Under the pieces are notes generated by a model. That model saw only the letters and a list, made by a program, of their open reading frames with translations, did not search any database and was not told the DNA's origin. Positions 1-64,000 of a stretch of DNA of 64,000 bases are shown piece after piece; the first letter of the stretch is position 1; each line of letters begins with the position of its first letter. Origin of the DNA: Arthrobacter woluwensis (lineage in GTDB: Bacteria > Actinomycetota > Actinomycetes > Actinomycetales > Micrococcaceae). Made by a program: the position numbers and the translations under genes. The stretch is from assembly GCF_900105345.1 (NCBI RefSeq), contig NZ_FNSN01000003.1, positions 1,426,001-1,490,000 on the forward strand, written 5' to 3'.

Positions 1-517
1 GGCCGGAACCATCCCCACCGCGAGCGGCTACCGCACTCTGCGCTCGACACCCGGCGAGGAGGTGACCGCCTCCTGGCGTCTCCTGGTGGAGGCCCTGCAC
101 TCCGCGGGGGCCACCGAGGTCGCCATCGCCGTCCCGGGGGTCGAGGCGCCGCTGGACCGGATCGTGCAGGCGGGCGCGGACGGGGTGGGCCTGAAGACGG
201 CGGGCCTCACGACGCGCCAGTGGGAACGGCTCGCGGGGCTGCTCGAAAGCGGCAGGACCGTCTGGGCGGACTGCGTGCCGCTGACGGTCGCCCCCGGCCA
301 GGAAGCCCGCACGACGACGGCGCTCGCGGACTCGCTGCTGCGCACCTTCCGTGATCTGGGGCTGCCGTCCTCCCTGATGACACGGTTGCGCCTCCTGCCG
401 GAATCACGCTTCGTCTCCGAACGGGGCGGACAGAGCCGCACCCCCGAGGAAGCCCTCCGGACCCTGCGGCGCGTCACCGCCCTGGCGGACTCGCTCGAGC
501 AGTCCATCGCCTCCTGA
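1..517 (+). CDS. C-terminal part of a conserved protein, possibly UROD/MetE-like (5' truncated by window edge)
   Basis: The reading frame is open from the first bases of the window, so this is the C-terminal end of a longer protein; a GTG at position 62 is in frame but need not be the start. About 171 residues are visible. The visible part alternates short strands and helices (AIAVPGVEAP, VWADCVPLT) and ends in a helix-rich tail (EEALRTLRRVTALADSLEQS). That layout resembles the C-terminal half of the cobalamin-independent methionine synthase-like (UROD/MetE) proteins of actinobacteria, but the Cys-containing metal motif of true MetE is not seen. It ends 57 bases before mtrA on the same strand. 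The family is a guess from fold-like pattern only; being a real coding region is much surer, from codon usage and an uninterrupted frame. Confidence 0.5.
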   Translation, partial: AGTIPTASGYRTLRSTPGEEVTASWRLLVEALHSAGATEVAIAVPGVEAPLDRIVQAGADGVGLKTAGLTTRQWERLAGLLESGRTVWADCVPLTVAPGQEARTTTALADSLLRTFRDLGLPSSLMTRLRLLPESRFVSERGGQSRTPEEALRTLRRVTALADSLEQSIAS

Positions 518-574
518 CCGGGCGAATCACCGCTGACGACACGGATACGACAAAGGCCCGGACGTTAAGGGAAG

Positions 575-1258
575 ATGGGTGCCATGAAGGGACGCATTCT
601 GGTAGTTGACGACGACGAGGCACTGGCCGAGATGATCGGCATCGTGCTGCGCAACGACGGCTTCGACCCGAGCTTCTGCGCTGACGGCGCCCAGGCTCTC
701 AGCGCCTTCCGCAGCGCCAAGCCGGACCTCGTCCTGCTGGATGTCATGCTGCCCGGTTCGGACGGCATCGAAGTCTGCCGTGCCATCCGGGCGGAGTCGG
801 ACGTCCCGATCGTCATGCTGACCGCCAAGTCGGACACCACCGACGTGGTCCGCGGCCTGGAGTCCGGCGCCGACGATTACGTCCCCAAGCCGTTCAAGCC
901 CGCTGAACTCGTGGCCCGCGTCCGCGCCCGCCTGCGCCCGGGCGACCAGAAGGCCCCGGAAACCCTCAAGATCGGGGACGTCTCCATCGACGTCGCCGGT
1001 CACACGGTGACCCGTGCCGGTGCGCCGATCTCCCTGACTCCGCTGGAATTCGACCTTCTCGTGGCCCTGGCCCGCAAGCCCTGGCAGGTCTTCACCCGGG
1101 AGCTGCTCTTGGAGCAGGTCTGGGGCTATCGCCATGCCGCGGACACCCGCCTGGTGAACGTCCACGTCCAGCGGCTGCGGTCGAAGATCGAGAAGGACCC
1201 GGAGTCCCCGGAGATCGTCCTGACGGTGCGCGGTGTCGGATACAAAGCCGGTTCCTGA
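575..1258 (+). CDS. mtrA: DNA-binding response regulator MtrA
   Basis: OmpR/PhoB-type response regulator of 227 residues, the partner of MtrB, which in actinobacteria controls cell-wall and division genes. The receiver domain (residues 6-120) has the acidic cluster VDDDE, phospho-acceptor D56 in LVLLDVMLP, and the conserved Lys in YVPKPF. The winged-helix domain (residues 132-225) ends with the wing RGVGYK. MGAMKGRILVVDDDE lines up with the start of Mycobacterium MtrA, so the first ATG is kept. A second ATG nine bases on (584) is better spaced from the purine-rich AAGGGAAG. The gene overlaps mtrB by 26 bases. The mtrA-mtrB-lpqB order is conserved across actinobacteria, which makes the identification secure. 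Confidence 0.97.
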   Translation: MGAMKGRILVVDDDEALAEMIGIVLRNDGFDPSFCADGAQALSAFRSAKPDLVLLDVMLPGSDGIEVCRAIRAESDVPIVMLTAKSDTTDVVRGLESGADDYVPKPFKPAELVARVRARLRPGDQKAPETLKIGDVSIDVAGHTVTRAGAPISLTPLEFDLLVALARKPWQVFTRELLLEQVWGYRHAADTRLVNVHVQRLRSKIEKDPESPEIVLTVRGVGYKAGS

Positions 1259-3176
1259 GCCAGGAGATCCCGCAGGCCCCGCGACGGCAGGCCCCGCGAC
1301 GTCAGGGCCGGGCAAAGCCCTGGTCCGGGTGCTGCCCGCCGCCCAGGCCTCATGGCCCGCGACTGCCGAGCCGGCCGCCGTCGTCCCCGAAGGCCAGGAC
1401 ACGAGCGGCGTCCTGAAACGCTACGGCGGGCGGAGCGGACGGCTGGTCCGCCTGTTCGCCCTCCGGACCCTGGCGATGCTGCGGCGCGCCGCCCGGATGC
1501 TCTGGCGCGGAGTCACGTGGCTCGGTGGATCCCTGATCCACCGCTGGCGCCGGTCCCTCCAGTTCCGCACGGTGCTCGTCACGGTGCTGCTCGCCTCCGT
1601 CGCCCTGGTGGCGGTGGGTGCGTATCTGAGCAGCCAGATCGCCAGCAACCTCTTCCAGGAGCGCCTGCACCAGGCCGAGAGTGACACCCGGAGCAGCGTC
1701 GCCACGGTCCAGAACACGTTCGACGGCGCCCAGGTCACCGACCGTGCGTCCGCCCAGAAACTCGTGGGGGACACTCTCGCGGCACTGGACAGCAGGGGAA
1801 ACCAGCTGAACCGGCGTTTCGTGTTCCTGGCCGTTCCGGACCAGACCCAGCCGCGGACCCGCTGGGTGGACTCGCGGAGCTCCAACGACATCGGCCTGAG
1901 CGTCCTTCCGGACGATCTGCGGGAAGCGGTCCAGAAGGCCGGCCATGAACAGTACTGGGCTTCCACGGCGCTCCCGATCAAGGGCGGAACCGCACCCGCG
2001 ATCGCCATCGGCAACAAGGTGTCCTTCAATGGCAGCGTGTACGAGCTGTACCTCATCTACGACATCTCCTCCGCCGAGACCACGCTCAACGACATCCAGA
2101 ACGTGCTGCTGATCGGCGCCGGCGTCCTCGTGGTCCTGATCGGCGTGCTCGCCTGGTACGTGACGAGCGCGGTCGTGCGGCCCATCAGTCACGCAGCACA
2201 TGTGTCCGAGAACCTCGCGTCCGGGCAGCTCCAGGAGAGGATGCTGGTCAAGGGAGAGGACGAGGTCGCCCGTCTGGGGGCCTCCTTCAATCACATGGCC
2301 GCGAGCCTGCAGGAGCAGATCACCCAGCTCAACACGCTGTCCCAGATGCAGCAGCGCTTCGTCTCGGACGTGTCCCACGAACTGCGGACTCCGCTGACCA
2401 CGGTCCGCATGGCGGCCGATGTGCTGTACGAGTCCCGCGAGGATTTCGATCAGATCAATAAGCGTTCGGCGGAACTCCTGCACACACAGGTGGAGCGGTT
2501 CCAGTCCCTGCTGGCCGATCTGCTGGAGATCTCCCGCTACGACGCGGGCGCCGCGCAGCTGGACGCCGAACCACTCGATCTCGCCGCCCTCATGGGCCGC
2601 GTGATCGAGGGTGCGGAACCCGTCGCGCAGGAGTACGGCTCGGCGGTCCGCCTCCATGCGCCCTCCGGAGGGGTCGTGGTCGAGATGGATGCGAAACGCA
2701 TCGAACGGATCCTCCGGAACCTCCTGCTGAACGCACTGGAGCACGGCGAGGGGCGGCGGGTCGACGTGACGGTCGCCGCCAACGACGAGGCGGCCGCGGT
2801 GACCGTGCGGGACTACGGCCTGGGCCTGGATCCCGCGCAGGCGGCGCGCGTGTTCGACCGGTTCTGGCGGGCCGACCCGGCGCGTGCCCGCTCCACCGGT
2901 GGCAGCGGGCTCGGTCTGTCGATCGCGCTGGCCGACACCAAACTGCACAACGGCTGGCTCGAGGCGCGCGGCCGCAAGGGGGACGGAAGCACCTTCCGTC
3001 TCACCTTGCCACTGAAGGTCGGCGGCGCCATCGTCGAATCACCGCTTCCGGTGGACAACTACCAGCCCGCTGAGGCGCCTGTGAGTCTGCCCCGCTTCCT
3101 GCCGCCCGCCTTGCCGGCCGGGTCCGGCATCGTCGAACGGCACGTCGAGGAGATCAGCCCGGAGGAGCCCCGATGA
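1233..3176 (+). CDS. mtrB: Sensor histidine kinase MtrB
   Basis: Membrane sensor kinase of the MtrAB system, 647 residues from a GTG inside the end of mtrA. Residues 1-110 are a Pro/Ala-rich then Arg-rich cytoplasmic stretch. TM1 is about 112-131, an extracytoplasmic sensor domain follows to about 288, and TM2 is about 289-310. A HAMP linker precedes the HisKA domain, with phospho-acceptor H382 in SDVSHELRTP. The ATPase has an N box (LLNALEHGE), a G1 box (DYGLGLDP) and a G2 box (GGSGLGLSI). Mycobacterial MtrB is about 80 residues shorter, so the N-terminal extension may be real or the true start may lie downstream. It overlaps lpqB by four bases (ATGA), which implies translational coupling. 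Confidence 0.95.
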   Translation: MSDTKPVPEPGDPAGPATAGPATSGPGKALVRVLPAAQASWPATAEPAAVVPEGQDTSGVLKRYGGRSGRLVRLFALRTLAMLRRAARMLWRGVTWLGGSLIHRWRRSLQFRTVLVTVLLASVALVAVGAYLSSQIASNLFQERLHQAESDTRSSVATVQNTFDGAQVTDRASAQKLVGDTLAALDSRGNQLNRRFVFLAVPDQTQPRTRWVDSRSSNDIGLSVLPDDLREAVQKAGHEQYWASTALPIKGGTAPAIAIGNKVSFNGSVYELYLIYDISSAETTLNDIQNVLLIGAGVLVVLIGVLAWYVTSAVVRPISHAAHVSENLASGQLQERMLVKGEDEVARLGASFNHMAASLQEQITQLNTLSQMQQRFVSDVSHELRTPLTTVRMAADVLYESREDFDQINKRSAELLHTQVERFQSLLADLLEISRYDAGAAQLDAEPLDLAALMGRVIEGAEPVAQEYGSAVRLHAPSGGVVVEMDAKRIERILRNLLLNALEHGEGRRVDVTVAANDEAAAVTVRDYGLGLDPAQAARVFDRFWRADPARARSTGGSGLGLSIALADTKLHNGWLEARGRKGDGSTFRLTLPLKVGGAIVESPLPVDNYQPAEAPVSLPRFLPPALPAGSGIVERHVEEISPEEPR

Positions 3177-4981
3177 CGCGGATACGGTGCACCACGGACC
3201 ACCCGGCCGCTGCGCGCAAGACGCCCGCGGTGGGTGCGGTCCGGCACGCTCTGGGCCACGCGCGACGCCGGGGCGCACCCCGGGTGCGGTCTGCCCTCGC
3301 CCTGCTGCTCGCCGTCGTCGTGCTTCTGACGGCAGGAGCCTGCGCCTCGATCCCGCGGTCCGGCCCGGTCAGCAAGAGCCAGGGTGATTCCGCCCCGCAG
3401 GTCAAAGACCCGCAGGTTTTCTACCCGCCGGACCCGGCCCCCGGCGCGTCCGAGGATTCGATCATCGAAGGTTTCTACAACGCGGGCAACAGCTATAAGG
3501 ACGACTACAAAGTCGCCCGCCTGTACCTGGCGCAGAACACCGCGACCACCTGGAAGCCGGAGACGGACACCTTGGTGTACCGCTCCGCGAAGGTGGTGCC
3601 CGGCGCCAAGGACCGCGAGTTCTTCTACGATCTGGACCTCGCCTATGAGGTGGACGCCCAGGGCATCGTGACCACCCATCCGAAGGGGACGCACCGGCGG
3701 GTCCCGCTGAGCCTGGCGAAGGTCGACGGCGAGTGGCGCATCACCCAGGTGGGGGACGGGACCGTCATCCCGCTGGACGTCTTCCAGCGCCTGTACGATC
3801 CGTACACGCTCTACTTCTACGATCCGAGCTTCCGCTACGCCGTGCCCGATGTCCGGTGGTTCCTCACCCGTTCCACCACCCCGACCTCGATCGTGAGGGC
3901 GATCCTGGCAGGGCCGGCGCCGCATCTGAAGGGTGCGGTGGTGAGCGCATTCCCGGAGGGGACCCGTCTCGCCAAGGATTCGGTGCCGATCGTGTCAGGC
4001 ACCGCGCAAGTGGATCTCACCGCGGGACTGCTGCAGAGCTCCGTGACGGACCGGCACCGGATGCTGAACCAGCTGACCATCGCGCTCCGGGCCCCCGCGT
4101 CCGTGGTGAACGTGCAGCTGCTGGCCGGGTCCACCGCGCTGACGATGGACGGCTCCGACTCCGTGGTGCCGCCCATTCTGAACGCCACGGTCCCGTCCTG
4201 GCAGGTGTCGGTGCTGCAGAAACAGCTCGGGATCTACGACAACAACAAGGCCGAACGGGTGAAGGGACTGGACACCGCGGCGTACAACCCCCGCAATCCG
4301 GCCGTGTCCTACACACAGGACAGCTTCGCCTTCCTCAACCAGCAGCGTTCGGCCCTGTACATGGCCACCGCGGGCAAGACGGTGAAGGACGTCCTGGACG
4401 GCTCGGAGCTGCTCCGGCCGAGCTTCGATCCGCAGGGCTGGGTCTGGAGCGGGAACGGCGGCCCGGGGGATGGGAAGCTCATCGCGTTCAACTCGGACAA
4501 CGCCTTCGGCCCCGCTCCGCCGGCCTCCGTCTCGCTGGCCCCCGACTGGCTGCGCGGTCAGATCGTCAAGGACGCCCAGCTGTCCCGGGACGGCACCAGA
4601 ATCCTGATCCTGACCGGCAAGGGCGAGGGCACCAAGGTCCTGATCGCCGGCGTCATCCGCGGGGCCGACGGCACCCCACGAGGCCTGACGACGCCGCTCC
4701 AGCTGTCGGACGGGAAGAACGTCACCCAGGGCGCCTGGGTGAGCGACACCCAGGTCCTCGTCGCCAACACGTCGGGATCCGGCGCCGAGTCGCCCCTCCT
4801 GCTGTCGTTGCGCAGTTTCCAGAGCCAGAGCCTGTCCGACGTGGTCGGCCTGCGCGGCATCAGCGTCGGCAACGGCATCCAGGACATCTATGTGCAGACG
4901 GCCACCGGGCTGGCGCAGCGCGTGGGCAACACGTGGGTCCAGCAGGGCGCGGGCGTGAAGGACCCGAAGTTCGCGGGCTGA
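3173..4981 (+). CDS. lpqB: Lipoprotein LpqB
   Basis: Membrane-anchored lipoprotein that modulates MtrAB signalling in actinobacteria. It has 602 residues, close to the family norm. A long positively charged n-region (residues 1-40) leads into a hydrophobic core and a lipobox-like TAGAC with the lipidated Cys at about residue 57. The n-region is unusually long, so an internal start (for example a GTG about 20 codons in) is possible. The N-terminal third carries the GerMN-like domain typical of LpqB, including YDPYTLYFYDPS. The C-terminal half has beta-propeller-like strand repeats (LSRDGTRILILTGKGEG, APDWLRG). It is the last gene of the mtrA-mtrB-lpqB operon, joined to mtrB by an ATGA overlap. 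Confidence 0.95.
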   Translation: MTRIRCTTDHPAAARKTPAVGAVRHALGHARRRGAPRVRSALALLLAVVVLLTAGACASIPRSGPVSKSQGDSAPQVKDPQVFYPPDPAPGASEDSIIEGFYNAGNSYKDDYKVARLYLAQNTATTWKPETDTLVYRSAKVVPGAKDREFFYDLDLAYEVDAQGIVTTHPKGTHRRVPLSLAKVDGEWRITQVGDGTVIPLDVFQRLYDPYTLYFYDPSFRYAVPDVRWFLTRSTTPTSIVRAILAGPAPHLKGAVVSAFPEGTRLAKDSVPIVSGTAQVDLTAGLLQSSVTDRHRMLNQLTIALRAPASVVNVQLLAGSTALTMDGSDSVVPPILNATVPSWQVSVLQKQLGIYDNNKAERVKGLDTAAYNPRNPAVSYTQDSFAFLNQQRSALYMATAGKTVKDVLDGSELLRPSFDPQGWVWSGNGGPGDGKLIAFNSDNAFGPAPPASVSLAPDWLRGQIVKDAQLSRDGTRILILTGKGEGTKVLIAGVIRGADGTPRGLTTPLQLSDGKNVTQGAWVSDTQVLVANTSGSGAESPLLLSLRSFQSQSLSDVVGLRGISVGNGIQDIYVQTATGLAQRVGNTWVQQGAGVKDPKFAG

Positions 4982-5112
4982 GGCCGTCCCTCCCGGCGTG
5001 AGGGTGGCCCGTGTCGGAAGGGGCCTTGTGGAAGTGAGCCCTGTGCGGATCGTCATCCACAGGGCGGGATCCGGGCCTTCCGGGGCCCACCGGTCCTGGC
5101 CAGGATCGACGC

Positions 5113-6090
5113 ATGGGTTCCTTCACACAGCCGGTCCACCGGACCGGGCGGCGCGCGGCTGATCGGACCGGGCCGTCACGGGCCGTGGCGGTCTCGATCG
5201 AGGGGCTGTCCGCGATGGCGAGTCTGGTCACCGGCGCGGAATGCGTCGCTTGCGGGCAGACCGAGGTGGTGCTCTGCACGGCATGCCGCAGCGAGCTGCA
5301 CGCTCAAGGGCTGTCCCCGTTCGCGGCAGGTCATCGGGCGCCGGCGCTGGCGGACCGCCCGGAGTGGACGGTGCTGGCAGCGGCGGACTACGGAGGCGTC
5401 GTCTCCCAGGTGGTGCTGGCCCAGAAGCGGCGCGGCCACCGGGTGCTGACGCGGGAGCTCGGGGCTCTGCTGCATCGGGCGATGTGGGCCTTCGCAGGAA
5501 AGGCCCGAGGCGCCGTCGGCCCGGAGCGGCCGGGTGAGCTGTGGTTCGTCCCGGTGCCGAGCAGTGGGGCATCCTTCCGCAAGCGCGGTTTCGATCCATT
5601 GGCTCTGGTGCTGAGCGGCTGTGCCGCCACCGGGCTGCCGCCCGACAGTGTCGTGGTGCCCGTGCTCGCCGTCCGTGGCCTTCCCGAGCGCCTCGCGCAT
5701 GCGCTGCTGGCAGCCGCCCGTCCGCGCGACGGCGACGGCGCGCCGGAACCGCCGCTGCGCAGGCTGGGCCGTGCGCTGCTCAGTACGTTGCCGGGGCCGG
5801 GCAACGGGCAGAAGGGGCTGGGGGCTGCGGCTCGTCGACGCCGTCTGGCGGGCAGCATGCGGCTCTCCCGGGCGTTCCGGTGCGCCTACGGAGCCGATGC
5901 GCTGAAGGGCGCCCGCTGCGTCCTCGTGGACGATGTCCTGACCACCGGAGCCACCCTGGCCGAGGCCGGGCGGGTGCTGCAGGGCGCAGGGGCCAGGGTG
6001 CTCGGTGCGGTGGCGATCGCCGCCACAAGGCCGCCGGCGGACCGGGGGAGTTCCCAGGAAGAAATAAGTGAACAAGGGATGAATTACTGA
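5113..6090 (+). CDS. ComF family phosphoribosyltransferase-like protein
   Basis: ComF-type protein of 325 residues, linked in other bacteria to competence and DNA uptake, with a phosphoribosyltransferase fold. The N-terminus has a zinc-ribbon-like set of cysteines (C44, C47, C55, C58: CVACG then CTAC). The C-terminus carries the PRPP-binding loop CVLVDDVLTTGATLAEA. FVPVPSSGASFRKRGFDPL in the middle matches the family's PVP...R.RGF pattern. The ATG is preceded by AGGA at good distance. It follows lpqB by 131 bases and precedes hpf, the usual actinobacterial order. No other competence gene is visible here, so a role in DNA uptake is not shown. Confidence 0.9.
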   Translation: MGSFTQPVHRTGRRAADRTGPSRAVAVSIEGLSAMASLVTGAECVACGQTEVVLCTACRSELHAQGLSPFAAGHRAPALADRPEWTVLAAADYGGVVSQVVLAQKRRGHRVLTRELGALLHRAMWAFAGKARGAVGPERPGELWFVPVPSSGASFRKRGFDPLALVLSGCAATGLPPDSVVVPVLAVRGLPERLAHALLAAARPRDGDGAPEPPLRRLGRALLSTLPGPGNGQKGLGAAARRRRLAGSMRLSRAFRCAYGADALKGARCVLVDDVLTTGATLAEAGRVLQGAGARVLGAVAIAATRPPADRGSSQEEISEQGMNY

Positions 6091-6115
6091 GCGCTATCCA
6101 CTAACGTCAGTACTG

Positions 6116-6148
6116 GGTACCAAGCCAAGAAGGTACCTGTCGATAGCG
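6116..6148 (+). repeat. Direct repeat GGTACC and flanking inverted repeat upstream of hpf
   Basis: GGTACC occurs at 6116-6121 and again at 6132-6137, one and a half helical turns apart. CGCTATC at 6092-6098 and GATAGCG at 6142-6148 form an inverted pair around them. This is in the 141-base gap before hpf and could be an operator or a leader RNA structure. No factor can be assigned. Confidence 0.35.
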
Positions 6149-6231
6149 GCTCGGAAAGGGGCTCGACTGTCAAACAGACCGGCCCCAGGAACCAGCCGTC
6201 GTCGTGCCACCGAAACACTGTGGAGGACACC

Positions 6232-6912
6232 ATGGAGTTCATGATCAGCGGCCGCAACGTGACTGTATCGGACCGTTTCCGCGAGTACGCGAGCGAGAAA
6301 CTCTCCAAGCTGGAGACGCTGGGCGACAAGGTCCAGCGGATCGACACGAAGGTCTCCAAGAAAGCCCACTCCCGGTCGGCGGATAACGATCTCACCGTCG
6401 AGGTCACTGTTCTGGGACGTGGCCCGGTGATCCGGGCTGAGGCTGTTTCGGGTGATAAGTTCGCGGCCTTCGACCTGGCCTATGGCAAGCTCCTCGAGCG
6501 CCTGCGCCGGGCCAAGGACAGGCGCAAGGTGCATCATGGCAGGCACACCCCGCAAGCGGTGCATGAAGCCACCGCAAGCCTCGAACCACCGGCTCCGGAA
6601 TCCCCTGAGGCTCCGGCGCCTTATGAGATCCCCAATGACATCCCCGCGGGTGACTCGCCCGTCCTGATCCGCCGGAAGGTCTTCCCCGCCACCACCATGA
6701 CGGTGGACGAGGCCGTGGACAACATGGAGCTCGTGGGTCACGCCTTCTACCTCTTCGTGGACAAGGAGACCGAACAGCATTCCGTGGTGTACCGTCGCAC
6801 GGGATGGACCTACGGCGTCATCACTCTCGATCCCGAGTGCACCGAGGCCGAGGGCCAGGAGAAGATCCACGCCTACCGCTCCGACGACGAGGATGCGGTG
6901 GTCGTCGCCTGA
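6232..6912 (+). CDS. hpf: Ribosome hibernation promoting factor, long form
   Basis: Long-form HPF (226 residues), which binds the 30S subunit and drives 100S dimer formation in stationary phase or stress. The N-terminal S30AE domain is about residues 1-105 (MEFMISGRNVTVSDRF...). A Pro-rich linker joins it to the C-terminal dimerisation domain (about 165-225: PVLIRRKVFP, DNMELVGHAFYLFVD, VVYRRTGWTYG). The ATG at 6232 is chosen because GGAGG at 6222-6226 sits at ideal distance; an upstream in-frame GTG at 6220 overlaps that site. The 141-base upstream gap is long for this region and holds repeats that may be regulatory. The adjacent comF gene matches the order in related genomes. Confidence 0.96.
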   Translation: MEFMISGRNVTVSDRFREYASEKLSKLETLGDKVQRIDTKVSKKAHSRSADNDLTVEVTVLGRGPVIRAEAVSGDKFAAFDLAYGKLLERLRRAKDRRKVHHGRHTPQAVHEATASLEPPAPESPEAPAPYEIPNDIPAGDSPVLIRRKVFPATTMTVDEAVDNMELVGHAFYLFVDKETEQHSVVYRRTGWTYGVITLDPECTEAEGQEKIHAYRSDDEDAVVVA

Positions 6913-6958
6913 CGGAAGCGCGCCGTAGGACGGGCGCGCAGGACAGACTAGGAGCACC

Positions 6959-8176
6959 GTGCCGGAAACGCTGACTCTCGCCCAGGCGAGAAGAATCGCC
7001 TTAGCGGCACAGGGACTCTCCAAGGAACGGCCCACGGGCCCCGCCACGGCGAGGTCGGTGGGCCGTTCCTTCGCTCAGATGCAATTGGTGCAGATCGACT
7101 CGGTCAACGTCCTGTCCCGCAGCCATTACCTGCCGTTCTTCTCCCGCCTGGGTGCGTACGACAAGGCTCTGGTGGACCGGATGTCGCAGAAGGCTCCGCG
7201 CAGCATGATGGAGTTCTGGGCCCACGAGGCCAGCTTCATCCAGCCCGGCCACTTCGATGCGCTGCGGCACTGGCAGCGTCGCCGCTGGGTGAGTGCCGAG
7301 CACCTCGACGCCACCCAGCGGGAGCAACTGCGGGAGAACATCCTGGAGGTGCTCGGCCGCTCACGGCCGCTGACCGCCTCCCAGCTCACGGAGCGGCTCG
7401 GACACGTCGAGGAGAAGCGCAACGACCACTGGGGCTGGAACTGGAATGCCGTGAAGGTGGTGCTGGAGTACCTGTTCGCGCGCGGCGAGGTCACGTCGGC
7501 GGGCCGGACCGATCAGTTCGAGCGCCGCTACACCCTGACGGCCCGGGCGTTCCCGCTCTTCGAAGCACAGCAGGGTCCCGATCTCCACGATCCGGCCGCC
7601 CGCGAGGCGTCCCTCGATCTCCTGGTGGAGGCTTCCGCCAGAGCCCACGGCATTGGCACAGTCAAGTGCCTCGCGGACTATTTCCGGCTTCCGGTCCGCC
7701 CCGTGGGCGAAGCGCTCGAGCGGCTGGCCGCGCGCGACGTCGTGCGTCCGGTCGACGTCGACGGCTGGGGGAGCGGGCTGTACCGGCATCTCGGGGTCAA
7801 GCTGCCGCGCACGGCTTCCGGGCAGGCGCTGCTGAGCCCGTTCGATCCGATGGTGTTCGAGCGCACCCGCCTGGAGCGGCTTTTCGGTTTCCACTACCGG
7901 ATCGAGATCTACACCCCGGCCCACCGGCGTCGTTACGGCTACTACGTGCTGCCATTCCTGCTCCGTGACACGATGGCGGCCCGGGTGGACCTGAAAGCGG
8001 ACCGCGCGGCGTCGCGTCTCGTGGTGAGGGGCGCCTACGACGAACCGGGTGCCCCGTCGGACACGGCCGTCAGATTGGCCGAGGAACTCCGGACCATGGC
8101 GGGCTGGCTGGGACTGGATGCGATCGAGGTCGAGGGGAGCGACGACTTCACCGTGCAGCTGAAGCGTTCGCTGTAG
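6959..8176 (+). CDS. YcaQ/AlkX-type winged-helix DNA glycosylase
   Basis: Protein of 405 residues in the HTH_42/YcaQ family. Members are monofunctional DNA glycosylases that unhook interstrand crosslinks or bulky N-alkyl lesions. In this family the catalytic motif is Q-hydrophobic-(D/Q). Here residues 45-47 are QID (LVQIDSVNV), the AlkX/YcaQ form rather than the AlkZ QxQ form. Further conserved pieces are FWAHEASF, WNWNAVKVVLEYLF (winged helix) and LLSPFDPMVFERTRLERLF. The start is GTG, with AGGAGC nearby. It lies between hpf and secA. Only the family role is known; substrate range cannot be read from sequence. Confidence 0.9.
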   Translation: MPETLTLAQARRIALAAQGLSKERPTGPATARSVGRSFAQMQLVQIDSVNVLSRSHYLPFFSRLGAYDKALVDRMSQKAPRSMMEFWAHEASFIQPGHFDALRHWQRRRWVSAEHLDATQREQLRENILEVLGRSRPLTASQLTERLGHVEEKRNDHWGWNWNAVKVVLEYLFARGEVTSAGRTDQFERRYTLTARAFPLFEAQQGPDLHDPAAREASLDLLVEASARAHGIGTVKCLADYFRLPVRPVGEALERLAARDVVRPVDVDGWGSGLYRHLGVKLPRTASGQALLSPFDPMVFERTRLERLFGFHYRIEIYTPAHRRRYGYYVLPFLLRDTMAARVDLKADRAASRLVVRGAYDEPGAPSDTAVRLAEELRTMAGWLGLDAIEVEGSDDFTVQLKRSL

Positions 8177-8291
8177 GCGCATTCGACCCCGCAGACGGGA
8201 ACCCTGGGCGGTTCCCCCACGTGTCTCACGTAGACTGAACACGCCGTGAACGGCATGCCAAGACACGCGTATCGATTGGGAGTACCCGCAC

Positions 8292-11009
8292 GTGGCCTCA
8301 CTTCTTGAAAAACTCTTGCGCACCGGCGACAAGAAGACGCTCAAGCGTCTCCGCAACTATGCGGACGCCATCAATGCACTTGAGGATTCCTTCACAGGCT
8401 TCACCGATGCCGAACTCCGTGCTGAGACGGACCGGCTGCGGGAACGCCACGCGGATGGCGAGTCGCTGGACGCGCTGCTGCCGGAGGCCTTCGCCGCCGT
8501 CCGTGAAGCGTCGGCCCGCACCCTTGGCATGCGGCACTTCGACGTTCAGCTCATGGGTGGCGCCGCACTGCACCTCGGCAACATCGCCGAAATGAAGACC
8601 GGTGAAGGCAAGACCCTGGTCGCCACCGCCCCCGCATATCTGAATGCGCTGGCCGGCAAGGGCGTGCACGTGGTCACGGTCAACGACTACCTCGCCGAGT
8701 ACCAGTCCGAACTCATGGGCCGCGTCTACCGCTTCCTCGGTCTGACCAGTGGCTGCATCCTGGCCAATCAGGACCCGGCGCTGCGCAAGGTCCAGTACGA
8801 CGCCGACATCACCTACGGCACCAACAACGAATTCGGCTTCGACTACCTGCGCGACAACATGGCGTGGGACAAGTCCGAGCTGGTGCAGCGCGGTCACAAC
8901 TTCGCGATCGTCGATGAGGTCGACTCCATCCTGATCGATGAGGCGCGTACCCCGCTCATCATCTCCGGTCCCGCCCAGGGCGACGCCAACCGCTGGTACG
9001 GCGAGTTCGCCTCTCTCGTGCAGAAGCTCGAAGAAGGCCGCGATTACGAGGTCGACGAGAAGAAGCGCACCGTCGGCGTCCTGGAGTCCGGCATCGCCAA
9101 GGTCGAGGACTACCTCGGCATCCACAACCTGTACGAGTCCGCCAACACGCCGCTCATCGGGTTCCTCAACAACGCCATCAAGGCCAAGGAACTGTTCAAG
9201 CGGGACAAGGATTACGTCGTCATGGACGGCGAAGTCCTCATCGTCGACGAGCACACGGGCCGTGTGCTGGCCGGCCGCCGGTACAACGAAGGCATGCACC
9301 AGGCGATCGAGGCCAAGGAGAAGGTCGAGGTCAAGCCCGAGAACCAGACCCTGGCGACCGTGACCCTGCAGAACTACTTCCGCATGTACGACAAGCTCTC
9401 CGGCATGACCGGCACGGCCGAGACCGAGGCCGCGGAGTTCATGTCCACGTACAAGCTCGGCGTGGTGCCGATTCCCACGAACCGTCCGATGCAGCGCATC
9501 GACCAGCCTGACCTCGTCTACAAGAACGAGGTGGTCAAGTTCGACGCCGTCGTGCAGGACATCGTCGAGCGTCACGAGAAGGGCCAGCCGGTCCTCGTGG
9601 GCACCACGAGCGTCGAGAAGAGCGAATACCTCTCCCAGAAGCTGGCCAAGGAGGGCGTCCGCCACGAGGTCCTGAACGCCAAGAACCACGCTCGCGAAGC
9701 GGCGATCGTCGCCGAAGCCGGCCGCAAGGGCGCCGTGACGGTCGCAACGAACATGGCCGGCCGTGGCACGGACATCATGCTGGGCGGCAGCCCCGAGTTC
9801 ACCGCGGTCGCGGCTCTGAAAGCCCGTGGCCTGGATCCGGAGGAGAACCCGGAAGAGTACGAGGCCGCCTGGCCCGAGGCTCTGGAAGCCGCGAAGAAAG
9901 CGGTCAAGGACGAGCACGAGGAAGTCCTCGAGCTCGGCGGCCTCTACGTGCTCGGCACGGAGCGTCACGAGTCCCGTCGTATCGACAACCAGCTTCGTGG
10001 CCGTTCCGGCCGTCAGGGCGACCCGGGCGAGTCCCGCTTCTACCTGTCGCTGACGGACGACCTCATGCGTCTGTTCAACTCCGGCGCCGCGGAACGTCTG
10101 ATGGCGTCGACCCTCGACGACGAGACCGCCCTGGAGTCCAAGATGGTCTCGCGCGCGATCGCTTCGGCGCAGGGCCAGGTCGAGGGACGGAACGCCGAAC
10201 AGCGCAAGAACGTGCTCAAGTACGACGACGTCCTGAACCGCCAGCGTGAGGCCATCTACGGTGACCGTCGCCGGATCCTCGAAGGCGACGACCTGCATGA
10301 GAAGGTCCAGTTCTTCCTCGAGGACACCATCAACGCGGTGATCGACGACGCGACGGCGGAGGGTCACAGCGAAGAGTGGGACTACGACGTGCTCTGGAGC
10401 AACCTCAAGACGCTCTACCCGATGACCCTGAGCCAGAAGGACATCTTCGACGAGGCCGGTGGAAAGAGCGGGGTGACCGCGTCCTTCCTCAAGGAGGAGA
10501 TCCTCTCCGACGCCCGCCTTGCCTACGAGGCGAGGGAGAAGCAGCTCGGCAGCGAGAACATGCGGGAGTTCGAACGCCGCGTGGTCCTCTCGGTGATCGG
10601 CCGCAAGTGGCAGGAACACCTCTACGAGATGGACTACCTGAAGGAGGGCATCGGTCTCCGGGCCATGGCCCAGCGTGACCCGCTCGTGGAGTACCAGCGC
10701 GAGGGCTACACGCTCTTCCAGGCCATGATGGCCGGCATCCGCGAGGAGTCGGTCGGCTTCCTGTACAACCTTGAGGTGGAGGTCACCGAAACCCCCGCCG
10801 CCGAGGCCGCTTCGGAGCCGCACATCCATGCCGCAGGCCTCGAAACGCCGGAGCAGCCCGCGCAGCTGCAGTACTCCGCCCCCGGCGAGGACGGCGAGAC
10901 CGAGACCCACGTCGAACGGAAGGACTCCGCCACGGAGGCCACCCGCGACTCCAGGTCCGGAAACCCCGCACGCAGTGGCGGCAAGAAGGGCAACCGCAAG
11001 CGTCGCTAG
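8292..11009 (+). CDS. secA: Preprotein translocase ATPase SecA
   Basis: Motor ATPase of the Sec export pathway, 905 residues, acting at SecYEG on the inner face of the membrane. Walker A (MKTGEGKTL) is near residue 104 and Walker B with the DEAD-like motif ([12 protein letters not shown]) near 210. The peptide-crosslinking domain and helicase motifs follow ([24 protein letters not shown]), then the helical wing and scaffold. The tail is acidic, then basic (KKGNRKRR), and lacks the C-terminal zinc-binding CxCGS motif of proteobacterial SecA, as is usual for actinobacterial SecA1. The GTG start has GGGAG upstream. TAGACT at 8231-8236 may be part of its promoter. A strong hairpin follows directly. 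Confidence 0.99.
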
Positions 11010-11018
11010 CACCACGAG

Positions 11019-11054
11019 GTGACGCCCGGACGGTAAGACCCGTCCGGGCGTCAC
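11019..11054. terminator. Bidirectional terminator hairpin between secA and the Rv3235-family gene
   Basis: Perfect 15-bp inverted repeat (arms 11019-11033 and 11040-11054, GTGACGCCCGG... type) with a 6-base loop, ten bases after the secA stop. No T-run follows on the secA side. It lies between convergent genes and could serve both. Confidence 0.8.
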
Positions 11055-11077
11055 CCGATCTCCAGGGCCGTCACGAT

Positions 11078-11560
11078 CTAGGAAGTACGCCGTGCTTCCA
11101 TCCGGATCGCGACGGCCCTGGTGCGTTTCCGGCACCGGACCACGGCGGTCGCCTCGACGATCTGGGACGTGGGGCATTGGGCATGGATGCTCTGAACGTG
11201 CGCGTCGGCGTAGGGCGAAGTGCGGCTTCGTCCGAAGTGTTCCTGTGACTCCTGAACCAATGCCCTGCGGAGCTGCAGCGATGCGAACAGCTCAGGCTCC
11301 ATCCAGCGGGAGAGCTGTTGCAGAGGACGACTGCCGTTCAACGCCTCCATGATGGCCTGCACGAGCCGGTGCACCTGGCCCTTGAGCTGGCTCAACCGCC
11401 GGGCCTCGTCGAGGGACGCCGGCGCCGGAGGCGGTGCCGAGCGTGGCGGGGTGATGGTGCGGAGGGTCACCGCCTCGTCGCGACCCGTCGAGGGCGTGGG
11501 GTCTGGCCTCATCGCTGGTGGATCTCCCGCCGTCGAAGGTGTCGACGCGAACGGTGTCAT
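11078..11560 (-). CDS. Rv3235 family protein
   Basis: Conserved actinobacterial protein of 160 residues with no known function, matching the Rv3235-type family found near secA in other actinobacteria. The N-terminal 50 residues are Pro/Ser/Thr-rich and low in complexity. The conserved core is EARRLSQLKGQVHRLVQAIMEALNG followed by SRPLQQLSRWMEPELFASL. The C-terminal strand VVRCRKRTRAVAIRME closes a small alpha/beta domain. The ATG at 11560 is chosen because AAAGGAG precedes it at 8 bases; a GTG three codons earlier overlaps that site. It is the second gene of a minus-strand pair after the LysM gene. Confidence 0.75.
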   Translation of the reverse strand: MTPFASTPSTAGDPPAMRPDPTPSTGRDEAVTLRTITPPRSAPPPAPASLDEARRLSQLKGQVHRLVQAIMEALNGSRPLQQLSRWMEPELFASLQLRRALVQESQEHFGRSRTSPYADAHVQSIHAQCPTSQIVEATAVVRCRKRTRAVAIRMEARRTS

Positions 11561-11718
11561 GTGGTGCACTCCTTTGGAGAGGGGTGGTGGCCCGCGGCCG
11601 AGGACGGATGGCTGCTCGGGCCCGAGCGACAGGCTGCGGGCCGGGATCCGAGGCGGCGTAAGGTGAGGCGCTGACTGAGGTGGCGCTGACTGAGGTCGCG
11701 CTGAGAAGCCCGGTCATG

Positions 11719-12681
11719 TCACTGCCGCGCGGGGACTCTCAGGACGGTTCCGGGCAGGAGACGATCCGGGTCCGGCCCGATGACCTCGTGATTGGCGGAG
11801 TACCACTGGGGCCAGAACCGTGCGATCTCCAGATCTGTCGCGCTCGGACCGAGCTCTCTGGAGGCCAGGATCCACAGGGAATCCCCGGGCCGGACCACCA
11901 CCTCGCGGTGTGATGCCTGAACGCCGGAGGGGTGCCGCCGGGGTTCCGGTGCCATGAGCCCCGGCTCTGCGGTGACGGTCGAGGGCGTCCATCCGGGATC
12001 GAGCGAATCGGACCCGTGGAGAGGTACCGGAGGACGATCCCGGGTCGTCGCCGTCGTCCCGTCCAGACTTTCGGACCGAGAGGTGTCAGCAGTCCAGTTC
12101 GGATCGAGAGCATCCGTCGGATGAGATCGCCCCGCAGCCTCGGGCGTGGTGCTCAGCCCACTGACCGCATTTGCGGAACGGGGCAGAGGAGAACGGGACG
12201 GACCGGGAGAGTTCGGAGGACTCAGAGCCGGCGCGTCGAGGGCGGCCGAGCCGGCCGAGAGGGCCATACCGGATGGGGCCATGGCGGCCGCTTGAGCTCC
12301 TGAAGGGCCCAGAAGGGTGAGACCCAGGATCGCCAGAGCCAGGCGCCGCATGAACGCCGGTGTCCACTGTCCGAGCCGCTTCGAGGATACGTGCCGTCCG
12401 CGCAGCTCACAGGCGGCAGCGAGGAATGCCATCGACATGGACAGCAGCCACCAGATCACGGCGGCTGACCCGGCCCAGAAGGCGAGCGACCCCACCAGTG
12501 TCTCCAGCCGAAGGTTCGAGGCGTCCGGCCCCACCCAGCGCAGGGGGTTCACGGCCGCGCGCCCGGACCAGCCGACCAGAAGGAGCAGAGAGCCCGTAGC
12601 CAGGACGCACAAGGACAGCATCGCCTCGGTCCGCCCCGCAGCGGGCGCTGTCGGTAGGGAGTGGGTCGCTCTGAGGCTCAT
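11719..12681 (-). CDS. LysM-domain membrane protein
   Basis: Protein of 320 residues with two N-terminal membrane segments (about 20-42 and 62-88) and a third hydrophobic stretch near 110-130. A long Ser/Pro/Thr-rich spacer follows, then a C-terminal LysM motif (about 258-316: VVRPGDSLWILASRELG, ANHEVIGPDPDRLLPGTVLRVP). LysM binds peptidoglycan, so the spacer probably crosses the wall with the LysM outside. The ATG at 12681 is chosen over an earlier in-frame start because AAAGGAG sits 5 bases upstream. It is the first gene of a minus-strand pair with the Rv3235-family gene. Its upstream region holds phased repeats described separately. Confidence 0.8.
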   Translation of the reverse strand: MSLRATHSLPTAPAAGRTEAMLSLCVLATGSLLLLVGWSGRAAVNPLRWVGPDASNLRLETLVGSLAFWAGSAAVIWWLLSMSMAFLAAACELRGRHVSSKRLGQWTPAFMRRLALAILGLTLLGPSGAQAAAMAPSGMALSAGSAALDAPALSPPNSPGPSRSPLPRSANAVSGLSTTPEAAGRSHPTDALDPNWTADTSRSESLDGTTATTRDRPPVPLHGSDSLDPGWTPSTVTAEPGLMAPEPRRHPSGVQASHREVVVRPGDSLWILASRELGPSATDLEIARFWPQWYSANHEVIGPDPDRLLPGTVLRVPARQ

Positions 12682-12690
12682 ATAGTCTCC

Positions 12691-12720
12691 TTTGATGGAG
12701 TTTGATGCGATTTGATGAAA
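12691..12720 (-). promoter_or_regulatory. Three 10-bp phased direct repeats upstream of the LysM gene
   Basis: TTTGATG recurs at exactly 10-base spacing at 12691, 12701 and 12711 on the plus strand, that is CATCAAA on the coding strand of the LysM gene. A weaker copy (CTTGATC) is at 12731. The AT-rich repeats, one per helical turn in head-to-tail order, overlap the leader and ribosome-binding site. A BldC-like gene lies 700 bases away. BldC is known to bind such head-to-tail repeats; binding here is inferred. Confidence 0.5.
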
Positions 12721-12782
12721 GTAGATACATCTTGATCCGCTTCGGTGGGTTTGTCCAGAGCATGTTCGATCAGGGGTGACTT

Positions 12783-12810
12783 TTGAATGACAAAGCACCG
12801 GCACTACCGT
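12783..12810 (+). promoter_or_regulatory. Promoter of the tandem-repeat hypothetical gene, probably giving a leaderless mRNA
   Basis: TTGAAT (12783-12788), a 16-base spacer and TACCGT (12805-12810) form a plausible SigA-type promoter. The ATG begins 7 bases after the -10 end, so transcription would start at or next to the start codon. No ribosome-binding site is seen. Confidence 0.5.
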
Positions 12811-12816
12811 GCTCGC

Positions 12817-13392
12817 ATGCGCTGGGGACTGCTGTTCGGAGACATGGAAGCCCAACTGGAGGAGGCTCTGCGCCTGGACCGCGAGTCCAGTGCCGGCGAG
12901 CTTGAACGAGCGGAGTTCGCCCGGGTGCTGTTCCTGGAACGGCTGCGGGGTGCGGAGACCCGCCTAGTCACCCTGGACATCCCAGGGGTCGGTCGCCTGG
13001 ACGGTGTGGTGCGGCGAGTCGGCGCGGACTGGCTGATGGTGGAGGGCGGAACGGCGGACTGGCTCGTTCCCGTCCGCTCCATCAGGTGGGCCACGGGGCT
13101 GATGCGATCCACCATGTCCCCTGCGGATGCCGTCTGGGGGCGTTTGGGGATGGCCGCCGCGCTGAGGACGGTGTCCCGTGACCGCTCGACGGTGAGGGTG
13201 TTTCTGCAGGTTGAGGGCTCGGACCCCGTGGCGCTGTCAGGCGTGATCGCGCGGGTGGGCGCCGACTTTCTGGAGCTCTGGGACGCCGCGGGCAGCGAGT
13301 CAGGACGGCGTCAGGACGTGGCCGCGATCCCGTTCGCAGCCGTCAGGGCCGTCCGGAGCGGGATGGGGCCAGGGGCGTTCCGCGAGTCGTGA
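12817..13392 (+). CDS. Conserved actinobacterial hypothetical protein with two repeated beta-domains
   Basis: Protein of 191 residues starting MRWGLLFGDMEAQLEEAL, a start pattern seen in a family of uncharacterised actinobacterial proteins. An N-terminal charged helix (about 8-44) is followed by two copies of one module: residues 48-94 (GVVRRVGADWLMVEG...LVPVRSIRWATG) and 125-181 (GVIARVGADFLELWD...IPFAAVRAVRSG). Each looks like a small five-stranded barrel of the LSm or YlxS type. The ATG at 12817 fits the family start and a leaderless promoter. It is divergent from the LysM gene and converges on the BldC-like gene with 31 bases between. No function is known. Confidence 0.75.
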   Translation: MRWGLLFGDMEAQLEEALRLDRESSAGELERAEFARVLFLERLRGAETRLVTLDIPGVGRLDGVVRRVGADWLMVEGGTADWLVPVRSIRWATGLMRSTMSPADAVWGRLGMAAALRTVSRDRSTVRVFLQVEGSDPVALSGVIARVGADFLELWDAAGSESGRRQDVAAIPFAAVRAVRSGMGPGAFRES

Positions 13393-13423
13393 TGTGAGGG
13401 TCGTCAGGCTTCAGAGCGCGGCG

Positions 13424-13654
13424 TCAGTTCGCCGGGGAGCTCTCCGAGGTCGACGAGGGATTCTCAATGCTGAGCCTGGTCTGTTCGTACTGCTCCTGGA
13501 TGTACTCCTCGAGCTTTTCGGCTTCGATCCGCCAGACACCGCGGCCGCCCACCCGGATGGCCTTGAGCTGCCCGCTTCTCACCAGCGCGTAGGCCTGCGA
13601 GGAGTTGATCTGGAGAATCTCCTCCACATCGGCGAGGGTCAGGAAGCGGCGCAT
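13424..13654 (-). CDS. BldC-like MerR/excisionase-fold DNA-binding protein
   Basis: Small winged-helix protein of 76 residues that begins MRRFLTLADVEEILQINSS. The HTH (about 4-25) is followed by QAYALVRSGQLKAIRVGGRGVWRIE, a very close match to the BldC family of Streptomyces developmental regulators. An acidic helix (EKLEEYIQEQYEQTR) and a Ser-rich tail finish it. An upstream in-frame start would add 16 residues, but the family start is at 13654. BldC controls developmental timing by binding direct repeats; the role in a non-sporulating relative is unknown. It is divergent from the Tad genes across 149 bases, so it may regulate them. Confidence 0.85.
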   Translation of the reverse strand: MRRFLTLADVEEILQINSSQAYALVRSGQLKAIRVGGRGVWRIEAEKLEEYIQEQYEQTRLSIENPSSTSESSPAN

Positions 13655-13803
13655 GCCCCCATTCTGCCATCTTGTGGACACGCGCGGTGGTCGGTTATCC
13701 ATAGAGACGGATCACAGGGAGTCAATCGACTGAAACTTTCGTCAATGATGATGAATACTGATCCAGCACAGGCGCGATCCTCGCCTGTGGAAAGGAGAGA
13801 TTC

Positions 13804-14439
13804 GTGAGTGAGACGCCTTCGACCCGGCTGAGGAAGCCGTCCTGGAAAGATCCTCGTCTGCTACTGGGTCTGCTTCTGGTGCTCTTGTCCACGGTGGGCA
13901 CGATCAGCCTGGTCGCCGGGCTGGACAGAGGCGTGGAAGTCTATGTGGCGCGGAAGGGGATCCCTGTTGGCGAGCGGCTCACGGCGGACGACTTCGACCG
14001 GGTCACGGTCCGACTCGGAAACGCGGAGGGGCAGTATGTCAGGGCGGATGAGGCGATCCCGGACGGAATGATCGCCACGGCATTCGTGGGGAAGGGGCAG
14101 CTCGTTCCCCGGAGCAGTATCGGCGCGGTGCGCGCCCTCACCAGCAAGCCCGTGGCCGTGTCCGTCGACGGGGTGCTGCCCGAGCAGCTTCAGGAAGGCG
14201 CCACTGCCGACCTCTGGGTGGCGGCTCCGGACGAGCGCAATGGTTTCAGAGAGCCACGTCTGGTGGTGCGTGCCGGGGAGGTGGTCAAAGTGGTGCAGAG
14301 CCAGCAGACGTTCGGCTCGACCGCGTCCCAAGTCGTCATCGTGCTGATTCCTGACGCCCAGTTGCCACAGGTCCTCGCGGCGCAGGCGAACAAATCCAGG
14401 ATCTCGCTGGTCTGGAACCCTGCCGGGCGGGCCTCGTGA
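13804..14439 (+). CDS. SAF-domain protein, RcpC/CpaB-like Tad pilus component
   Basis: Protein of 211 residues with one N-terminal membrane segment (about 20-40) and a SAF domain (about 46-110: YVARKGIPVGERLTADDF, AFVGKGQLVPRSSI). This is the layout of CpaB/RcpC proteins that act with the Tad pilus machinery. The C-terminal region (VVKVVQSQQTFGS...VVIVLIP) is the second conserved part. The GTG start has AAAGGAG upstream at good spacing. It overlaps the CpaE-like gene by four bases (GTGA), so the two are probably made together. The remaining Tad genes are 41 kb downstream. Confidence 0.82.
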   Translation: MSETPSTRLRKPSWKDPRLLLGLLLVLLSTVGTISLVAGLDRGVEVYVARKGIPVGERLTADDFDRVTVRLGNAEGQYVRADEAIPDGMIATAFVGKGQLVPRSSIGAVRALTSKPVAVSVDGVLPEQLQEGATADLWVAAPDERNGFREPRLVVRAGEVVKVVQSQQTFGSTASQVVIVLIPDAQLPQVLAAQANKSRISLVWNPAGRAS

Positions 14440-15923
14440 CGGTGAGCATCGCCGCCCACGGCTCTGGTTCGGGGGTTCTGGCGGAGCAGTTGAACGGTCG
14501 GCGCCATGGCGCGTTCCGGGTGGTCCGGCAGAGTGAGAGCCTCGAAGAGCTGATGGGGGCGTGTCAGGCGGGCCTTGCCCAGGTCGCGCTGTTCGTCGGC
14601 GACGACCATTCCCTCGACGCCACCACGGTGGACCGGCTCAGGGCTCTCGGAGTCATCGTGCTCATCCTGAGCCCTGACCGGGTCGAGCGAGAGCGTCTGT
14701 CCAGGGTCGGGGCGGTGACGCTGCCGGCTGACGCAGGCGTCGCGCAGGTGGAGGAGATCCTCTCTTCTGCGTTGGATGTGCCGGGCCGGCGGTCGGACCC
14801 GCCTGCTGTGACGGGCGACGGCGGTGCGCCGGGTCCCCGGATCCGGCCTGGTATTTCGTGGGCGAGAGTGGGACACTCGGGCTTCGCCGTGCAGCCCTCG
14901 CCGGATTCGACAGGGCCGACAGCTCCCGTCAGCGCAGATTCCGGCGGCGTGGAGTCAGAAGGCACGGATTCAGAAGGCTCGAACCCCGGAGAAGGATCGC
15001 GCGTGACCAAGGGCTCGGGCCGCAACCGTCCCGACGGGACGAGGTCCGCGGAAGAACATCCGGGGCCGCCCGGAGTCCTCGCCGTGTGGGGGCCGGCCGG
15101 AGCACCCGGAAGGACGACGGTGGCGGTCAATCTCGCCGCCGAGCTGGCGATGGAGGGGCGACGTGTCGTCCTTCTCGACGCCGACACGTACGGCGCGAGT
15201 GTGGCGTCCCACCTCGGACTGCTGGACGAGTCCGCGGGTCTCGCGCAGGCCTGCCGGCTGGCGGACCAGGGCCGGTTCGATGGGCCGGCACTCGAACGCT
15301 GTCGTGTTCCGCTGACCGTGGGGCAGGGCTCTCTTGACGTCCTCAGCGGGCTCACCCGCCCGGAACGGTGGACGGAACTCAGGGGGCCGGCGCTCTCCCT
15401 CGTCATCGACCTCTGTTCCTCGACCTATGACCACGTGGTCATCGACGTCGGATTCTGCCTGGAAGCGGACGAGGAACTCAGCTTCGACACGATGGCTCCC
15501 CGGCGGAATGCCGCCGCTCTCACGGCCCTCGGCGCGGCCGAACGGGTCTATGCGGTGGGGGAGGCGACGGCGGTGGGCCTGCCGCGACTGGTGCGCGCCA
15601 TCCCCTCCCTGCTCGACGCTGCGCCGCAGGCCCAAGCGGTTGTGCTGATGAACAAGGTGCGACAGGATGCCGTCGGACGGTTTCCAGAGCGGCAGGTCCG
15701 GGAAGCGTGGGAACGCTTCGGACCCTCCCTGCCGATCGGGTCATTTCTGCCGTTCTCTCCGGAAATTGTGGACATCGCGCTGAGGAATGGGAACGTCCTG
15801 GCCGAGTCGGCTCCGCAATCGGAACTACGCCGGGCGGTCCGATCCGTCGTTTGTGCACCTGCACAGCGTTCTCGGAAATCCTCTGTGTTTTACACCACGA
15901 CGCGGTGGATGGGATCGCGCTAG
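14436..15923 (+). CDS. CpaE/Ssd-like MinD-ParA family ATPase of the Tad locus
   Basis: Protein of 495 residues. The N-terminal 110 residues look like a receiver-like fold (VALFVGDDHS, LGVIVLILSPDRV). A low-complexity Ser/Gly/Glu linker spans about 120-210. The C-terminal domain is of MinD/ParA type (from about 214: GVLAVWGPAGAPGRTTVAVN, VVLLDADTYGASVASHLGL). The P-loop is unusual: GPAGAPGRTT, with Arg in place of the Walker Lys and no signature Lys at the start. Mycobacterial Ssd proteins are similar and sit directly upstream of tadA; here tadA is far away. CpaE-type proteins localise pilus assembly. Confidence 0.82.
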   Translation: MTVSIAAHGSGSGVLAEQLNGRRHGAFRVVRQSESLEELMGACQAGLAQVALFVGDDHSLDATTVDRLRALGVIVLILSPDRVERERLSRVGAVTLPADAGVAQVEEILSSALDVPGRRSDPPAVTGDGGAPGPRIRPGISWARVGHSGFAVQPSPDSTGPTAPVSADSGGVESEGTDSEGSNPGEGSRVTKGSGRNRPDGTRSAEEHPGPPGVLAVWGPAGAPGRTTVAVNLAAELAMEGRRVVLLDADTYGASVASHLGLLDESAGLAQACRLADQGRFDGPALERCRVPLTVGQGSLDVLSGLTRPERWTELRGPALSLVIDLCSSTYDHVVIDVGFCLEADEELSFDTMAPRRNAAALTALGAAERVYAVGEATAVGLPRLVRAIPSLLDAAPQAQAVVLMNKVRQDAVGRFPERQVREAWERFGPSLPIGSFLPFSPEIVDIALRNGNVLAESAPQSELRRAVRSVVCAPAQRSRKSSVFYTTTRWMGSR

Positions 15924-15979
15924 GCTCGCCACTAAGACCGCAATGAAGCGGTGAATCATTCTCCCTGGAGGCGTGCAAC

Positions 15980-18900
15980 GTGTCGCTGGCAGACAGCAAT
16001 CCGACGATGACCAAGGAAACGGTCGACACTTTCCTGGACAACTACTACCAGCACCTCGCTCCCGAGGACCGGGCGCGCTACGACGCGGATGTGCTCCGCG
16101 AGCGGGCGCTCGCCCATCACGGTCTCGGAAGCCGCCGCTCTCCGGAGCAGGCACTGGTCGAGGTCCGGACCGAACCCGGCTGCAGCGTGGTCCTGATCGT
16201 CACGGATGACATGCCGTTCCTGGTGGACTCCGTCGTCGCCGAGCTGGTCCGTCAGCACCGCGCCATCCGGCTCGTGGTCCACCCGATGCTCGTCGTGCAG
16301 CGCGACTCCGACACCCACGAGGCCGGGAAGATCTCGCAGGTCCCCGCGCACGTGGGCCAGACCAGTGGTGACACCGCCGCCATCCCGTCGCTCGCCGCCT
16401 TCGTCGCCGCCGAAGGCGCCACCACGCGCCTCGAGTCCTGGATCGCCGTCGAGATCGATCGTGCCGGCGAGGACGAGGCCGCAGAGCTGGTCTCCGGCCT
16501 CGAAAAGGTCCTTCACGACGTCCGCACCGCCGTCGAGGACTGGCAGAAGATGCGCGACAAGGCCTCCGAGGTCGCCGATGAGCTGGGACAGCTCCCCGCG
16601 ACGGCCGGCATCCAGGACGTCGCCGGCGCCCAGGCGCTCCTGCGCTGGATGGAGGACGACAACTTCACCTTCCTGGGCTACCGCGAATACGACCTCCTCG
16701 ACGTCAATGGCGAGGACGTCCTGGAGGCGCACGAAGAAGGCGGCCTCGGCCTCATGCGGAGCCTCGGCGATTCGCCGAAGATCCAGCACCTGACCGATTC
16801 CGGTCGGTCCAAGGCCCGCGAGAAGCGCGCATTGGTGATCACCAAGGCCAACTCGCGGTCCACGGTGCACCGCGCCGCGTACCTCGACTACATCGGTATC
16901 AAGAGCTTCGACGCCGCAGGCAATGTGACGGGCGAGCGCCGCTTCATCGGACTCTTCTCCACGAACGCGTACACCGGTTCCGTGCGGACCATCCCGATCA
17001 TCAAGGACAAGGTACGGGCCGTCCTCGAAGCGTCCGGTTTCCCGACCGAGTCGCACTCGGGCAAGGACCTCCTCGGCATCATGGAGACCTACCCCCGCGA
17101 TGAGCTGTTCCAGATGGATGTGCCGGAGCTCGTCGCCACCACGCAGGCCATCATGCTGCTGCAGGAGCGCCGCCGCACCCGCCTCTTCCTTCGCCCGGAC
17201 ATCTACGGACGCTTCATGTCCGCGGTGGTCTTCATCCCGCGCGACCGGTACACCACCTCGGTGCGTCTCCGCCTGCAGGACGAGCTGACCCGGACCTTCG
17301 ACGCCGTCTCGATCGATTTCGAGGCACGCATGAGCGAGTCCGCTCTCGCCCGGGTGTTCTTCCGCATCCGTCTGCCGAAGGGCGCCGATCTGAGCGCATT
17401 CGACACCGAAGGTCTCGAAGAACGACTGGTGCGGGCCGCCCGTTCGTGGTCCGAAGGTCTGGGAGAGGTCCTCGGCGAAACCTATCCGGAAGCGGCGGCG
17501 GAACGTCTGGCCTCCCAGTGGAGCGAAGCCTTCCCCGCCAGTTACCGCGTGGATTACGAGGTGGAGGACGCGCTGGTCGACATCCAGCGCTTCGAAGACT
17601 GCCTGGCCAATGCGGCCGCGCAGGGCGGCGACCACGCCGTCGAGCAGCAGATCCAGCTGCACGCATACCTTCCCGAAGGCGCCGGCGAGATCCTCGAAGA
17701 GGACGCCCGCGTCAAGATCTACTTGCTCGCTCCGAGGAGCCTCAGCAAGATCCTGCCGGTGTTCCACAACCTGGGTCTCGAGGTGCTCGACGAGCGCCCC
17801 TTCGAGATCGAGACCAAGGACGGCCAGGACTTCTTCCTGTACGACCTCGGCCTGAAGTACCCGGCCGGCACCGATCCGCTGGGCAGCAGCGACCTGCTCG
17901 CGGAATCGTTCTCCGCCGCACTGAACGGCACCATCGAGTCCGATCGCTTCGACCGCCTCGTGCTCGCCGAGGGCATGACCTGGCGCCAGGTGCTCATCCT
18001 GCGCAGCTACGCCAAGTACATGCGTCAGATGGGCAACACGAACTCGTACGGTTTCATCGCCGACACGCTGCTGGCCAACGCCGAGGTCACCCGTGGCCTC
18101 GTGGCCCTGTTCGAGGCCCGCTTCGATCCTGCGCTGCCCACCGCCGGCGGAGAGCTCGACGACGACGGCCGCGCCGCCGCCATCGAGCAGGCTCACGCCG
18201 CGCTGGAGGAAGCCGTGGCCGGCGTCGCGACGCTGGACGCCGACCGCGTCCTGCGGACATTCATCAACCTGATCGATCAGACGCTCCGCACCAACTACTA
18301 CCAGGGCAAGGACTACCTCAGCTTCAAGCTCAACCCGGCCGGCATCGAAGGGCTTCCCTTCCCGCGCCCGGCGTTCGAGATCTGGGTGTACTCGCCGCGG
18401 GTCGAGGGTGTCCACCTGCGCTTCGGCGCCGTGGCCCGTGGTGGCCTGCGCTGGTCCGACCGGCGCGAGGACTTCCGGACGGAGATCCTGGGTCTGGTGA
18501 AGGCCCAGATGGTCAAGAACGCCGTGATCGTTCCGACGGGCGCCAAGGGCGGGTTCTTCGCCAAGCAGCTGCCGGATCCCTCCGTGGACCGTTCCGCCTG
18601 GATGGCCGAGGGCATCGAGAGCTACAAGACCTTCATCCGCGGTCTCCTGGACATCACGGACAACCTGGTGACCGACGCTAACGGCGAGCACGTGGTGGCG
18701 CCGCGCGACGTCGTCCGGCACGATGCGGATGACAGCTACCTGGTGGTCGCCGCCGACAAGGGCACCGCGTCCTTCTCCGACATCGCCAACGCGATCTCGG
18801 CCGAGTACGGTTTCTGGCTGGGCGACGCCTTCGCCTCCGGCGGTTCCGTGGGCTACGACCACAAGGCCATGGCGATCACCGCCCGCGGTGCGTGGGAGTC

Positions 18901-20854
18901 CGTGAAGCGGCACTTCTCGGAGCTGGACCTCGACACCCAGAGCGAGGACTTCACTGTGGTGGGCGTCGGCGACATGTCCGGCGACGTGTTCGGCAACGGC
19001 ATGCTCCTGTCCAAGCACATCCGGCTGCTGGCCGCCTTCGACCACCGGCACATCTTCCTGGACCCTCAGCCCGACGCCGCGTCCTCCTTCGCGGAGCGCA
19101 AGCGCCTGTTCGAGCTGCCGCGTTCGTCCTGGGACGACTACAACCGGGATCTGATCAGCGCCGGTGGCGGGGTCTTCCCCCGTTCCGCGAAGTCGATCCC
19201 GATCTCCGCTCAGGTCCGCGTGGCCCTGGGTCTGCCCGACGGCACCGAGGCGATGAGCCCGCCGGAGCTCCTCAAGGCGATCCTGCTGGCCCCGGCCGAC
19301 CTCCTCTACAACGGCGGCATCGGGACCTACGTCAAGGCCAGCACCGAAAGCCACGCCGAGGTCGGGGACAAGGCCAACGACGGCATCCGCGTCGACGGCC
19401 GTGACCTGCGCGTCAAGGTCGTCGGTGAGGGCGGCAACCTCGGCATGACCCAGCGCGGTCGTATCGAGGCGGCTCTCCAGGGCGTCATCCTCAACACCGA
19501 CGCGATCGACAACTCGGCCGGCGTCGACTGCTCCGACCACGAGGTCAACATCAAGATCTTCATCGATCGCATGGTGTCGGCAGGAAAGCTCGATCCGGCG
19601 GAACGCGCCGCCTTCCTGGCGTCCATGACGGATGAGGTCGGCGAGCTGGTGCTCGAGGACAACATCGAGCAGAACATCCTCCTGCTCAACGACCGCACCC
19701 GCGTCGCCGAGTGGAGCCCCAGCTACGAGCGGCTCATGGACTGGCTCGATGTGAAGGCCGATCTCAACCGTGAGCTCGAAGCGCTGCCCTCCACCGAGGT
19801 GCTGCGCCAGCGCCTGGCACAGGGCCAGGGCCTCACCTCACCGGAGCTGTCCGTGCTCGCGGCCTACGCCAAGATCGAACTGGCCGACGCCCTGCGCGAC
19901 AGTGACCTCGCGGATGACCCGTGGTTCGGCTCGACGCTCCGCGCCTACTTCCCGAAGGCTCTGGCGGAGCGGTTCGACGCCGAGCTGGACAGCCACCCGC
20001 TGCGCCGCGAGATCATCGCGACCGTGGTGGCCAACGAGATGATCAACGTCGGCGGCATCACGTTCGCGTTCCGCGCGATCGAGGAGACCTCGGCGACCGA
20101 ATCCGCCGTGGCGAAGGCCTTTATCGCCCTCCGCGAGATCTACAAGCTGCCGGAGATGCTGAACGCTCTGAACAGCCTGCCGGCGTCGTTCCCCACCGCG
20201 CACTGGACCACGGTGCACCTGGACATCCGGCGGCTCCTCGACCGTGCCGTGCGCTGGCTGGTGGCTGACGGCGCGACGAGCGCTCCGGTCGCCGACATCG
20301 TGGCGGACTTCGGCCCGAAGGTCGCCGCTCTGCGCGGCCGGCTCGCTGACTACCTCCGGGGCGAGGACCTCGTCCGCTTCGAAGCCTGGCGGAACCGTGC
20401 CAGCTCCTGGGGTCTGCCGGAAGAGCTCGGCATCCGTTGGGCCGAACTCTTCGAGAGCTTCCCGCTCCTCGAGATGGCGCGGATCTCCCGCCAGACCGGC
20501 GAGAACATGGACGATGTGGCACGCGTGTACTACACGGTCTTCGATCGCTTCCACGTGGACTCCCTGCTCGAGCGCATCAGTGCCCTCCCGCGGGACGACC
20601 GCTGGCAGGCCCTGGCCCGTGCGGCGCTGCGCGACGACCTCTACTCGACGGTCGCCGACATGACCACGTCGGTCCTCGGGGTCAGCCAAGGGGAGACCGC
20701 TCCTGACGACCGCCTGGCTCAGTGGGAGGAACGGAACGCCGAGCAGCTGATGCGTGCCCGGAACATGTTCGAAGAGGTCAACTCGCTGGAGAAGGACGAC
20801 ATGGCGTCTCTCTCGGTAGCATTGAGGCTCTTGCGTTCCATCGTCCGGCACTGA
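15980..20854 (+). CDS. gdh: NAD-specific glutamate dehydrogenase, large (180 kDa) class
   Basis: NAD-dependent glutamate dehydrogenase of the large Bac_GDH class (1624 residues; family about 1500-1650). It converts glutamate to 2-oxoglutarate and ammonium for catabolism. The long N-terminal regulatory part has ACT-like segments (VVLIVTDDMPFLVDSVVAEL). The catalytic domain holds GAVARGGLRWSDRREDFRTE and the Lys-containing VPTGAKGGFFAKQLP near residue 855. The dinucleotide-binding region has VGVGDMSGDVFGNGML and VVGEGGNLGMTQRGRIE. The GTG start is preceded by GGAGG at 7 bases; an internal ATG at 16007 is the alternative. pdtaS follows by 15 bases and may be cotranscribed. Confidence 0.97.
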   Translation: MSLADSNPTMTKETVDTFLDNYYQHLAPEDRARYDADVLRERALAHHGLGSRRSPEQALVEVRTEPGCSVVLIVTDDMPFLVDSVVAELVRQHRAIRLVVHPMLVVQRDSDTHEAGKISQVPAHVGQTSGDTAAIPSLAAFVAAEGATTRLESWIAVEIDRAGEDEAAELVSGLEKVLHDVRTAVEDWQKMRDKASEVADELGQLPATAGIQDVAGAQALLRWMEDDNFTFLGYREYDLLDVNGEDVLEAHEEGGLGLMRSLGDSPKIQHLTDSGRSKAREKRALVITKANSRSTVHRAAYLDYIGIKSFDAAGNVTGERRFIGLFSTNAYTGSVRTIPIIKDKVRAVLEASGFPTESHSGKDLLGIMETYPRDELFQMDVPELVATTQAIMLLQERRRTRLFLRPDIYGRFMSAVVFIPRDRYTTSVRLRLQDELTRTFDAVSIDFEARMSESALARVFFRIRLPKGADLSAFDTEGLEERLVRAARSWSEGLGEVLGETYPEAAAERLASQWSEAFPASYRVDYEVEDALVDIQRFEDCLANAAAQGGDHAVEQQIQLHAYLPEGAGEILEEDARVKIYLLAPRSLSKILPVFHNLGLEVLDERPFEIETKDGQDFFLYDLGLKYPAGTDPLGSSDLLAESFSAALNGTIESDRFDRLVLAEGMTWRQVLILRSYAKYMRQMGNTNSYGFIADTLLANAEVTRGLVALFEARFDPALPTAGGELDDDGRAAAIEQAHAALEEAVAGVATLDADRVLRTFINLIDQTLRTNYYQGKDYLSFKLNPAGIEGLPFPRPAFEIWVYSPRVEGVHLRFGAVARGGLRWSDRREDFRTEILGLVKAQMVKNAVIVPTGAKGGFFAKQLPDPSVDRSAWMAEGIESYKTFIRGLLDITDNLVTDANGEHVVAPRDVVRHDADDSYLVVAADKGTASFSDIANAISAEYGFWLGDAFASGGSVGYDHKAMAITARGAWESVKRHFSELDLDTQSEDFTVVGVGDMSGDVFGNGMLLSKHIRLLAAFDHRHIFLDPQPDAASSFAERKRLFELPRSSWDDYNRDLISAGGGVFPRSAKSIPISAQVRVALGLPDGTEAMSPPELLKAILLAPADLLYNGGIGTYVKASTESHAEVGDKANDGIRVDGRDLRVKVVGEGGNLGMTQRGRIEAALQGVILNTDAIDNSAGVDCSDHEVNIKIFIDRMVSAGKLDPAERAAFLASMTDEVGELVLEDNIEQNILLLNDRTRVAEWSPSYERLMDWLDVKADLNRELEALPSTEVLRQRLAQGQGLTSPELSVLAAYAKIELADALRDSDLADDPWFGSTLRAYFPKALAERFDAELDSHPLRREIIATVVANEMINVGGITFAFRAIEETSATESAVAKAFIALREIYKLPEMLNALNSLPASFPTAHWTTVHLDIRRLLDRAVRWLVADGATSAPVADIVADFGPKVAALRGRLADYLRGEDLVRFEAWRNRASSWGLPEELGIRWAELFESFPLLEMARISRQTGENMDDVARVYYTVFDRFHVDSLLERISALPRDDRWQALARAALRDDLYSTVADMTTSVLGVSQGETAPDDRLAQWEERNAEQLMRARNMFEEVNSLEKDDMASLSVALRLLRSIVRH

Positions 20855-20869
20855 TCGAGGAGACTCCCC

Positions 20870-22372
20870 GTGGCCATATTCACTGATCCCATCAAGGAAC
20901 ATGCTGATTTCGGCCCCGGGGACGCGGAGTGGCTCCATCTGCTGGTCGGTGACTGGCAGATGGTGGCCGACCTCGCCTTCGCCGACCTTGCTCTGTGGTT
21001 CCCGGATCCCGAGCTCGGGTTCGTGGCCCTCGCTCACGTGAGGCCGTCCACGAGCCACACCGTGTTCCACACGGACTTCGTCGGCGAAGGCATCCGCTCC
21101 GATCTTCAGCCCCTGGTGGAGCGGGCCTGGAAGTCCCGCCACATCGAGCGGTCCTCCGAGGCGGCCTGGAGCAACGGTGACTCGGCACTTCGGGTGGAGG
21201 CCATCCCCATGGTCCGCAATGGCCGGACCCTGGCGGTGGTCACGTCTCACCTGGATCTCTCGAGTTCGAGGATGCCGTCACGGCTCGAACTCACCTACCG
21301 GCAGTGCGCCTATGACCTGCTCAAGATGGGCACGCAGGGTCTCTGGCCGGATTTCGCCTCCCCCACGGGATCGCGCCGTGGCGCACCGCGCGTGGGCGAC
21401 GGACTGATCCGCTTGGACGCGGACGGCATCGTGCAGTACGCCAGCCCCAACGGAGTGTCCGCCTTCCGACGGCTCGGTGACATCGAGTCGTTGGAGGGCC
21501 GGTCCCTCGCGGAGGTCACCGCCGGCCTGATCAAGGACCGACGGCTGGCCGACGAGACCCTGCCGCTCGTGGTCACGGGCCGGATGCCGCTCCGCAGCGA
21601 GATCGAGTCACGGGGTGTTTCGCTGACGCTGCGGGCGATCCCGCTGCGCGATGGAACCCACCGGTTCGGCGCCCTCGTCCTGTGTCGCGACGTCTCCGAG
21701 CTCCGGCGCCGCGAGCAGGAGCTGGTGAGCAAGGACGCCACCATCCGGGAGATCCATCACCGGGTCAAGAACAACCTCCAGACCGTCGCGGCTCTGCTAC
21801 GGATGCAGTCGCGGCGCATGGTGAGTGACGAAGCCCGTCAAGGCCTGGAGCAGGCGATGCGCCGGGTGGCGACGATCGCACGCGTCCACGAGACCCTGTC
21901 TCAGGGGCTTTCACAGGTGGTCGATTTCGACGAGCTCATCAGCCCTCAGTTCCGGCTGTCGGCGGAGGTCGCGTCTCCCTCGCAGAAGGTGAGCACGGAA
22001 CTGACCGGTGAATTCGGCAAGCTGCCGAGCGACCTCGCCACCCCGCTGGCCCTGGTGATCAACGAACTGGTCACCAATGCGGTCGAACACGGCCTGCAGG
22101 ATCGTGAAGGCACCGTCTGGCTCGACGCTCGGCGCAGCGTCACCGACGCGGGGGAGCGTCAGCTCACCGTGACCATTTCCGACGACGGCGTGGGGCTGCC
22201 GCCCGAGGCGGAGCCGTCCGCAGGTCCCGGCCTCCTCGGCGGGACCAGTGGGGGACTCGGCCTGCAGATCGTGCGGACCCTCATCACCTCGGAATTGCGG
22301 GGCACGATCCGATGGCTGGCCCGAGAGGGCGGCGGAACGGACGTCCGCTTGGTGATCCCCCTCGACGCCTGA
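20870..22372 (+). CDS. pdtaS: PdtaS-like sensor histidine kinase
   Basis: Soluble sensor kinase of 500 residues, like mycobacterial PdtaS (Rv3220c), whose partner PdtaR is an ANTAR regulator acting on RNA. The N-terminal GAF domain is about 1-150, a PAS domain about 175-285 (LIRLDADGIVQYASPNG), and HisKA_2 starts near 290. The phospho-acceptor is in REIHHRVKNNLQT at H296/H297. The HATPase has NELVTNAVEHGL and SDDGVGLPP. No membrane segment is seen. The next gene is whiB1 in convergent orientation, the same neighbour as in Mycobacterium, which supports the assignment. No pdtaR is in this window. Confidence 0.92.
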   Translation: MAIFTDPIKEHADFGPGDAEWLHLLVGDWQMVADLAFADLALWFPDPELGFVALAHVRPSTSHTVFHTDFVGEGIRSDLQPLVERAWKSRHIERSSEAAWSNGDSALRVEAIPMVRNGRTLAVVTSHLDLSSSRMPSRLELTYRQCAYDLLKMGTQGLWPDFASPTGSRRGAPRVGDGLIRLDADGIVQYASPNGVSAFRRLGDIESLEGRSLAEVTAGLIKDRRLADETLPLVVTGRMPLRSEIESRGVSLTLRAIPLRDGTHRFGALVLCRDVSELRRREQELVSKDATIREIHHRVKNNLQTVAALLRMQSRRMVSDEARQGLEQAMRRVATIARVHETLSQGLSQVVDFDELISPQFRLSAEVASPSQKVSTELTGEFGKLPSDLATPLALVINELVTNAVEHGLQDREGTVWLDARRSVTDAGERQLTVTISDDGVGLPPEAEPSAGPGLLGGTSGGLGLQIVRTLITSELRGTIRWLAREGGGTDVRLVIPLDA

Positions 22373-22466
22373 CGCCATGCGGTCCGCCGGGGCTGTCCCG
22401 GATAACCCGGGCCGGGTTCATCTTCGACGCCGACCTCCAGCAACATGTTCGGCCGGAGACACCACG

Positions 22467-22518
22467 ACAACGCAGTGGCGGGCCGGAACCCTCAGGTTCC
22501 GGCCCGCCACTGCGTTGT
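22467..22518. terminator. Long bidirectional terminator hairpin between pdtaS and whiB1
   Basis: Perfect 24-bp inverted repeat, arms 22467-22490 and 22495-22518, with the 4-base loop CTCA. It lies in the 193-base gap between convergent pdtaS and whiB1. No T-run follows on either side. Confidence 0.85.
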
Positions 22519-22565
22519 ACTGCTCAGAGTTGTACAGCTCAGATGTTCGACTGCTCCGCTGCCCC

Positions 22566-22814
22566 CTAGGAGGCTCGGCGAGCCCTCGCGGCGCGGCGCT
22601 TGAGTGCGCGGCGCTCGTCTTCGCTCATGCCACCCCAGACGCCGGCATCCTGGCCGGATTCGAGGGCCCACTGCAGGCAGGTGTCCACGACGGGGCACCG
22701 ACGGCAGACGCTCTTGGCTTCTTCAATCTGGAGAAGCGCTGGGCCCGTGTTGCCGACAGGGAAGAAAAGCTCGGGGTCCTTGTCCAGGCAGGCGGCACGG
22801 CTACGCCAATCCAT
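22566..22814 (-). CDS. whiB1: WhiB-family iron-sulfur transcription factor WhiB1
   Basis: WhiB-like protein of 82 residues carrying an NO-sensitive 4Fe-4S cluster and acting with the primary sigma factor. The four ligands are C9, C37, C40 and C46 (spacing as in Mycobacterium WhiB1), followed by the beta-turn GVWGGM and a basic tail RRALKRRAARARR. MDWRSRAACLDKDPELFFPVG matches the WhiB1 start, so the ATG at 22814 is chosen over a GTG four codons earlier that overlaps the GGAG site. Convergence with pdtaS, as in mycobacteria (Rv3219/Rv3220c), supports the name. About 280 bases upstream are free of genes and must hold its promoter. Confidence 0.95.
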   Translation of the reverse strand: MDWRSRAACLDKDPELFFPVGNTGPALLQIEEAKSVCRRCPVVDTCLQWALESGQDAGVWGGMSEDERRALKRRAARARRAS

Positions 22815-23098
22815 GCGATCACTCACTCCAAATCTGTGTTTCAGGCTTTGTGAAAAATTTCACTTGGCCCTTCATAGGAAAGGGGCCATTTCTGGCCCCA
22901 CGACTCTATTAACAAGCGTGTCACGTTAACGCGGAGCAAACAAGGGGTGAAAGCCGTCAAATCGCCGGAAAACATGAGTGGTGCATCACATCCCCGGCTC
23001 AGTGATGTCCCGAATTTGACTATGTCCGGTAGGGTGCGACTGTGTCAAGGGTCCTGCCGTACGGCGCCCGTCCCAGCCATGTGGCTGAAAGAGAAAGC

Positions 23099-23596
23099 AT
23101 GCAGATGAATCCCACCCAATCCGGTGCCCCCTCGTCCAGGCCTTTGTCGGTCACGGTGGTCTCTCTGGTGGCGTTGGTGGAAGGCCTCGTCCTCCTGGTG
23201 CTGGCCGGGATCTACGTGGTCAATCTTCTGGCGGGGACGCCGGTCCTCACTCTCGCGGGCGCCATCTTCCTCGCGGTGCTCTTCGCCGCGCTCGGCGTGG
23301 GCCTCATGGCGATCGGCCATTTTCTGTTCCGTGGCTACCGCTGGCCTCGGTCGGGCGCCTTGGTCGCGCAGCTCTTCATTCTGGCGATCGGAATTCCGAC
23401 CCTCCAGGCGGGCCTGATCTGGCAGGGTCTCCTCATCATCATTCCCGCCGCAGTGTCGGCCGTGCTGATCTTCGACCCGCGGGCCGTCGCCTACGGGCGA
23501 TGGAGCACACAAGCTGCGGACCCCGACGAAGAGACCGGCGCCGAGGAGAAGCGGAACGGCGGACCGGGGAACGGTCAGCCGACGTCCTCTCAGTAA
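23099..23596 (+). CDS. Conserved membrane protein with four predicted membrane segments
   Basis: Small integral membrane protein (165 residues from the ATG at 23099). Four hydrophobic segments can be seen at about 17-38, 46-68, 85-100 and 106-124 (LVALVEGLVLLVLAGIYVV, LAVLFAALGVGLMAIGHFL, LFILAIGIPTLQAG, LLIIIPAAVSAVLIF). A charged cytoplasmic tail rich in Asp, Glu and Gly follows. A GTG at 23042 is in frame and follows TAGGGT by 6 bases, but the extra 19 codons lack the G/C third-position bias of the gene, so the later ATG is preferred. It resembles the membrane gene near whiB1 in Mycobacterium (Rv3217c region), but only loosely. Function unknown. Confidence 0.7.
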   Translation: MQMNPTQSGAPSSRPLSVTVVSLVALVEGLVLLVLAGIYVVNLLAGTPVLTLAGAIFLAVLFAALGVGLMAIGHFLFRGYRWPRSGALVAQLFILAIGIPTLQAGLIWQGLLIIIPAAVSAVLIFDPRAVAYGRWSTQAADPDEETGAEEKRNGGPGNGQPTSSQ

Positions 23597-23841
23597 GGGA
23601 CGGCAGCCGTCGTCGCAGAAGCCGATGGTTCAGCTCCTGACGTCGCCTTCGGGGCGGGACTGAGTGCATGGCAAGCCGCTCGGGCGCCTTCTTCACGCCT
23701 TGGCCGGCAGCTCTTCACTCGCTGCTTTTCACCCACCGGTTTTTCATCCACGGGCTCTTCACTGAAGGGCATTTCTCTGACTGTCCTTTCATCGACCGGC
23801 TCTTCGCCCGCTGTCTTCTCATCGGCCGCCCGTTCATCCAT
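23590..23841 (-). CDS. Possible small charged-repeat protein (doubtful)
   Basis: Short frame of 83 residues beginning MDERAADEKTAGEEPVDER, with the unit EEPVDE(K/R) repeated twice over about 35 residues, then a basic Ala/Ser-rich tail. It lies 36 bases after the FtsK/EccC-like gene on the same strand and overlaps the end of the plus-strand membrane gene by a few bases. No ribosome-binding site is seen, and base composition is less G+C-rich than its neighbours. It may be a decayed gene or intergenic repeat DNA. Apart from this frame, the 281 bases between the two flanking genes show nothing else. Confidence 0.25.
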   Translation of the reverse strand: MDERAADEKTAGEEPVDERTVREMPFSEEPVDEKPVGEKQRVKSCRPRREEGARAACHALSPAPKATSGAEPSASATTAAVPY

Positions 23842-23877
23842 CGGCCGGCCACGGGTCCTGGTCGTGGTTCCGTCCCA

Positions 23878-26800
23878 TCAGGGGCTGAGCGATGGATCAT
23901 GGGTCCGGGTTGTGCCGATGCGCGTATTGGAGACGGGCTGCGCAAGGTGCAGACCTGTTCCCCATCGTGAGCTTCTGATCAGCACACGGGGAGAGGACGG
24001 GTCGAGCGCGGCAAGCGCTCGGGAGAGCCGAAGATCGTCCTCGGCCCTGGTGGACGGCAGATAGATCGTATGATCCAGGGCTCCCAGGGCCCCTGAAGCG
24101 GCCAGACCTTCGTCGCCGCCCAGCAGGAACCGGATCCCGGAGTTCCCGCCGTCGCGGAGCAGTTCCAGCAGTTCCCCCTCCAATCCGTAGTGCTCGGAGT
24201 GCCGTATCGCTGCGAGCGTGGCCTCCCAGGACTCGAGGTGCACGACGTGCTCCCACCCGGCGCCGGATGGGCCATCGCGCAGCTCGCGGACCAGCACCGC
24301 GAGACCAGCGGTGTCCCGGGCGGAGATGAGCCGGTGCGGCATGATCCGGGCCCGGTTCTCCTGCGCGAACGAGTCTGAGCTGGGTCCGTCCTGAACTTCC
24401 TGATCGTGCTGAACCTCGTGGCCGCCTGGCCCTTCGTGGCCGTTTGCAGGGGCCCGGGCGACCCGCTGGGTGTCGTGCCGTGCGGCAGTAGCGCCGGAGG
24501 GGGAGTGCGTGGTGATGGAGGTGAGGCGCAGAGAGGAGTGTCTCAGGACTCCGCCGAGGAGGTGCGCGGTGAGTGTCGCCCGGTCCTGGGGAGCCCCGAG
24601 CAGGCCCACCGATTCGCCCCGCGACCAGGTCAGGACCGTCAGCCGTTGGGACGCGGGGAGGTCTACCAGCGCCAGAGCGGGTCGATCGTCGCTCGAGGCC
24701 GATCCGAGATCCGGGTACGTCGCCGGATCGAAGCGGGTGGGAAGAGAGGGCGCGAGAACTCGTCGCGGCTGGGGCGACCGATGGTGTGAGGGCAGCGAAC
24801 GACTGGCGCCGGAGCTTCGGCGGTGCTGCCTTCGGCTGTCTTCCCCCTCGCGTGGCTCTCGCGAGTCGTCAAGCCGTCCACGAGGGGATCTGTCGTCATG
24901 CTGCAAGGGGCCGCCGCTCCAGGCGTCCCACGCCGAGGAGATCGCCTCACACCACGTCACAAGGTGTGAGTCGTTCCGGACCCCCTGGGACGACCCCGCT
25001 GTTCCGAAGGGGCCGGTCGCGCGGATTCCCTCTGGATTCGATCCCGGATCGTGCCAGTCGGCCACGTGCACCTCGTCTTCGCCCAGTGCCGGCACCGACG
25101 CCACGTCGGCGACCTGGATCAGCGTCCGAACGCCACCTTGGGCCACCACGGCGCGGCCGGGGATGTCCGAGGCGATTCCAGCAGCCGCAGTTGTGCCGAT
25201 CACGTCGAGGGAGTCGAGGTCGGACTGCAGCCTGAGAGCGATACTCGTACCCAGGTTCGCCCGGATGTCGGCGCTGACGGCTCCTTGCGGTCGCTGGGTG
25301 GCCAGGATCAGGTGCACGCCCAGAGACCGTCCGATACTCGCGAGCCTGACGAGCTCGCGGAGACTGTCCGGTGCGTGATCCATCATCATCCGGAATTCGT
25401 CGATGACCAGGCAGATCCGGGGGAGTGGTGGTTCGTGGGCCCGGCGGACTCTCCGATACCCGGTCCAGTCCGGGACGCCCAACTCTCGGAAGCGTTGTTC
25501 CCGGAAGGTGACCTCGGCCCTCAGCGAGATGAGGGCACGGTCCAGCTCGGTCGGCCCGAGGTCGGTGACCACGCCGTGCACATGGGGCAGGCTGCTCAGC
25601 CCATCGAACGCGGCGCCCCCTTTGAAGTCGACCAGGATGAATCCCAGCTCCGACGGCGGCAGGTGGCTGGACGCGGAAAGAACGAGGGTACGAAGAAGCT
25701 CCGACTTCCCCGATCCGGTGGTTCCGGCCACGAGGAAGTGCGGGCCGTCCTGGACGAGGTCCAGGCCGGCGGGCCCAGCCTCCTTGGCGCCGATGGGAAA
25801 CAGGAAGGAGCCTGACCCGCAGGAAGCGCCCCAGGCATCCAGGATCATCGAGCGCGAGCTGGGAGCAAGTGCGACGAGAGGAACCCTGCGGCCCAGGGCC
25901 GGGTGCCCCTGGGCGGCTCCCGGAACTTCGTCGGGGGAGAGATCTCGAAAGCTTCGGCAGAACCGATCCAGGACCTCCGACGACACGAAGTCGGGTATGA
26001 AGGTCCGACGCCGCTCATTCGTGGTGCCACGCTGCGCCGTCCCGCCGGGAACGCCGCGTACAGACGAGATCGAACCCTCGGTGCGGTGGACCTTTGCGAG
26101 GGCGAATCCCCGAGGCGCGCGGACAGCCGGATCGCCGTGGCCGGGCGACCCGTGCAGCAGAAAGGTGACGGCCGGGGAGGTCACCCGGCGTCCGGACTGA
26201 CTCGGGAGCGAGGATCCCGGCGCGCCGACCACGACGACACCGGTCGTCTCCGCAGCGTCCTCGCCCTCCGGAAAGAGCCCGGTCCATTCTCCGGCCCACC
26301 GGACACCGGGAAGGAACCGGAGCGACGACGGCAGGACCTTCCCGGGATCCACCAGGACGATTCCTGGTCGACTGCCGGCGGGTCTCCGGACGAGCTGGAC
26401 GATGAGGCCGCATACGAATTCCACGTAGTCGGAAGGGTCGGCCACGACCACGAGCCCGGGGTCGGCCCGGACGCTGACCGGGGCATCCCGATGAACCAGC
26501 GGGGAAGATCCTGTGAACGTTCCTCGCGATCCACCCGGGCGCCGGGCTCCGAGCACCCGGGGGAGACGCGGCGTTCGCCAGGGTGCACGTACCTGGAAGG
26601 GCCCCTTCCTTCTCTGCCGAGCCTCCGTGTGGAGTCCCGAGGGCGACGGCGCTCGCCGGACCCGATGTCGTCCCGCCCACGCCTCACCTCGAGTACTCCT
26701 CTGATCCTGTCCGACCTCTCCCGAAGACGCATTCCACGTGCGGATCACCCGAGCGGCGAGAGGCGAGTCCGGCCGGCAGATCACATCGGCCTCGGCGTCC

Positions 26801-27867
26801 CCGGTCCCGAGCCGCAGCCAGAGGCCCCCCTCCGAAGCGTTCCGGATCCGAGGTGCACTCTCTGCAGAGCCACTTGAGGTATCGGCTCCGGGGCGCAGAT
26901 CGCCTCCCTGACCTGCCGGCGACGAGCCGAGCTGCGGCGGCGTGGACGCCGTACGGGCGAGGAGCAGTGTTCCCAGGGGAGGGAAGGCGCTTTCCTGGCG
27001 CTCGCGGTCCACGCTGACCGCCTGGCTCAGCTGCGCCCGGAACGAGCGCGCGGCGCCGTTCCCCGCGATGGCCGGATACAGGAACGGCACTGACGACAGC
27101 AGGGAGAGCAGAGCGAACTGCCACGATCCCGAGCCCCAGGCCAGGGCCACGCCACCGAGCAGAGGGGCGGCTGACAGCAGCGCCGTCGCCAGCCGGTTCT
27201 GGTGCTGGTGCGGCGCCGGAACCTCGCGGGGCGGTCCGGGCGGCTGCCCGAGTGAGCCCAGATCCGCTTCCCACAGTGCTGTCGGTCTGATCGCGAAGGA
27301 GGTCGCGCCGCACCGGAGGACGGCCTCCGTCGAAAGGTCCGTGGTGCCGCGGATCTCGACGCCGTCCAGAGTGGTGCCGTGCAGGCTCCCACGATCCGTC
27401 CACCGGATGGCGTCGGGCGACACGGAGAGAACCGCGTGATTCCGCGAGAGGCTCGGATCGGTGAGATGGAGCGGCGGACCTCCCCGTCCGAGGTGATGCT
27501 CGCCACGTCGCAGGGGAAGAGTGGACCCCGCATCCGGGCCGGAGAGCACCACCAGATCGAGATGGGCCTCGGCGCCGTCAGGATCGCGGCCTCCCTGGCC
27601 GCCCAGCACGGACGGCGCGAGGATGACGCAACCCGTCACGAGTGGATTCCGGCCCGGGGAGAGCTCGTCCAGGGGCTCGCCTGCGACAGTGTAGGGACCC
27701 GGTCCATAGCGGCGACCGAGCGCGGCGGACACGTGCCTTCCGCTTGCAGCCGGACCGCAGGCGAGGGTGAGTTCCACCTGCCGTGAGCCGAACCCGGAAG
27801 GCGCCTGTGCGCCGTCGTGCATCACGAGCGTGCACTCCAGGATCACCGGCGGCTTGAGAGCTTTCAT
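23878..27867 (-). CDS. FHA-domain FtsK/SpoIIIE ATPase, EccC/EssC-like
   Basis: Large membrane ATPase (1329 residues) resembling the motor of type VII secretion. Residues 1-85 may be a ubiquitin-like fold. An FHA domain spans about 105-195 (LGRGGPPLHLTDPSLSRNHAVL). A membrane hairpin is at about 228-268. One intact FtsK domain has Walker A AGTTGSGKSELL near residue 715, Walker B ICLVIDEF near 820, and ATQRPQGAVSADIRANLG. A second ATPase-like domain near the C-terminus has lost its P-loop (GLLGAPQDRATL). FHA-first order resembles firmicute EssC more than mycobacterial EccC. No WXG100, EccB, EccD or EccE gene is nearby. The ATG at 27867 is chosen because TAGCGT lies 7 bases upstream (possible leaderless start); upstream frame extension lacks family character. 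Confidence 0.8.
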   Translation of the reverse strand: MKALKPPVILECTLVMHDGAQAPSGFGSRQVELTLACGPAASGRHVSAALGRRYGPGPYTVAGEPLDELSPGRNPLVTGCVILAPSVLGGQGGRDPDGAEAHLDLVVLSGPDAGSTLPLRRGEHHLGRGGPPLHLTDPSLSRNHAVLSVSPDAIRWTDRGSLHGTTLDGVEIRGTTDLSTEAVLRCGATSFAIRPTALWEADLGSLGQPPGPPREVPAPHQHQNRLATALLSAAPLLGGVALAWGSGSWQFALLSLLSSVPFLYPAIAGNGAARSFRAQLSQAVSVDRERQESAFPPLGTLLLARTASTPPQLGSSPAGQGGDLRPGADTSSGSAESAPRIRNASEGGLWLRLGTGDAEADVICRPDSPLAARVIRTWNASSGEVGQDQRSTRGEAWAGRHRVRRAPSPSGLHTEARQRRKGPFQVRAPWRTPRLPRVLGARRPGGSRGTFTGSSPLVHRDAPVSVRADPGLVVVADPSDYVEFVCGLIVQLVRRPAGSRPGIVLVDPGKVLPSSLRFLPGVRWAGEWTGLFPEGEDAAETTGVVVVGAPGSSLPSQSGRRVTSPAVTFLLHGSPGHGDPAVRAPRGFALAKVHRTEGSISSVRGVPGGTAQRGTTNERRRTFIPDFVSSEVLDRFCRSFRDLSPDEVPGAAQGHPALGRRVPLVALAPSSRSMILDAWGASCGSGSFLFPIGAKEAGPAGLDLVQDGPHFLVAGTTGSGKSELLRTLVLSASSHLPPSELGFILVDFKGGAAFDGLSSLPHVHGVVTDLGPTELDRALISLRAEVTFREQRFRELGVPDWTGYRRVRRAHEPPLPRICLVIDEFRMMMDHAPDSLRELVRLASIGRSLGVHLILATQRPQGAVSADIRANLGTSIALRLQSDLDSLDVIGTTAAAGIASDIPGRAVVAQGGVRTLIQVADVASVPALGEDEVHVADWHDPGSNPEGIRATGPFGTAGSSQGVRNDSHLVTWCEAISSAWDAWSGGPLQHDDRSPRGRLDDSREPREGEDSRRQHRRSSGASRSLPSHHRSPQPRRVLAPSLPTRFDPATYPDLGSASSDDRPALALVDLPASQRLTVLTWSRGESVGLLGAPQDRATLTAHLLGGVLRHSSLRLTSITTHSPSGATAARHDTQRVARAPANGHEGPGGHEVQHDQEVQDGPSSDSFAQENRARIMPHRLISARDTAGLAVLVRELRDGPSGAGWEHVVHLESWEATLAAIRHSEHYGLEGELLELLRDGGNSGIRFLLGGDEGLAASGALGALDHTIYLPSTRAEDDLRLSRALAALDPSSPRVLIRSSRWGTGLHLAQPVSNTRIGTTRTHDPSLSP

Positions 27868-27898
27868 CACCAGAACGCTAGGGATGGATTTCGTTTGA

Positions 27899-31202
<3,304 letters not shown>

Positions 31203-31206
<4 letters not shown>

Positions 31207-32066
31207 CGCAGGCAGAGACGGGCCTGGTCCAGCCAGGCCTGGGACGTGGCCTCCGGGACGTCTTCAGGGAGCGGTATCTCCTGAAGCTCCTGGTGGGCAA
31301 GGAACTGAAGATCCGCTACCGCGGCTCGATCCTGGGGCTCCTGTGGTCCTATGTGAAGCCCGGTGTGCAGTTCGCCGTGTTCTACGTGGCGCTCGGGATC
31401 TTCCTCGGCCTGGAGAAGGGCCTGCACAACTATGCGGTGTACCTCTTCTCCGGCATCGTCCTGGTGAACTTCTTCTCGGAGTCGCTGAGCAACGCGTCCC
31501 GCTCGATCGTCAGCAACTCGGGCCTGATCAAGAAGATCTACCTCCCGCGGGAGCTGTTCCCGGTCAGTTCCGTCTGGGTCTCCGGGGTGCACTTCGTGCC
31601 CCAGCTCGCGGTGCTTCTGATCGCCTGTTTCGCGACCGGGTGGAAGCCCGACTGGCACAGCGCCATCGCGATGGTGGGCGGATTCCTGGTCGTGGCGATG
31701 TTCGCCATCGGTCTGGGACTGTTCTTCAGCGCGGTCAACGTGTTCTTCCGAGATGTGGAGAACATCGTCGACCTGTTCCTCATGGTCGCCACCTGGGCCT
31801 CGCCCGTGATGTACCAGTGGACCATGGTGCGCAACGCTTTCGGCAGCACCTGGTACACGGTCTATCAGTGCAACCCGCTGACGATCGCCGTCGAACTCTT
31901 CCACTATGCGTTCTGGATGCCGACGACGGACGGCCGGGCGCCTGCCGCTCCCGACCACCTGCTGAGCCTCTGGCTGCCTGTCGGCCTCGTGGTCTCGGCA
32001 CTCGTGATGCTGCTGGGCCAGTGGACGTTCCGCAAGCTCGAATCCCGTTTCGCCCAGGAGTTGTAG
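31203..32066 (+). CDS. wzm: Polysaccharide ABC exporter permease, Wzm/TagG type
   Basis: ABC-2 permease of 287 residues with about six membrane segments (for example VQFAVFYVALGIFLGL, GGFLVVAMFAIGLGLFFSAV, GLVVSALVMLLGQWTF). The cytoplasmic coupling sequence KELKIRYRGSILGLLWSYVKP is typical of Wzm, TagG and the mycobacterial galactan exporter (Rv3783). It pairs with the ATPase four bases downstream and overlaps glfT2 by four. It likely moves lipid-linked galactofuranan across the membrane. Confidence 0.93.
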
Positions 32067-32069
32067 ACC

Positions 32070-32816
32070 GTGAACGAATCTCCGATCGCCGTCGAGGTCC
32101 GGGGCATCAGCAAGCAGTTCGTGCTGAGGCATTCCCGCTCCATCAAGGAGGCCATCGTCTGGCTGTTCAAGGGCCGGAAGGGTGATCTCTCCAGCAAGTT
32201 CCACGCTCTCAAGGACATCAACCTGGAGATCCGTCAGGGCGAGAGCGTCGCGCTGCTCGGCCTGAACGGGTCCGGCAAGTCGACGCTGCTGAAGCACATC
32301 TCCGGTGTCATGACGCCGGACGAGGGCACGGTGCGGACCCGGGGCCGGGTGGCCGGTCTGATCGAGGTCGGCGCGGGCTTCCACCCGGACCTCTCGGGCC
32401 GGGACAACGTCTTCCTCAACGGCGCCATCCTGGGGATGACCGAGGAGCAGATCACGGAACGGTTCGACTCGATCGTCGAATTCGCCGAGATCGAGCAGTT
32501 CATCGACACCGAGGTGAAGTTCTACTCCTCCGGCATGTACCTGCGGCTGGCCTTCTCGGTGGCGGTGCACACCGACCCCGAGGTGTTCCTCGTGGACGAG
32601 ATCCTGGCGGTGGGCGACGAGCCCTTCCAGCGCAAGTGCCTCACCAAGATCGAGGAACTGGTCAATGCCGGGAAGACGCTCGTCGTGGTGAGTCACGATC
32701 TGGACCTGGTGCAGAGGATCTGCCGCCGGGGCGTGCTGCTGGAACACGGCAACCTCGTGATGGACGGCCCGAGCCACGACGTGGTCGAACTCCTGCGCAG
32801 CCGTGAGAATCGCTGA
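32070..32816 (+). CDS. wzt: Polysaccharide ABC exporter ATP-binding protein, Wzt/TagH type
   Basis: ATPase of 248 residues. Walker A is GLNGSGKST at 64-72, the signature is YSSGMYLRLAFS, Walker B is VFLVDEILAVGDEPF, and the H-loop is VVVSHDLDL. The N-terminal SKQFVLRHSRSIKEAIVWL is the gate-helix region shared by Wzt and TagH. It ends right after the nucleotide-binding domain, so it lacks the C-terminal carbohydrate-binding domain of longer Wzt proteins, like mycobacterial Rv3781. It is the last gene of the glf-glfT2-wzm-wzt unit. A gap of 111 bases separates it from the next operon. Confidence 0.93.
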   Translation: MNESPIAVEVRGISKQFVLRHSRSIKEAIVWLFKGRKGDLSSKFHALKDINLEIRQGESVALLGLNGSGKSTLLKHISGVMTPDEGTVRTRGRVAGLIEVGAGFHPDLSGRDNVFLNGAILGMTEEQITERFDSIVEFAEIEQFIDTEVKFYSSGMYLRLAFSVAVHTDPEVFLVDEILAVGDEPFQRKCLTKIEELVNAGKTLVVVSHDLDLVQRICRRGVLLEHGNLVMDGPSHDVVELLRSRENR

Positions 32817-32854
32817 TGTTGCCGACATGCGCTCCGCGACACCAGCCGCTTGGC

Positions 32855-32895
32855 TATTCTTGGACATGAAGAAGACGACGCCGGTCAGATCCTGA
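32855..32895 (+). promoter_or_regulatory. Possible promoter and 9-codon leader peptide before the wbp-like operon
   Basis: TATTCT (32855-32860) could be a -10. Five bases later an ATG opens a tiny frame, 32866-32895, encoding MKKTTPVRS and ending in TGA. The operon's first start (GTG, 32928) lies 32 bases further on, behind GAGGA. A leaderless leader peptide is possible, but no supporting hairpin was found. Confidence 0.3.
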
Positions 32896-32927
32896 CCTGG
32901 CGGGTAGAAGATGAGGATCACCGACAC

Positions 32928-34217
32928 GTGAAAATTGCAGTCATCGCCCTGGGCAAGATCGGGCTCCCGCTTGCCGTCCAGTTCGCGTCGAAGGGCCACG
33001 AGGTGGTCGGCGTCGACGTGAACCAGACCGTGGTGGACCTGATCAACCAGGGGCAGGAACCGTTCCCCGGTGAGGCCCACCTTCAGGAGAAGCTCTCCGA
33101 ACTGGTGCCCGCAGGCAAGCTGAAGGCGACCACCAGCTACGCGGAGGCCGTCCCCGGCGCCGACGCGATCGTCCTCGTGGTCCCGCTGTTCGTCGACTCC
33201 GAGGCCCGTCCCGACTTCGGCTGGATGGACGCTGCGACGGCGGAACTGGCCAAGCACCTCACCCCGGGAACCCTGGTCTCCTATGAGACGACCCTGCCCG
33301 TCGGCACCACCCGCACCCGCTGGAAGCCGGCCCTGGAAGCCGGTTCCGGTCTGGTGGAGGGCAAGGACTTCCACCTGGTCTTCTCCCCGGAGCGTGTCCT
33401 CACGGGCCGCGTCTTCGAGGACCTCCGCAAGTACCCCAAGCTCGTCGGTGGACTGAGCGAGGAAGGCGCCCGCCAGGCGGTCGAATTCTACGAAGCCGTG
33501 CTCGACTTCGACGAGCGCCCCGACCTCAAGCGCCCCAACGGCGTCTGGGACCTGGGCTCCGCCGAGGCCTCCGAACTCGCGAAGCTCGCCGAGACCACGT
33601 ACCGCGACGTCAACATCGGGCTCGCCAACCAGTTCGCCCGTTTCGCCGGATCCCAGGGCATCGACGTCTACCAGGTCATCGAGGCGTCCAACTCTCAGCC
33701 GTACAGCCACATCCACATGCCCGGCATCGCCGTCGGCGGCCACTGCATCCCGGTGTACCCGCGCCTGTACCTCTGGAACGACCCGGAGGCGACCGTCGTG
33801 CGTGCGGCTCGTGCCGCCAACGCCGACATGCCCGACTACACCGTGGGCCTGCTGGAAGGCGCCTATGGCGACCTGAGCGGCGCCCGCGTCGTCGTGCTCG
33901 GCGCCGCCTACCGTGGTGGCGTGAAGGAGACCGCGTTCTCGGGCGTGTTCGACGCCGTGCGCTCGCTCGAGGCCCGCGGGGCCACCGTCACCGTGCACGA
34001 CCCCCTGTACACCGACGCCGAGCTGGAGAAGCTCGGCTTCACGGCACATCACCTGGGCGAGCCCGTGGACGCGGCCGTCGTCCAGGCCGACCACGCCGAA
34101 TACCGAGAGCTGACGCCCGAGGCGCTGCCCGGCATCAAGGTCTTCGTCGACGGCCGCCGGGTCAGCAGCGCGGAGCAGTGGCCGGGCGTGACCTACCGGG
34201 TCATCGGCAAGGCCTGA
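32928..34217 (+). CDS. wbpA: UDP-N-acetylglucosamine 6-dehydrogenase-like (WbpA type)
   Basis: Nucleotide-sugar dehydrogenase of 429 residues. It makes a UDP-uronic acid by two NAD-dependent oxidations, probably on UDP-GlcNAc given its neighbours. The N-terminal NAD motif is VIALGKIGLPLAV, followed by VVGVDVN. The catalytic Cys is C273 in AVGGHCIPVYPRLYLW. The C-terminal domain has VVVLGAAYRGGVKE. Alternative substrates such as UDP-ManNAc (WecC) cannot be excluded by sequence. The GTG at 32928 is chosen because MKIAVIALG is the family start and GAGGA lies upstream. It opens the operon wbpA-D-E-B and a glycosyltransferase. Confidence 0.85.
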   Translation: MKIAVIALGKIGLPLAVQFASKGHEVVGVDVNQTVVDLINQGQEPFPGEAHLQEKLSELVPAGKLKATTSYAEAVPGADAIVLVVPLFVDSEARPDFGWMDAATAELAKHLTPGTLVSYETTLPVGTTRTRWKPALEAGSGLVEGKDFHLVFSPERVLTGRVFEDLRKYPKLVGGLSEEGARQAVEFYEAVLDFDERPDLKRPNGVWDLGSAEASELAKLAETTYRDVNIGLANQFARFAGSQGIDVYQVIEASNSQPYSHIHMPGIAVGGHCIPVYPRLYLWNDPEATVVRAARAANADMPDYTVGLLEGAYGDLSGARVVVLGAAYRGGVKETAFSGVFDAVRSLEARGATVTVHDPLYTDAELEKLGFTAHHLGEPVDAAVVQADHAEYRELTPEALPGIKVFVDGRRVSSAEQWPGVTYRVIGKA

Positions 34218-34235
34218 GGCCGGAAGGGAACAGTC

Positions 34236-34835
34236 ATGAGCGCATTCATCGCGCCCGGAGCGGACGTCTCCGACGCCGCGGTCCTGGGCGAAGGGACCAA
34301 GGTCTGGCACCTCGCCCAGATCCGTGAGGAAGCCACTCTCGGTGAGAACTGCATCGTCGGCCGTGGCGCCTACGTCGGCACCGGGGTCCAGATCGGCGAC
34401 AACACGAAGATCCAGAACTACGCCCTCGTCTACGAGCCGGCGAAGCTCGGCAAGGGTGTCTTCATCGGGCCGGCCGTCGTGCTGACCAACGACACCTACC
34501 CGCGGTCCGTGAGCCCCGACGGCTCGCTCAAGAGCGCACATGACTGGACCCCGGTGGGCGTGACCATCGAGGACGGCGCGTCCATCGGCGCCCGTGCGGT
34601 CTGCGTCGCCCCCGTCACCATCGGCCGCTGGGCGACCGTGGCAGCGGGCGCCGTGGTGGCCAAGGACGTCCCGGCGTTCGCGCTCATGGTGGGCGTCCCG
34701 GCACGCCGGGTCGGCTGGGTCGGCAAGGCCGGCGAGCCCCTGAAGCAGGACGGCGAGTACTGGGTCTGCCCGGCCACGGGTCAGCAGTACCGCGAAAACG
34801 GAAACACTCTTTCGGAAGTCGAGGACAACGCATGA
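34236..34835 (+). CDS. wbpD: N-acetyltransferase with left-handed beta-helix (WbpD type)
   Basis: Hexapeptide-repeat acetyltransferase of 199 residues. In the UDP-ManNAc3NAcA route the WbpD enzyme acetylates the 3-amino group of UDP-GlcNAc3NA. Repeats run from about residue 10 to 140 (GEGTKVWHLAQIREEATLGENC, VGRGAYVGTGVQIGDN). They are followed by the WbpD-like end VPARRVGWVGKAGE and a short YWVCPATGQQY stretch. The residue pattern matches WbpD/WlbB rather than serine acetyltransferase. It overlaps the aminotransferase by four bases (ATGA). Confidence 0.83.
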   Translation: MSAFIAPGADVSDAAVLGEGTKVWHLAQIREEATLGENCIVGRGAYVGTGVQIGDNTKIQNYALVYEPAKLGKGVFIGPAVVLTNDTYPRSVSPDGSLKSAHDWTPVGVTIEDGASIGARAVCVAPVTIGRWATVAAGAVVAKDVPAFALMVGVPARRVGWVGKAGEPLKQDGEYWVCPATGQQYRENGNTLSEVEDNA

Positions 34836-35923
34836 GCACGGAATTCATCCCGGCAGCCAAGCCGATCATCGGGGACGAGGAGCGCGCAGCCGTCGACGCC
34901 GTCCTCGCGTCGGGCATGCTGGCCCAGGGCAAGGAGGTGGCTGCCTTCGAGAAGGAGTTCTCCGACGTCCTGCTGGACGGCCGCGCCTCCGTGGCCGTGA
35001 ACTCCGGCACCTCGGGCCTGCACCTCGGCCTCCTGGCCGCCGGAGTGGGCCCGGGCGATGAGGTCATCGTGCCGTCCTTCACCTTCGCCGCCACGGGCAA
35101 CTCGGTCGCCCTGACCGGCGCCACCCCCGTCTTCGCCGACATCGAGCTGGACCACTACACGCTGGACGTGGATCACGTGGCCTCCCTCATCACGGACAAG
35201 ACCAAGGGCATCCTTCCGGTGCACCTGTACGGTCACCCCTTCGCCGCGGAGGCCTTCGCCAAGCTGGCCGAGGAGCGCGGCATCGACCTTTACGAGGACG
35301 CCGCCCAGGCGCACGGCGCCAGCCTGAACGGCCGCAAGGTCGGCACCTTCGGCACCTTCGCCATGTTCAGCCTCTACCCGACGAAGAACATGACCAGCGG
35401 TGAAGGCGGCATGGTCTCCACGCCGGACGCCGACGTCGAGCGCCGCCTGCGTCTCCTCCGGAACCAGGGCATGGAGAAGCAGTACGAGAACGAGCTCGTG
35501 GGCTTCAACGCCCGCATGACCGATCTGCACGCCGCGATCGGCCGCGTGCAGCTGACCAAGGTGGAAGGCTGGACCGCGCAGCGCCAGTCGAACGCCGCGT
35601 TCCTCGACGCGAACCTCGAAGGCGTGGGCACCCCCAAGGTCGCCGACGGCGCCGTGCACGTCTACCACCAGTACACGATCCGCGTCCCCGAAGACCGCGA
35701 CGGCCTGGCCAAGGCCCTCCGTGAGGAGCACAACATCGGTTCCGGCGTCTACTACCCGGTCCCGAACCACCGGCTGCCGTCCTTCAACCGCACGGAGGAC
35801 CTGCCCAACACGGAGACTGCGGCCCTCGAGGTGCTGTCCCTCCCGGTGCACCCGTCCCTCAGCCAGGACGACCTGGAGCGCATCGTCACCGCGGTGAACA
35901 CGCTCGTCAAGGCAGGTGCCTGA
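34832..35923 (+). CDS. wbpE: DegT/DnrJ/EryC1 aminotransferase (WbpE type)
   Basis: PLP-dependent sugar aminotransferase of 363 residues. The predicted step is transfer of an amino group from glutamate to the 3-keto UDP-sugar made by WbpB. The PLP Lys is K185 in SLYPTKNMTSGEGG. Other conserved pieces are NSGTSGLHLGLLA, the Asp at 156 in LYEDAAQAHGA, and ARMTDLHAAIGRVQL. The start ATG overlaps wbpD. Its place between wbpD and wbpB supports the role; DegT enzymes have many substrates, so the pathway context carries the weight. Confidence 0.87.
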   Translation: MSTEFIPAAKPIIGDEERAAVDAVLASGMLAQGKEVAAFEKEFSDVLLDGRASVAVNSGTSGLHLGLLAAGVGPGDEVIVPSFTFAATGNSVALTGATPVFADIELDHYTLDVDHVASLITDKTKGILPVHLYGHPFAAEAFAKLAEERGIDLYEDAAQAHGASLNGRKVGTFGTFAMFSLYPTKNMTSGEGGMVSTPDADVERRLRLLRNQGMEKQYENELVGFNARMTDLHAAIGRVQLTKVEGWTAQRQSNAAFLDANLEGVGTPKVADGAVHVYHQYTIRVPEDRDGLAKALREEHNIGSGVYYPVPNHRLPSFNRTEDLPNTETAALEVLSLPVHPSLSQDDLERIVTAVNTLVKAGA

Positions 35924-35926
35924 GCC

Positions 35927-36919
35927 ATGGCGAATCTGCGCGCAGGCCTGATCGGCCTCGGCATGATGGGGCGTCACCACGCCCGCGTGCTGAAGGAGAT
36001 CGACGGCGTCGACCTCGTGGCCGTCGCCGACTCCTTCGGCGATCCCCACGGCGTGGCCGGGGGAGTGCCGCTGCTGTCCTCCGTGGAGGAACTCATCGCC
36101 CAGGGGCTCGACATGGCCGTGGTGGCCGTTCCGACCGGTCTGCATGAGGAGGTGGGACTCGCCCTCGCCGAGGCCGGTGTCCACACGCTCGTGGAGAAGC
36201 CGATCGCGGCCTCCGTCCCCGCGGGGGAGCGTCTCGTGGAGGCCTTCGACGCGAAGGGTCTTGTCGGCGCCGTCGGGCACATCGAACGCTTCAACCCGGC
36301 CCTGCAGTCGCTGCGGGCGCGGATCGAAGCCGGCGAGCTCGGCGACGTGTACCAGATCGCGACGCGCCGCCAGGGCCCGTTCCCGGCCCGCATCGCCGAC
36401 GTCGGCGTCGTCAAGGATCTCGGCACCCATGACATCGATCTGACGGCGTGGCTCGCCCAGAGCCCGTTCGCCACGATCTACGCGCAGACCACGACTCGCA
36501 GCGGACGTCCGCACGAGGACATGGTGGTGGCGACCGGCCGCCTCGAGGGCGGCGTGATCACCAACCACCTCGTGAACTGGCTTTCGCCCATGAAGGAGCG
36601 GATCACCATCGTCACGGGCGAGAAGGGCGCCTTCGTCGCCGACACCGTGACCGCTGATCTGACGTTCTTCGAGAACGGCACCGTGGCCACGCAGTGGGAG
36701 TCCATGGCGGCTTTCCGCGGCGTGTCCGAGGGCAATGTGACCCGCCTGGCCATCGCCAAGCCGGAGCCACTGCGCACCGAGCACGAGGCCTTCCGCGACG
36801 CCATCCTCGGCATCCGCAACGATGTGGTCACGATGCGTGAGGGCCTGGCGACGCTGCGCGTGGCCGAGGCGTGCCTGGAGTCCGCCGCGACGGGCAGCAC
36901 CGTGGAGCTCTCCGCGTAG
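35927..36919 (+). CDS. wbpB: Gfo/Idh/MocA oxidoreductase (WbpB type)
   Basis: NAD-dependent dehydrogenase of 330 residues. In the predicted pathway it oxidises C3 of UDP-GlcNAcA, the step before transamination. The Rossmann motif is GLIGLGMMGRHHARVL. The EKP motif is at 90-92 (VEKPIA). Substrate-binding residues lie in GHIERFNPAL and KDLGTHDIDLTAW. The second domain is the usual beta-sheet (LEGGVITNHLVNWLSPMKERI). The gene starts 3 bases after wbpE and its stop overlaps the following glycosyltransferase start by one base. Confidence 0.87.
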   Translation: MANLRAGLIGLGMMGRHHARVLKEIDGVDLVAVADSFGDPHGVAGGVPLLSSVEELIAQGLDMAVVAVPTGLHEEVGLALAEAGVHTLVEKPIAASVPAGERLVEAFDAKGLVGAVGHIERFNPALQSLRARIEAGELGDVYQIATRRQGPFPARIADVGVVKDLGTHDIDLTAWLAQSPFATIYAQTTTRSGRPHEDMVVATGRLEGGVITNHLVNWLSPMKERITIVTGEKGAFVADTVTADLTFFENGTVATQWESMAAFRGVSEGNVTRLAIAKPEPLRTEHEAFRDAILGIRNDVVTMREGLATLRVAEACLESAATGSTVELSA

Positions 36920-38082
36920 TGTCAGTGCCCACGAAGACCCTGATCGCCACCAGGCTGTTCACTCCTGAGGTCGGGGCCGCGGCCTTCCGGCTGCAGGCTC
37001 TGGCGGACGGCCTGGTGGAGGACGGACTGGACGTCGAGGTCCTCAGCACCACGCCGCCGCGGTCCGCCGGGCCCTGCCGGGATTCGGTGCGGGTGCGGCG
37101 CTGGCCCGTCCTGCGGGACGCCGGCGGCAATGTCCGCGGCTATGTGCAGTACCTGAGCTTCGACGTGCCGCTGTTCTTCCGCCTGCTGCTCAGCCGGGCG
37201 GACGTGGTGGTCTCGGAGCCGCCGCCCACCACCGGACTGGTGGTGGCGGTGAGCTCCCTGCTGCGGCGGCGTCCTTTCGTCTACTACGCCGCGGACATCT
37301 GGAGCGACGCCCTGCAGGCGATGAACGTCGGCGGGCCGGTGCACAGGGCGCTCCGGGGGATCGAAGGATTCGTGCTGCGCCGGGCGCGCGCCGTGATCGC
37401 GGTCTCGGACGGCGTCGCGGATCAAGTGGCGTCTTTCGGCGTTCCCCGGGACAGGATCCACTCCGTGGGCAACGGCATCGACATGTCGACCTTCGTGCCG
37501 GACGGCCCCGTCGCCGATCAGAACGCCAAGCCCTATTTCGTCTACACGGGCACCATGTCCGAGTGGCAGGACGCCGGAATCTTCATCAAGGCCCTCGCGC
37601 AGCTGCCCGGGAACGTGGAGCTGCGCTTCTTCGGGCAGGGCTCCGATGAGGAGGCGCTCAAGGCCCTCGCGGAGCGCGAAGCCCCCGGCCGGGTGCATTT
37701 CGGCGGGGTCATCCCCGCAGAGGAGGCGGCCCGCTGGATCCGGGGCGCCGCTGCCGCGGTCGTGAGCATCAAGCCGGGCCAGGGTTACGACTTCGCCAAG
37801 CCCACCAAGATCTACGCCGCGGCGGCCTGCGGCACGCCCGTCCTCTATGCCGGGACCGGCGATGCCGCGGTGCTCGTGTCCGACGGCGGGCTCGGCGCGG
37901 CGAGCGACTTCACCCCGGACGCGGTGGCCTCAGCCATGCGTGCGGTGCTGGACGACCCGACCTTCGGGGGGACGCAGAGCCGCGACGGCCGGGTCGACTG
38001 GGTCCGGGAGAACGCCTCGCTCGCGGCCGCGGGGCGTCGTGCCGCCGCGGTCGTCCGGACGGCGGCCCACGGCGCGGGCTGA
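36919..38082 (+). CDS. GT4-family glycosyltransferase
   Basis: GT-B glycosyltransferase of 387 residues. The N-terminal acceptor domain has ATRLFTPEVGAAAFRLQALAD. The C-terminal donor domain has YFVYTGTMSEWQDAGIFIKAL, LRFFGQGSDEEALK and the late signature KPTKIYAAAACGTPVLYAG, which lacks the classic E-x7-E spacing. It starts with a GTG that shares its first base with the wbpB stop, so it is the last gene of the wbp-like operon. It is a fair candidate for transferring the diacetamido-uronic acid sugar, but acceptor and linkage are unknown. A long terminator hairpin follows. Confidence 0.82.
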   Translation: MSVPTKTLIATRLFTPEVGAAAFRLQALADGLVEDGLDVEVLSTTPPRSAGPCRDSVRVRRWPVLRDAGGNVRGYVQYLSFDVPLFFRLLLSRADVVVSEPPPTTGLVVAVSSLLRRRPFVYYAADIWSDALQAMNVGGPVHRALRGIEGFVLRRARAVIAVSDGVADQVASFGVPRDRIHSVGNGIDMSTFVPDGPVADQNAKPYFVYTGTMSEWQDAGIFIKALAQLPGNVELRFFGQGSDEEALKALAEREAPGRVHFGGVIPAEEAARWIRGAAAAVVSIKPGQGYDFAKPTKIYAAAACGTPVLYAGTGDAAVLVSDGGLGAASDFTPDAVASAMRAVLDDPTFGGTQSRDGRVDWVRENASLAAAGRRAAAVVRTAAHGAG

Positions 38083-38116
38083 CGCAGCGACCCTTTCCGG
38101 GGAACCTCCCGGCAGA

Positions 38117-38166
38117 ACAGACGACGGCGGCGGGACACCATCAGGTGTCCCGCCGCCGTCGTCTGT
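38117..38166. terminator. Long bidirectional terminator hairpin after the wbp-like operon
   Basis: Perfect 23-bp inverted repeat, arms 38117-38139 and 38144-38166, loop ATCA. It lies between the convergent glycosyltransferase and WbpI-like genes. No T-run follows. Confidence 0.85.
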
Positions 38167-38181
38167 CGTCAGGGGTGGGTG

Positions 38182-39249
38182 TCACTCGCCGCCGAAGGTG
38201 TCCAGGAGTGCCTGGGCGGTGCGGGCGGCGGCCTGGCCGTCGCCATACGGCGCGGCGTCCGTCGGGGCCGGCGCGGGACGCTGGACGGTGGAGGCCAGAA
38301 TGCTCAGGTCCTGATCGACCAGGACGTTCCAGCCGAGGTCGACGGTCTCGACCCACTCGGTTTCAGGGCGGATCGTCGTGCACGGGACGCGGAGGAGGAA
38401 GGCCTCCTTCTGGAGCCCGCCGGAGTCGGTGACCACGCCCGCGCTGCGGGAGACGGCGTCCACGAGCTGCGGGTAGGCCAGGGGCTCGTTCGGGACGAGG
38501 GAGCCCGCCGCGAGATCGATGCCGTGCTTGTCGGCCAGGGCCCGGAGCCGCGGGTGGGCGAGAAGCAGCACAGGCTTGTCGAGGCCGGCGAGCGATTCGA
38601 TGATCGCGGAGAGCCGCTCGGGGCTGTCGGTGTTGTCCGGGCGGTGGATGGTGCACACGTAGTAGCCGCCGTCCTCCAGACCGTGGGGGAGCGGAGCGGG
38701 CTCGGTGGCCAGGCGATCGCGGACGGCGTACAGCACGTCCGTCATGACGTCTCCCACCAGGATGGACTTCCCGCTCAGGCCTTCGGTGGCCAGGTGGTCC
38801 ATCGCGACCTGGGTGGGGGCGAGGAGCAGATCGGAGGCATGGTCCGTCAGGACCCGGTTGTGCTCCTCGGGCATGCGGCGGTTGAAGGACCGCAGGCCGG
38901 ACTCCAGGTGGGCCACGGGGATGTGGATCTTCACCGCGGCGAGTGCCGCCGCGAGGGTCGAGTTCGTGTCGCCGTAGACGAGCACGACGTCGGGCTTCTC
39001 CTCTTCGAAGACGCGCTCGAGACCGGCGAGCATCGCCCCGGTCTGCTCGCCGTGCTTGCCGGAGCCGACCGCCAGATTGTGGTCGGGCTGGGGGATGCCC
39101 AGATCGCGGAAGAAGACGTCGCTCATCAATTCGTCGTAGTGCTGTCCGGTGTGGACGATCACGTGATCCGCCTTGCCCTCCAGGGCTTTGGCGATGGGTG
39201 CGAGTTTGACGAATTGGGGTCGCGCGCCGACGACACTGAGAATACGCAT
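38182..39249 (-). CDS. wbpI: UDP-N-acetylglucosamine 2-epimerase family, WbpI-like
   Basis: Non-hydrolysing 2-epimerase of 355 residues. WbpI acts on UDP-GlcNAc3NAcA to give UDP-ManNAc3NAcA. Conserved parts are VVGARPQFVKLAPIAKAL, HTGQHYDELMSDVFF, VYGDTNSTLAAALAA and DSGGLQKEAFLL. Two features fit WbpI better than WecB: RSFNRRMPEEHNR and the acidic TEWVETVDLG. A WecB/MnaA role on UDP-GlcNAc is the alternative. The ATG at 39249 is chosen; TAGACT on the coding strand ends 7 bases before it, suggesting a leaderless mRNA. It converges with the wbpA-D-E-B operon, completing that pathway on the opposite strand. Confidence 0.85.
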   Translation of the reverse strand: MRILSVVGARPQFVKLAPIAKALEGKADHVIVHTGQHYDELMSDVFFRDLGIPQPDHNLAVGSGKHGEQTGAMLAGLERVFEEEKPDVVLVYGDTNSTLAAALAAVKIHIPVAHLESGLRSFNRRMPEEHNRVLTDHASDLLLAPTQVAMDHLATEGLSGKSILVGDVMTDVLYAVRDRLATEPAPLPHGLEDGGYYVCTIHRPDNTDSPERLSAIIESLAGLDKPVLLLAHPRLRALADKHGIDLAAGSLVPNEPLAYPQLVDAVSRSAGVVTDSGGLQKEAFLLRVPCTTIRPETEWVETVDLGWNVLVDQDLSILASTVQRPAPAPTDAAPYGDGQAAARTAQALLDTFGGE

Positions 39250-39298
39250 GGACACGAGTCTATAAGGGAATCCCGCCCGGCCCGAGCCGGTGGGCCTC

Positions 39299-40453
39299 TC
39301 AGGCGTGCGGCTCAGGAGCCCTGAAGATCCCCTGCCGGGTACGGAGCTTCTCCAGGACGTAATGGGTCAGGACCGCGTCACGGGAGAGGACCGCGGAGAG
39401 CCGGAGGGGCAGCAGTTCGCCGGCGCGGCCGGCACGGGCATGGCGGTCCGCCGCGGCGCGGAGGGAGGCGAGGTCGCCGGCGTCGCAGGCTTCGCGGACC
39501 AGGGCGGCGTCCCGTCGGCTCAACGCCGGCGGCAGACCGTGGGCGAAGGACTCCAGACGCTTCAGCAGCTCCGTCCAGTGGCGCTGTTCCTCCGCGTTCC
39601 AGAGCCGTTCGGTGTTCCCGGCGTCGGATTCCGTGCCCGCCGTCCGGCGCAGGAGCGCCCCGACGCCGTGGACGCGGAGCACCTTCAGGGCGATCGCCCG
39701 GCGTTCGGCACGGGTGGCGTCCTTGAGCCAGGGATCTTCGAGCAGAGCCTCGAGCCAGCGGAACTCCTCGCCGATCGGCAGGACCGTGCTCGTGACGCGT
39801 CCCTCGCCGGAATCGTCGGTCTGGTGGTAGGCCGGGGCGCCGTACGGGTAGCAGATGGTGCCAGAACGGAACCAGAGCTTGAGGGTGGTGGAGAGGTCCT
39901 CGCCGGTGCGGAGGCCTTCCTCATAGCGGTAACCGACGAACTCCAGTGCCGACCGGCGGAGCAGACCGTAGGGGACACTGCGGTAGACGAGCCCGTCCTT
40001 CAGGGCGTCGAGGGTCCGCGGGGCCGACGGGCGGATGCGGGGAGACCGGAGGATGGCGCCCGATGGAGTGCGCAGCGGCGCGATCACCGCCGCGGCACGC
40101 TCGTCCTCCGCGCAGGTCCACCAGGCCGCCAGAGAACCCGGCTCGAGGTGATCGTCCGAGTCCAGGAAGCACAGGAACGTGGCATCGCTGTGGTCCAGCG
40201 CCCAGTTCCGGGGACCCGCGGCCGAGTGCAGGCCGTCGCGGAGGACCTCCTGCCGCAAGCCGTCGCCGCCGGGCAGCGCCTTCGCGGCCCGGGCGACGTC
40301 CTCGTCGCCGAGGTTGTGCCAGACGAGCATCACGCGGAGGTCCACGCCGAGCGCGAGGAGGGCGCTGCGCTGGTCCAGGACCGAGCGGACGGCGCGGGCG
40401 GCGGGCCTCCGGATGTCGTGGACGGGGATGACGACGTCGATGGATTGGTTCAT
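39299..40453 (-). CDS. GT2-family glycosyltransferase
   Basis: GT-A enzyme of 384 residues starting IDVVIPVHDIRRPAARAVRS, with the acceptor/donor metal site in FLCFLDSDDHLEPGSLAAW and the later TGEDLSTTLKLWF. The C-terminal third is helical and Arg/Ala-rich. It is a paralogue of the divergent gene 51 bases away, sharing ...SDDxxEPGxLAAW, VYRS/SYRT and GED motifs. GGAG lies upstream of the ATG. The substrate is unknown. It may be cotranscribed with the WbpI-like gene 49 bases downstream. Confidence 0.8.
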   Translation of the reverse strand: MNQSIDVVIPVHDIRRPAARAVRSVLDQRSALLALGVDLRVMLVWHNLGDEDVARAAKALPGGDGLRQEVLRDGLHSAAGPRNWALDHSDATFLCFLDSDDHLEPGSLAAWWTCAEDERAAAVIAPLRTPSGAILRSPRIRPSAPRTLDALKDGLVYRSVPYGLLRRSALEFVGYRYEEGLRTGEDLSTTLKLWFRSGTICYPYGAPAYHQTDDSGEGRVTSTVLPIGEEFRWLEALLEDPWLKDATRAERRAIALKVLRVHGVGALLRRTAGTESDAGNTERLWNAEEQRHWTELLKRLESFAHGLPPALSRRDAALVREACDAGDLASLRAAADRHARAGRAGELLPLRLSAVLSRDAVLTHYVLEKLRTRQGIFRAPEPHA

Positions 40454-40504
40454 GGCTGAGTGAGCTCCTGCACCGGTTAGGGGTTCCCGCGATAACCTTA
40501 CTGG

Positions 40505-41611
40505 GTGGAAAACCGATCCCCCGCTCCCGTCCTGCTCGACATGGTGATCGCGGTGCACACCCCGGACCGGCCGGTGGGCCGGGCCGTCGCCTCGCTGATC
40601 GAGGGCGGACTTCCCGTGGACGCTCAGGAACCGGGACGTCTGCGGATCACGGTGGTCTGCCACAATGCGGATCCCCGGGAGATCGAAGAACAGGTCAGCC
40701 CGGAACACCGCTCCCAGGTCCGGTTCGTCTCCCACCAGGACGGCATCCGCAGCCCTGCCGGGCCTTTCAACCGAGGGATCGCCGAAGCCGATGCGACCTG
40801 GGTCGGCATCATGGGGAGTGACGACACGGTGGAGCCGGGCGCGCTGGCGGCCTGGGTCGACGCCGCCGAAGCCGACGGCGCCGACGCCCTCATCGCGCCG
40901 ATGGCCCATGCCGGGGGAGGGCCTGTCCGCACCCCGGTCGTGCGACGTGGCAGACACCGGGATCTCGATCCCGTGGCGGACCGCCTGAGCTACCGGACCG
41001 CGCCGCTCGGGGTGCTCCGCCTGGCCGTCGTCCGAGGTCTCGGACTCGAATTCCCCACGAAGTACGCCACCGGCGAGGACCAGAGCTTCTCGGCCCGCCT
41101 GTGGTTCTCGGGCGCGCGGATCAGTTACGGGCGCGGCCTGCCGCGCTATCTGGTGCACGACGACGCGCGGTTGCGGGTCACGCACACGCCCCGGTCGATC
41201 ACGGAGGACCTCGCCTTCGCCACGGACCTGGTGCAGACCGACTGGTTCCTCGGGCTTCCCGCGAGGTCCGGGGAGGCGCTCGTCACCAAGCTGATCAGGG
41301 TCCACCTCTTCGGCCACGTCTGGCTCCGTGCGCAGGCGGGGACGTGGACCGCGGCGGACGCCGCCGAGGCCGCCGTGGCCGCCAGGATCCTGCTGTTCGC
41401 CGCACCGCGGGCCGCCAGGCCCCTGTCGCTGGCCGACCGCGCGCTTCTGGATGCGGTGGCCCGCGGCGAGGAACGTTCCGAGGTCATGGCCCGACTGTCC
41501 GAGGCCCGGAGGAAGTTCAGCCATCCGCGGGCCTTGGTGCCGCGCAGTCTCTCCCAGGTGTTCCACCGGGAGGCCCCGCTGAGATTCATGAGCGCCTCCG
41601 CTCTTCTCTGA
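40505..41611 (+). CDS. GT2-family glycosyltransferase, paralogue of its divergent neighbour
   Basis: GT-A enzyme of 368 residues (DMVIAVHTPDRPVGRAVASL; VGIMGSDDTVEPGALAAW; ATGEDQSFSARLWF). The order of motifs and the SYRTAPLGVLR segment match the minus-strand gene at 39299-40453, so the two arose by duplication and now diverge from a 51-base region. The GTG start lies 6 bases after TAACCT (40493-40498) with no ribosome-binding site, so a leaderless transcript is likely. In the MGSDD motif the first Asp of the usual D-x-D is replaced by Gly, which may alter metal binding. Substrate unknown. Confidence 0.8.
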   Translation: MENRSPAPVLLDMVIAVHTPDRPVGRAVASLIEGGLPVDAQEPGRLRITVVCHNADPREIEEQVSPEHRSQVRFVSHQDGIRSPAGPFNRGIAEADATWVGIMGSDDTVEPGALAAWVDAAEADGADALIAPMAHAGGGPVRTPVVRRGRHRDLDPVADRLSYRTAPLGVLRLAVVRGLGLEFPTKYATGEDQSFSARLWFSGARISYGRGLPRYLVHDDARLRVTHTPRSITEDLAFATDLVQTDWFLGLPARSGEALVTKLIRVHLFGHVWLRAQAGTWTAADAAEAAVAARILLFAAPRAARPLSLADRALLDAVARGEERSEVMARLSEARRKFSHPRALVPRSLSQVFHREAPLRFMSASALL

Positions 41612-41675
41612 CCCCGCTCATCGCCCCGCACGCCCGGACCACCTCCGGCCCGTTCTCCAGTCACCCGAGGAACCC

Positions 41676-42794
41676 ATGAAGATCCTGGTAGTCGCCACCT
41701 GGTACCCCAGCGCGGACAAGCCCACCGAGGCGCCTTTCAACGCCGAGCATGTGGACGCCATCCGGCGGCAGGGACACGATGTCCGTGTCATCCACGCACG
41801 GCTGGGGAGCGCGCCGGCGGCGGGGGACCGCGACGGCCTCTGGGAAGGCACTCCGGTCCTCCGGACCAACGCGGATCCGCGGCGCCCCCTCAGTCTGCTC
41901 CGGACCGCCCGGACGGTCGCCCGCGAACTGCGGTGGGCTGACGTGGTGCACACGATGGCGTTCTCGTCCATCCTGGTGGCGATGGCCCCCTGGAGCGGGC
42001 GCACTCTGACCGGCCGCACCACGCCGTGGGTCCACACCGAGCACTGGAACGGGGTGGTCAACCCGGCCAGCGTCTCGCCGCTCTGGGAGAAGCTGTCCGG
42101 CCTGCGCGCCGTCCTGCGCCTTCCGCACGTGGTCACCGGGGTCACCGGTCAGCTGGCGCGGGAGATGCAGCGCTTCGCCCGGCCGGACGCCGCCGTCGTG
42201 GTCCCGTGTGTGGTCGAAGGACCCGCCGAGGTGCGGCCCGCGGAATACGGCAGCCCTCTGAAACTGGTGGCCGTCGGGGGTCTCATCCCGCGCAAAAGGC
42301 CGCTGACCGCCATCGAGACCGTCGGCTGGCTGCGCGATCAGGGCTTCGCCGCGGAGCTGAACTGGGTGGGCGACGGGCCCCAGCGCGCCGAATGCGAGGC
42401 GCTGGTCTCCTCGCTGGGCCTGGAGGAGCAGGTGCGGTTCGCCGGGTCGGTCCGTCCCGCCGAAGTGGCGGAGCAGCTCTCGGATGCCGATCTGTTCTTC
42501 CTGCCCACCGCGCAGGAGAACTTCTTCACCTCCGCGGCGGAGGCGCTCGCCGCCGGCAGGGCCGTCGTGGCGACCCGCGTCGGCGGGTTCTCCGATTACG
42601 CGGGACCCCAGAACAGCCGGCTGGTCGACGACGCCACCCCGGAGGCACTCGGACGGGCCATCCTCGAGGCGAAGGACGCGTTCGCGGAGGTGCCCGCGGA
42701 GGACATCGCGACGCCCATCCGTCAGCGGTTCTCACCCGAGGCCGTCGGCGAGCTCTTCCAGGAGAGCTACGCCGCCGCCGTCGCCCGAGCCTAG
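41676..42794 (+). CDS. GT4-family glycosyltransferase
   Basis: GT-B enzyme of 372 residues. The acceptor domain starts MKILVVATWYPSADKPTEAPF. The donor domain has LVAVGGLIPRKRPLTAIE, WVGDGPQRAECEALV, VRFAGSV and the E-x7-E region ENFFTSAAEALAAGRAVVAT. The ATG has GAGGA upstream at good spacing. It follows the GT2 gene by 64 bases and precedes another GT4. It probably extends the same envelope glycan, with unknown sugar specificity. Confidence 0.85.
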   Translation: MKILVVATWYPSADKPTEAPFNAEHVDAIRRQGHDVRVIHARLGSAPAAGDRDGLWEGTPVLRTNADPRRPLSLLRTARTVARELRWADVVHTMAFSSILVAMAPWSGRTLTGRTTPWVHTEHWNGVVNPASVSPLWEKLSGLRAVLRLPHVVTGVTGQLAREMQRFARPDAAVVVPCVVEGPAEVRPAEYGSPLKLVAVGGLIPRKRPLTAIETVGWLRDQGFAAELNWVGDGPQRAECEALVSSLGLEEQVRFAGSVRPAEVAEQLSDADLFFLPTAQENFFTSAAEALAAGRAVVATRVGGFSDYAGPQNSRLVDDATPEALGRAILEAKDAFAEVPAEDIATPIRQRFSPEAVGELFQESYAAAVARA

Positions 42795-42848
42795 ACCGAC
42801 AGCGTGCGGACCGGATAGCCCCGATCCGCCGCCGAAAGGACACGAACC

Positions 42849-43850
42849 ATGAGCGAGCAGCCCAAGGTCCTGCAATTCAACGACTGCGCCTTCGTCGCAC
42901 GGAACATGGTGCGGGCGGCGGAACGGGAGGGCATCCACTGGGACTACCTCCCGCCGGAACAGGTCCGTCCCCTGGGAGCCGCCCCGGCGAACCCCGTGCT
43001 GGCCAAGGCCCGGTTCCTGCCGTTCGTCGCGCGCCGTCTGGCCCATCTGCTCCCGGCGGAGGTCGTGCACGTGCATTACGCGACGAGCGCCCGCCTGCTC
43101 AAGGAACGGGGCATGCCGCGCAGGCCGTATCTTCTGACGCTGCACGGCACGGACATCCGCCGGCAGTGGAAGGATCCGCGATTCCACACCGAGATCCAGA
43201 CCGCGATCGACGGGGCCGAGCACGTGTTCTTCGCCAACAACGACACCGCCGGGAATGCTCGTGAAGCCCGCCCGGACGCCGAGTTCCTCCCCGCTCTCGT
43301 CGACGCCAGCAGCCTCCCGGCGTGGGCGCCTGCTCAGGAACCCACCGTGTTCTTCGTGTCCCGCTGGGACGAGGACAAGGGTGTGGAGCGGCAGCTCGAG
43401 CTCGCCGCGGCGCTGCGGGCCGCGCTGGGGCCGGAGGTCAGGCTTCAGGGACTCGACTGGGGGCCGGGAGCCGCCGCGGCCCGGGACGCCGGGGTGGAAC
43501 TGCTGGGCCGGATGAGCCAGCCCGAATACCACGCGACGATCGCCCGCTCTCACCTCACCATCGGCCAGGCGAGTGACAACTTCGCCACGAGTGAGTTCGA
43601 AGCCCTCTGCATGGGCGCGCCCATGGCTGCGGTGGGACATCGGCTCGCACGGCCCGACGACGGCACCACGCCGCCCGTGCTGGAAGGCTCGACCGAGGAG
43701 GTCGTGGAGCAGGCCCTGGAGGCTCTGCGGGACCCGGCCGCAGCCGCCGGGCGCCTGGGAGGGGCCGTCTGGGCGCTGCCCCGCTACGACGCGGCGGCCT
43801 ACGTCCCGCGCCTGTGCGAGCTGTACGAGGCCGCCGCGCGCCGCTCTTGA
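42849..43850 (+). CDS. Glycosyltransferase of GT4-like family (paralogue 1)
   Basis: Protein of 333 residues with GT-B layout. It begins KVLQFNDCAFVARNMVRAAE, has LTLHGTDIRRQWKDPRF in the acceptor domain and VFFVSRWDEDKGVERQLELAA in the donor domain. The E-x7-E is replaced by TSEFEALCMGAPMAAV. The gene at 45815-46777 shares all these blocks in the same order, so they are paralogues that flank the ABC exporter. AAAGGA precedes the ATG. Its stop is 7 bases from the stop of the convergent exporter, with no terminator between. Confidence 0.78.
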   Translation: MSEQPKVLQFNDCAFVARNMVRAAEREGIHWDYLPPEQVRPLGAAPANPVLAKARFLPFVARRLAHLLPAEVVHVHYATSARLLKERGMPRRPYLLTLHGTDIRRQWKDPRFHTEIQTAIDGAEHVFFANNDTAGNAREARPDAEFLPALVDASSLPAWAPAQEPTVFFVSRWDEDKGVERQLELAAALRAALGPEVRLQGLDWGPGAAAARDAGVELLGRMSQPEYHATIARSHLTIGQASDNFATSEFEALCMGAPMAAVGHRLARPDDGTTPPVLEGSTEEVVEQALEALRDPAAAAGRLGGAVWALPRYDAAAYVPRLCELYEAAARRS

Positions 43851-43857
43851 GGGGAAC

Positions 43858-45660
43858 TCAGCCGGCGGCGGCTTCCTCCTGCGAGTGCAGGCCCGCCAGG
43901 GCGGCCTGCTGGGCGAAGTCGGGGTTGTCACGGACCACCTCGGCGAAGGTGCCGCGCGTGACGATGGTGCCGTCCTTCATGAAGCAGATCTGATCGTTGC
44001 CTCGCACGGTGGACAAGCGGTGTGCCACGGAGATCACGGTCATGTCGCCGTGCAGCTCGTTGATGGCTTGGGCCACGGCGGCCTCGGTGGCCGTGTCCAG
44101 TGCGCTGGTGGCCTCGTCGAGGACGAGCACGAGGGGGTCCATGTAGAGGGCACGGGCGATGCCGAGCCGCTGGCGCTGACCGCCGGAGAGCGCCAGGCCG
44201 CGCTCGCCCACGCGGCCGTTGATGCCGCCGTCGCGCTTCTCGACGGTCTCCAGCAGCTGCGCCCGCTCCAGGGCGATGCGCACGCGTTCCTCGTCCAGGT
44301 CGTCACCCCAGCTCAGCGCCACGTTCTGGGCGATCGTGCCGTCGAAGATGGCGACTTCCTGGGGGACATAGCCCACGCGGCTGCGCCAGGCGGACAGCAC
44401 GTCCTCGAGGGGGACTCCGTCGAGGGTCATCTCGCCGCGGGACGGGGTGAGAAGGCCCAGGAAGATGTCGATCAGCGTGGACTTGCCGGCGCCCGACTGT
44501 CCGACGATGCCGAGCGACGAGCCGATCGGCAGCGTCAGGTTGATGTCGGTGACGGCGGGGTGCTCCGAGCCGGGGTACCTGAATTCCACGTTCTTGAGCT
44601 CCAGAAGGCGCGGCGCCTGCGCCAGCGGCTGCTTGCCCAGCTTCTCCGCGTTCCGGCGGTACTCCTCGGCGTCCTTGATGTCCCGGATGACCGTCTCGGT
44701 GTAGGGGAGGGTCGACTGCACGAGCGTCAGCTGGGACTGGACCTGGGTCAGGGCCGGGACCATCTTGAACCCTGCGAGGCCGAAGATGGCGACGGAGGAC
44801 ATCGCGGTCTCGAATCCGCCGATGAGGTAGCCCATGGTGCCGATCAGGAGGAAGCCGCCGATGAGCGCCATGTCGATGACGAACTTCGGAACGGATCCCA
44901 TGAAACGGATGTTGGAGCGGGACCGAGCGGCGCGCTCACGGCTCTCCATCACGATGCCGCCCACCTCGTCCGCCTTGTCGCGGAGGGTGATCTCCTTGAG
45001 CGCGGCGAGCATCTCGGTCACCAGGGCGGACATCTTCATGGCGGCGTCGCGGTTGATGCGGCCGGCCTGGTACGACTTCTTGGACAGCCAGAAGTAGAGG
45101 AAGGCGGCGATGCAGCCCAGGTAGATGACGGTGACGAGGGCGGTCTGCCAGGAGGCGCCCACCAGGACGATCAGGACCGTAGCGAAGGTCAGCACCTGCG
45201 CCGGGAGGGTGACCGCCGGGAACAGGACGCCCGAGACGGTGTTCGCGATGCCGACGTCGATCATGCGCACGAGCTCGGGCGTGGACCGCTTCATCCGTTC
45301 GGTCCACGGCGCCCGGATGTAGCTCTGGAAGAGCACCGTGCCGATCTGGAGCTCGTAATCCGCGAACTTGCGCGTGGAGACCCACTGGAGCCAGATGTTC
45401 AGGACGGACTTGAGGATCATGACACCCGCGGAGGAGACCAGCACCAGGAGCCCGAATTCACGGCTGACGGAGCCGATGATCGGCAGGGTCATGTCGCCCG
45501 CCTTGAGCACCTGATTCAGCACCAGGGCGAACACGCCCAGCGCCGCGGAGTCCAGCAGTGCCAGGACCGCCGAGAGAACGCCGAAGAGCAGGAGGAACCT
45601 GCGGGCATTCCGGGGCAGGAGCGGCAGCAGTTCGCGCATGGTGTGGCGCAGTTGTCTCAA
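43858..45660 (-). CDS. ABC exporter with fused membrane and ATPase domains (MsbA/PglK-like)
   Basis: Half-transporter of 600 residues. Six membrane segments lie in residues 20-320 (FLLLFGVLSAVLALLDSAAL; LIGGFLLIGTMGYLIGG). The nucleotide-binding domain has Walker A VGQSGAGKST, signature LSGGQRQRLGIARAL, Walker B VLVLDEATSALD and H-loop VISVAHRLST. It resembles MsbA and PglK, which flip lipid-linked glycans, and its position among glycosyltransferases fits that. Drug export is a less likely option. The start is TTG at 45660 with GGAG 6 bases upstream; the ATG seven codons later has no such site. Confidence 0.85.
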   Translation of the reverse strand: MRQLRHTMRELLPLLPRNARRFLLLFGVLSAVLALLDSAALGVFALVLNQVLKAGDMTLPIIGSVSREFGLLVLVSSAGVMILKSVLNIWLQWVSTRKFADYELQIGTVLFQSYIRAPWTERMKRSTPELVRMIDVGIANTVSGVLFPAVTLPAQVLTFATVLIVLVGASWQTALVTVIYLGCIAAFLYFWLSKKSYQAGRINRDAAMKMSALVTEMLAALKEITLRDKADEVGGIVMESRERAARSRSNIRFMGSVPKFVIDMALIGGFLLIGTMGYLIGGFETAMSSVAIFGLAGFKMVPALTQVQSQLTLVQSTLPYTETVIRDIKDAEEYRRNAEKLGKQPLAQAPRLLELKNVEFRYPGSEHPAVTDINLTLPIGSSLGIVGQSGAGKSTLIDIFLGLLTPSRGEMTLDGVPLEDVLSAWRSRVGYVPQEVAIFDGTIAQNVALSWGDDLDEERVRIALERAQLLETVEKRDGGINGRVGERGLALSGGQRQRLGIARALYMDPLVLVLDEATSALDTATEAAVAQAINELHGDMTVISVAHRLSTVRGNDQICFMKDGTIVTRGTFAEVVRDNPDFAQQAALAGLHSQEEAAAG

Positions 45661-45814
45661 GTGGTACTCCGTGACGCATGGGAAGGGATTCCTCTCATAC
45701 TACCGGTGGGCCGCCCGGACCGAGGCGGCGGGACCGGTCTCCGGCCGCGCGGGAAAGGGCGCGAGGACGCCCGCGGTGAGGCCCCGGCCCGTGGCTGATG
45801 AGAAGATGAGGACC

Positions 45815-46777
45815 ATGAATGAGCGGATCCGGGTGACACAGCTGTTCGATTGCGCAGACGTCGGACGGACCTTGGTGCAAGAGGGCAGGCGTCACGGCAT
45901 GCCCTGGCGGCAGATCCAGGGGCCCTGGACGCGAGGCGGCGGAAAGTCCGCGTACTACCGTTTCCGCGCCGAGCAGGCACTGGCGTACCCCCTGACCCAG
46001 CTGTGGCACGTGAACATGGGCGGACGGGCGAAGTGGGCGCGGGGCGCATTCTCCCGGCCGTATGCGCTGACGCTGCATGGCACGGACATCCGTGAGAACT
46101 ATTGGCAGGAGCAGCATCACGCCGCGATGAAGCAGGACATCGACGGCGCGGCGCACGTCTGGTACACCACTCCGGATCTGCGCGAGAAGGCGGAGCGGGC
46201 CCGCCCGGACGCCGAGTATCTCCCTGCCCCGGTCGACATGTCCGAGCTGCCCGCGTGGAACCCGTCCGGCCGGCCCACGGTGATCTTCCCGTCGCGCTGG
46301 GATGCGTCCAAGGGCGGCGACGCGCTCCTCGAGACCGCGGCCGAGGTGGTCTCCGCGGCCGGGGGACAGGCCGACATCGTCGGGCTCGACTGGGGAGACC
46401 GGGCCGCCGAGGCGCGTGACCTCGGGGTCCGCCTGCTGCCGAAGATGAGCAAGGCCGCGTTCCTGCAGGCTCTCTCGACCGCGCACGTCGCGGTGGGCCA
46501 GGTGGCCGGGATCCTGGCGGTCAGCGAGCTCCAGGCCATGGGCATCGGGGTGCCGCTCGTCTTCGCCGACGCCGTCGACGGCTACCCCGAGAAACCCGCC
46601 GCGGTCCACGTCAGCCGCGGCGAGGTGGCCGGCGCGGTCACCGAGGCGCTCCAGGATCCCGCCGCGCTCTCCCGCACGCTGGACGGCCCCGGTTATGTCC
46701 GGAGGAACCACGGCGCGGAGGGGATGATCCCGAAGCTGAACGCCGCCTACGCGAGGATCCTGGAGGAGGCCCGATGA
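45815..46777 (+). CDS. Glycosyltransferase of GT4-like family (paralogue 2)
   Basis: Protein of 320 residues, a paralogue of the gene at 42849-43850: MNERIRVTQLFDCADVGR aligns with that gene's start, and both have LTLHGTDI, then a bulky basic stretch, PDAEYLPA or PDAEFLPA, FPSRWDASKG and a GLDWG block. The catalytic E-x7-E is degenerate (VSELQAMGIGVPLVF). The ATG at 45815 is chosen because it matches the paralogue start; an in-frame ATG three codons earlier is possible. It diverges from the ABC exporter over 154 bases and overlaps the next gene by four bases (ATGA). Confidence 0.78.
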   Translation: MNERIRVTQLFDCADVGRTLVQEGRRHGMPWRQIQGPWTRGGGKSAYYRFRAEQALAYPLTQLWHVNMGGRAKWARGAFSRPYALTLHGTDIRENYWQEQHHAAMKQDIDGAAHVWYTTPDLREKAERARPDAEYLPAPVDMSELPAWNPSGRPTVIFPSRWDASKGGDALLETAAEVVSAAGGQADIVGLDWGDRAAEARDLGVRLLPKMSKAAFLQALSTAHVAVGQVAGILAVSELQAMGIGVPLVFADAVDGYPEKPAAVHVSRGEVAGAVTEALQDPAALSRTLDGPGYVRRNHGAEGMIPKLNAAYARILEEAR

Positions 46778-48156
46778 GGAAGCCGCATCTGCTCTACATC
46801 TCCTTCGCCTTCCCGCCGAGCACGGCGTCGTCGGTCTACCGCTGCACCGCGGTGGCGAACGCCTTCGCCGCGGATGGCTGGGACGTCACCGTCCTCACGC
46901 TCGATCCCGGGACATGGTCGGAGATCTCCGGCATCGATGAGAAGCTCGCCGCTTCCGTCGATCCGCGGATCACGGTGGTCCCGGTGAGCGACGGCGGGGC
47001 TGAGGAACCGGCCCGGGGGAACCTCCGGGGCTACTCGCGGCTGCGGATCGAAGCGCCGTACCTCTGGAAGGAGGCCCTGCGCCGCAAGAGCCGGAAGGAG
47101 TTCCCCGAGGACTTCCACGGTGCGTGGCTCGGGCCCGCCGGCGAGGCCGCACGCCGGGTCCACCGGGACAAGCCCGTCGACCTGGTGATGGCGTCGGCCA
47201 GCCCCTACGTCTCGTTTGCGGTCGCCCGCGTCCTGCCCGGCGTCCCGTACGTCATGGACTACCGGGACGCCTGGGCGTTCAACACGATCAGCGGCGCCGA
47301 GGACTTCGGCCCCGCGAGCGACCGGGGCCGGCTGGAGGCCTCCTATCTCCGCGACGCCGAGCAGATCTGGTTCGTCAATGACCAGATCCGGGACGAATAC
47401 GCGCGCCGGTACCCGGAATCCGAGGCGCGCATGCGCGTGGTGGCGAACGGATTCGATCCGCAGCCCGGCCATGCGAAGCCCCAGGCCCGGGCGACCGCCG
47501 AACCGCGGTTCGGGTACCTGGGCACTCTCCAGTACGTCAACATGCCGCTCCAGGAGTTCCTGGACGGCTGGAGCTCGGCCGTGGGCCAGGGCATGGCCGG
47601 TGAGGCGGTGTTCCGTGGCAAGCTCAGCGCGTCCGGAGCCGCCGGTGCGGAGATCCTCGACATCTTCGGGTCCGGGCGCTACCCCGGGCTCCGCTACGAC
47701 GGCCCGATCTCGAAGCGCGAGGTGGCGGGGTTCTATCAGGAGATGGACGCGCTGCTCCTGCTCTTGTCCACGGGCCGGTACGTGACCGGCGGGAAGACCG
47801 CCGAGTACCTCGCCACGGGACGCCCGATCGTCTCGGTGCACGACCTGGGCAACGCCGCCACCGATCTTCTGCGGGACTATCCGCTGTGGTTCCCGGCCAA
47901 AGACCTCAGCGCGGACGCGATCGCGGAAGCGCTGCGGGACTGCGCCCGCGAAGTGGCGTCCCCGGATGCCGCACGATGGGACGCGGCGTGGGAGTACGGG
48001 CAGCAGTTCCTCCGCAGCACCATTCTCGAACCGGTCATCGCCGAGCTGCGCTCAACGGCCGGCGTCCCGGCCGTGGCGCCCGCCGTCGTGGACGGCACGG
48101 ATGCGCGGACCGGAACCGTGGAGACCGTGGCCACGACGGAAGGACGGGAAGCCTGA
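46774..48156 (+). CDS. GT4-family glycosyltransferase
   Basis: GT-B enzyme of 460 residues, long for GT4. It starts HLLYISFAFPPSTASSVYRC, then has PYVMDYRDAWAFN and WFVNDQIRDEYARRYPE in the acceptor domain. FGYLGTLQYVNMPLQEFLD, LLLLSTGRYVTGGKTAEYLATGRP and VHDLGN lie in the donor domain. It overlaps the previous gene by four bases, and its TGA shares a base with the following ATG, so three genes are tightly coupled. Substrate unknown. Confidence 0.82.
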   Translation: MRKPHLLYISFAFPPSTASSVYRCTAVANAFAADGWDVTVLTLDPGTWSEISGIDEKLAASVDPRITVVPVSDGGAEEPARGNLRGYSRLRIEAPYLWKEALRRKSRKEFPEDFHGAWLGPAGEAARRVHRDKPVDLVMASASPYVSFAVARVLPGVPYVMDYRDAWAFNTISGAEDFGPASDRGRLEASYLRDAEQIWFVNDQIRDEYARRYPESEARMRVVANGFDPQPGHAKPQARATAEPRFGYLGTLQYVNMPLQEFLDGWSSAVGQGMAGEAVFRGKLSASGAAGAEILDIFGSGRYPGLRYDGPISKREVAGFYQEMDALLLLLSTGRYVTGGKTAEYLATGRPIVSVHDLGNAATDLLRDYPLWFPAKDLSADAIAEALRDCAREVASPDAARWDAAWEYGQQFLRSTILEPVIAELRSTAGVPAVAPAVVDGTDARTGTVETVATTEGREA

Positions 48157-48665
48157 TGGCGGACACGCTGAAACTGGGAATCCTGGTGGCGCAGGGCGCG
48201 CACCGGGAGGCCGTGATCGAGGATCTCCGGAGCCGTGCGGAATCCGCCGCCCGGGCCGAAGGCAAGGAACTCGTGGCCCTGGCGGTGTGCCTTGACAGCC
48301 CGGGGCTGCGGGACGCGGTCGACGGGCTGGAACTCGTCGTGATCCCCGACGCCGGCGGACCGCTGGCGCCGGTCCTGGCACGTCTGGCCGGTTTGCCGGG
48401 TCCCGCCGGGGTCGCCGGGCGTCTCGTGAGGGACAACGCCGCCTCCCGCGCCTTCGCGCGTCAGGTCCGGAAGCGCGGGCAGCTGGTCCGGGCGCTGGCC
48501 GCCTGCGATGTGATCGTGGCGGCGGATCTGACGGCCGATCGAGCGGTCTGGTCACTGCGCCGCCGGACCCGGGCCTGGCTGGTCCATGGGCCCATGACGA
48601 TGCTCCACGCGATCCGCCGGATCGCACGGTCCGGGGCCGACGGACTCGCCGAGGCCAGGGCGTGA
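48156..48665 (+). CDS. Hypothetical protein coupled to the preceding glycosyltransferase
   Basis: Protein of 169 residues with no family I recognise. It opens with a strand-helix unit (LKLGILVAQGAHREAVIEDL), then ALAVCLDSPGLRDAVDGLELVVIPDAGGP, giving a Rossmann-like look. Near the C-terminus are CDVIVAADLTADRAVWSLRR and TRAWLVHGPMTMLHAIRR. That resembles the acceptor-side half of a GT-B glycosyltransferase without the donor half, so a small accessory or remnant is possible. The ATG shares its first base with the stop of the GT4 gene. Coding is supported by codon bias and tight coupling. Confidence 0.6.
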   Translation: MADTLKLGILVAQGAHREAVIEDLRSRAESAARAEGKELVALAVCLDSPGLRDAVDGLELVVIPDAGGPLAPVLARLAGLPGPAGVAGRLVRDNAASRAFARQVRKRGQLVRALAACDVIVAADLTADRAVWSLRRRTRAWLVHGPMTMLHAIRRIARSGADGLAEARA

Positions 48666-48726
48666 GGGGCATGGCCGGACGGCCCGTTGGGAAGGTCCCG
48701 TCCTGCGGCTGTGGGATACTGGTGCC

Positions 48727-49392
48727 GTGAGCCGCACCTGGATAGTCATTCCGATGTACAACGAAGCGTCCGTGGTCGGCACCGTGATCAGCGAACTCCG
48801 GGAGGTCTTCCCGCACGTCGTCTGCGTCGACGACGGAAGCAGTGACGGTTCGCAAGCGGTGGCCCGCGCCGCGGGCGCCGTCGTCGTCCAGCACCCGGTC
48901 AATCTCGGCCAGGGTGCGGCGCTGCAGACCGGGATGGAATACGCGCTGCAGGACCCCGAACTGGACTGCATCGTGACGTTCGACGCCGACGGGCAGCACC
49001 GGGTGGCGGACGCCGCTGACATGGTGGCGCGCATCCGCTCCGGCGAGGCCGACGTCGTCCTGGGATCCCGCTTCCTGGACGGCCGCACCAAGATCTCCCC
49101 GGCCAAGAGGCTCGTGCTCCGGACCGCCGCCGCGCAGTTCCGGATGGCGACGGGCATGGCCCTCACGGATGCCCACAACGGTCTCCGGGCCCTGAGCCCT
49201 CAGCTCGCTTCCCAGCTGGATCTGAAGCAGAACCGGATGGCGCACGCCTCCGAGCTGATTCACCAGATCGCCGCGCTGGAGCCCCGCTGGGTGGAGCATC
49301 CCGTGGAGATCATCTACACGGATTACTCCAAGTCCAAGGGCCAGTCGCTGCTGAACTCGGTCAACATCATCGCGGATCTCTTCTTTAGGTGA
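48727..49392 (+). CDS. DPM-type GT2 glycosyltransferase (polyprenyl-phosphate sugar synthase-like)
   Basis: GT2 enzyme of 221 residues resembling dolichyl- or polyprenyl-phosphate mannosyltransferase. IVIPMYNEASVVGTVI, VVCVDDGSSDGS, NLGQGAALQTGMEY and VTFDADGQHRVADAADMV are the DPM hallmarks. No C-terminal membrane segments are present. The next gene is a DUF2304 membrane protein, the usual partner of such enzymes. The GTG lies 6 bases after GATACT (48715-48720), suggesting a leaderless start. The product, probably a lipid-linked sugar, would feed GT-C enzymes outside the membrane. Confidence 0.87.
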   Translation: MSRTWIVIPMYNEASVVGTVISELREVFPHVVCVDDGSSDGSQAVARAAGAVVVQHPVNLGQGAALQTGMEYALQDPELDCIVTFDADGQHRVADAADMVARIRSGEADVVLGSRFLDGRTKISPAKRLVLRTAAAQFRMATGMALTDAHNGLRALSPQLASQLDLKQNRMAHASELIHQIAALEPRWVEHPVEIIYTDYSKSKGQSLLNSVNIIADLFFR

Positions 49393-49396
49393 CATT

Positions 49397-49819
49397 GTGC
49401 AGATAGTCGTTCAGATCGCTCTTGTGATCGCCGTCGTGATCGTGTCCCTCGCCTTGATGCGGGGTGGCTCGAATGCACGTCACCTGGCCATCCGCCGGCT
49501 CATGCTGGCGCTTTTCGCCTGCGTGGCGGTGTTCTCCATCTTCTTCCCGGAGCTGCTCACGATGGTGGCCCGCTCCCTCGGGATCGGCCGTGGCACCGAC
49601 CTCGTGCTCTACGGGCTGATCGTCAGCTTCCTCGTCTTCATGGCCACGACGTACCAGCGGTTCCGCCAACTGGAGTCCATGGTCACCAAGCTGTCGCGCC
49701 GGATCGCCCTCGACGAGACGCCCGCTCCTGAGCAGCTGCTGCGCGGCGATGAGGTGCGGTCCTCCGTCGCAGGCTCGCCGGCTCCCGAGGTCTCCGAGGC
49801 CGAGCGACCGGCCGAATGA
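49397..49819 (+). CDS. DUF2304 family membrane protein
   Basis: Protein of 140 residues with three membrane segments (about 3-20, 33-55 and 66-85: VVQIALVIAVVIVSLALMR; LFACVAVFSIFFPEL; LVLYGLIVSFLVFMATTY). A positively charged segment and an acidic tail follow. Family members occur next to DPM-like GT2 enzymes and probably anchor them or help with flipping. The GTG is 5 bases after the GT2 stop and its end overlaps the acyltransferase by four bases (ATGA). Confidence 0.8.
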   Translation: MQIVVQIALVIAVVIVSLALMRGGSNARHLAIRRLMLALFACVAVFSIFFPELLTMVARSLGIGRGTDLVLYGLIVSFLVFMATTYQRFRQLESMVTKLSRRIALDETPAPEQLLRGDEVRSSVAGSPAPEVSEAERPAE

Positions 49820-50919
49820 GGCTTGCGCAGGGCCACGGGCAGGCTCTGGTCCGGTGGGCCGAGCCCGTCGCGGAGAGGCGTCACGCGCTCGACATCCTGC
49901 GGATCGTGAGCATCTGCGGCGTGGTGGCGATCCATGTCTTCGGGCATGTCGTGGGGCAGGCTCCCGACGGCGGGCGGAGCTGGTGGCTCGCGGCCGGCGT
50001 CGACATCGCGTTCATCTGGGTGGTCCCGGTCTTCGTCATGATCTCCGGGGCGCTCATCCTCGGATCACGGCAGGCGCTGGAGGACCCCAGGGCGTTCTAC
50101 TTCAAACGGGCGGCCAGGCTGCTGCCGGCGCTGATCGTCTGGAACCTCGTGTATCTGATCGGTGTGCGCGTGCTGCTCCGTCATGAGCAGCTCACTCCCG
50201 GCCGCATCGTGCAGCTGCTCGTGGACGGTTCCGTCTTCACTCAGCTGTACTTCCTGTGGCTGATCCTCGGACTGTATGCGGTGGCCCCGATGCTGGCGGC
50301 CTTCCTGAGCCGCGGAGGCAGGATGCGGCCTGTCATCACCGGCTCGGTCATTCTCGGCGTCACGGTCCTGGCGTACATGGTCCCCGGCGTGGCCGGGCTG
50401 TTCGGCGTCGCGCGCCCGATCGCACTCAACATCCTCACCCAGTGGCTGCCTTATGTGGGCTACTTCGTCCTGGGGTATGCGCTCCGGGACCTGCGCGTGA
50501 GCCGCGGTCTCCGCGTGGCCCTGGCCGCGGTGATCGTCGTGCTCGCGGCCTTCAGCATCTGGCACTTCGGCCACAAGGGCCAGTCCAGGATCCTCGACGC
50601 CGTGGTGTCGGTCTCGTACCTCGGCATCGGAGTGGCGATCCTCTCCGTGGCCGTCTTCGTCTTCACGGTCTCCGTGCCGCCGCCAGGGAAGCCGTGGCCC
50701 GCTCGCCTGACCCGGAGCATCTCCGCTCTCTCGCAGGCCTCCTTCGGGGTGTTCCTGGTGCATCTGGTGATCTTCGAAGTCCTCAAGAGGCTCAGCCCGG
50801 CCATCGCCTCCGGCACCGCGTTCGCGCCGGCCGTGGGTGCTTTCGCGGTGACCCTGGTGCTGAGCTTCGGTGTGTCCCTCCTCGCCGCCTGGATCCCGTA
50901 TCTCCGCGCGATCTTCTGA
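49816..50919 (+). CDS. Acyltransferase 3 family membrane protein
   Basis: Polytopic O-acyltransferase of 367 residues with about ten membrane segments. ALDILRIVSICGVVAIHVFGHV carries the early conserved His, followed by VPVFVMISGALIL and FYFKRAARLLPALIVWNLVYL, all typical of acyltransferase 3. Members acylate sugars or polysaccharides in the membrane, using acyl-CoA from inside. It overlaps DUF2304 by four bases, so it belongs to that small operon. It is likely to modify the glycan made here. Confidence 0.88.
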   Translation: MRLAQGHGQALVRWAEPVAERRHALDILRIVSICGVVAIHVFGHVVGQAPDGGRSWWLAAGVDIAFIWVVPVFVMISGALILGSRQALEDPRAFYFKRAARLLPALIVWNLVYLIGVRVLLRHEQLTPGRIVQLLVDGSVFTQLYFLWLILGLYAVAPMLAAFLSRGGRMRPVITGSVILGVTVLAYMVPGVAGLFGVARPIALNILTQWLPYVGYFVLGYALRDLRVSRGLRVALAAVIVVLAAFSIWHFGHKGQSRILDAVVSVSYLGIGVAILSVAVFVFTVSVPPPGKPWPARLTRSISALSQASFGVFLVHLVIFEVLKRLSPAIASGTAFAPAVGAFAVTLVLSFGVSLLAAWIPYLRAIF

Positions 50920-50984
50920 GAGAACCGCGCCCCACCGGCCTCCCCTCGTATGACGCCGCCCGCGCCATCTGGGACAATGAAGGC

Positions 50985-52115
50985 ATGACAGAACTCCCTC
51001 GCCTGCTGATCCTGACCTTCTCACCGATCCGATCGGATCCCAGGGTTCTCAAGCAGGTGGAGTTCTTCAAGGACAAGTACCAGGTCGCCACGTGCGCCTA
51101 CGGTGAGGCCCCGGACGGCGTGACGGAGCACTATGCCCTTCCCTCGGATTCGCGGGGCTGGCCGTCCGACAAGGCGGGCCTGCTCACGCGCCGCTTCGAG
51201 CGGGTGTACGAGAGCATGACCGCGGTGCAGGCCGCCCGCGCCCTGCTTCCTCAGGGCCGCTTCGACATCATCCTCGCCAACGACCTGAACAGCCTTCCCG
51301 TGGCCCTCGACCTCAAGCCGCGGCTCGGGGTCCACTCCGACCTCCACGAGTTCGCCCCGCGGGAGAAGGAAGACGACCTGAAGTGGCGCTTCTTCGTCGC
51401 ACCGTTCATGCGCTGGCTCTGCAGGACCTACCTGGGCCGTGCCGCCTCGGTCACCACGGTGTCCCAGGGGATCGCGGAGGAATACACCAAGGACTACGGC
51501 GTGGACGCCGGTGTGGTGACGAACGCGGCGCCGTACGCGGAGGCCGAGCCGAAGCCCACCGGGACGTCCGTGCGGCTCATCCACAGCGCCGCCGGCCAGC
51601 GCTACCGCAAGCTGGAGAACTTCATCGAGGCGATGCGTGACGCCCCGGAGTGGCTCACCCTGGACATGATCGTCATGCCGAACGAGCCCGACTACGTGGC
51701 TGAGCTGCGTGAGAAGGCCGAGGGCCTGCCCAATCTGCGGTTCCGGGACCCCGTGCCGTACCGTCAGCTGGTGGCGACCCTCAGCGAGTACGACGTGTCC
51801 CTGGTCTTCCTCCCGCCGACCAACTTCAACCTGAAGAACGCCCTCCCCAACAAGTTCTTCGAAGCCGTGCAGGCTCGGCTCGGCCTGATCGTGGGCCCGT
51901 CGCCGGCCATGGAGTCCCTGGTCCGCGAATACGGTCTCGGCGACGTGACGTCGGACTTCACCGCGGAGTCGCTGCGGCAGACCCTGCAGGCCCTCACCCC
52001 GGAGCGGATCGACGCCTGGAAGGCCGCTGCCCACGCTGCCGCACGGCCGCTGTCGGCCGAGGCCCAGGTCGAGATCTGGGGCGGGTACATCGACCGCCTG
52101 GCGGCTCGCGCCTGA
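50985..52115 (+). CDS. Glycosyltransferase, GT4-like
   Basis: GT-B enzyme of 376 residues. The N-terminal half has LLILTFSPIRSDPRVLKQVE, FDIILANDLNSLPVAL and HSDLHEFAPREKED; the last resembles the D/H..HE..P motif of related GT4 enzymes. The donor half has VRLIHSAAGQRYRKLENFI, FRDPVPYRQLVATLSEYDVSLVFLPP and NALPNKFFEAVQARLGLIVG. ATGACG-N17-GACAAT (50950-50978) ends 6 bases before the ATG, so the mRNA may be leaderless. It closes a block of plus-strand sugar genes and is followed by a long terminator. Confidence 0.8.
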   Translation: MTELPRLLILTFSPIRSDPRVLKQVEFFKDKYQVATCAYGEAPDGVTEHYALPSDSRGWPSDKAGLLTRRFERVYESMTAVQAARALLPQGRFDIILANDLNSLPVALDLKPRLGVHSDLHEFAPREKEDDLKWRFFVAPFMRWLCRTYLGRAASVTTVSQGIAEEYTKDYGVDAGVVTNAAPYAEAEPKPTGTSVRLIHSAAGQRYRKLENFIEAMRDAPEWLTLDMIVMPNEPDYVAELREKAEGLPNLRFRDPVPYRQLVATLSEYDVSLVFLPPTNFNLKNALPNKFFEAVQARLGLIVGPSPAMESLVREYGLGDVTSDFTAESLRQTLQALTPERIDAWKAAAHAAARPLSAEAQVEIWGGYIDRLAARA

Positions 52116-52138
52116 GCCCACCGGACTTTCCCGGCCAC

Positions 52139-52188
52139 ACGACGACGGCGCCGCCGCGGCTTCCCAGCCGCGGCGGCGCCGTCGTCGT
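52139..52188. terminator. Long bidirectional terminator hairpin
   Basis: Perfect 23-bp GC-rich inverted repeat, arms 52139-52161 and 52166-52188, loop TCCC. It lies between the convergent GT4-like gene and the DUF6541-like gene. No T-run follows. Confidence 0.85.
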
Positions 52189-52260
52189 TCAGGGTGTTCT
52201 TGCGTCGAGTGCGTTCCTGTCGCCCAGTGTGCTCGTGATCCGCTCGCCGCGGGCGGCCGG

Positions 52261-54267
52261 CTACTTGCAGCCCGTGATCTTGTACAGCTTGGCCTTGCCC
52301 TGCTGGTCCAGCAGCTGGACCTTGTGCAGCTTGGCGATCTCCTCCGGCGTGGGGAAGGTGTACTTGACCGTGTTCGGCGAGAGCTCGGTGCCGAAGTCCA
52401 GGATGTAGTAGGCGTTGAGGCGCTTCACGCTCGAGCATACGGCCGGGTCGGTGTCGAGGCCGGTGAGTTTCGAGGTCAACTGGATGTCGTCCGCGCTGGG
52501 ACTTGAGCCGAGCGCGGGGAGGATGACGGCGCGGCCCGTGTAGGCGTATGCGAGAGCGGCGCCCGAAGCGGGGTGACCGATCAGCACCGAGCCCTCCGGG
52601 ACCTTCGTGTCCAGCCGCTCGAGGAGCTTCTCCTCGTCGGGGCTGAGGAGGTTGCCCGGGAAGTTGGGGTCGAACGCCCACTTGCTGCGCAGCACCACGC
52701 CGTTCAGGTTCGGGTTGAACCGGCTCGACTGGAGGGCGAGACCCGCCACGGAGGTCAGCAGGATCGCCAGGACCGCGGTCCCGGCGGTCAGCACGCGGGC
52801 GTCGATGACCTTTCCGAGCCGCCCGATCTGCTGGGCGAGGAGCTTCCAGAGCTCCCACAGTGTCACGGCGCCCAGGGGCAGCGCGAAGACGACCGTCAGC
52901 GCTGCGAGGCGGTGGGCGTCGTGGTACCAGATCTGGCTCCAGAAGTCCCTCCAGGCGCTGTCCGGGAGGCCCGAAGCGGAGATGTAGAGGAAACAGGACA
53001 TGGCGAACCACGCGACCAGATACGTCGCGCGGTGCTGACGCAGCAGCATGACGCCGCCCGCCACCACCAGGATCGTGAGGATCCATGCTTCGGCGAAGCC
53101 GTTGGTGGAGAAGGTGAGGCTCTCGCCCAGGGCACGGCCGGACGAGGTCACGGGAGGCCAGTGCGCGCCGAATTTGGACGGGCGCAGCTTCATCCAGGCC
53201 ACGGTGAAGGCCGCCAAGTACAGGGCGAACGCGAGCGAGACCCAGAGCGCCCGGCGGCGGTCGCGGGTGCTGAAGTACCTGCGGATCTCGCGCCACCAGG
53301 CCACCACGAACAGGACGGCGGCCAGCAGCAGGAGCGTGAGGATCGCGGAGGGGTGTGCCAGGGCCATTCCCGGCAGCACCGCCAGGAAGAGGAGCAAGGG
53401 GGCCACGCGCTGCGTCCAGTGCCCGAACGGCGCCTTCGTGACGCCGAGCAGGAGGGCGATCCCGACGGGGAGGAGGAGCAGGGAGAGCAGGTTGGGGTAG
53501 AGGGTTCCCCAGTCCAGGAGGTGGAACGGGAGGAGGCCGAACGCGCCGCAGAGCACCGCCGTGGTCAGCGCGGCGCCCGACGTCGACGGCACGACCGTCC
53601 GGACCAGCAGGAAGCAGGCCAGGGGCCAGACGACGGCCAGGAGGGCGATCGTCGTGCCGTTGATCGCGAGCGGGATGTCCGCCGACGACAGCTGGGCGAC
53701 GAGTGCCACCGTGTCATGCCAGGCGCCGGGGTAGAAGCCCGTGGTGTTGGACGGGTCCATCGAGGCGAGGGTGAGGGACGAGCCCTTCCCCGTGTCCAGG
53801 ATGAAGCGGATCGCGTTCATGTGGAACACGTTGTCGTAGCGCTGGGAGAAGTTCTCCGGGACCCCGATGATCTGCATGATCCGGCGCACGATGAACGCGC
53901 CGGACAGCACCACGGCGAAGAATCCCACGAGGAATCCCTTGATGTTCGACGGCGACCGCCAGGATCCCGCGTGCTCCGCGTCGGGGCCGCTCATCCAGCC
54001 CACCCGGATCAGCGCCCGGCGCACCAGCACCGCCAGCGCCCCCACGATGACCGTGGTGCCGATCAGGGTCCAGACGTTCCAAGGGATCCGCAGGAACCCG
54101 CCCAGGATCGCCGCGATGCCGATCAGGCTGACGGACACGGGGCCGGAGACGGAGGCCCAGGTCAGTCCACGCGCACCCAGGAGCCGGCTGACCAGCGCTC
54201 CCGGGAGCAGGAAGACGGCGAGAGCCGCCAGAGTGGCAGGGAGAGCTGGTATCCAGGAAATCAGCAA
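52261..54267 (-). CDS. DUF6541-like polytopic membrane protein, possible GT-C glycosyltransferase
   Basis: Membrane protein of 668 residues with about 12-14 hydrophobic segments and a soluble C-terminal tail of about 130 residues. Segments include ALAVFLLPGALVSRLLGARGL and LVAWFAMSCFLYIS. Loops contain FHMNAIRFILDTGKGSS and FSQRYDN, and the outer loops are rich in Trp and His. The overall look fits a polyprenol-phosphate-dependent GT-C enzyme, which matches the DPM-like gene nearby. No D-D or D-E catalytic pair could be fixed with certainty. The start is TTG at 54267 with AAAGG upstream. Its neighbour is the GH25 gene on the same strand. Confidence 0.72.
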   Translation of the reverse strand: MLISWIPALPATLAALAVFLLPGALVSRLLGARGLTWASVSGPVSVSLIGIAAILGGFLRIPWNVWTLIGTTVIVGALAVLVRRALIRVGWMSGPDAEHAGSWRSPSNIKGFLVGFFAVVLSGAFIVRRIMQIIGVPENFSQRYDNVFHMNAIRFILDTGKGSSLTLASMDPSNTTGFYPGAWHDTVALVAQLSSADIPLAINGTTIALLAVVWPLACFLLVRTVVPSTSGAALTTAVLCGAFGLLPFHLLDWGTLYPNLLSLLLLPVGIALLLGVTKAPFGHWTQRVAPLLLFLAVLPGMALAHPSAILTLLLLAAVLFVVAWWREIRRYFSTRDRRRALWVSLAFALYLAAFTVAWMKLRPSKFGAHWPPVTSSGRALGESLTFSTNGFAEAWILTILVVAGGVMLLRQHRATYLVAWFAMSCFLYISASGLPDSAWRDFWSQIWYHDAHRLAALTVVFALPLGAVTLWELWKLLAQQIGRLGKVIDARVLTAGTAVLAILLTSVAGLALQSSRFNPNLNGVVLRSKWAFDPNFPGNLLSPDEEKLLERLDTKVPEGSVLIGHPASGAALAYAYTGRAVILPALGSSPSADDIQLTSKLTGLDTDPAVCSSVKRLNAYYILDFGTELSPNTVKYTFPTPEEIAKLHKVQLLDQQGKAKLYKITGCK

Positions 54268-54332
54268 GGGGCGCCTTTCTGACTACGGTCCAGGGGACGA
54301 ACGCGTAGGACGCCGGTAATCCTACCAAGTGG

Positions 54333-57035
54333 TCAGCGCAGGGTGCCGATCAGACGCCCCGTCCCCAGGGAAGATTCGGGCATTCCCGTGCCCGCGTAGA
54401 ACCAGAGGGATCCGTTGGTGTTGATGCCGACGAAGTCCGCACGGCCGTCGCCGGTGAGATCCCCGGTGGGGGCGAGCGCCTTGTACGCGGTCCACCCGCT
54501 CCGCCCGACCTGACGGCCCGGGGCGATGTACGGCGAGGTCCCGGTGCCCTGGTAGAACCAGAGGGTCCCGTCCCGTCGCACGGCGTACAGATCGGTCCGG
54601 TTGTCGCCGTCGGCGTCGATCGGCAGCACCGAGGTGAAGGTCTGCCAGGAGGAGTTGCCGATCTTCTGCGGCGTGGAGAAGGAGACGTTCCCAGTGCCGG
54701 GGTAGAGCCACAGGGTGCCGTCGGGCTTGATGGCGATCAGGTCCCAGCTGCCCTTGCCGCTGAGGTTGCGCACGGCCTGGACCGATTGGTAGATGTTCCA
54801 GCCGGACCCGATCTGACGTGGCGTGGCGAAGCGGGGGAGACCGTTGGCGGGTCCGTTGTTGGCGGAGAACCAGAGGGTGCCGTCGGGGCGGATGGTCAGG
54901 ACGTCCCCTCGTCCGGTGCTCGAGAAGTCGCCGAGGAACGCCGACTTCACCGGGCCGAAGGAGGTGCTCAGAGCCGTGCCGGTCCCGAGCTGGCCCGAGG
55001 AGGTTCCGGCGTAGAGCAGGGCCTTCCCGTTCGCGTAGATCCCGAGGGTGTCGGCGGGGCCGGCCCCATTGAGGTTGAAGCCACCGGTCACGGCGGCGAA
55101 GGACGTCCAGCCGCCGTTGCCGATCTTGCGGGCCGTGGCGTACCCGTCGGAGTCGCCGGCCACGCCCGGGTAGAAGAGGGAGGACCCGTCGGGCCGGAGC
55201 GCGAGCAGATCGGGCTGGCCGTCCAGATTGGAGTCACCGGTGCTCAGGAGGCCGCTGAACTGGCCCCAGCCGCTGTTGCCGATCCGCAGCGGCGCTCCGA
55301 ACGCGTTCCCGGAAGCGTCGACGCTTCCGAGTGACGGGAAGAGCAGCAGTGCGCCGGTGGCGTCGGACGCGATGAGGCCGGGCGTGTTCGACTTGGTGAA
55401 GGACCCGCTCAGGGCCATGAGGGGGTAGGCGCCCCAGTTCGTTCCGGCGAGCTTCCGTGCCGGCCCGAAGCCCGACGAGCCCGCGCTCGGACTCGAGAGG
55501 CCGGGGATCAGGTAGAGGGCGTTGTCCTGCCCCAGGGCGAGGATGTCCGGCCGGCCGTCCCCGGTGAGGTCGGACCCGCCCAGGATCCTGCTGTAGGAGG
55601 ACCACTGGAGGCCGGGGAGCCGGACCGCGGGCGCGTAGCCCTGGTTTCCGGAGTTGACCGCGCCGGTGCCCGCGTAGAACCAGACGGAGCCGTCGGGACG
55701 GACGCCGAGGAGATCGGGCCGGCCGTCGCCGTTCAGGTCTCCGGCGCCGATGAGCTGCTGGTAGATGTTCCAGCCGCGTCCGATCACCGTGGCCGCGCCG
55801 TACCCGCCGGAGCCGTTGCCGGGGAGCAGTGCGAGGGTGCCGTCCGGCCGGATGCCCACCAGGTCGGGCCGCTTGTCGCCGTTGAAATCGCCGACGGCGG
55901 TGAACCGCGTGGAGTCGCCATAGGTGGCGAAGCGTGAGAGGCCGGTCAGGTCGCCGTTCCAGACATTGGAGTCGCCGGCGAAGGGTCCTTCATCGCTGTA
56001 CTGCCAGATGCTGTACTGCTGCCAGCTGGCCGGGAGAGTGCCGGGGGTGTTGCTCGCGGACGAGGGGTACGCCGCGATCCACAGCGGGTAGGAGGAGAAT
56101 GCCGCCGAATTGCCCGTGCAGCGCTTCCACCAGTCGGTGGTGGTGTAGATGACCGGGTAGCGGCCGGTCAGCTGCCGCATGGTGTTCCCGAAGTCGGTGA
56201 TCCACTTGACCATCGGGGCGCCCGCCAGGTTGTAGCAGGTGTCGCCCGAGTTGTATCCGAGGTCGGTGCGCCCCACATAGGGGTTGTATTCGATGTCGAG
56301 GACGGGAGGCAGGGTCCGGCCGTCGCCGCTCCAGCCGCCGCCGTGGGAGGCGAAGTACCGCGCCTGGTCCGCGCCGGAGGACCAGCTGGGGATGGCGAAG
56401 TGGTAGGCGCCGCGCACCATGCCCTGGTTCGCGGACCCGTTGTACTGCGAGGCGAAGTTCGCGTTCGTGTAATAGGTGCCCTCACTGGCCTTCACATAAG
56501 CGAAGCGGGAGCCGAGGCTCCACTGACTCGCCCAGTCCACCGTGCCCTGCCAGGCACTGACGTCCTGGCCGGGCACCCCGAAGGTCGGCCGCCAGTGCGA
56601 GGTGCTGAAGGCGGCGGGGACGGTGCGCGACAGCCCGGTCGCGGAGCCCGAGAGCCCGCTCGTGGGTGAGCCCTCGGCCGTCTTCTCTGCCGTGAGGGCC
56701 TCGGGCTTCGGCGCGGGTCCGTCGGCGGGTGGCGCCAGGAGCCGCTTCTTCTCGCCGTTCGTGCGCATGGTCGCGCCCTCGCGACCGACGGCCTGGCGTG
56801 CGACGGCGGGGTCACCGGCGGTCTGGCCGTTCGGCAGCGGTTCGGACGGCGCCTGGGGGAGCTGGGTGGGCGCCGGCGCGGCGGTCGACGGTCCGCTCGG
56901 CTCAGGCGTGGGGGCCGCGGCCGCGGTGTAGGCGACGGAGACGAGCAGCACGGTGGACATCGCAGCCGCGGTCAGGCTCCTGGTCAAGGCTCGACGACGG
57001 TGGGCGGGGGCGGCGGGCTGGAACCCGTGGTGCAT
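54333..57035 (-). CDS. Secreted GH25 lysozyme with C-terminal FG-GAP/VCBS repeats
   Basis: Exported muramidase-like protein of 900 residues. A Sec signal peptide covers about 1-42 (SLTAAAMSTVLLVSVAYTAAAA). A Pro/Ala-rich linker runs to about 180. The GH25 domain (about 185-395) has GQDVSAWQGTVDWA and the catalytic DxE in PPVLDIEYNPY near 246-248, plus WQYSDEGPF. The rest is ten repeats of about 55 residues with the pattern GDxNGDGRPDLLGxRPDG, a calcium-binding FG-GAP/VCBS beta-propeller that probably binds wall glycan. GGAG lies 7 bases before the ATG. It sits at the end of the polysaccharide region, and may remodel the wall there. Confidence 0.93.
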   Translation of the reverse strand: MHHGFQPAAPAHRRRALTRSLTAAAMSTVLLVSVAYTAAAAPTPEPSGPSTAAPAPTQLPQAPSEPLPNGQTAGDPAVARQAVGREGATMRTNGEKKRLLAPPADGPAPKPEALTAEKTAEGSPTSGLSGSATGLSRTVPAAFSTSHWRPTFGVPGQDVSAWQGTVDWASQWSLGSRFAYVKASEGTYYTNANFASQYNGSANQGMVRGAYHFAIPSWSSGADQARYFASHGGGWSGDGRTLPPVLDIEYNPYVGRTDLGYNSGDTCYNLAGAPMVKWITDFGNTMRQLTGRYPVIYTTTDWWKRCTGNSAAFSSYPLWIAAYPSSASNTPGTLPASWQQYSIWQYSDEGPFAGDSNVWNGDLTGLSRFATYGDSTRFTAVGDFNGDKRPDLVGIRPDGTLALLPGNGSGGYGAATVIGRGWNIYQQLIGAGDLNGDGRPDLLGVRPDGSVWFYAGTGAVNSGNQGYAPAVRLPGLQWSSYSRILGGSDLTGDGRPDILALGQDNALYLIPGLSSPSAGSSGFGPARKLAGTNWGAYPLMALSGSFTKSNTPGLIASDATGALLLFPSLGSVDASGNAFGAPLRIGNSGWGQFSGLLSTGDSNLDGQPDLLALRPDGSSLFYPGVAGDSDGYATARKIGNGGWTSFAAVTGGFNLNGAGPADTLGIYANGKALLYAGTSSGQLGTGTALSTSFGPVKSAFLGDFSSTGRGDVLTIRPDGTLWFSANNGPANGLPRFATPRQIGSGWNIYQSVQAVRNLSGKGSWDLIAIKPDGTLWLYPGTGNVSFSTPQKIGNSSWQTFTSVLPIDADGDNRTDLYAVRRDGTLWFYQGTGTSPYIAPGRQVGRSGWTAYKALAPTGDLTGDGRADFVGINTNGSLWFYAGTGMPESSLGTGRLIGTLR

Positions 57036-57171
57036 GAGACGTCTCCGTGGGCAGAGGAGGAGGGGGAAAGGCGGGAGTGGGGCGGACTCACGCGTGCCAC
57101 CAGACTAACAGCGCGCTCTCGGATGAGTCAGAGGGCGTCGAGAGGTTGTCCACAGGAAAGCGGACTGCCAC

Positions 57172-57200
57172 TTGGCACGATAAGGGATCTTTCATAACAT
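57172..57200 (+). promoter_or_regulatory. Promoter of the second Tad operon
   Basis: TTGGCA (57172-57177), a 17-base spacer and TAACAT (57195-57200) make a good SigA-type promoter. The predicted start of transcription is about 3 bases before the ATG of the CpaF gene, so the mRNA would have almost no leader. Confidence 0.6.
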
Positions 57201-57209
57201 GACATCGAC

Positions 57210-58457
57210 ATGACAAGAATCAACGAAGGGCGGTCCGTGGAGGCGGCGGAACTCATCGAGGCTGAGGTGCGGGAACTGGTGCGTCGGCGGGGGATCGACC
57301 CGTGGGCGGACGGGGAACGGATCCGCGACCTGGTCGTGGAAGCGGTCACGGACTACGAGGAGCGGGCGGTGCGCGGTGGGCTGCCGCCACTCCCAGGGCA
57401 CGAGGACACGGTCCGCCACCTCCTGGACTCCGTGGCGGGGTTCGGTGAATTGCAGGCGTATTTCGACGACCCCGAGGTGGAGGAGATCTGGCTGAATGGG
57501 CCCGGCGAGATCTTCGTCGCGCGGGGCGGGGAATCCGAACGGACGGGCCTGGAGATGTCCCAGGCGAGGGTGGAGGATCTGGTGGAGCGGATGCTCAAGA
57601 CGTCCGGGCGCCGTCTCGATCTGAGCTCCCCCTTCGTGGACGCCTCGCTCCCGGATGGGTCCCGTCTGCACGTGGTGATTCCGGACATCACTCGGCGGCA
57701 CTGGGCCGTCAACATCCGGAAGTTCGTGGTGAGGGCCAGCCGGTTGGAACATCTGGTGGAGTTAGGTTCTTTGACGCGGGTGGGGGCTCGCTTCCTCGGC
57801 GCCGCCGTGAGCAGCGGGCTCAACATCCTCGTCTCGGGGGCGACTCAAGCCGGCAAGACGTCACTCCTGAACTGCCTGACGTCGGCCATCGGAGCGCGGG
57901 AACGGGTCATCACGGTGGAGGAGGTCTTCGAGCTGCAGTGTCCACTTCCGGACGTGGTGGGCCTCCAGTGCCGGCAGCCGAACCTCGAGGGGGAAGGGGA
58001 GATCCCCCTGCGACGGCTCGTGAAGGAGGCCCTGCGGATGAGGCCGGACCGCCTGATCGTGGGGGAGGTCCGCTCGGCGGAGAGTCTCGACCTGCTGATC
58101 GCCATGAATTCCGGGGTGGGAGCCATGGCCAGTGTCCACGCCAATTCGGCGAGGGACGCCGTCACGAAGATCTGCACACTGCCGTTGCTCGCCGGGGGCA
58201 ACATCAGCAGTGACTTCGTCGTTCCCACGGTCGCCTCCTGCGTCGACCTCGTCGTGCACTGCCAGAGGCAGCCCAACGGCCGGCGGCTGGTGTCGGAGAT
58301 CGTGGCTCTCGGCCGGCGCGTGGAGAACAACGTCATCGAATCCAGTGTCATCTTCGCGCTGCAGGACGGCGCGCTCGAACCGACGGGCCAGCTCCCGCCC
58401 GAGGACAAATTCGTCCGGGCGGGCTTCCGGCTCCACTCTCTGGTCGGTGCCGCCTGA
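57210..58457 (+). CDS. tadA: Tad pilus assembly ATPase CpaF/TadA
   Basis: Secretion ATPase of 415 residues that powers Tad (Flp) pilus extension and retraction. The N-terminal helical part (about 1-90) precedes the N1-like domain with FVDASLPDGSRLHVV. Walker A is GATQAGKTSLLN near 210. The Asp box and Walker B region is PDRLIVGEVRSAESLDLLIAMNSG, and the His box is ASVHANSARDA. The first ATG is used, preceded by a promoter that leaves almost no leader. It opens an operon of overlapping genes (tadB shares one base) through to the pseudopilins. Confidence 0.93.
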   Translation: MTRINEGRSVEAAELIEAEVRELVRRRGIDPWADGERIRDLVVEAVTDYEERAVRGGLPPLPGHEDTVRHLLDSVAGFGELQAYFDDPEVEEIWLNGPGEIFVARGGESERTGLEMSQARVEDLVERMLKTSGRRLDLSSPFVDASLPDGSRLHVVIPDITRRHWAVNIRKFVVRASRLEHLVELGSLTRVGARFLGAAVSSGLNILVSGATQAGKTSLLNCLTSAIGARERVITVEEVFELQCPLPDVVGLQCRQPNLEGEGEIPLRRLVKEALRMRPDRLIVGEVRSAESLDLLIAMNSGVGAMASVHANSARDAVTKICTLPLLAGGNISSDFVVPTVASCVDLVVHCQRQPNGRRLVSEIVALGRRVENNVIESSVIFALQDGALEPTGQLPPEDKFVRAGFRLHSLVGAA

Positions 58458-59311
58458 TGTCGGCGGTGCTTGGACTGGCTCTCGGTCTGGGTTTTCTCCT
58501 TATCTGGTGGTCGTGCTGGCCGCGCAGCGGTGGGGGCGCCGTCCCCGCGCGTCCTTCCCGTCTGGCGCAAGCCCTTCAGTCGGCCGGCGTGCAGAAGGTC
58601 TCACCGGCCGGACTGGTGGGTTCCGCCCTCATCCTCGCGCTGGTGGCAGGACTCGTGGTCCTGGCCTTCACCCGGTCTGTGCCGATCGCCTCATGTTTCG
58701 CGGCGTTCGCCGCGTGGGTTCCGTGGTCGCTCGTGTCCTGGCGCGCACGACGACGGGTGGCCGCCCTCCGCCGGTGCTGGCCGGATGCGGTGGACCACCT
58801 GCGGTCGGCGATACGGGCAGGATTGTCGCTCCCGGAAGGACTCATGCAGCTCGCGCGCAAAGGGCCCGAGGATCTTCGCCCGTTCTTCGAGGAGTTCACG
58901 GCGGACTATCGATCGGGCGGAAGCTTCGACCGTTCCCTGGCGCGGCTGAAGGCCCGGCTCTCCGATCCCGTCGCGGACCGGATCATCGAAGCCTTGAAGC
59001 TGACCCGTGACGTCGGCGGAGCCGATCTGGGAATTCTCCTCTCCGCACTGGCCGACTTCCTCCGGGACGATGCACGAACCCGGAGCGAACTCGAGGCCCG
59101 TCAGTCGTGGACGGTCAACGCGGCCCGGCTGGCGGTGGCGGCGCCCTGGCTGGTGCTGCTGATGATGTCGACCCGGCATGAGGCGGTCAGTGCCTACAGC
59201 TCCGTGGAGGGCCTGGGTGTCCTCGGCGGAGGGCTCGTGGTCTCAGTGCTCTGTTACCGGGTCATGCAACGGATCGGTGCGCTCCCGTCCGATGAACGAG
59301 TCCTCGGATGA
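58457..59311 (+). CDS. tadB: Tad pilus assembly membrane protein TadB
   Basis: Inner-membrane platform protein of 284 residues of the T2SSF/GspF fold. A first membrane segment (3-19) is followed by others near 50-80 (LVGSALILALVAGLVVLAF) and at the C-terminus (WLVLLMMSTRH; GLVVSVLCYRVM). The core cytoplasmic helices carry AVDHLRSAIRAGLSLPEGL and DVGGADLGILLSALADFLRDD. The ATG shares its A with the end of the cpaF stop. It overlaps tadC by four bases. Confidence 0.9.
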   Translation: MSAVLGLALGLGFLLIWWSCWPRSGGGAVPARPSRLAQALQSAGVQKVSPAGLVGSALILALVAGLVVLAFTRSVPIASCFAAFAAWVPWSLVSWRARRRVAALRRCWPDAVDHLRSAIRAGLSLPEGLMQLARKGPEDLRPFFEEFTADYRSGGSFDRSLARLKARLSDPVADRIIEALKLTRDVGGADLGILLSALADFLRDDARTRSELEARQSWTVNAARLAVAAPWLVLLMMSTRHEAVSAYSSVEGLGVLGGGLVVSVLCYRVMQRIGALPSDERVLG

Positions 59312-60246
59312 GCACGGGACTCTGCGCCGCGCTGTGCGGTCTCCTCTTCGGGTCCGGTCTGTGGCTCACCGTGGTGCGGCTTCCGTTCATGCGAGCCATG
59401 ACCCTGGCCGAACGCGTCGCTCCACAATTGCGCGCCCAGGACACCGGCTCCCGCCTGCTCACGACGGCCCCGCACACCATCACTCCCTTCGGGCCGCTGG
59501 AACGGATCCTGACTCCGGTTCTCCGCGATGCAGTCGCGTGGCTGGGACGGTTCCGTGCGGGCAACTCGGCGCTCCAGGAACGTCTGGCCCGCGCCGGGAG
59601 TGCCAGGACCGCTCTGGATTTCCGGGCGGCCCAGCTGCTTCTGGGCGGTGCGGCCTTCACCACGGTCCTCCTGGTGTGCCTGCTGGGGGTGTTCTCGGGG
59701 CGCGTCGCTCCGCTCCAGGCGCTGCTCGCTGCGCTGAGTGCGGCGGCGCTCGTCGCCCTGGGGCAGGAGCAACGGCTGAGCCAGAGAATCAGGTCACGGG
59801 AGGCCAAGATCCTGAGAGAGTTCCCGGGCCTGGCGGAGATGATGGCGCTCGCGGTCGGCGCCGGGATGAACGCGCGTGGCGCAGTGGAGAGAATCGCGCT
59901 GATCGCCCACGGTGAGCTGGCCGCGGAGTTCGCCCGGACGGTGGCGGATGCGAGGTCTGGAACACCATTCCTTGACGCACTCCGTGGGCTGGCCCGGCGC
60001 GTGAGGCTTGTCCCGGTGGAGCGCTTCGTGGACGGTCTCATCGTCGCCATGGAACGAGGCACCCCGCTCGGCGATGTCCTGCGGGCCCAGGCCCAGGACG
60101 TTCGGGACCTCGGGAAACGCGAACTCATGGAGTCGGCGGGGCGCAAAGAGATCCTCATGATGGTGCCCGTCGTGTTCGGTGTGCTGCCGCTGACGGTCCT
60201 CTTCGCCGTGTTCCCCGGCCTGGCCGCCATCACCCTGATGCTGTGA
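59308..60246 (+). CDS. tadC: Tad pilus assembly membrane protein TadC
   Basis: Second platform protein of 312 residues, T2SSF fold. It has membrane segments at about 2-18, 112-148 and 288-311, and the conserved REFPGLAEMMALAVGAGMNARGA and VERFVDGLIVAMERGTPLGDV. KRELMESAGRKEILMMVPVVFGVLPLTVLF is the C-terminal hallmark of TadC. It partners TadB in the membrane. The 131-base stretch after it holds a ribosome-binding site for the pilin-like gene. Confidence 0.9.
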   Translation: MSTGLCAALCGLLFGSGLWLTVVRLPFMRAMTLAERVAPQLRAQDTGSRLLTTAPHTITPFGPLERILTPVLRDAVAWLGRFRAGNSALQERLARAGSARTALDFRAAQLLLGGAAFTTVLLVCLLGVFSGRVAPLQALLAALSAAALVALGQEQRLSQRIRSREAKILREFPGLAEMMALAVGAGMNARGAVERIALIAHGELAAEFARTVADARSGTPFLDALRGLARRVRLVPVERFVDGLIVAMERGTPLGDVLRAQAQDVRDLGKRELMESAGRKEILMMVPVVFGVLPLTVLFAVFPGLAAITLML

Positions 60247-60377
60247 TGCGTCGTATCAGCCACCTTGCCGCCGAAGGCACTGAGCCCCACACGAGCGCGG
60301 GCAGCAAAGTGCGTTGGGGAACCCATGAGCACAGCGTCGTCAGCAACGAACACGACAGAAGGAAGGGCGCACCACCG

Positions 60378-60806
60378 ATGAAAGCAATCCCCATGAACCA
60401 TCTCCGGAGTCATCTCGATCGGCCTGCCCAGATGATGCGGACTCTGCGGTGGCGCCACGCGTCGCCACGGCTCGCGGATGGTCGCCATGGCAGTCCCGTT
60501 CCCGAGTCCTGGTCGGGGCCGCGCCGGTCCGGCACGCAGCGGTCCGTGAGGTCCAGGCGATCGCCCGTTGCGGCTATCGCTTGGACAATGTTCCTGACCC
60601 TCTTCGTGAACGTGAGCAGCCTGCTCGCCGTCCGGCTCCGCGAGGAGAGGACTGATCGGAGGCGTCACCCGGACCGTGGAGACGTGCCCGGCTGGGTGAT
60701 GGTGACCTTGATGACGGCCGCGCTCGTGGCGCTCCTGCTGGCTGTGGCGGGCCCGGCGCTTGAAGGGCTGTTCCGGCAGGCCATCGACACCGTCACCCGG
60801 AAGTGA
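60378..60806 (+). CDS. Putative Tad pilin-like small membrane protein
   Basis: Protein of 142 residues at the place where the Flp pilin is found in Tad operons. The N-terminal half is basic and low in hydrophobicity, a first hydrophobic stretch is near 72-88 (VAAIAWTMFLTLFVNVSSLL), and a second follows HPDRGDVPGWVMVTLMTAALVALLLAVAGP. The RGDVPGWV motif followed by a hydrophobic helix recalls prepilin processing sites and a small actinobacterial family found beside TadE. The ATG at 60378 is chosen for the strong purine-rich site upstream (GAAGGAAGGG). A start at 60243 overlapping tadC would add 45 residues. Pilin role is inferred. Confidence 0.55.
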   Translation: MKAIPMNHLRSHLDRPAQMMRTLRWRHASPRLADGRHGSPVPESWSGPRRSGTQRSVRSRRSPVAAIAWTMFLTLFVNVSSLLAVRLREERTDRRRHPDRGDVPGWVMVTLMTAALVALLLAVAGPALEGLFRQAIDTVTRK

Positions 60807-61297
60807 CAACGCCTGGAAGCTGGCGTCCCCGGGACCTTGCACAGCAGGCTCGGGGAACCGCTCAGCCGGCTCCGGACCGCAGGCTCCCACGGCGACGCCT
60901 GCTGGGGCCGTTCCGAAAATCGTGCCCCCGTCAGGAACAGGGCTCGGCGGTGGTGGACTTCGTCCTGGTCTCGGGCTTGCTCACTCTGTTGTTCCTGGGA
61001 GTCCTGCAGCTCACCTTGATTCTGCATGTCCGCAACTCGCTGATCGACGCCGCGTCGTCCGGCGCGCGCTACGGTGCGCTCGCGGACCGGGTTCCGGATG
61101 ATGCGGTGGCCCGCGCCAGGGAACTCATCTCCGGGGCCGTGGGACCCGCTTTCGCACAGGACATCACGGTCGCCGAGGCACGGGAGGGCGACGACACGCT
61201 GCTCACCGTCACGATCCGCGCGCCGTTCCCTGTCGTCGGCCTGCTCGGGCCGGATCGGGTTCTGGAGGTGACCGGCCATGCTGAACGCGTGGGGTGA
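60803..61297 (+). CDS. tadE: TadE-like pseudopilin
   Basis: Protein of 164 residues. Its N-terminal 45 residues are basic, followed by the TadE signature EQGSAVVDFVLVSGLLTLLFLGVLQLTLILHVRNSLI, a hydrophobic helix after the Glu-containing prepilin cleavage region. SGARYGALAD follows, then a small beta-rich domain. TadE is processed by a prepilin peptidase and helps pilus assembly. The GTG overlaps the pilin-like gene's stop by four bases, and the gene overlaps the following one by 20 bases. Confidence 0.88.
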   Translation: MTTPGSWRPRDLAQQARGTAQPAPDRRLPRRRLLGPFRKSCPRQEQGSAVVDFVLVSGLLTLLFLGVLQLTLILHVRNSLIDAASSGARYGALADRVPDDAVARARELISGAVGPAFAQDITVAEAREGDDTLLTVTIRAPFPVVGLLGPDRVLEVTGHAERVG

Positions 61298-61802
61298 GGG
61301 CGGTGGACCGGATTCCCGGAGCAGTTCCGCGACGGCGCGGTGGGAATCGCCGGCCCCCGCGCACGAAGCCGGCGGGTGGCACGCAGGCAGCCGCTCCGGC
61401 GAGGAGGGGGGTGCCGCCGTGGAGTTCGTGTTCCTGTCCCTGCTCGTGCTCATCCCGGTCCTGTACTTCATCCTCGCCGTCACCCGGATCCAGGCCGCGG
61501 GGTTCGCAGTGAGCGGGGGCGCTGACCAGGCCGCCCGGCTGGCCGTTCACGCGAAGGACGAAGGTAGTGCCCGGGCCGCGATGGAGCGTGCCGTCGACCT
61601 CGCGCTCGCTGACCAGGACATTCCGTCCGGCACGGCCCAGATGACCGTCACGTGCCAGCCCGAAGAGTGCCAACGGCCCGGCACCGCCGTGACGGTGCAG
61701 GTGACGGTCGACGTCGAGCTGCCGTTCACTCCACCGGGTCTCGGCCTTGACGTCGCCCACGTCAGCGCGAGCGGGACTCAGATCGTCGGCAGGTTCAGGT
61801 GA
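61278..61802 (+). CDS. Second TadE/TadF-like pseudopilin
   Basis: Protein of 174 residues. A basic/Ser-rich lead (about 1-40) is followed by EEGGAAVEFVFLSLLVLIPVLYFILAVTRIQ, again a pseudopilin-type helix with the conserved Glu. SGGADQAARLAVHAKD and a C-rich beta region (TCQPEECQRP) follow. It overlaps the first TadE-like gene by 20 bases and the next one by four. TadE and TadF are hard to tell apart at this level. Confidence 0.82.
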   Translation: MLNAWGEGGGPDSRSSSATARWESPAPAHEAGGWHAGSRSGEEGGAAVEFVFLSLLVLIPVLYFILAVTRIQAAGFAVSGGADQAARLAVHAKDEGSARAAMERAVDLALADQDIPSGTAQMTVTCQPEECQRPGTAVTVQVTVDVELPFTPPGLGLDVAHVSASGTQIVGRFR

Positions 61803-62386
61803 CACGCCGAAAGGGTGCGTCAAACGTGCCGTGGCCGAATCCGCGGTGGGGGCGGGCCGACGGGCGACAGCGATCCGGGCCAGGGCGGGGATTCAAACCC
61901 CGCATGCAGGCCGACCCGTCGCAGAACACGCGGCGAAGCACATGCCGGAATGCGGCACAGACGGGGAGCATCAACATCCTCACGCTCGGCTACGTGGTGA
62001 TCGCTCTGCTCGCGGCCGTGGTCCTGCTGGATGTCTCGTCGGTGTATCTCGACCACAAGAAGCTCCTGTCCCTGGCGGACGGCGCGGCATCCGCGGCGGC
62101 CGATGCGTTCGACATCACCGGTATCGAGGGGGAGGGGCGGGGCCATGCAGCCGTGCGATTGAACGACGCCAGGGTCCGCGCGACGGCGGCGGACTACCTG
62201 CGCCGCAGCCCCGCAGCGGCGACTCTGGAAGGGTTGGCGCTCATCGACGCATCGGGCAGCCCCGATGGACGCAGCGCCACGGTTCGCCTCACAGCAGTGG
62301 CGCGCCCACCGCTGCTCGGGGTGTTCGTCCCGGACGGCATCCCCCTCGAGTCAGGCTCGACGGCGCGGGCCCGGCTCGTGCGGTGA
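61799..62386 (+). CDS. TadG-like/Tad-domain pseudopilin
   Basis: Protein of 195 residues. A basic lead of about 55 residues precedes GSINILTLGYVVIALLAAVVLLDVSSVYLDHKKLLSLADGAASAAAD, the putative Flp pilus assembly TadE/G-like (Tad) motif. A beta-rich domain without cysteines follows. It is much shorter than full TadG proteins of 400 or more residues. The GTG overlaps the previous stop by four bases. It ends the operon that starts at tadA. The 186 bases after it, up to prfB, show no gene. Confidence 0.8.
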   Translation: MTRRKGASNVPWPNPRWGRADGRQRSGPGRGFKPRMQADPSQNTRRSTCRNAAQTGSINILTLGYVVIALLAAVVLLDVSSVYLDHKKLLSLADGAASAAADAFDITGIEGEGRGHAAVRLNDARVRATAADYLRRSPAAATLEGLALIDASGSPDGRSATVRLTAVARPPLLGVFVPDGIPLESGSTARARLVR

Positions 62387-62572
62387 AAGGCGGCGGCCTG
62401 TCAGCGCGGATGTGGAGGCCGCGTCCGCCGCGATCGTCGGTCGATCCACAACACCGACGCCGCCCCGGCAGGTCGAGCTTTCACACCGGGTTCGGCTCTC
62501 GTCCTGGGAAGGGCGAGGCGCCGCACGCACCCCGGACGCTGACCGCCGTACATGCCGTAGTCTTGGAAGACC

Positions 62573-63688
62573 ATGGCTGAGATTGATTTTCCTGCAGAGA
62601 TCCGTGCACTGAGGGCTACTTACGACTCCATCGCACAAGTGTCAGACGTCGATTCCTTGCGACGGGAGATCGCCGAACTCAGCGAGAAGGCCGGCGTCCC
62701 CGATCTCTGGGACGACCCCGCCGCCGCCCAGGTGGTGACCTCGCAGCTGTCGCACCGTCAGTCGGAACTCGAGCGTCTGACCACGCTGGCCGGCCGCATC
62801 GATGACCTGGAGGTCCTGGTCGAGCTCGGTCAGGAAGCCGGTGACGAGGACTCCCTGGCCGAGGCCGGCACGGAGCTCGCCTCGATCCGCTCCTCCCTGG
62901 AACAGCTCGAAGTCGTCACGCTGCTGTCCGGTGAGTACGACGAGCGCGAGGCCGTGGTCACCATCCGTTCCGGCGCGGGCGGCGTGGACGCCGCCGACTT
63001 CGCCGAAATGCTCATGCGCATGTACCTCCGCTGGGCCGAGCGCCGTGGCTACCCGACGAAGGTCATGGACACCTCCTACGCCGAAGAAGCGGGCATCAAG
63101 TCCGCCACCTTCGAGGTCAACGCCCCCTACGCCTTCGGCACCCTCAGCGTGGAGGCCGGCACGCACCGCCTCGTGCGCATCAGCCCCTTCGACAACCAGG
63201 GGCGCCGCCAGACGTCCTTCGCCGCCGTCGAAGTCATCCCGCTGATCGAGCAGACCGACTCCATCGAGATCCCGGACAACGAGATCCGCGTGGACGTGTT
63301 CCGTTCCTCCGGCCCGGGTGGCCAGTCGGTCAACACCACCGACTCCGCCGTCCGCCTGACGCACATCCCCACGGGGATCGTGGTCTCCATGCAGAACGAG
63401 AAGTCCCAGATCCAGAACCGCGCGGCCGCCATGCGCGTGCTCCAGTCCCGTCTCCTCCTCCTCAAGAAGGAACAGGAGGACGCCGAGAAGAAGGCGCTGG
63501 CCGGTGACATCAAGGCCTCGTGGGGCGACCAGATGCGGTCCTACGTCCTGAACCCGTACCAGATGGTCAAGGACCTCCGCACCAACCACGAAGTCGGCAA
63601 CACGAGCGCTGTCCTCGACGGCGACATCGACGCTTTCATCGACGCCGGGATCCGCTGGCGCGCCGACAGCCGCAAGACCGAGGCCTGA
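62573..63688 (+). CDS. prfB: Peptide chain release factor 2
   Basis: Class I release factor for UGA and UAA, 371 residues. The stop-recognition motif SPF is in [12 protein letters not shown], the catalytic GGQ in [15 protein letters not shown]-terminal coiled-coil helices span about 1-110. The frame is continuous from the ATG, so the programmed frameshift of E. coli prfB is absent, as in other actinobacteria. TTGGAAGA precedes the start closely. ftsE follows, the usual actinobacterial order prfB-ftsE-ftsX. Confidence 0.98.
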
Positions 63689-63794
63689 GCGATCCCCGAG
63701 TAGCACCCGGCGCGAAAGCCGGGGGTGCCACATCCCGGTTCCGGGCCGGAAGACACCGGCCTCACCTGCGGCGCAGTGCAAGCCTTTGCACGAC

Positions 63795-63817
63795 ACGCCG
63801 CCCGAATGGGGCGGCGT
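63795..63817 (+). terminator. Possible terminator hairpin after prfB
   Basis: ACGCCGCCC (63795-63803), loop GAATG, GGGCGGCGT (63809-63817): a perfect 9-bp stem in the 246-base gap between prfB and ftsE. A second, imperfect hairpin lies near 63700-63725 and a short palindrome near 63740. TAAACT at 63833-63838 may be the -10 for ftsE. Confidence 0.5.
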
Positions 63818-63934
63818 TCCCGCGGTGCGACCATAAACTCGAGGAGCCGGTGCCATCACTTCCCCCAACACTAGGCCCAGGCCCCGGCCGCTGGAGCGGT
63901 TCCGTCGCGCCTGCCGACCGGGCTGTGTGAAGCC

Positions 63935-64000
63935 ATGATTCGATTCGAAAATGTCACCAAGATCCACGACCCCAAGGCCAGACCCGCGCTCGACTCGGTG
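63935..64000 (+). CDS. ftsE: Cell division ATP-binding protein FtsE (3' truncated by window edge)
   Basis: Only the first 22 codons are inside the window: MIRFENVTKIHDPKARPALDSV. This is the start of FtsE, the ABC ATPase that with FtsX controls peptidoglycan hydrolysis at division. The position after prfB supports the call. Walker motifs lie outside the window. Confidence 0.9.
   Translation, partial: MIRFENVTKIHDPKARPALDSV

Follow-up and report, generated by a model that had tools for sequence, protein, structure and literature searches.

A likely complete UDP-ManNAc3NAcA gene set with a GnnA-like oxidoreductase in Arthrobacter woluwensis

Arthrobacter woluwensis carries five clustered enzyme genes that likely form a complete and real set, and their product, as judged from the sequences, is probably UDP-ManNAc3NAcA, formed from UDP-GlcNAc and destined for an acidic glycan of the cell wall. 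The set does not represent a new kind, as the sugar is known from the walls of relatives. The oxidoreductase is of another type than WbpB, which suggests that the sugar is built in another order than in Pseudomonas; on balance we lean towards C3 amination, then C6 oxidation and then C2 epimerisation. An earlier note on this DNA had proposed the WbpA/B/D/E/I route, which probably names the correct product but is probably wrong in equating each step with Pseudomonas.

The locus and its five enzymes

The gene set, the types of the epimerase and the oxidoreductase, and the nested gene content described below were computed. Domain and profile matches in the window, i.e. the whole stretch of 64,000 nucleotides analysed, place all five enzyme classes where the earlier note had seen them. 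The sugar genes and their neighbours are:

28037..29221, + strand: UDP-galactopyranose mutase Glf (TIGR00031, 335.8 bits, above cut-off)
29218..31206, + strand: GlfT2-like galactofuranosyltransferase (PF19320, PF17994)
31203..32066, + strand: Wzm-like ABC exporter permease (PF01061; NF050109 69 bits, below the cut-off of 380)
32070..32816, + strand: Wzt-like ABC exporter ATPase (PF00005; NF050108 178 bits, below the cut-off of 400)
32928..34217, + strand: nucleotide-sugar 6-dehydrogenase (GTG start, 429 aa, Cys273)
34236..34835, + strand: WbpD-like hexapeptide N-acetyltransferase (best PDB match 3mqg)
34832..35923, + strand: PLP aminotransferase of the DegT/DnrJ family (PF01041, Lys185)
35927..36919, + strand: Gfo/Idh/MocA 3-dehydrogenase, GnnA-like and not WbpB/WlbA-like by its tree
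36925..38082, + strand: GT4 glycosyltransferase at the operon end (PF13579/PF13439/PF13692; start uncertain)
38182..39249, - strand: non-hydrolysing, WbpI-like UDP-GlcNAc3NAcA 2-epimerase (tree, active-site residues, fold)
39299..40453, - strand: GT2 glycosyltransferase adjoining the epimerase (PF00535, 31.2 bits, above cut-off)

The Glf start at 28037 was chosen by us in an open reading frame that opens at 27992, and the GT4 gene starts at GTG 36925 or at the in-frame GTG 36871. The four sugar genes on the + strand are spaced by 18, -4 and 3 bases and are followed by the GT4 gene, with which the epimerase gene is convergent, as had been described. The residues quoted before are also correct (Cys273 in GGHC, Lys185 in PTKN, EKP at 90-92, RMPEE and TEWVE). 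A promoter scan found 0 sites against 0.3 expected from shuffles, a terminator scan found 1 against 2.0, and no tRNA was found in the 64-kb window. The five-gene set is far beyond chance, because a solved UDP-GlcNAc3NAcA 2-epimerase matches the epimerase with 344 bits and the same genes co-occur in other genomes.

The acetyltransferase is closest to a solved enzyme of the diacetamido-mannuronic acid pathway, 3mqg (Lipopolysaccharides biosynthesis acetyltransferase), which we take to be WlbB; this entry scores 130 bits and the next one 81. The aminotransferase (PF01041, 386 bits) has 7b0d (275 bits) and 2oga (249 bits) as its closest structures, with WbpE at 199-202 bits and not on top. From its sequence it may still be a 3-aminotransferase though WbpE is not the nearest structure.

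Subfamilies of the epimerase, oxidoreductase and dehydrogenase

The epimerase is WbpI-like, as the earlier note held. Among solved structures it matches the Thermus UDP-GlcNAc3NAcA 2-epimerase best (344 bits), followed by the enzyme of M. jannaschii (267 bits), 4hwg and 7ya2 (162-173 bits) and then the other 2-epimerases among the structures listed, which include WecB and MnaA (107-132 bits). In a tree of 28 Trp-type and 7 Arg-type rows it groups with the Thermus enzyme (98/95, starred). The twelve active-site positions read RQKLYDESEREW in the window epimerase, RQKAYDESEREW in the Thermus enzyme and REKMHDESERER in E. coli WecB, and at Thermus position 307, where UDP-GlcNAc epimerases carry a substrate-binding Arg, the window epimerase has a Trp. 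According to the accessible part of PMC10622841, this Trp/Arg rule separates UDP-GlcNAc3NAcA from UDP-GlcNAc 2-epimerases. Thermus Tyr96 is kept, and Thermus Ala18 is replaced by Leu, which the same part describes as typical of UDP-GlcNAc epimerases; position 18 is variable among Trp-type epimerases (A, L, S, V, C), and Leu is also found in the epimerases of loci L163-L168, the six related loci discussed below. In the fold search nine Thermus entries come first (Z 44.5-46.0), then M. jannaschii (Z 42.7) and other UDP-GlcNAc epimerases (at most 40.0). The M. jannaschii enzyme, the second-nearest solved relative, is itself a UDP-GlcNAc epimerase, and the epimerase trees were built without it. 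A tree uniting the window epimerase clade with Arg-type epimerases was not rejected (p 0.332), and therefore this clade may sit within the Trp-type epimerases or at their base. Bits, residues, tree and fold agree in placing the epimerase apart from WecB/MnaA.

The oxidoreductase is not of the WbpB type assigned to it before. It lies outside the WbpB and WlbA clades and groups with the UDP-GlcNAc 3-dehydrogenase GnnA (96/92, starred, in the tree with WbpB rows). Trees joining the window clade together with L078 and L125 to WbpB or to WlbA were rejected (AU p 0.0067 and 0.00763, respectively). In the tree without WbpB rows the GnnA grouping reaches 87/81, not starred; there, union of the window clade and L078/L125 with WlbA was not rejected (p 0.181), and union of the window clade alone with WlbA was (p 0.0057). 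The protein scores 215 bits, below the cut-off of 450, with the UDP-GlcNAc 3-dehydrogenase model NF040723, to which a GnnA-like control scores 210 bits and two WlbA-like controls 89 and 95. Pairwise matches to GnnA (7bvj, 78 bits) and WlbA (3q2k, 77 bits) are about equal, and the WbpB entries 3o9z and 3oa2 are absent from the best 60 of 74 structure matches. The fold gives no separation either (GnnA Z 37.9 and 37.3, WlbA 37.4), and twelve other entries outrank both, a 1,5-anhydrofructose reductase first. A further oxidoreductase group that accompanies Trp-type epimerases also falls on the GnnA side (99/97, starred), so this side need not mean UDP-GlcNAc as substrate. WbpI-like epimerases are accompanied by oxidoreductases of several types, and 'WbpB' labels on the oxidoreductases of such loci may be wrong.

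The dehydrogenase forms its own clade between WbpA-like and WecC-like proteins. Its position beside the WbpA-like ones has a support of 84/85, which is not starred, and union with WecC/Cap5O was not rejected (p 0.305). FastTree gave full support to the grouping with WbpA, a value set aside because the more careful model gave only 84/85. The 'window plus wbpA' test (p 0.0016) omitted L068 from within the WbpA-like group and is uninformative on the WbpA question. Of the NCBIfam equivalogs an archaeal UDP-ManNAc dehydrogenase matches best, at 264 bits against a cut-off of 750; five of five dehydrogenases compared from WbpI-type loci reach 243-349 bits with this model, so that it does not discriminate. 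In the dehydrogenase tree, which was built without L069, the parallel to the epimerases is not complete, as the L068 protein groups with the WbpA-like ones although the epimerase in its vicinity is Arg-type; the epimerase residues read do not include those of L066. A WecB/WecC reading is rejected for the epimerase by bits, residues, tree and fold, whereas the dehydrogenase tree permits it.

Gene content across genomes

Among 149 genomes of the order, the close oxidoreductase is found in 54, the dehydrogenase in 49 and the epimerase in 42. The dehydrogenase is never present without the oxidoreductase (0/49), and 41 of the 42 epimerase genomes also have both other genes. In 101 genomes of another genus the counts are 23, 22 and 9, again with no dehydrogenase lacking the oxidoreductase (0/22) and with every epimerase beside both others (9/9). 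Gene content is thus nested, the epimerase within the dehydrogenase and the dehydrogenase within the oxidoreductase. Fisher p-values for these counts overstate the significance, because the counted genomes are related. The sole exception to the nesting is G126, whose genome is 89% complete and whose epimerase is only partial and lies close to the end of a contig.

In the order set 'close' means at least 423 bits for the epimerase (next 303; plus broken copies in G126 and G055), at least 384 bits for the oxidoreductase (next 98; plus G139 with 300 and a fragment in G030) and at least 545 bits for the dehydrogenase (next 197). In the second set epimerase matches were counted from 423 bits upwards (next 271), oxidoreductase matches to a limit of E 1e-70 and dehydrogenase matches to E 1e-100. 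One internal TGA was seen in the counted oxidoreductase match of G105 and in one of the two matches of G119. Epimerase and dehydrogenase share a contig in 39 genomes, and in 36 of these they are no more than 25 kb apart; for these distances 41 genomes were taken, leaving out G126, and G119 with two epimerase copies was represented by the copy nearer to the other genes. A separate set of distances was computed without partial DUF6541 matches.

The trio of oxidoreductase, aminotransferase and acetyltransferase stands without a close dehydrogenase in three clean cases (G085, G073, G364). The other such oxidoreductase genomes are G030 (the fragment), G139 (divergent) and G032, with another dehydrogenase about 2.6 kb away. 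A profile search of the 19-20 kb around the oxidoreductase in G085, G073, G139 and G364 revealed no dehydrogenase. Distant dehydrogenases (about 31% identity) occur elsewhere in G085 and in most genomes, and these might perform the C6 step.

In a phylum-wide draw of 149 genomes the epimerase was found in 46 (1e-60), the oxidoreductase in 10 (1e-40) and the dehydrogenase in 6 (1e-80), and therefore the nesting is valid within the close clade and not across the phylum. All seven distant epimerases whose residues were read (L153-L158, L173) are Trp-type.

Product, order of steps and known wall sugars

From these results we infer substrates, products, order and polymer. The GnnA-like oxidoreductase would oxidise C3 of UDP-GlcNAc, the aminotransferase would place an amino group there, and the hexapeptide enzyme would acetylate it to give UDP-GlcNAc3NAc. 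The dehydrogenase would then oxidise C6 to yield UDP-GlcNAc3NAcA, the WbpI-like epimerase would invert C2, and the operon GT4 enzyme and neighbouring transferases would use the finished sugar. This order is suggested by the nested gene content, and a C3-first order is favoured by the GnnA grouping together with the trio in the three clean cases.

The same product could possibly arise in the Pseudomonas order, with the dehydrogenase acting first and an oxidoreductase of the other subfamily acting on UDP-GlcNAcA. This fits the placement of the dehydrogenase next to WbpA-like proteins (84/85), the variety of oxidoreductases beside WbpI-like epimerases and the route proposed for S. griseus, but we consider it doubtful, as grouping of the oxidoreductase with WbpB or WlbA is rejected, the trio is found without a close dehydrogenase and the close dehydrogenase never without the oxidoreductase.

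It is improbable that UDP-GlcNAc3NAcA is the sole product and that the epimerase serves another pathway, e.g. by supplying UDP-ManNAc to the linkage unit of a teichoic acid. The epimerase gene lies outside the operon, it is the only PF02350 match in a genome that is 99.57% complete, and G005, a close relative, has the other four genes and no epimerase match at all. However, that very absence means that the epimerase function is dispensable in the family, and the Trp at the substrate-selecting position, the occurrence of the gene only alongside the set (bar one fragment) and its proximity to the dehydrogenase likewise speak against a separate role. Still less probable are two products, with the epimerase and dehydrogenase making UDP-ManNAcA and the remaining three enzymes UDP-GlcNAc3NAc: the unrejected union with WecC/Cap5O and the best, non-discriminating equivalog would agree with it, but the epimerase lacks the Arg at Thermus 307 and is not WecB-like, no genome among 149 + 101 has epimerase and dehydrogenase without the oxidoreductase, and G141 and G100 have a WecB-like epimerase near a WecC-like dehydrogenase separately, in addition to the full set.

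The window shares the epimerase type, the nearest acetyltransferase and the proposed product with the WbpA-B-D-E-I systems of P. aeruginosa and T. thermophilus, but has an oxidoreductase of another subfamily. That subfamily is shared with GnnA/GnnB, which make UDP-GlcNAc3N for lipid A in Acidithiobacillus (GnnA 7BVJ, titled UDP-N-acetylglucosamine 3-dehydrogenase GnnA, about 28% identity), whereas the window route would go on to a dehydrogenase and an epimerase.

The wording 'in a Gram-positive actinobacterium' had implied novelty, yet ManNAc3NAcA is already reported from such walls. The available text of PMC13274773 describes, by NMR, a teichuronic acid-like polymer with ManNAc3NAcA in S. griseus, and that of PMC6598116 two ManNAc3NAcA residues, also by NMR, in the wall and matrix polysaccharide of C. 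acnes, a likeness seen at the level of the sugar. The S. griseus utr cluster has the same five enzyme classes as the window, and its route is proposed there as similar to that of P. aeruginosa (PMC13274773). All five window enzymes are 57-71% identical to those of six loci (L163-L168) from a genus with large genomes in the same class, presumed to be Streptomyces, and are candidate orthologues of UtrA, B, D, H and J. By domains, L163 has an aminotransferase, an oxidoreductase, a GT2 with TarS-linker domain, a dehydrogenase and an NAD epimerase on one strand, and a GT4, a 2-epimerase and an acetyltransferase on the other, which is the arrangement described in the available text for utrA-E and utrF-J. 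In difference to the utr cluster, the window genes come after a galactan-type glf-glfT2-wzm-wzt cluster; a genome search for the UtrC-like TarS-linker PF22181 gave no match, and control sequences matched nothing either, so that such a transferase may yet be encoded.

In the same available text, S. griseus with utrH bears ManNAc3NAcA and S. antibioticus without utrH, utrE and utrF bears GlcNAc3NAcA, so that genotype and chemistry agree in print, and acidic diamino-sugar polymers are receptors of the antibacterial umbrella toxins of Streptomyces (PMC13274773). For actinobacteria in general we hold it an even question whether they use a GnnA-like C3-first route with UDP-GlcNAc3NAc as branch point. 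If so, adding the dehydrogenase would lead to GlcNAc3NAcA and adding the epimerase to ManNAc3NAcA, the wall sugar of a species, one of three, could be predicted from its gene content alone, and the route proposed for S. griseus would also be amended. A wall sugar that can be read from three genes would make surface chemistry partly predictable in a large Gram-positive group.

Gene order and type of the 2-epimerase

In the genome that holds the window (3.86 Mb, 99.57% complete) the proposed genes for UDP-ManNAc3NAcA synthesis and the genes next to them are arranged as follows:

from about 28037, +: UDP-galactopyranose mutase, first gene of the series
following, +: GlfT2-like galactofuranosyltransferase and ABC exporter pair
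32928-34217, +: dehydrogenase
34236-34835, +: acetyltransferase
34832-35923, +: aminotransferase
35927-36919, +: oxidoreductase
following, +: GT4 transferase, same series
38182-39249, -: 2-epimerase, convergent with the series

The four sugar genes on the forward strand are coupled (intergenic gaps of 18, -4 and 3 bases), and the residues named in the earlier note are present in the window proteins.

The 2-epimerase, previously described as WbpI-like, is of the Thermus type by bit score, tree, Trp residue and fold. Among solved structures it scores highest against the Thermus thermophilus UDP-GlcNAc3NAcA 2-epimerase entries (341-344 bits), followed by the M. jannaschii UDP-GlcNAc 2-epimerase (267 bits), two others (162-173 bits) and the remaining solved 2-epimerases, including WecB and MnaA (107-132 bits). 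A careful 35-row tree was built, in which 28 rows of the Thermus kind (Trp-type), the window protein and the Thermus enzyme among them, were split from 7 rows of the UDP-GlcNAc 2-epimerase kind (Arg-type), including E. coli WecB, with strong support (98/95). The window clade may lie either inside the Trp-type or at its base, and a tree that unites it with the Arg-type was not rejected (p 0.332). According to the JBC paper on this enzyme (PMC10622841), Trp307 of the Thermus enzyme replaces the Arg binding the C3 hydroxyl in UDP-GlcNAc epimerases, and positions 18 and 96 differ as well. The window epimerase has Trp and Tyr at Thermus positions 307 and 96, as in that enzyme, but Leu at position 18, which is variable among Trp-type epimerases. 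In a fold comparison of the predicted model (pLDDT 92.6) the top matches were nine Thermus entries (Z 44.5-46.0), and the protein is the sole PF02350 match in the genome.

Dehydrogenase and oxidoreductase

The dehydrogenase, proposed to be of WbpA type, forms its own clade adjoining WbpA-like proteins (84/85), with the WecC alternative not rejected (p 0.305). Within the same taxonomic order, dehydrogenases near WecB-like epimerases (L064, L066, L067) group with WecC, thus a UDP-ManNAcA-type pair exists separately; G141 and G100 carry such a pair besides a complete window-type set. The dehydrogenase of L068, near an Arg-type epimerase, lies outside the WecC group.

The oxidoreductase had been taken for a WbpB type, which the 36-row tree contradicts. 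Judged by sequence, it is GnnA-like, because a single strongly supported group (96/92) takes in the window clade, L078 and L125 together with GnnA and three relatives, and trees that unite that clade plus L078 and L125 with WbpB (p 0.0067) or WlbA (p 0.00763) were rejected. WbpB, represented by a protein from a locus with a Thermus-like set (L072; 675 bits to 3o9z), and WlbA lie together on the opposite side (99/97, strong). Against the NCBIfam archaeal UDP-GlcNAc 3-dehydrogenase model the oxidoreductase scored 215 bits, under the cut-off of 450; WlbA-like controls, two proteins taken from other epimerase loci, reached 89 and 95, a Chloroflexi relative 313 and a euryarchaeal relative 341. GnnA reportedly acts on a UDP-GlcNAc precursor (PMC8036547), and WlbA was solved with UDP-GlcNAcA, per the title of 3q2k. 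The GnnA side also takes in another group of oxidoreductases adjoining Trp-type epimerases, some fused to acetyltransferase. Single long ORFs (517-587 aa) matching both, as if fused, occur in seven loci of Trp-type or WbpI-like epimerases (L075, L079, L084, L102, L104, L145, L146).

Nested gene content and proposed route

The order was sampled with 149 genomes, of which 54, 49 and 42 have close homologues (above the score gap of the searches) of the oxidoreductase, dehydrogenase and epimerase, respectively. No dehydrogenase lacks the oxidoreductase (0/49), and the epimerase is accompanied by both in 41 of 42. A second genus of the class, that of G170, was represented by 101 genomes (5.5-11.3 Mb among those listed), and there the nesting is complete (23, 22 and 9). 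As the genomes are related, nesting p-values are not independent evidence. A second 2-epimerase class (about 45% identity) occurs in 24 of these 101 genomes, none with a window-type oxidoreductase.

The aminotransferase adjoins the oxidoreductase in all 24 fetched loci holding the latter, and the acetyltransferase is found in 22, about 9 kb away in L044 and L049; one of the two loci without it, L058, is cut. Eleven further loci contain the aminotransferase in 10 and the acetyltransferase in 11 cases.

The likely route would start with C3 oxidation, followed by amination, acetylation, C6 oxidation and finally C2 epimerisation. Ordered loss as seen is expected if the trio (oxidoreductase, aminotransferase, acetyltransferase) acts before the dehydrogenase and this before the epimerase; the gene content suggests such an order, with the trio first and the epimerase last.

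Known systems and the putative polymer

According to PMC13274773, a wall polymer of S. griseus consists of GalNAc and ManNAc3NAcA, its utr genes are assigned to a Pseudomonas-like route, and S. antibioticus, without utrE, utrF and utrH, has a GlcNAc3NAcA polymer; a review from 2011 about actinomycete teichuronic acids is cited there. ManNAc3NAcA is also described in wall and matrix of C. acnes (PMC6598116). Locus L163, from the second genus, is laid out like the utr cluster, the gene that separates its oxidoreductase from its dehydrogenase having a TarS-linker domain, and all five enzymes of L163-L168 are 57-71% identical to the window's. We rate the window set as probably belonging with these already known actinobacterial ManNAc3NAcA systems.

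The window also encodes a DUF6541 protein (52264-54138, -; PF20176, 595 bits); as a guess, it may polymerise such glycans or act as a membrane glycosyltransferase on them. Of the 49 genomes with a close dehydrogenase, 14 have a DUF6541 gene no more than 1.5 kb from it and 29 have one no more than 30 kb away; 41 of 74 genomes with DUF6541 have a close oxidoreductase. Two predicted proteins amid glycosyltransferase genes (42849-43847, +; 45806-46774, +) gave no Pfam match at 1e-5. At the edge of the polysaccharide region, a GH25 lysozyme-like domain is joined to FG-GAP repeats (54336-56768, -).

Since galactan-type cluster genes share the oxidoreductase locus in 5/5 cases (window, G141, G113, G005, G085; all searched genomes of the window's family with a close oxidoreductase), our guess is that the sugar polymer is linked to, or co-exported with, a galactofuranan. 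Beside this cluster, G005 (L052) has the set without the epimerase and G085 (L053) only the trio. Both are naturally occurring variants whose sugars are predicted to differ.
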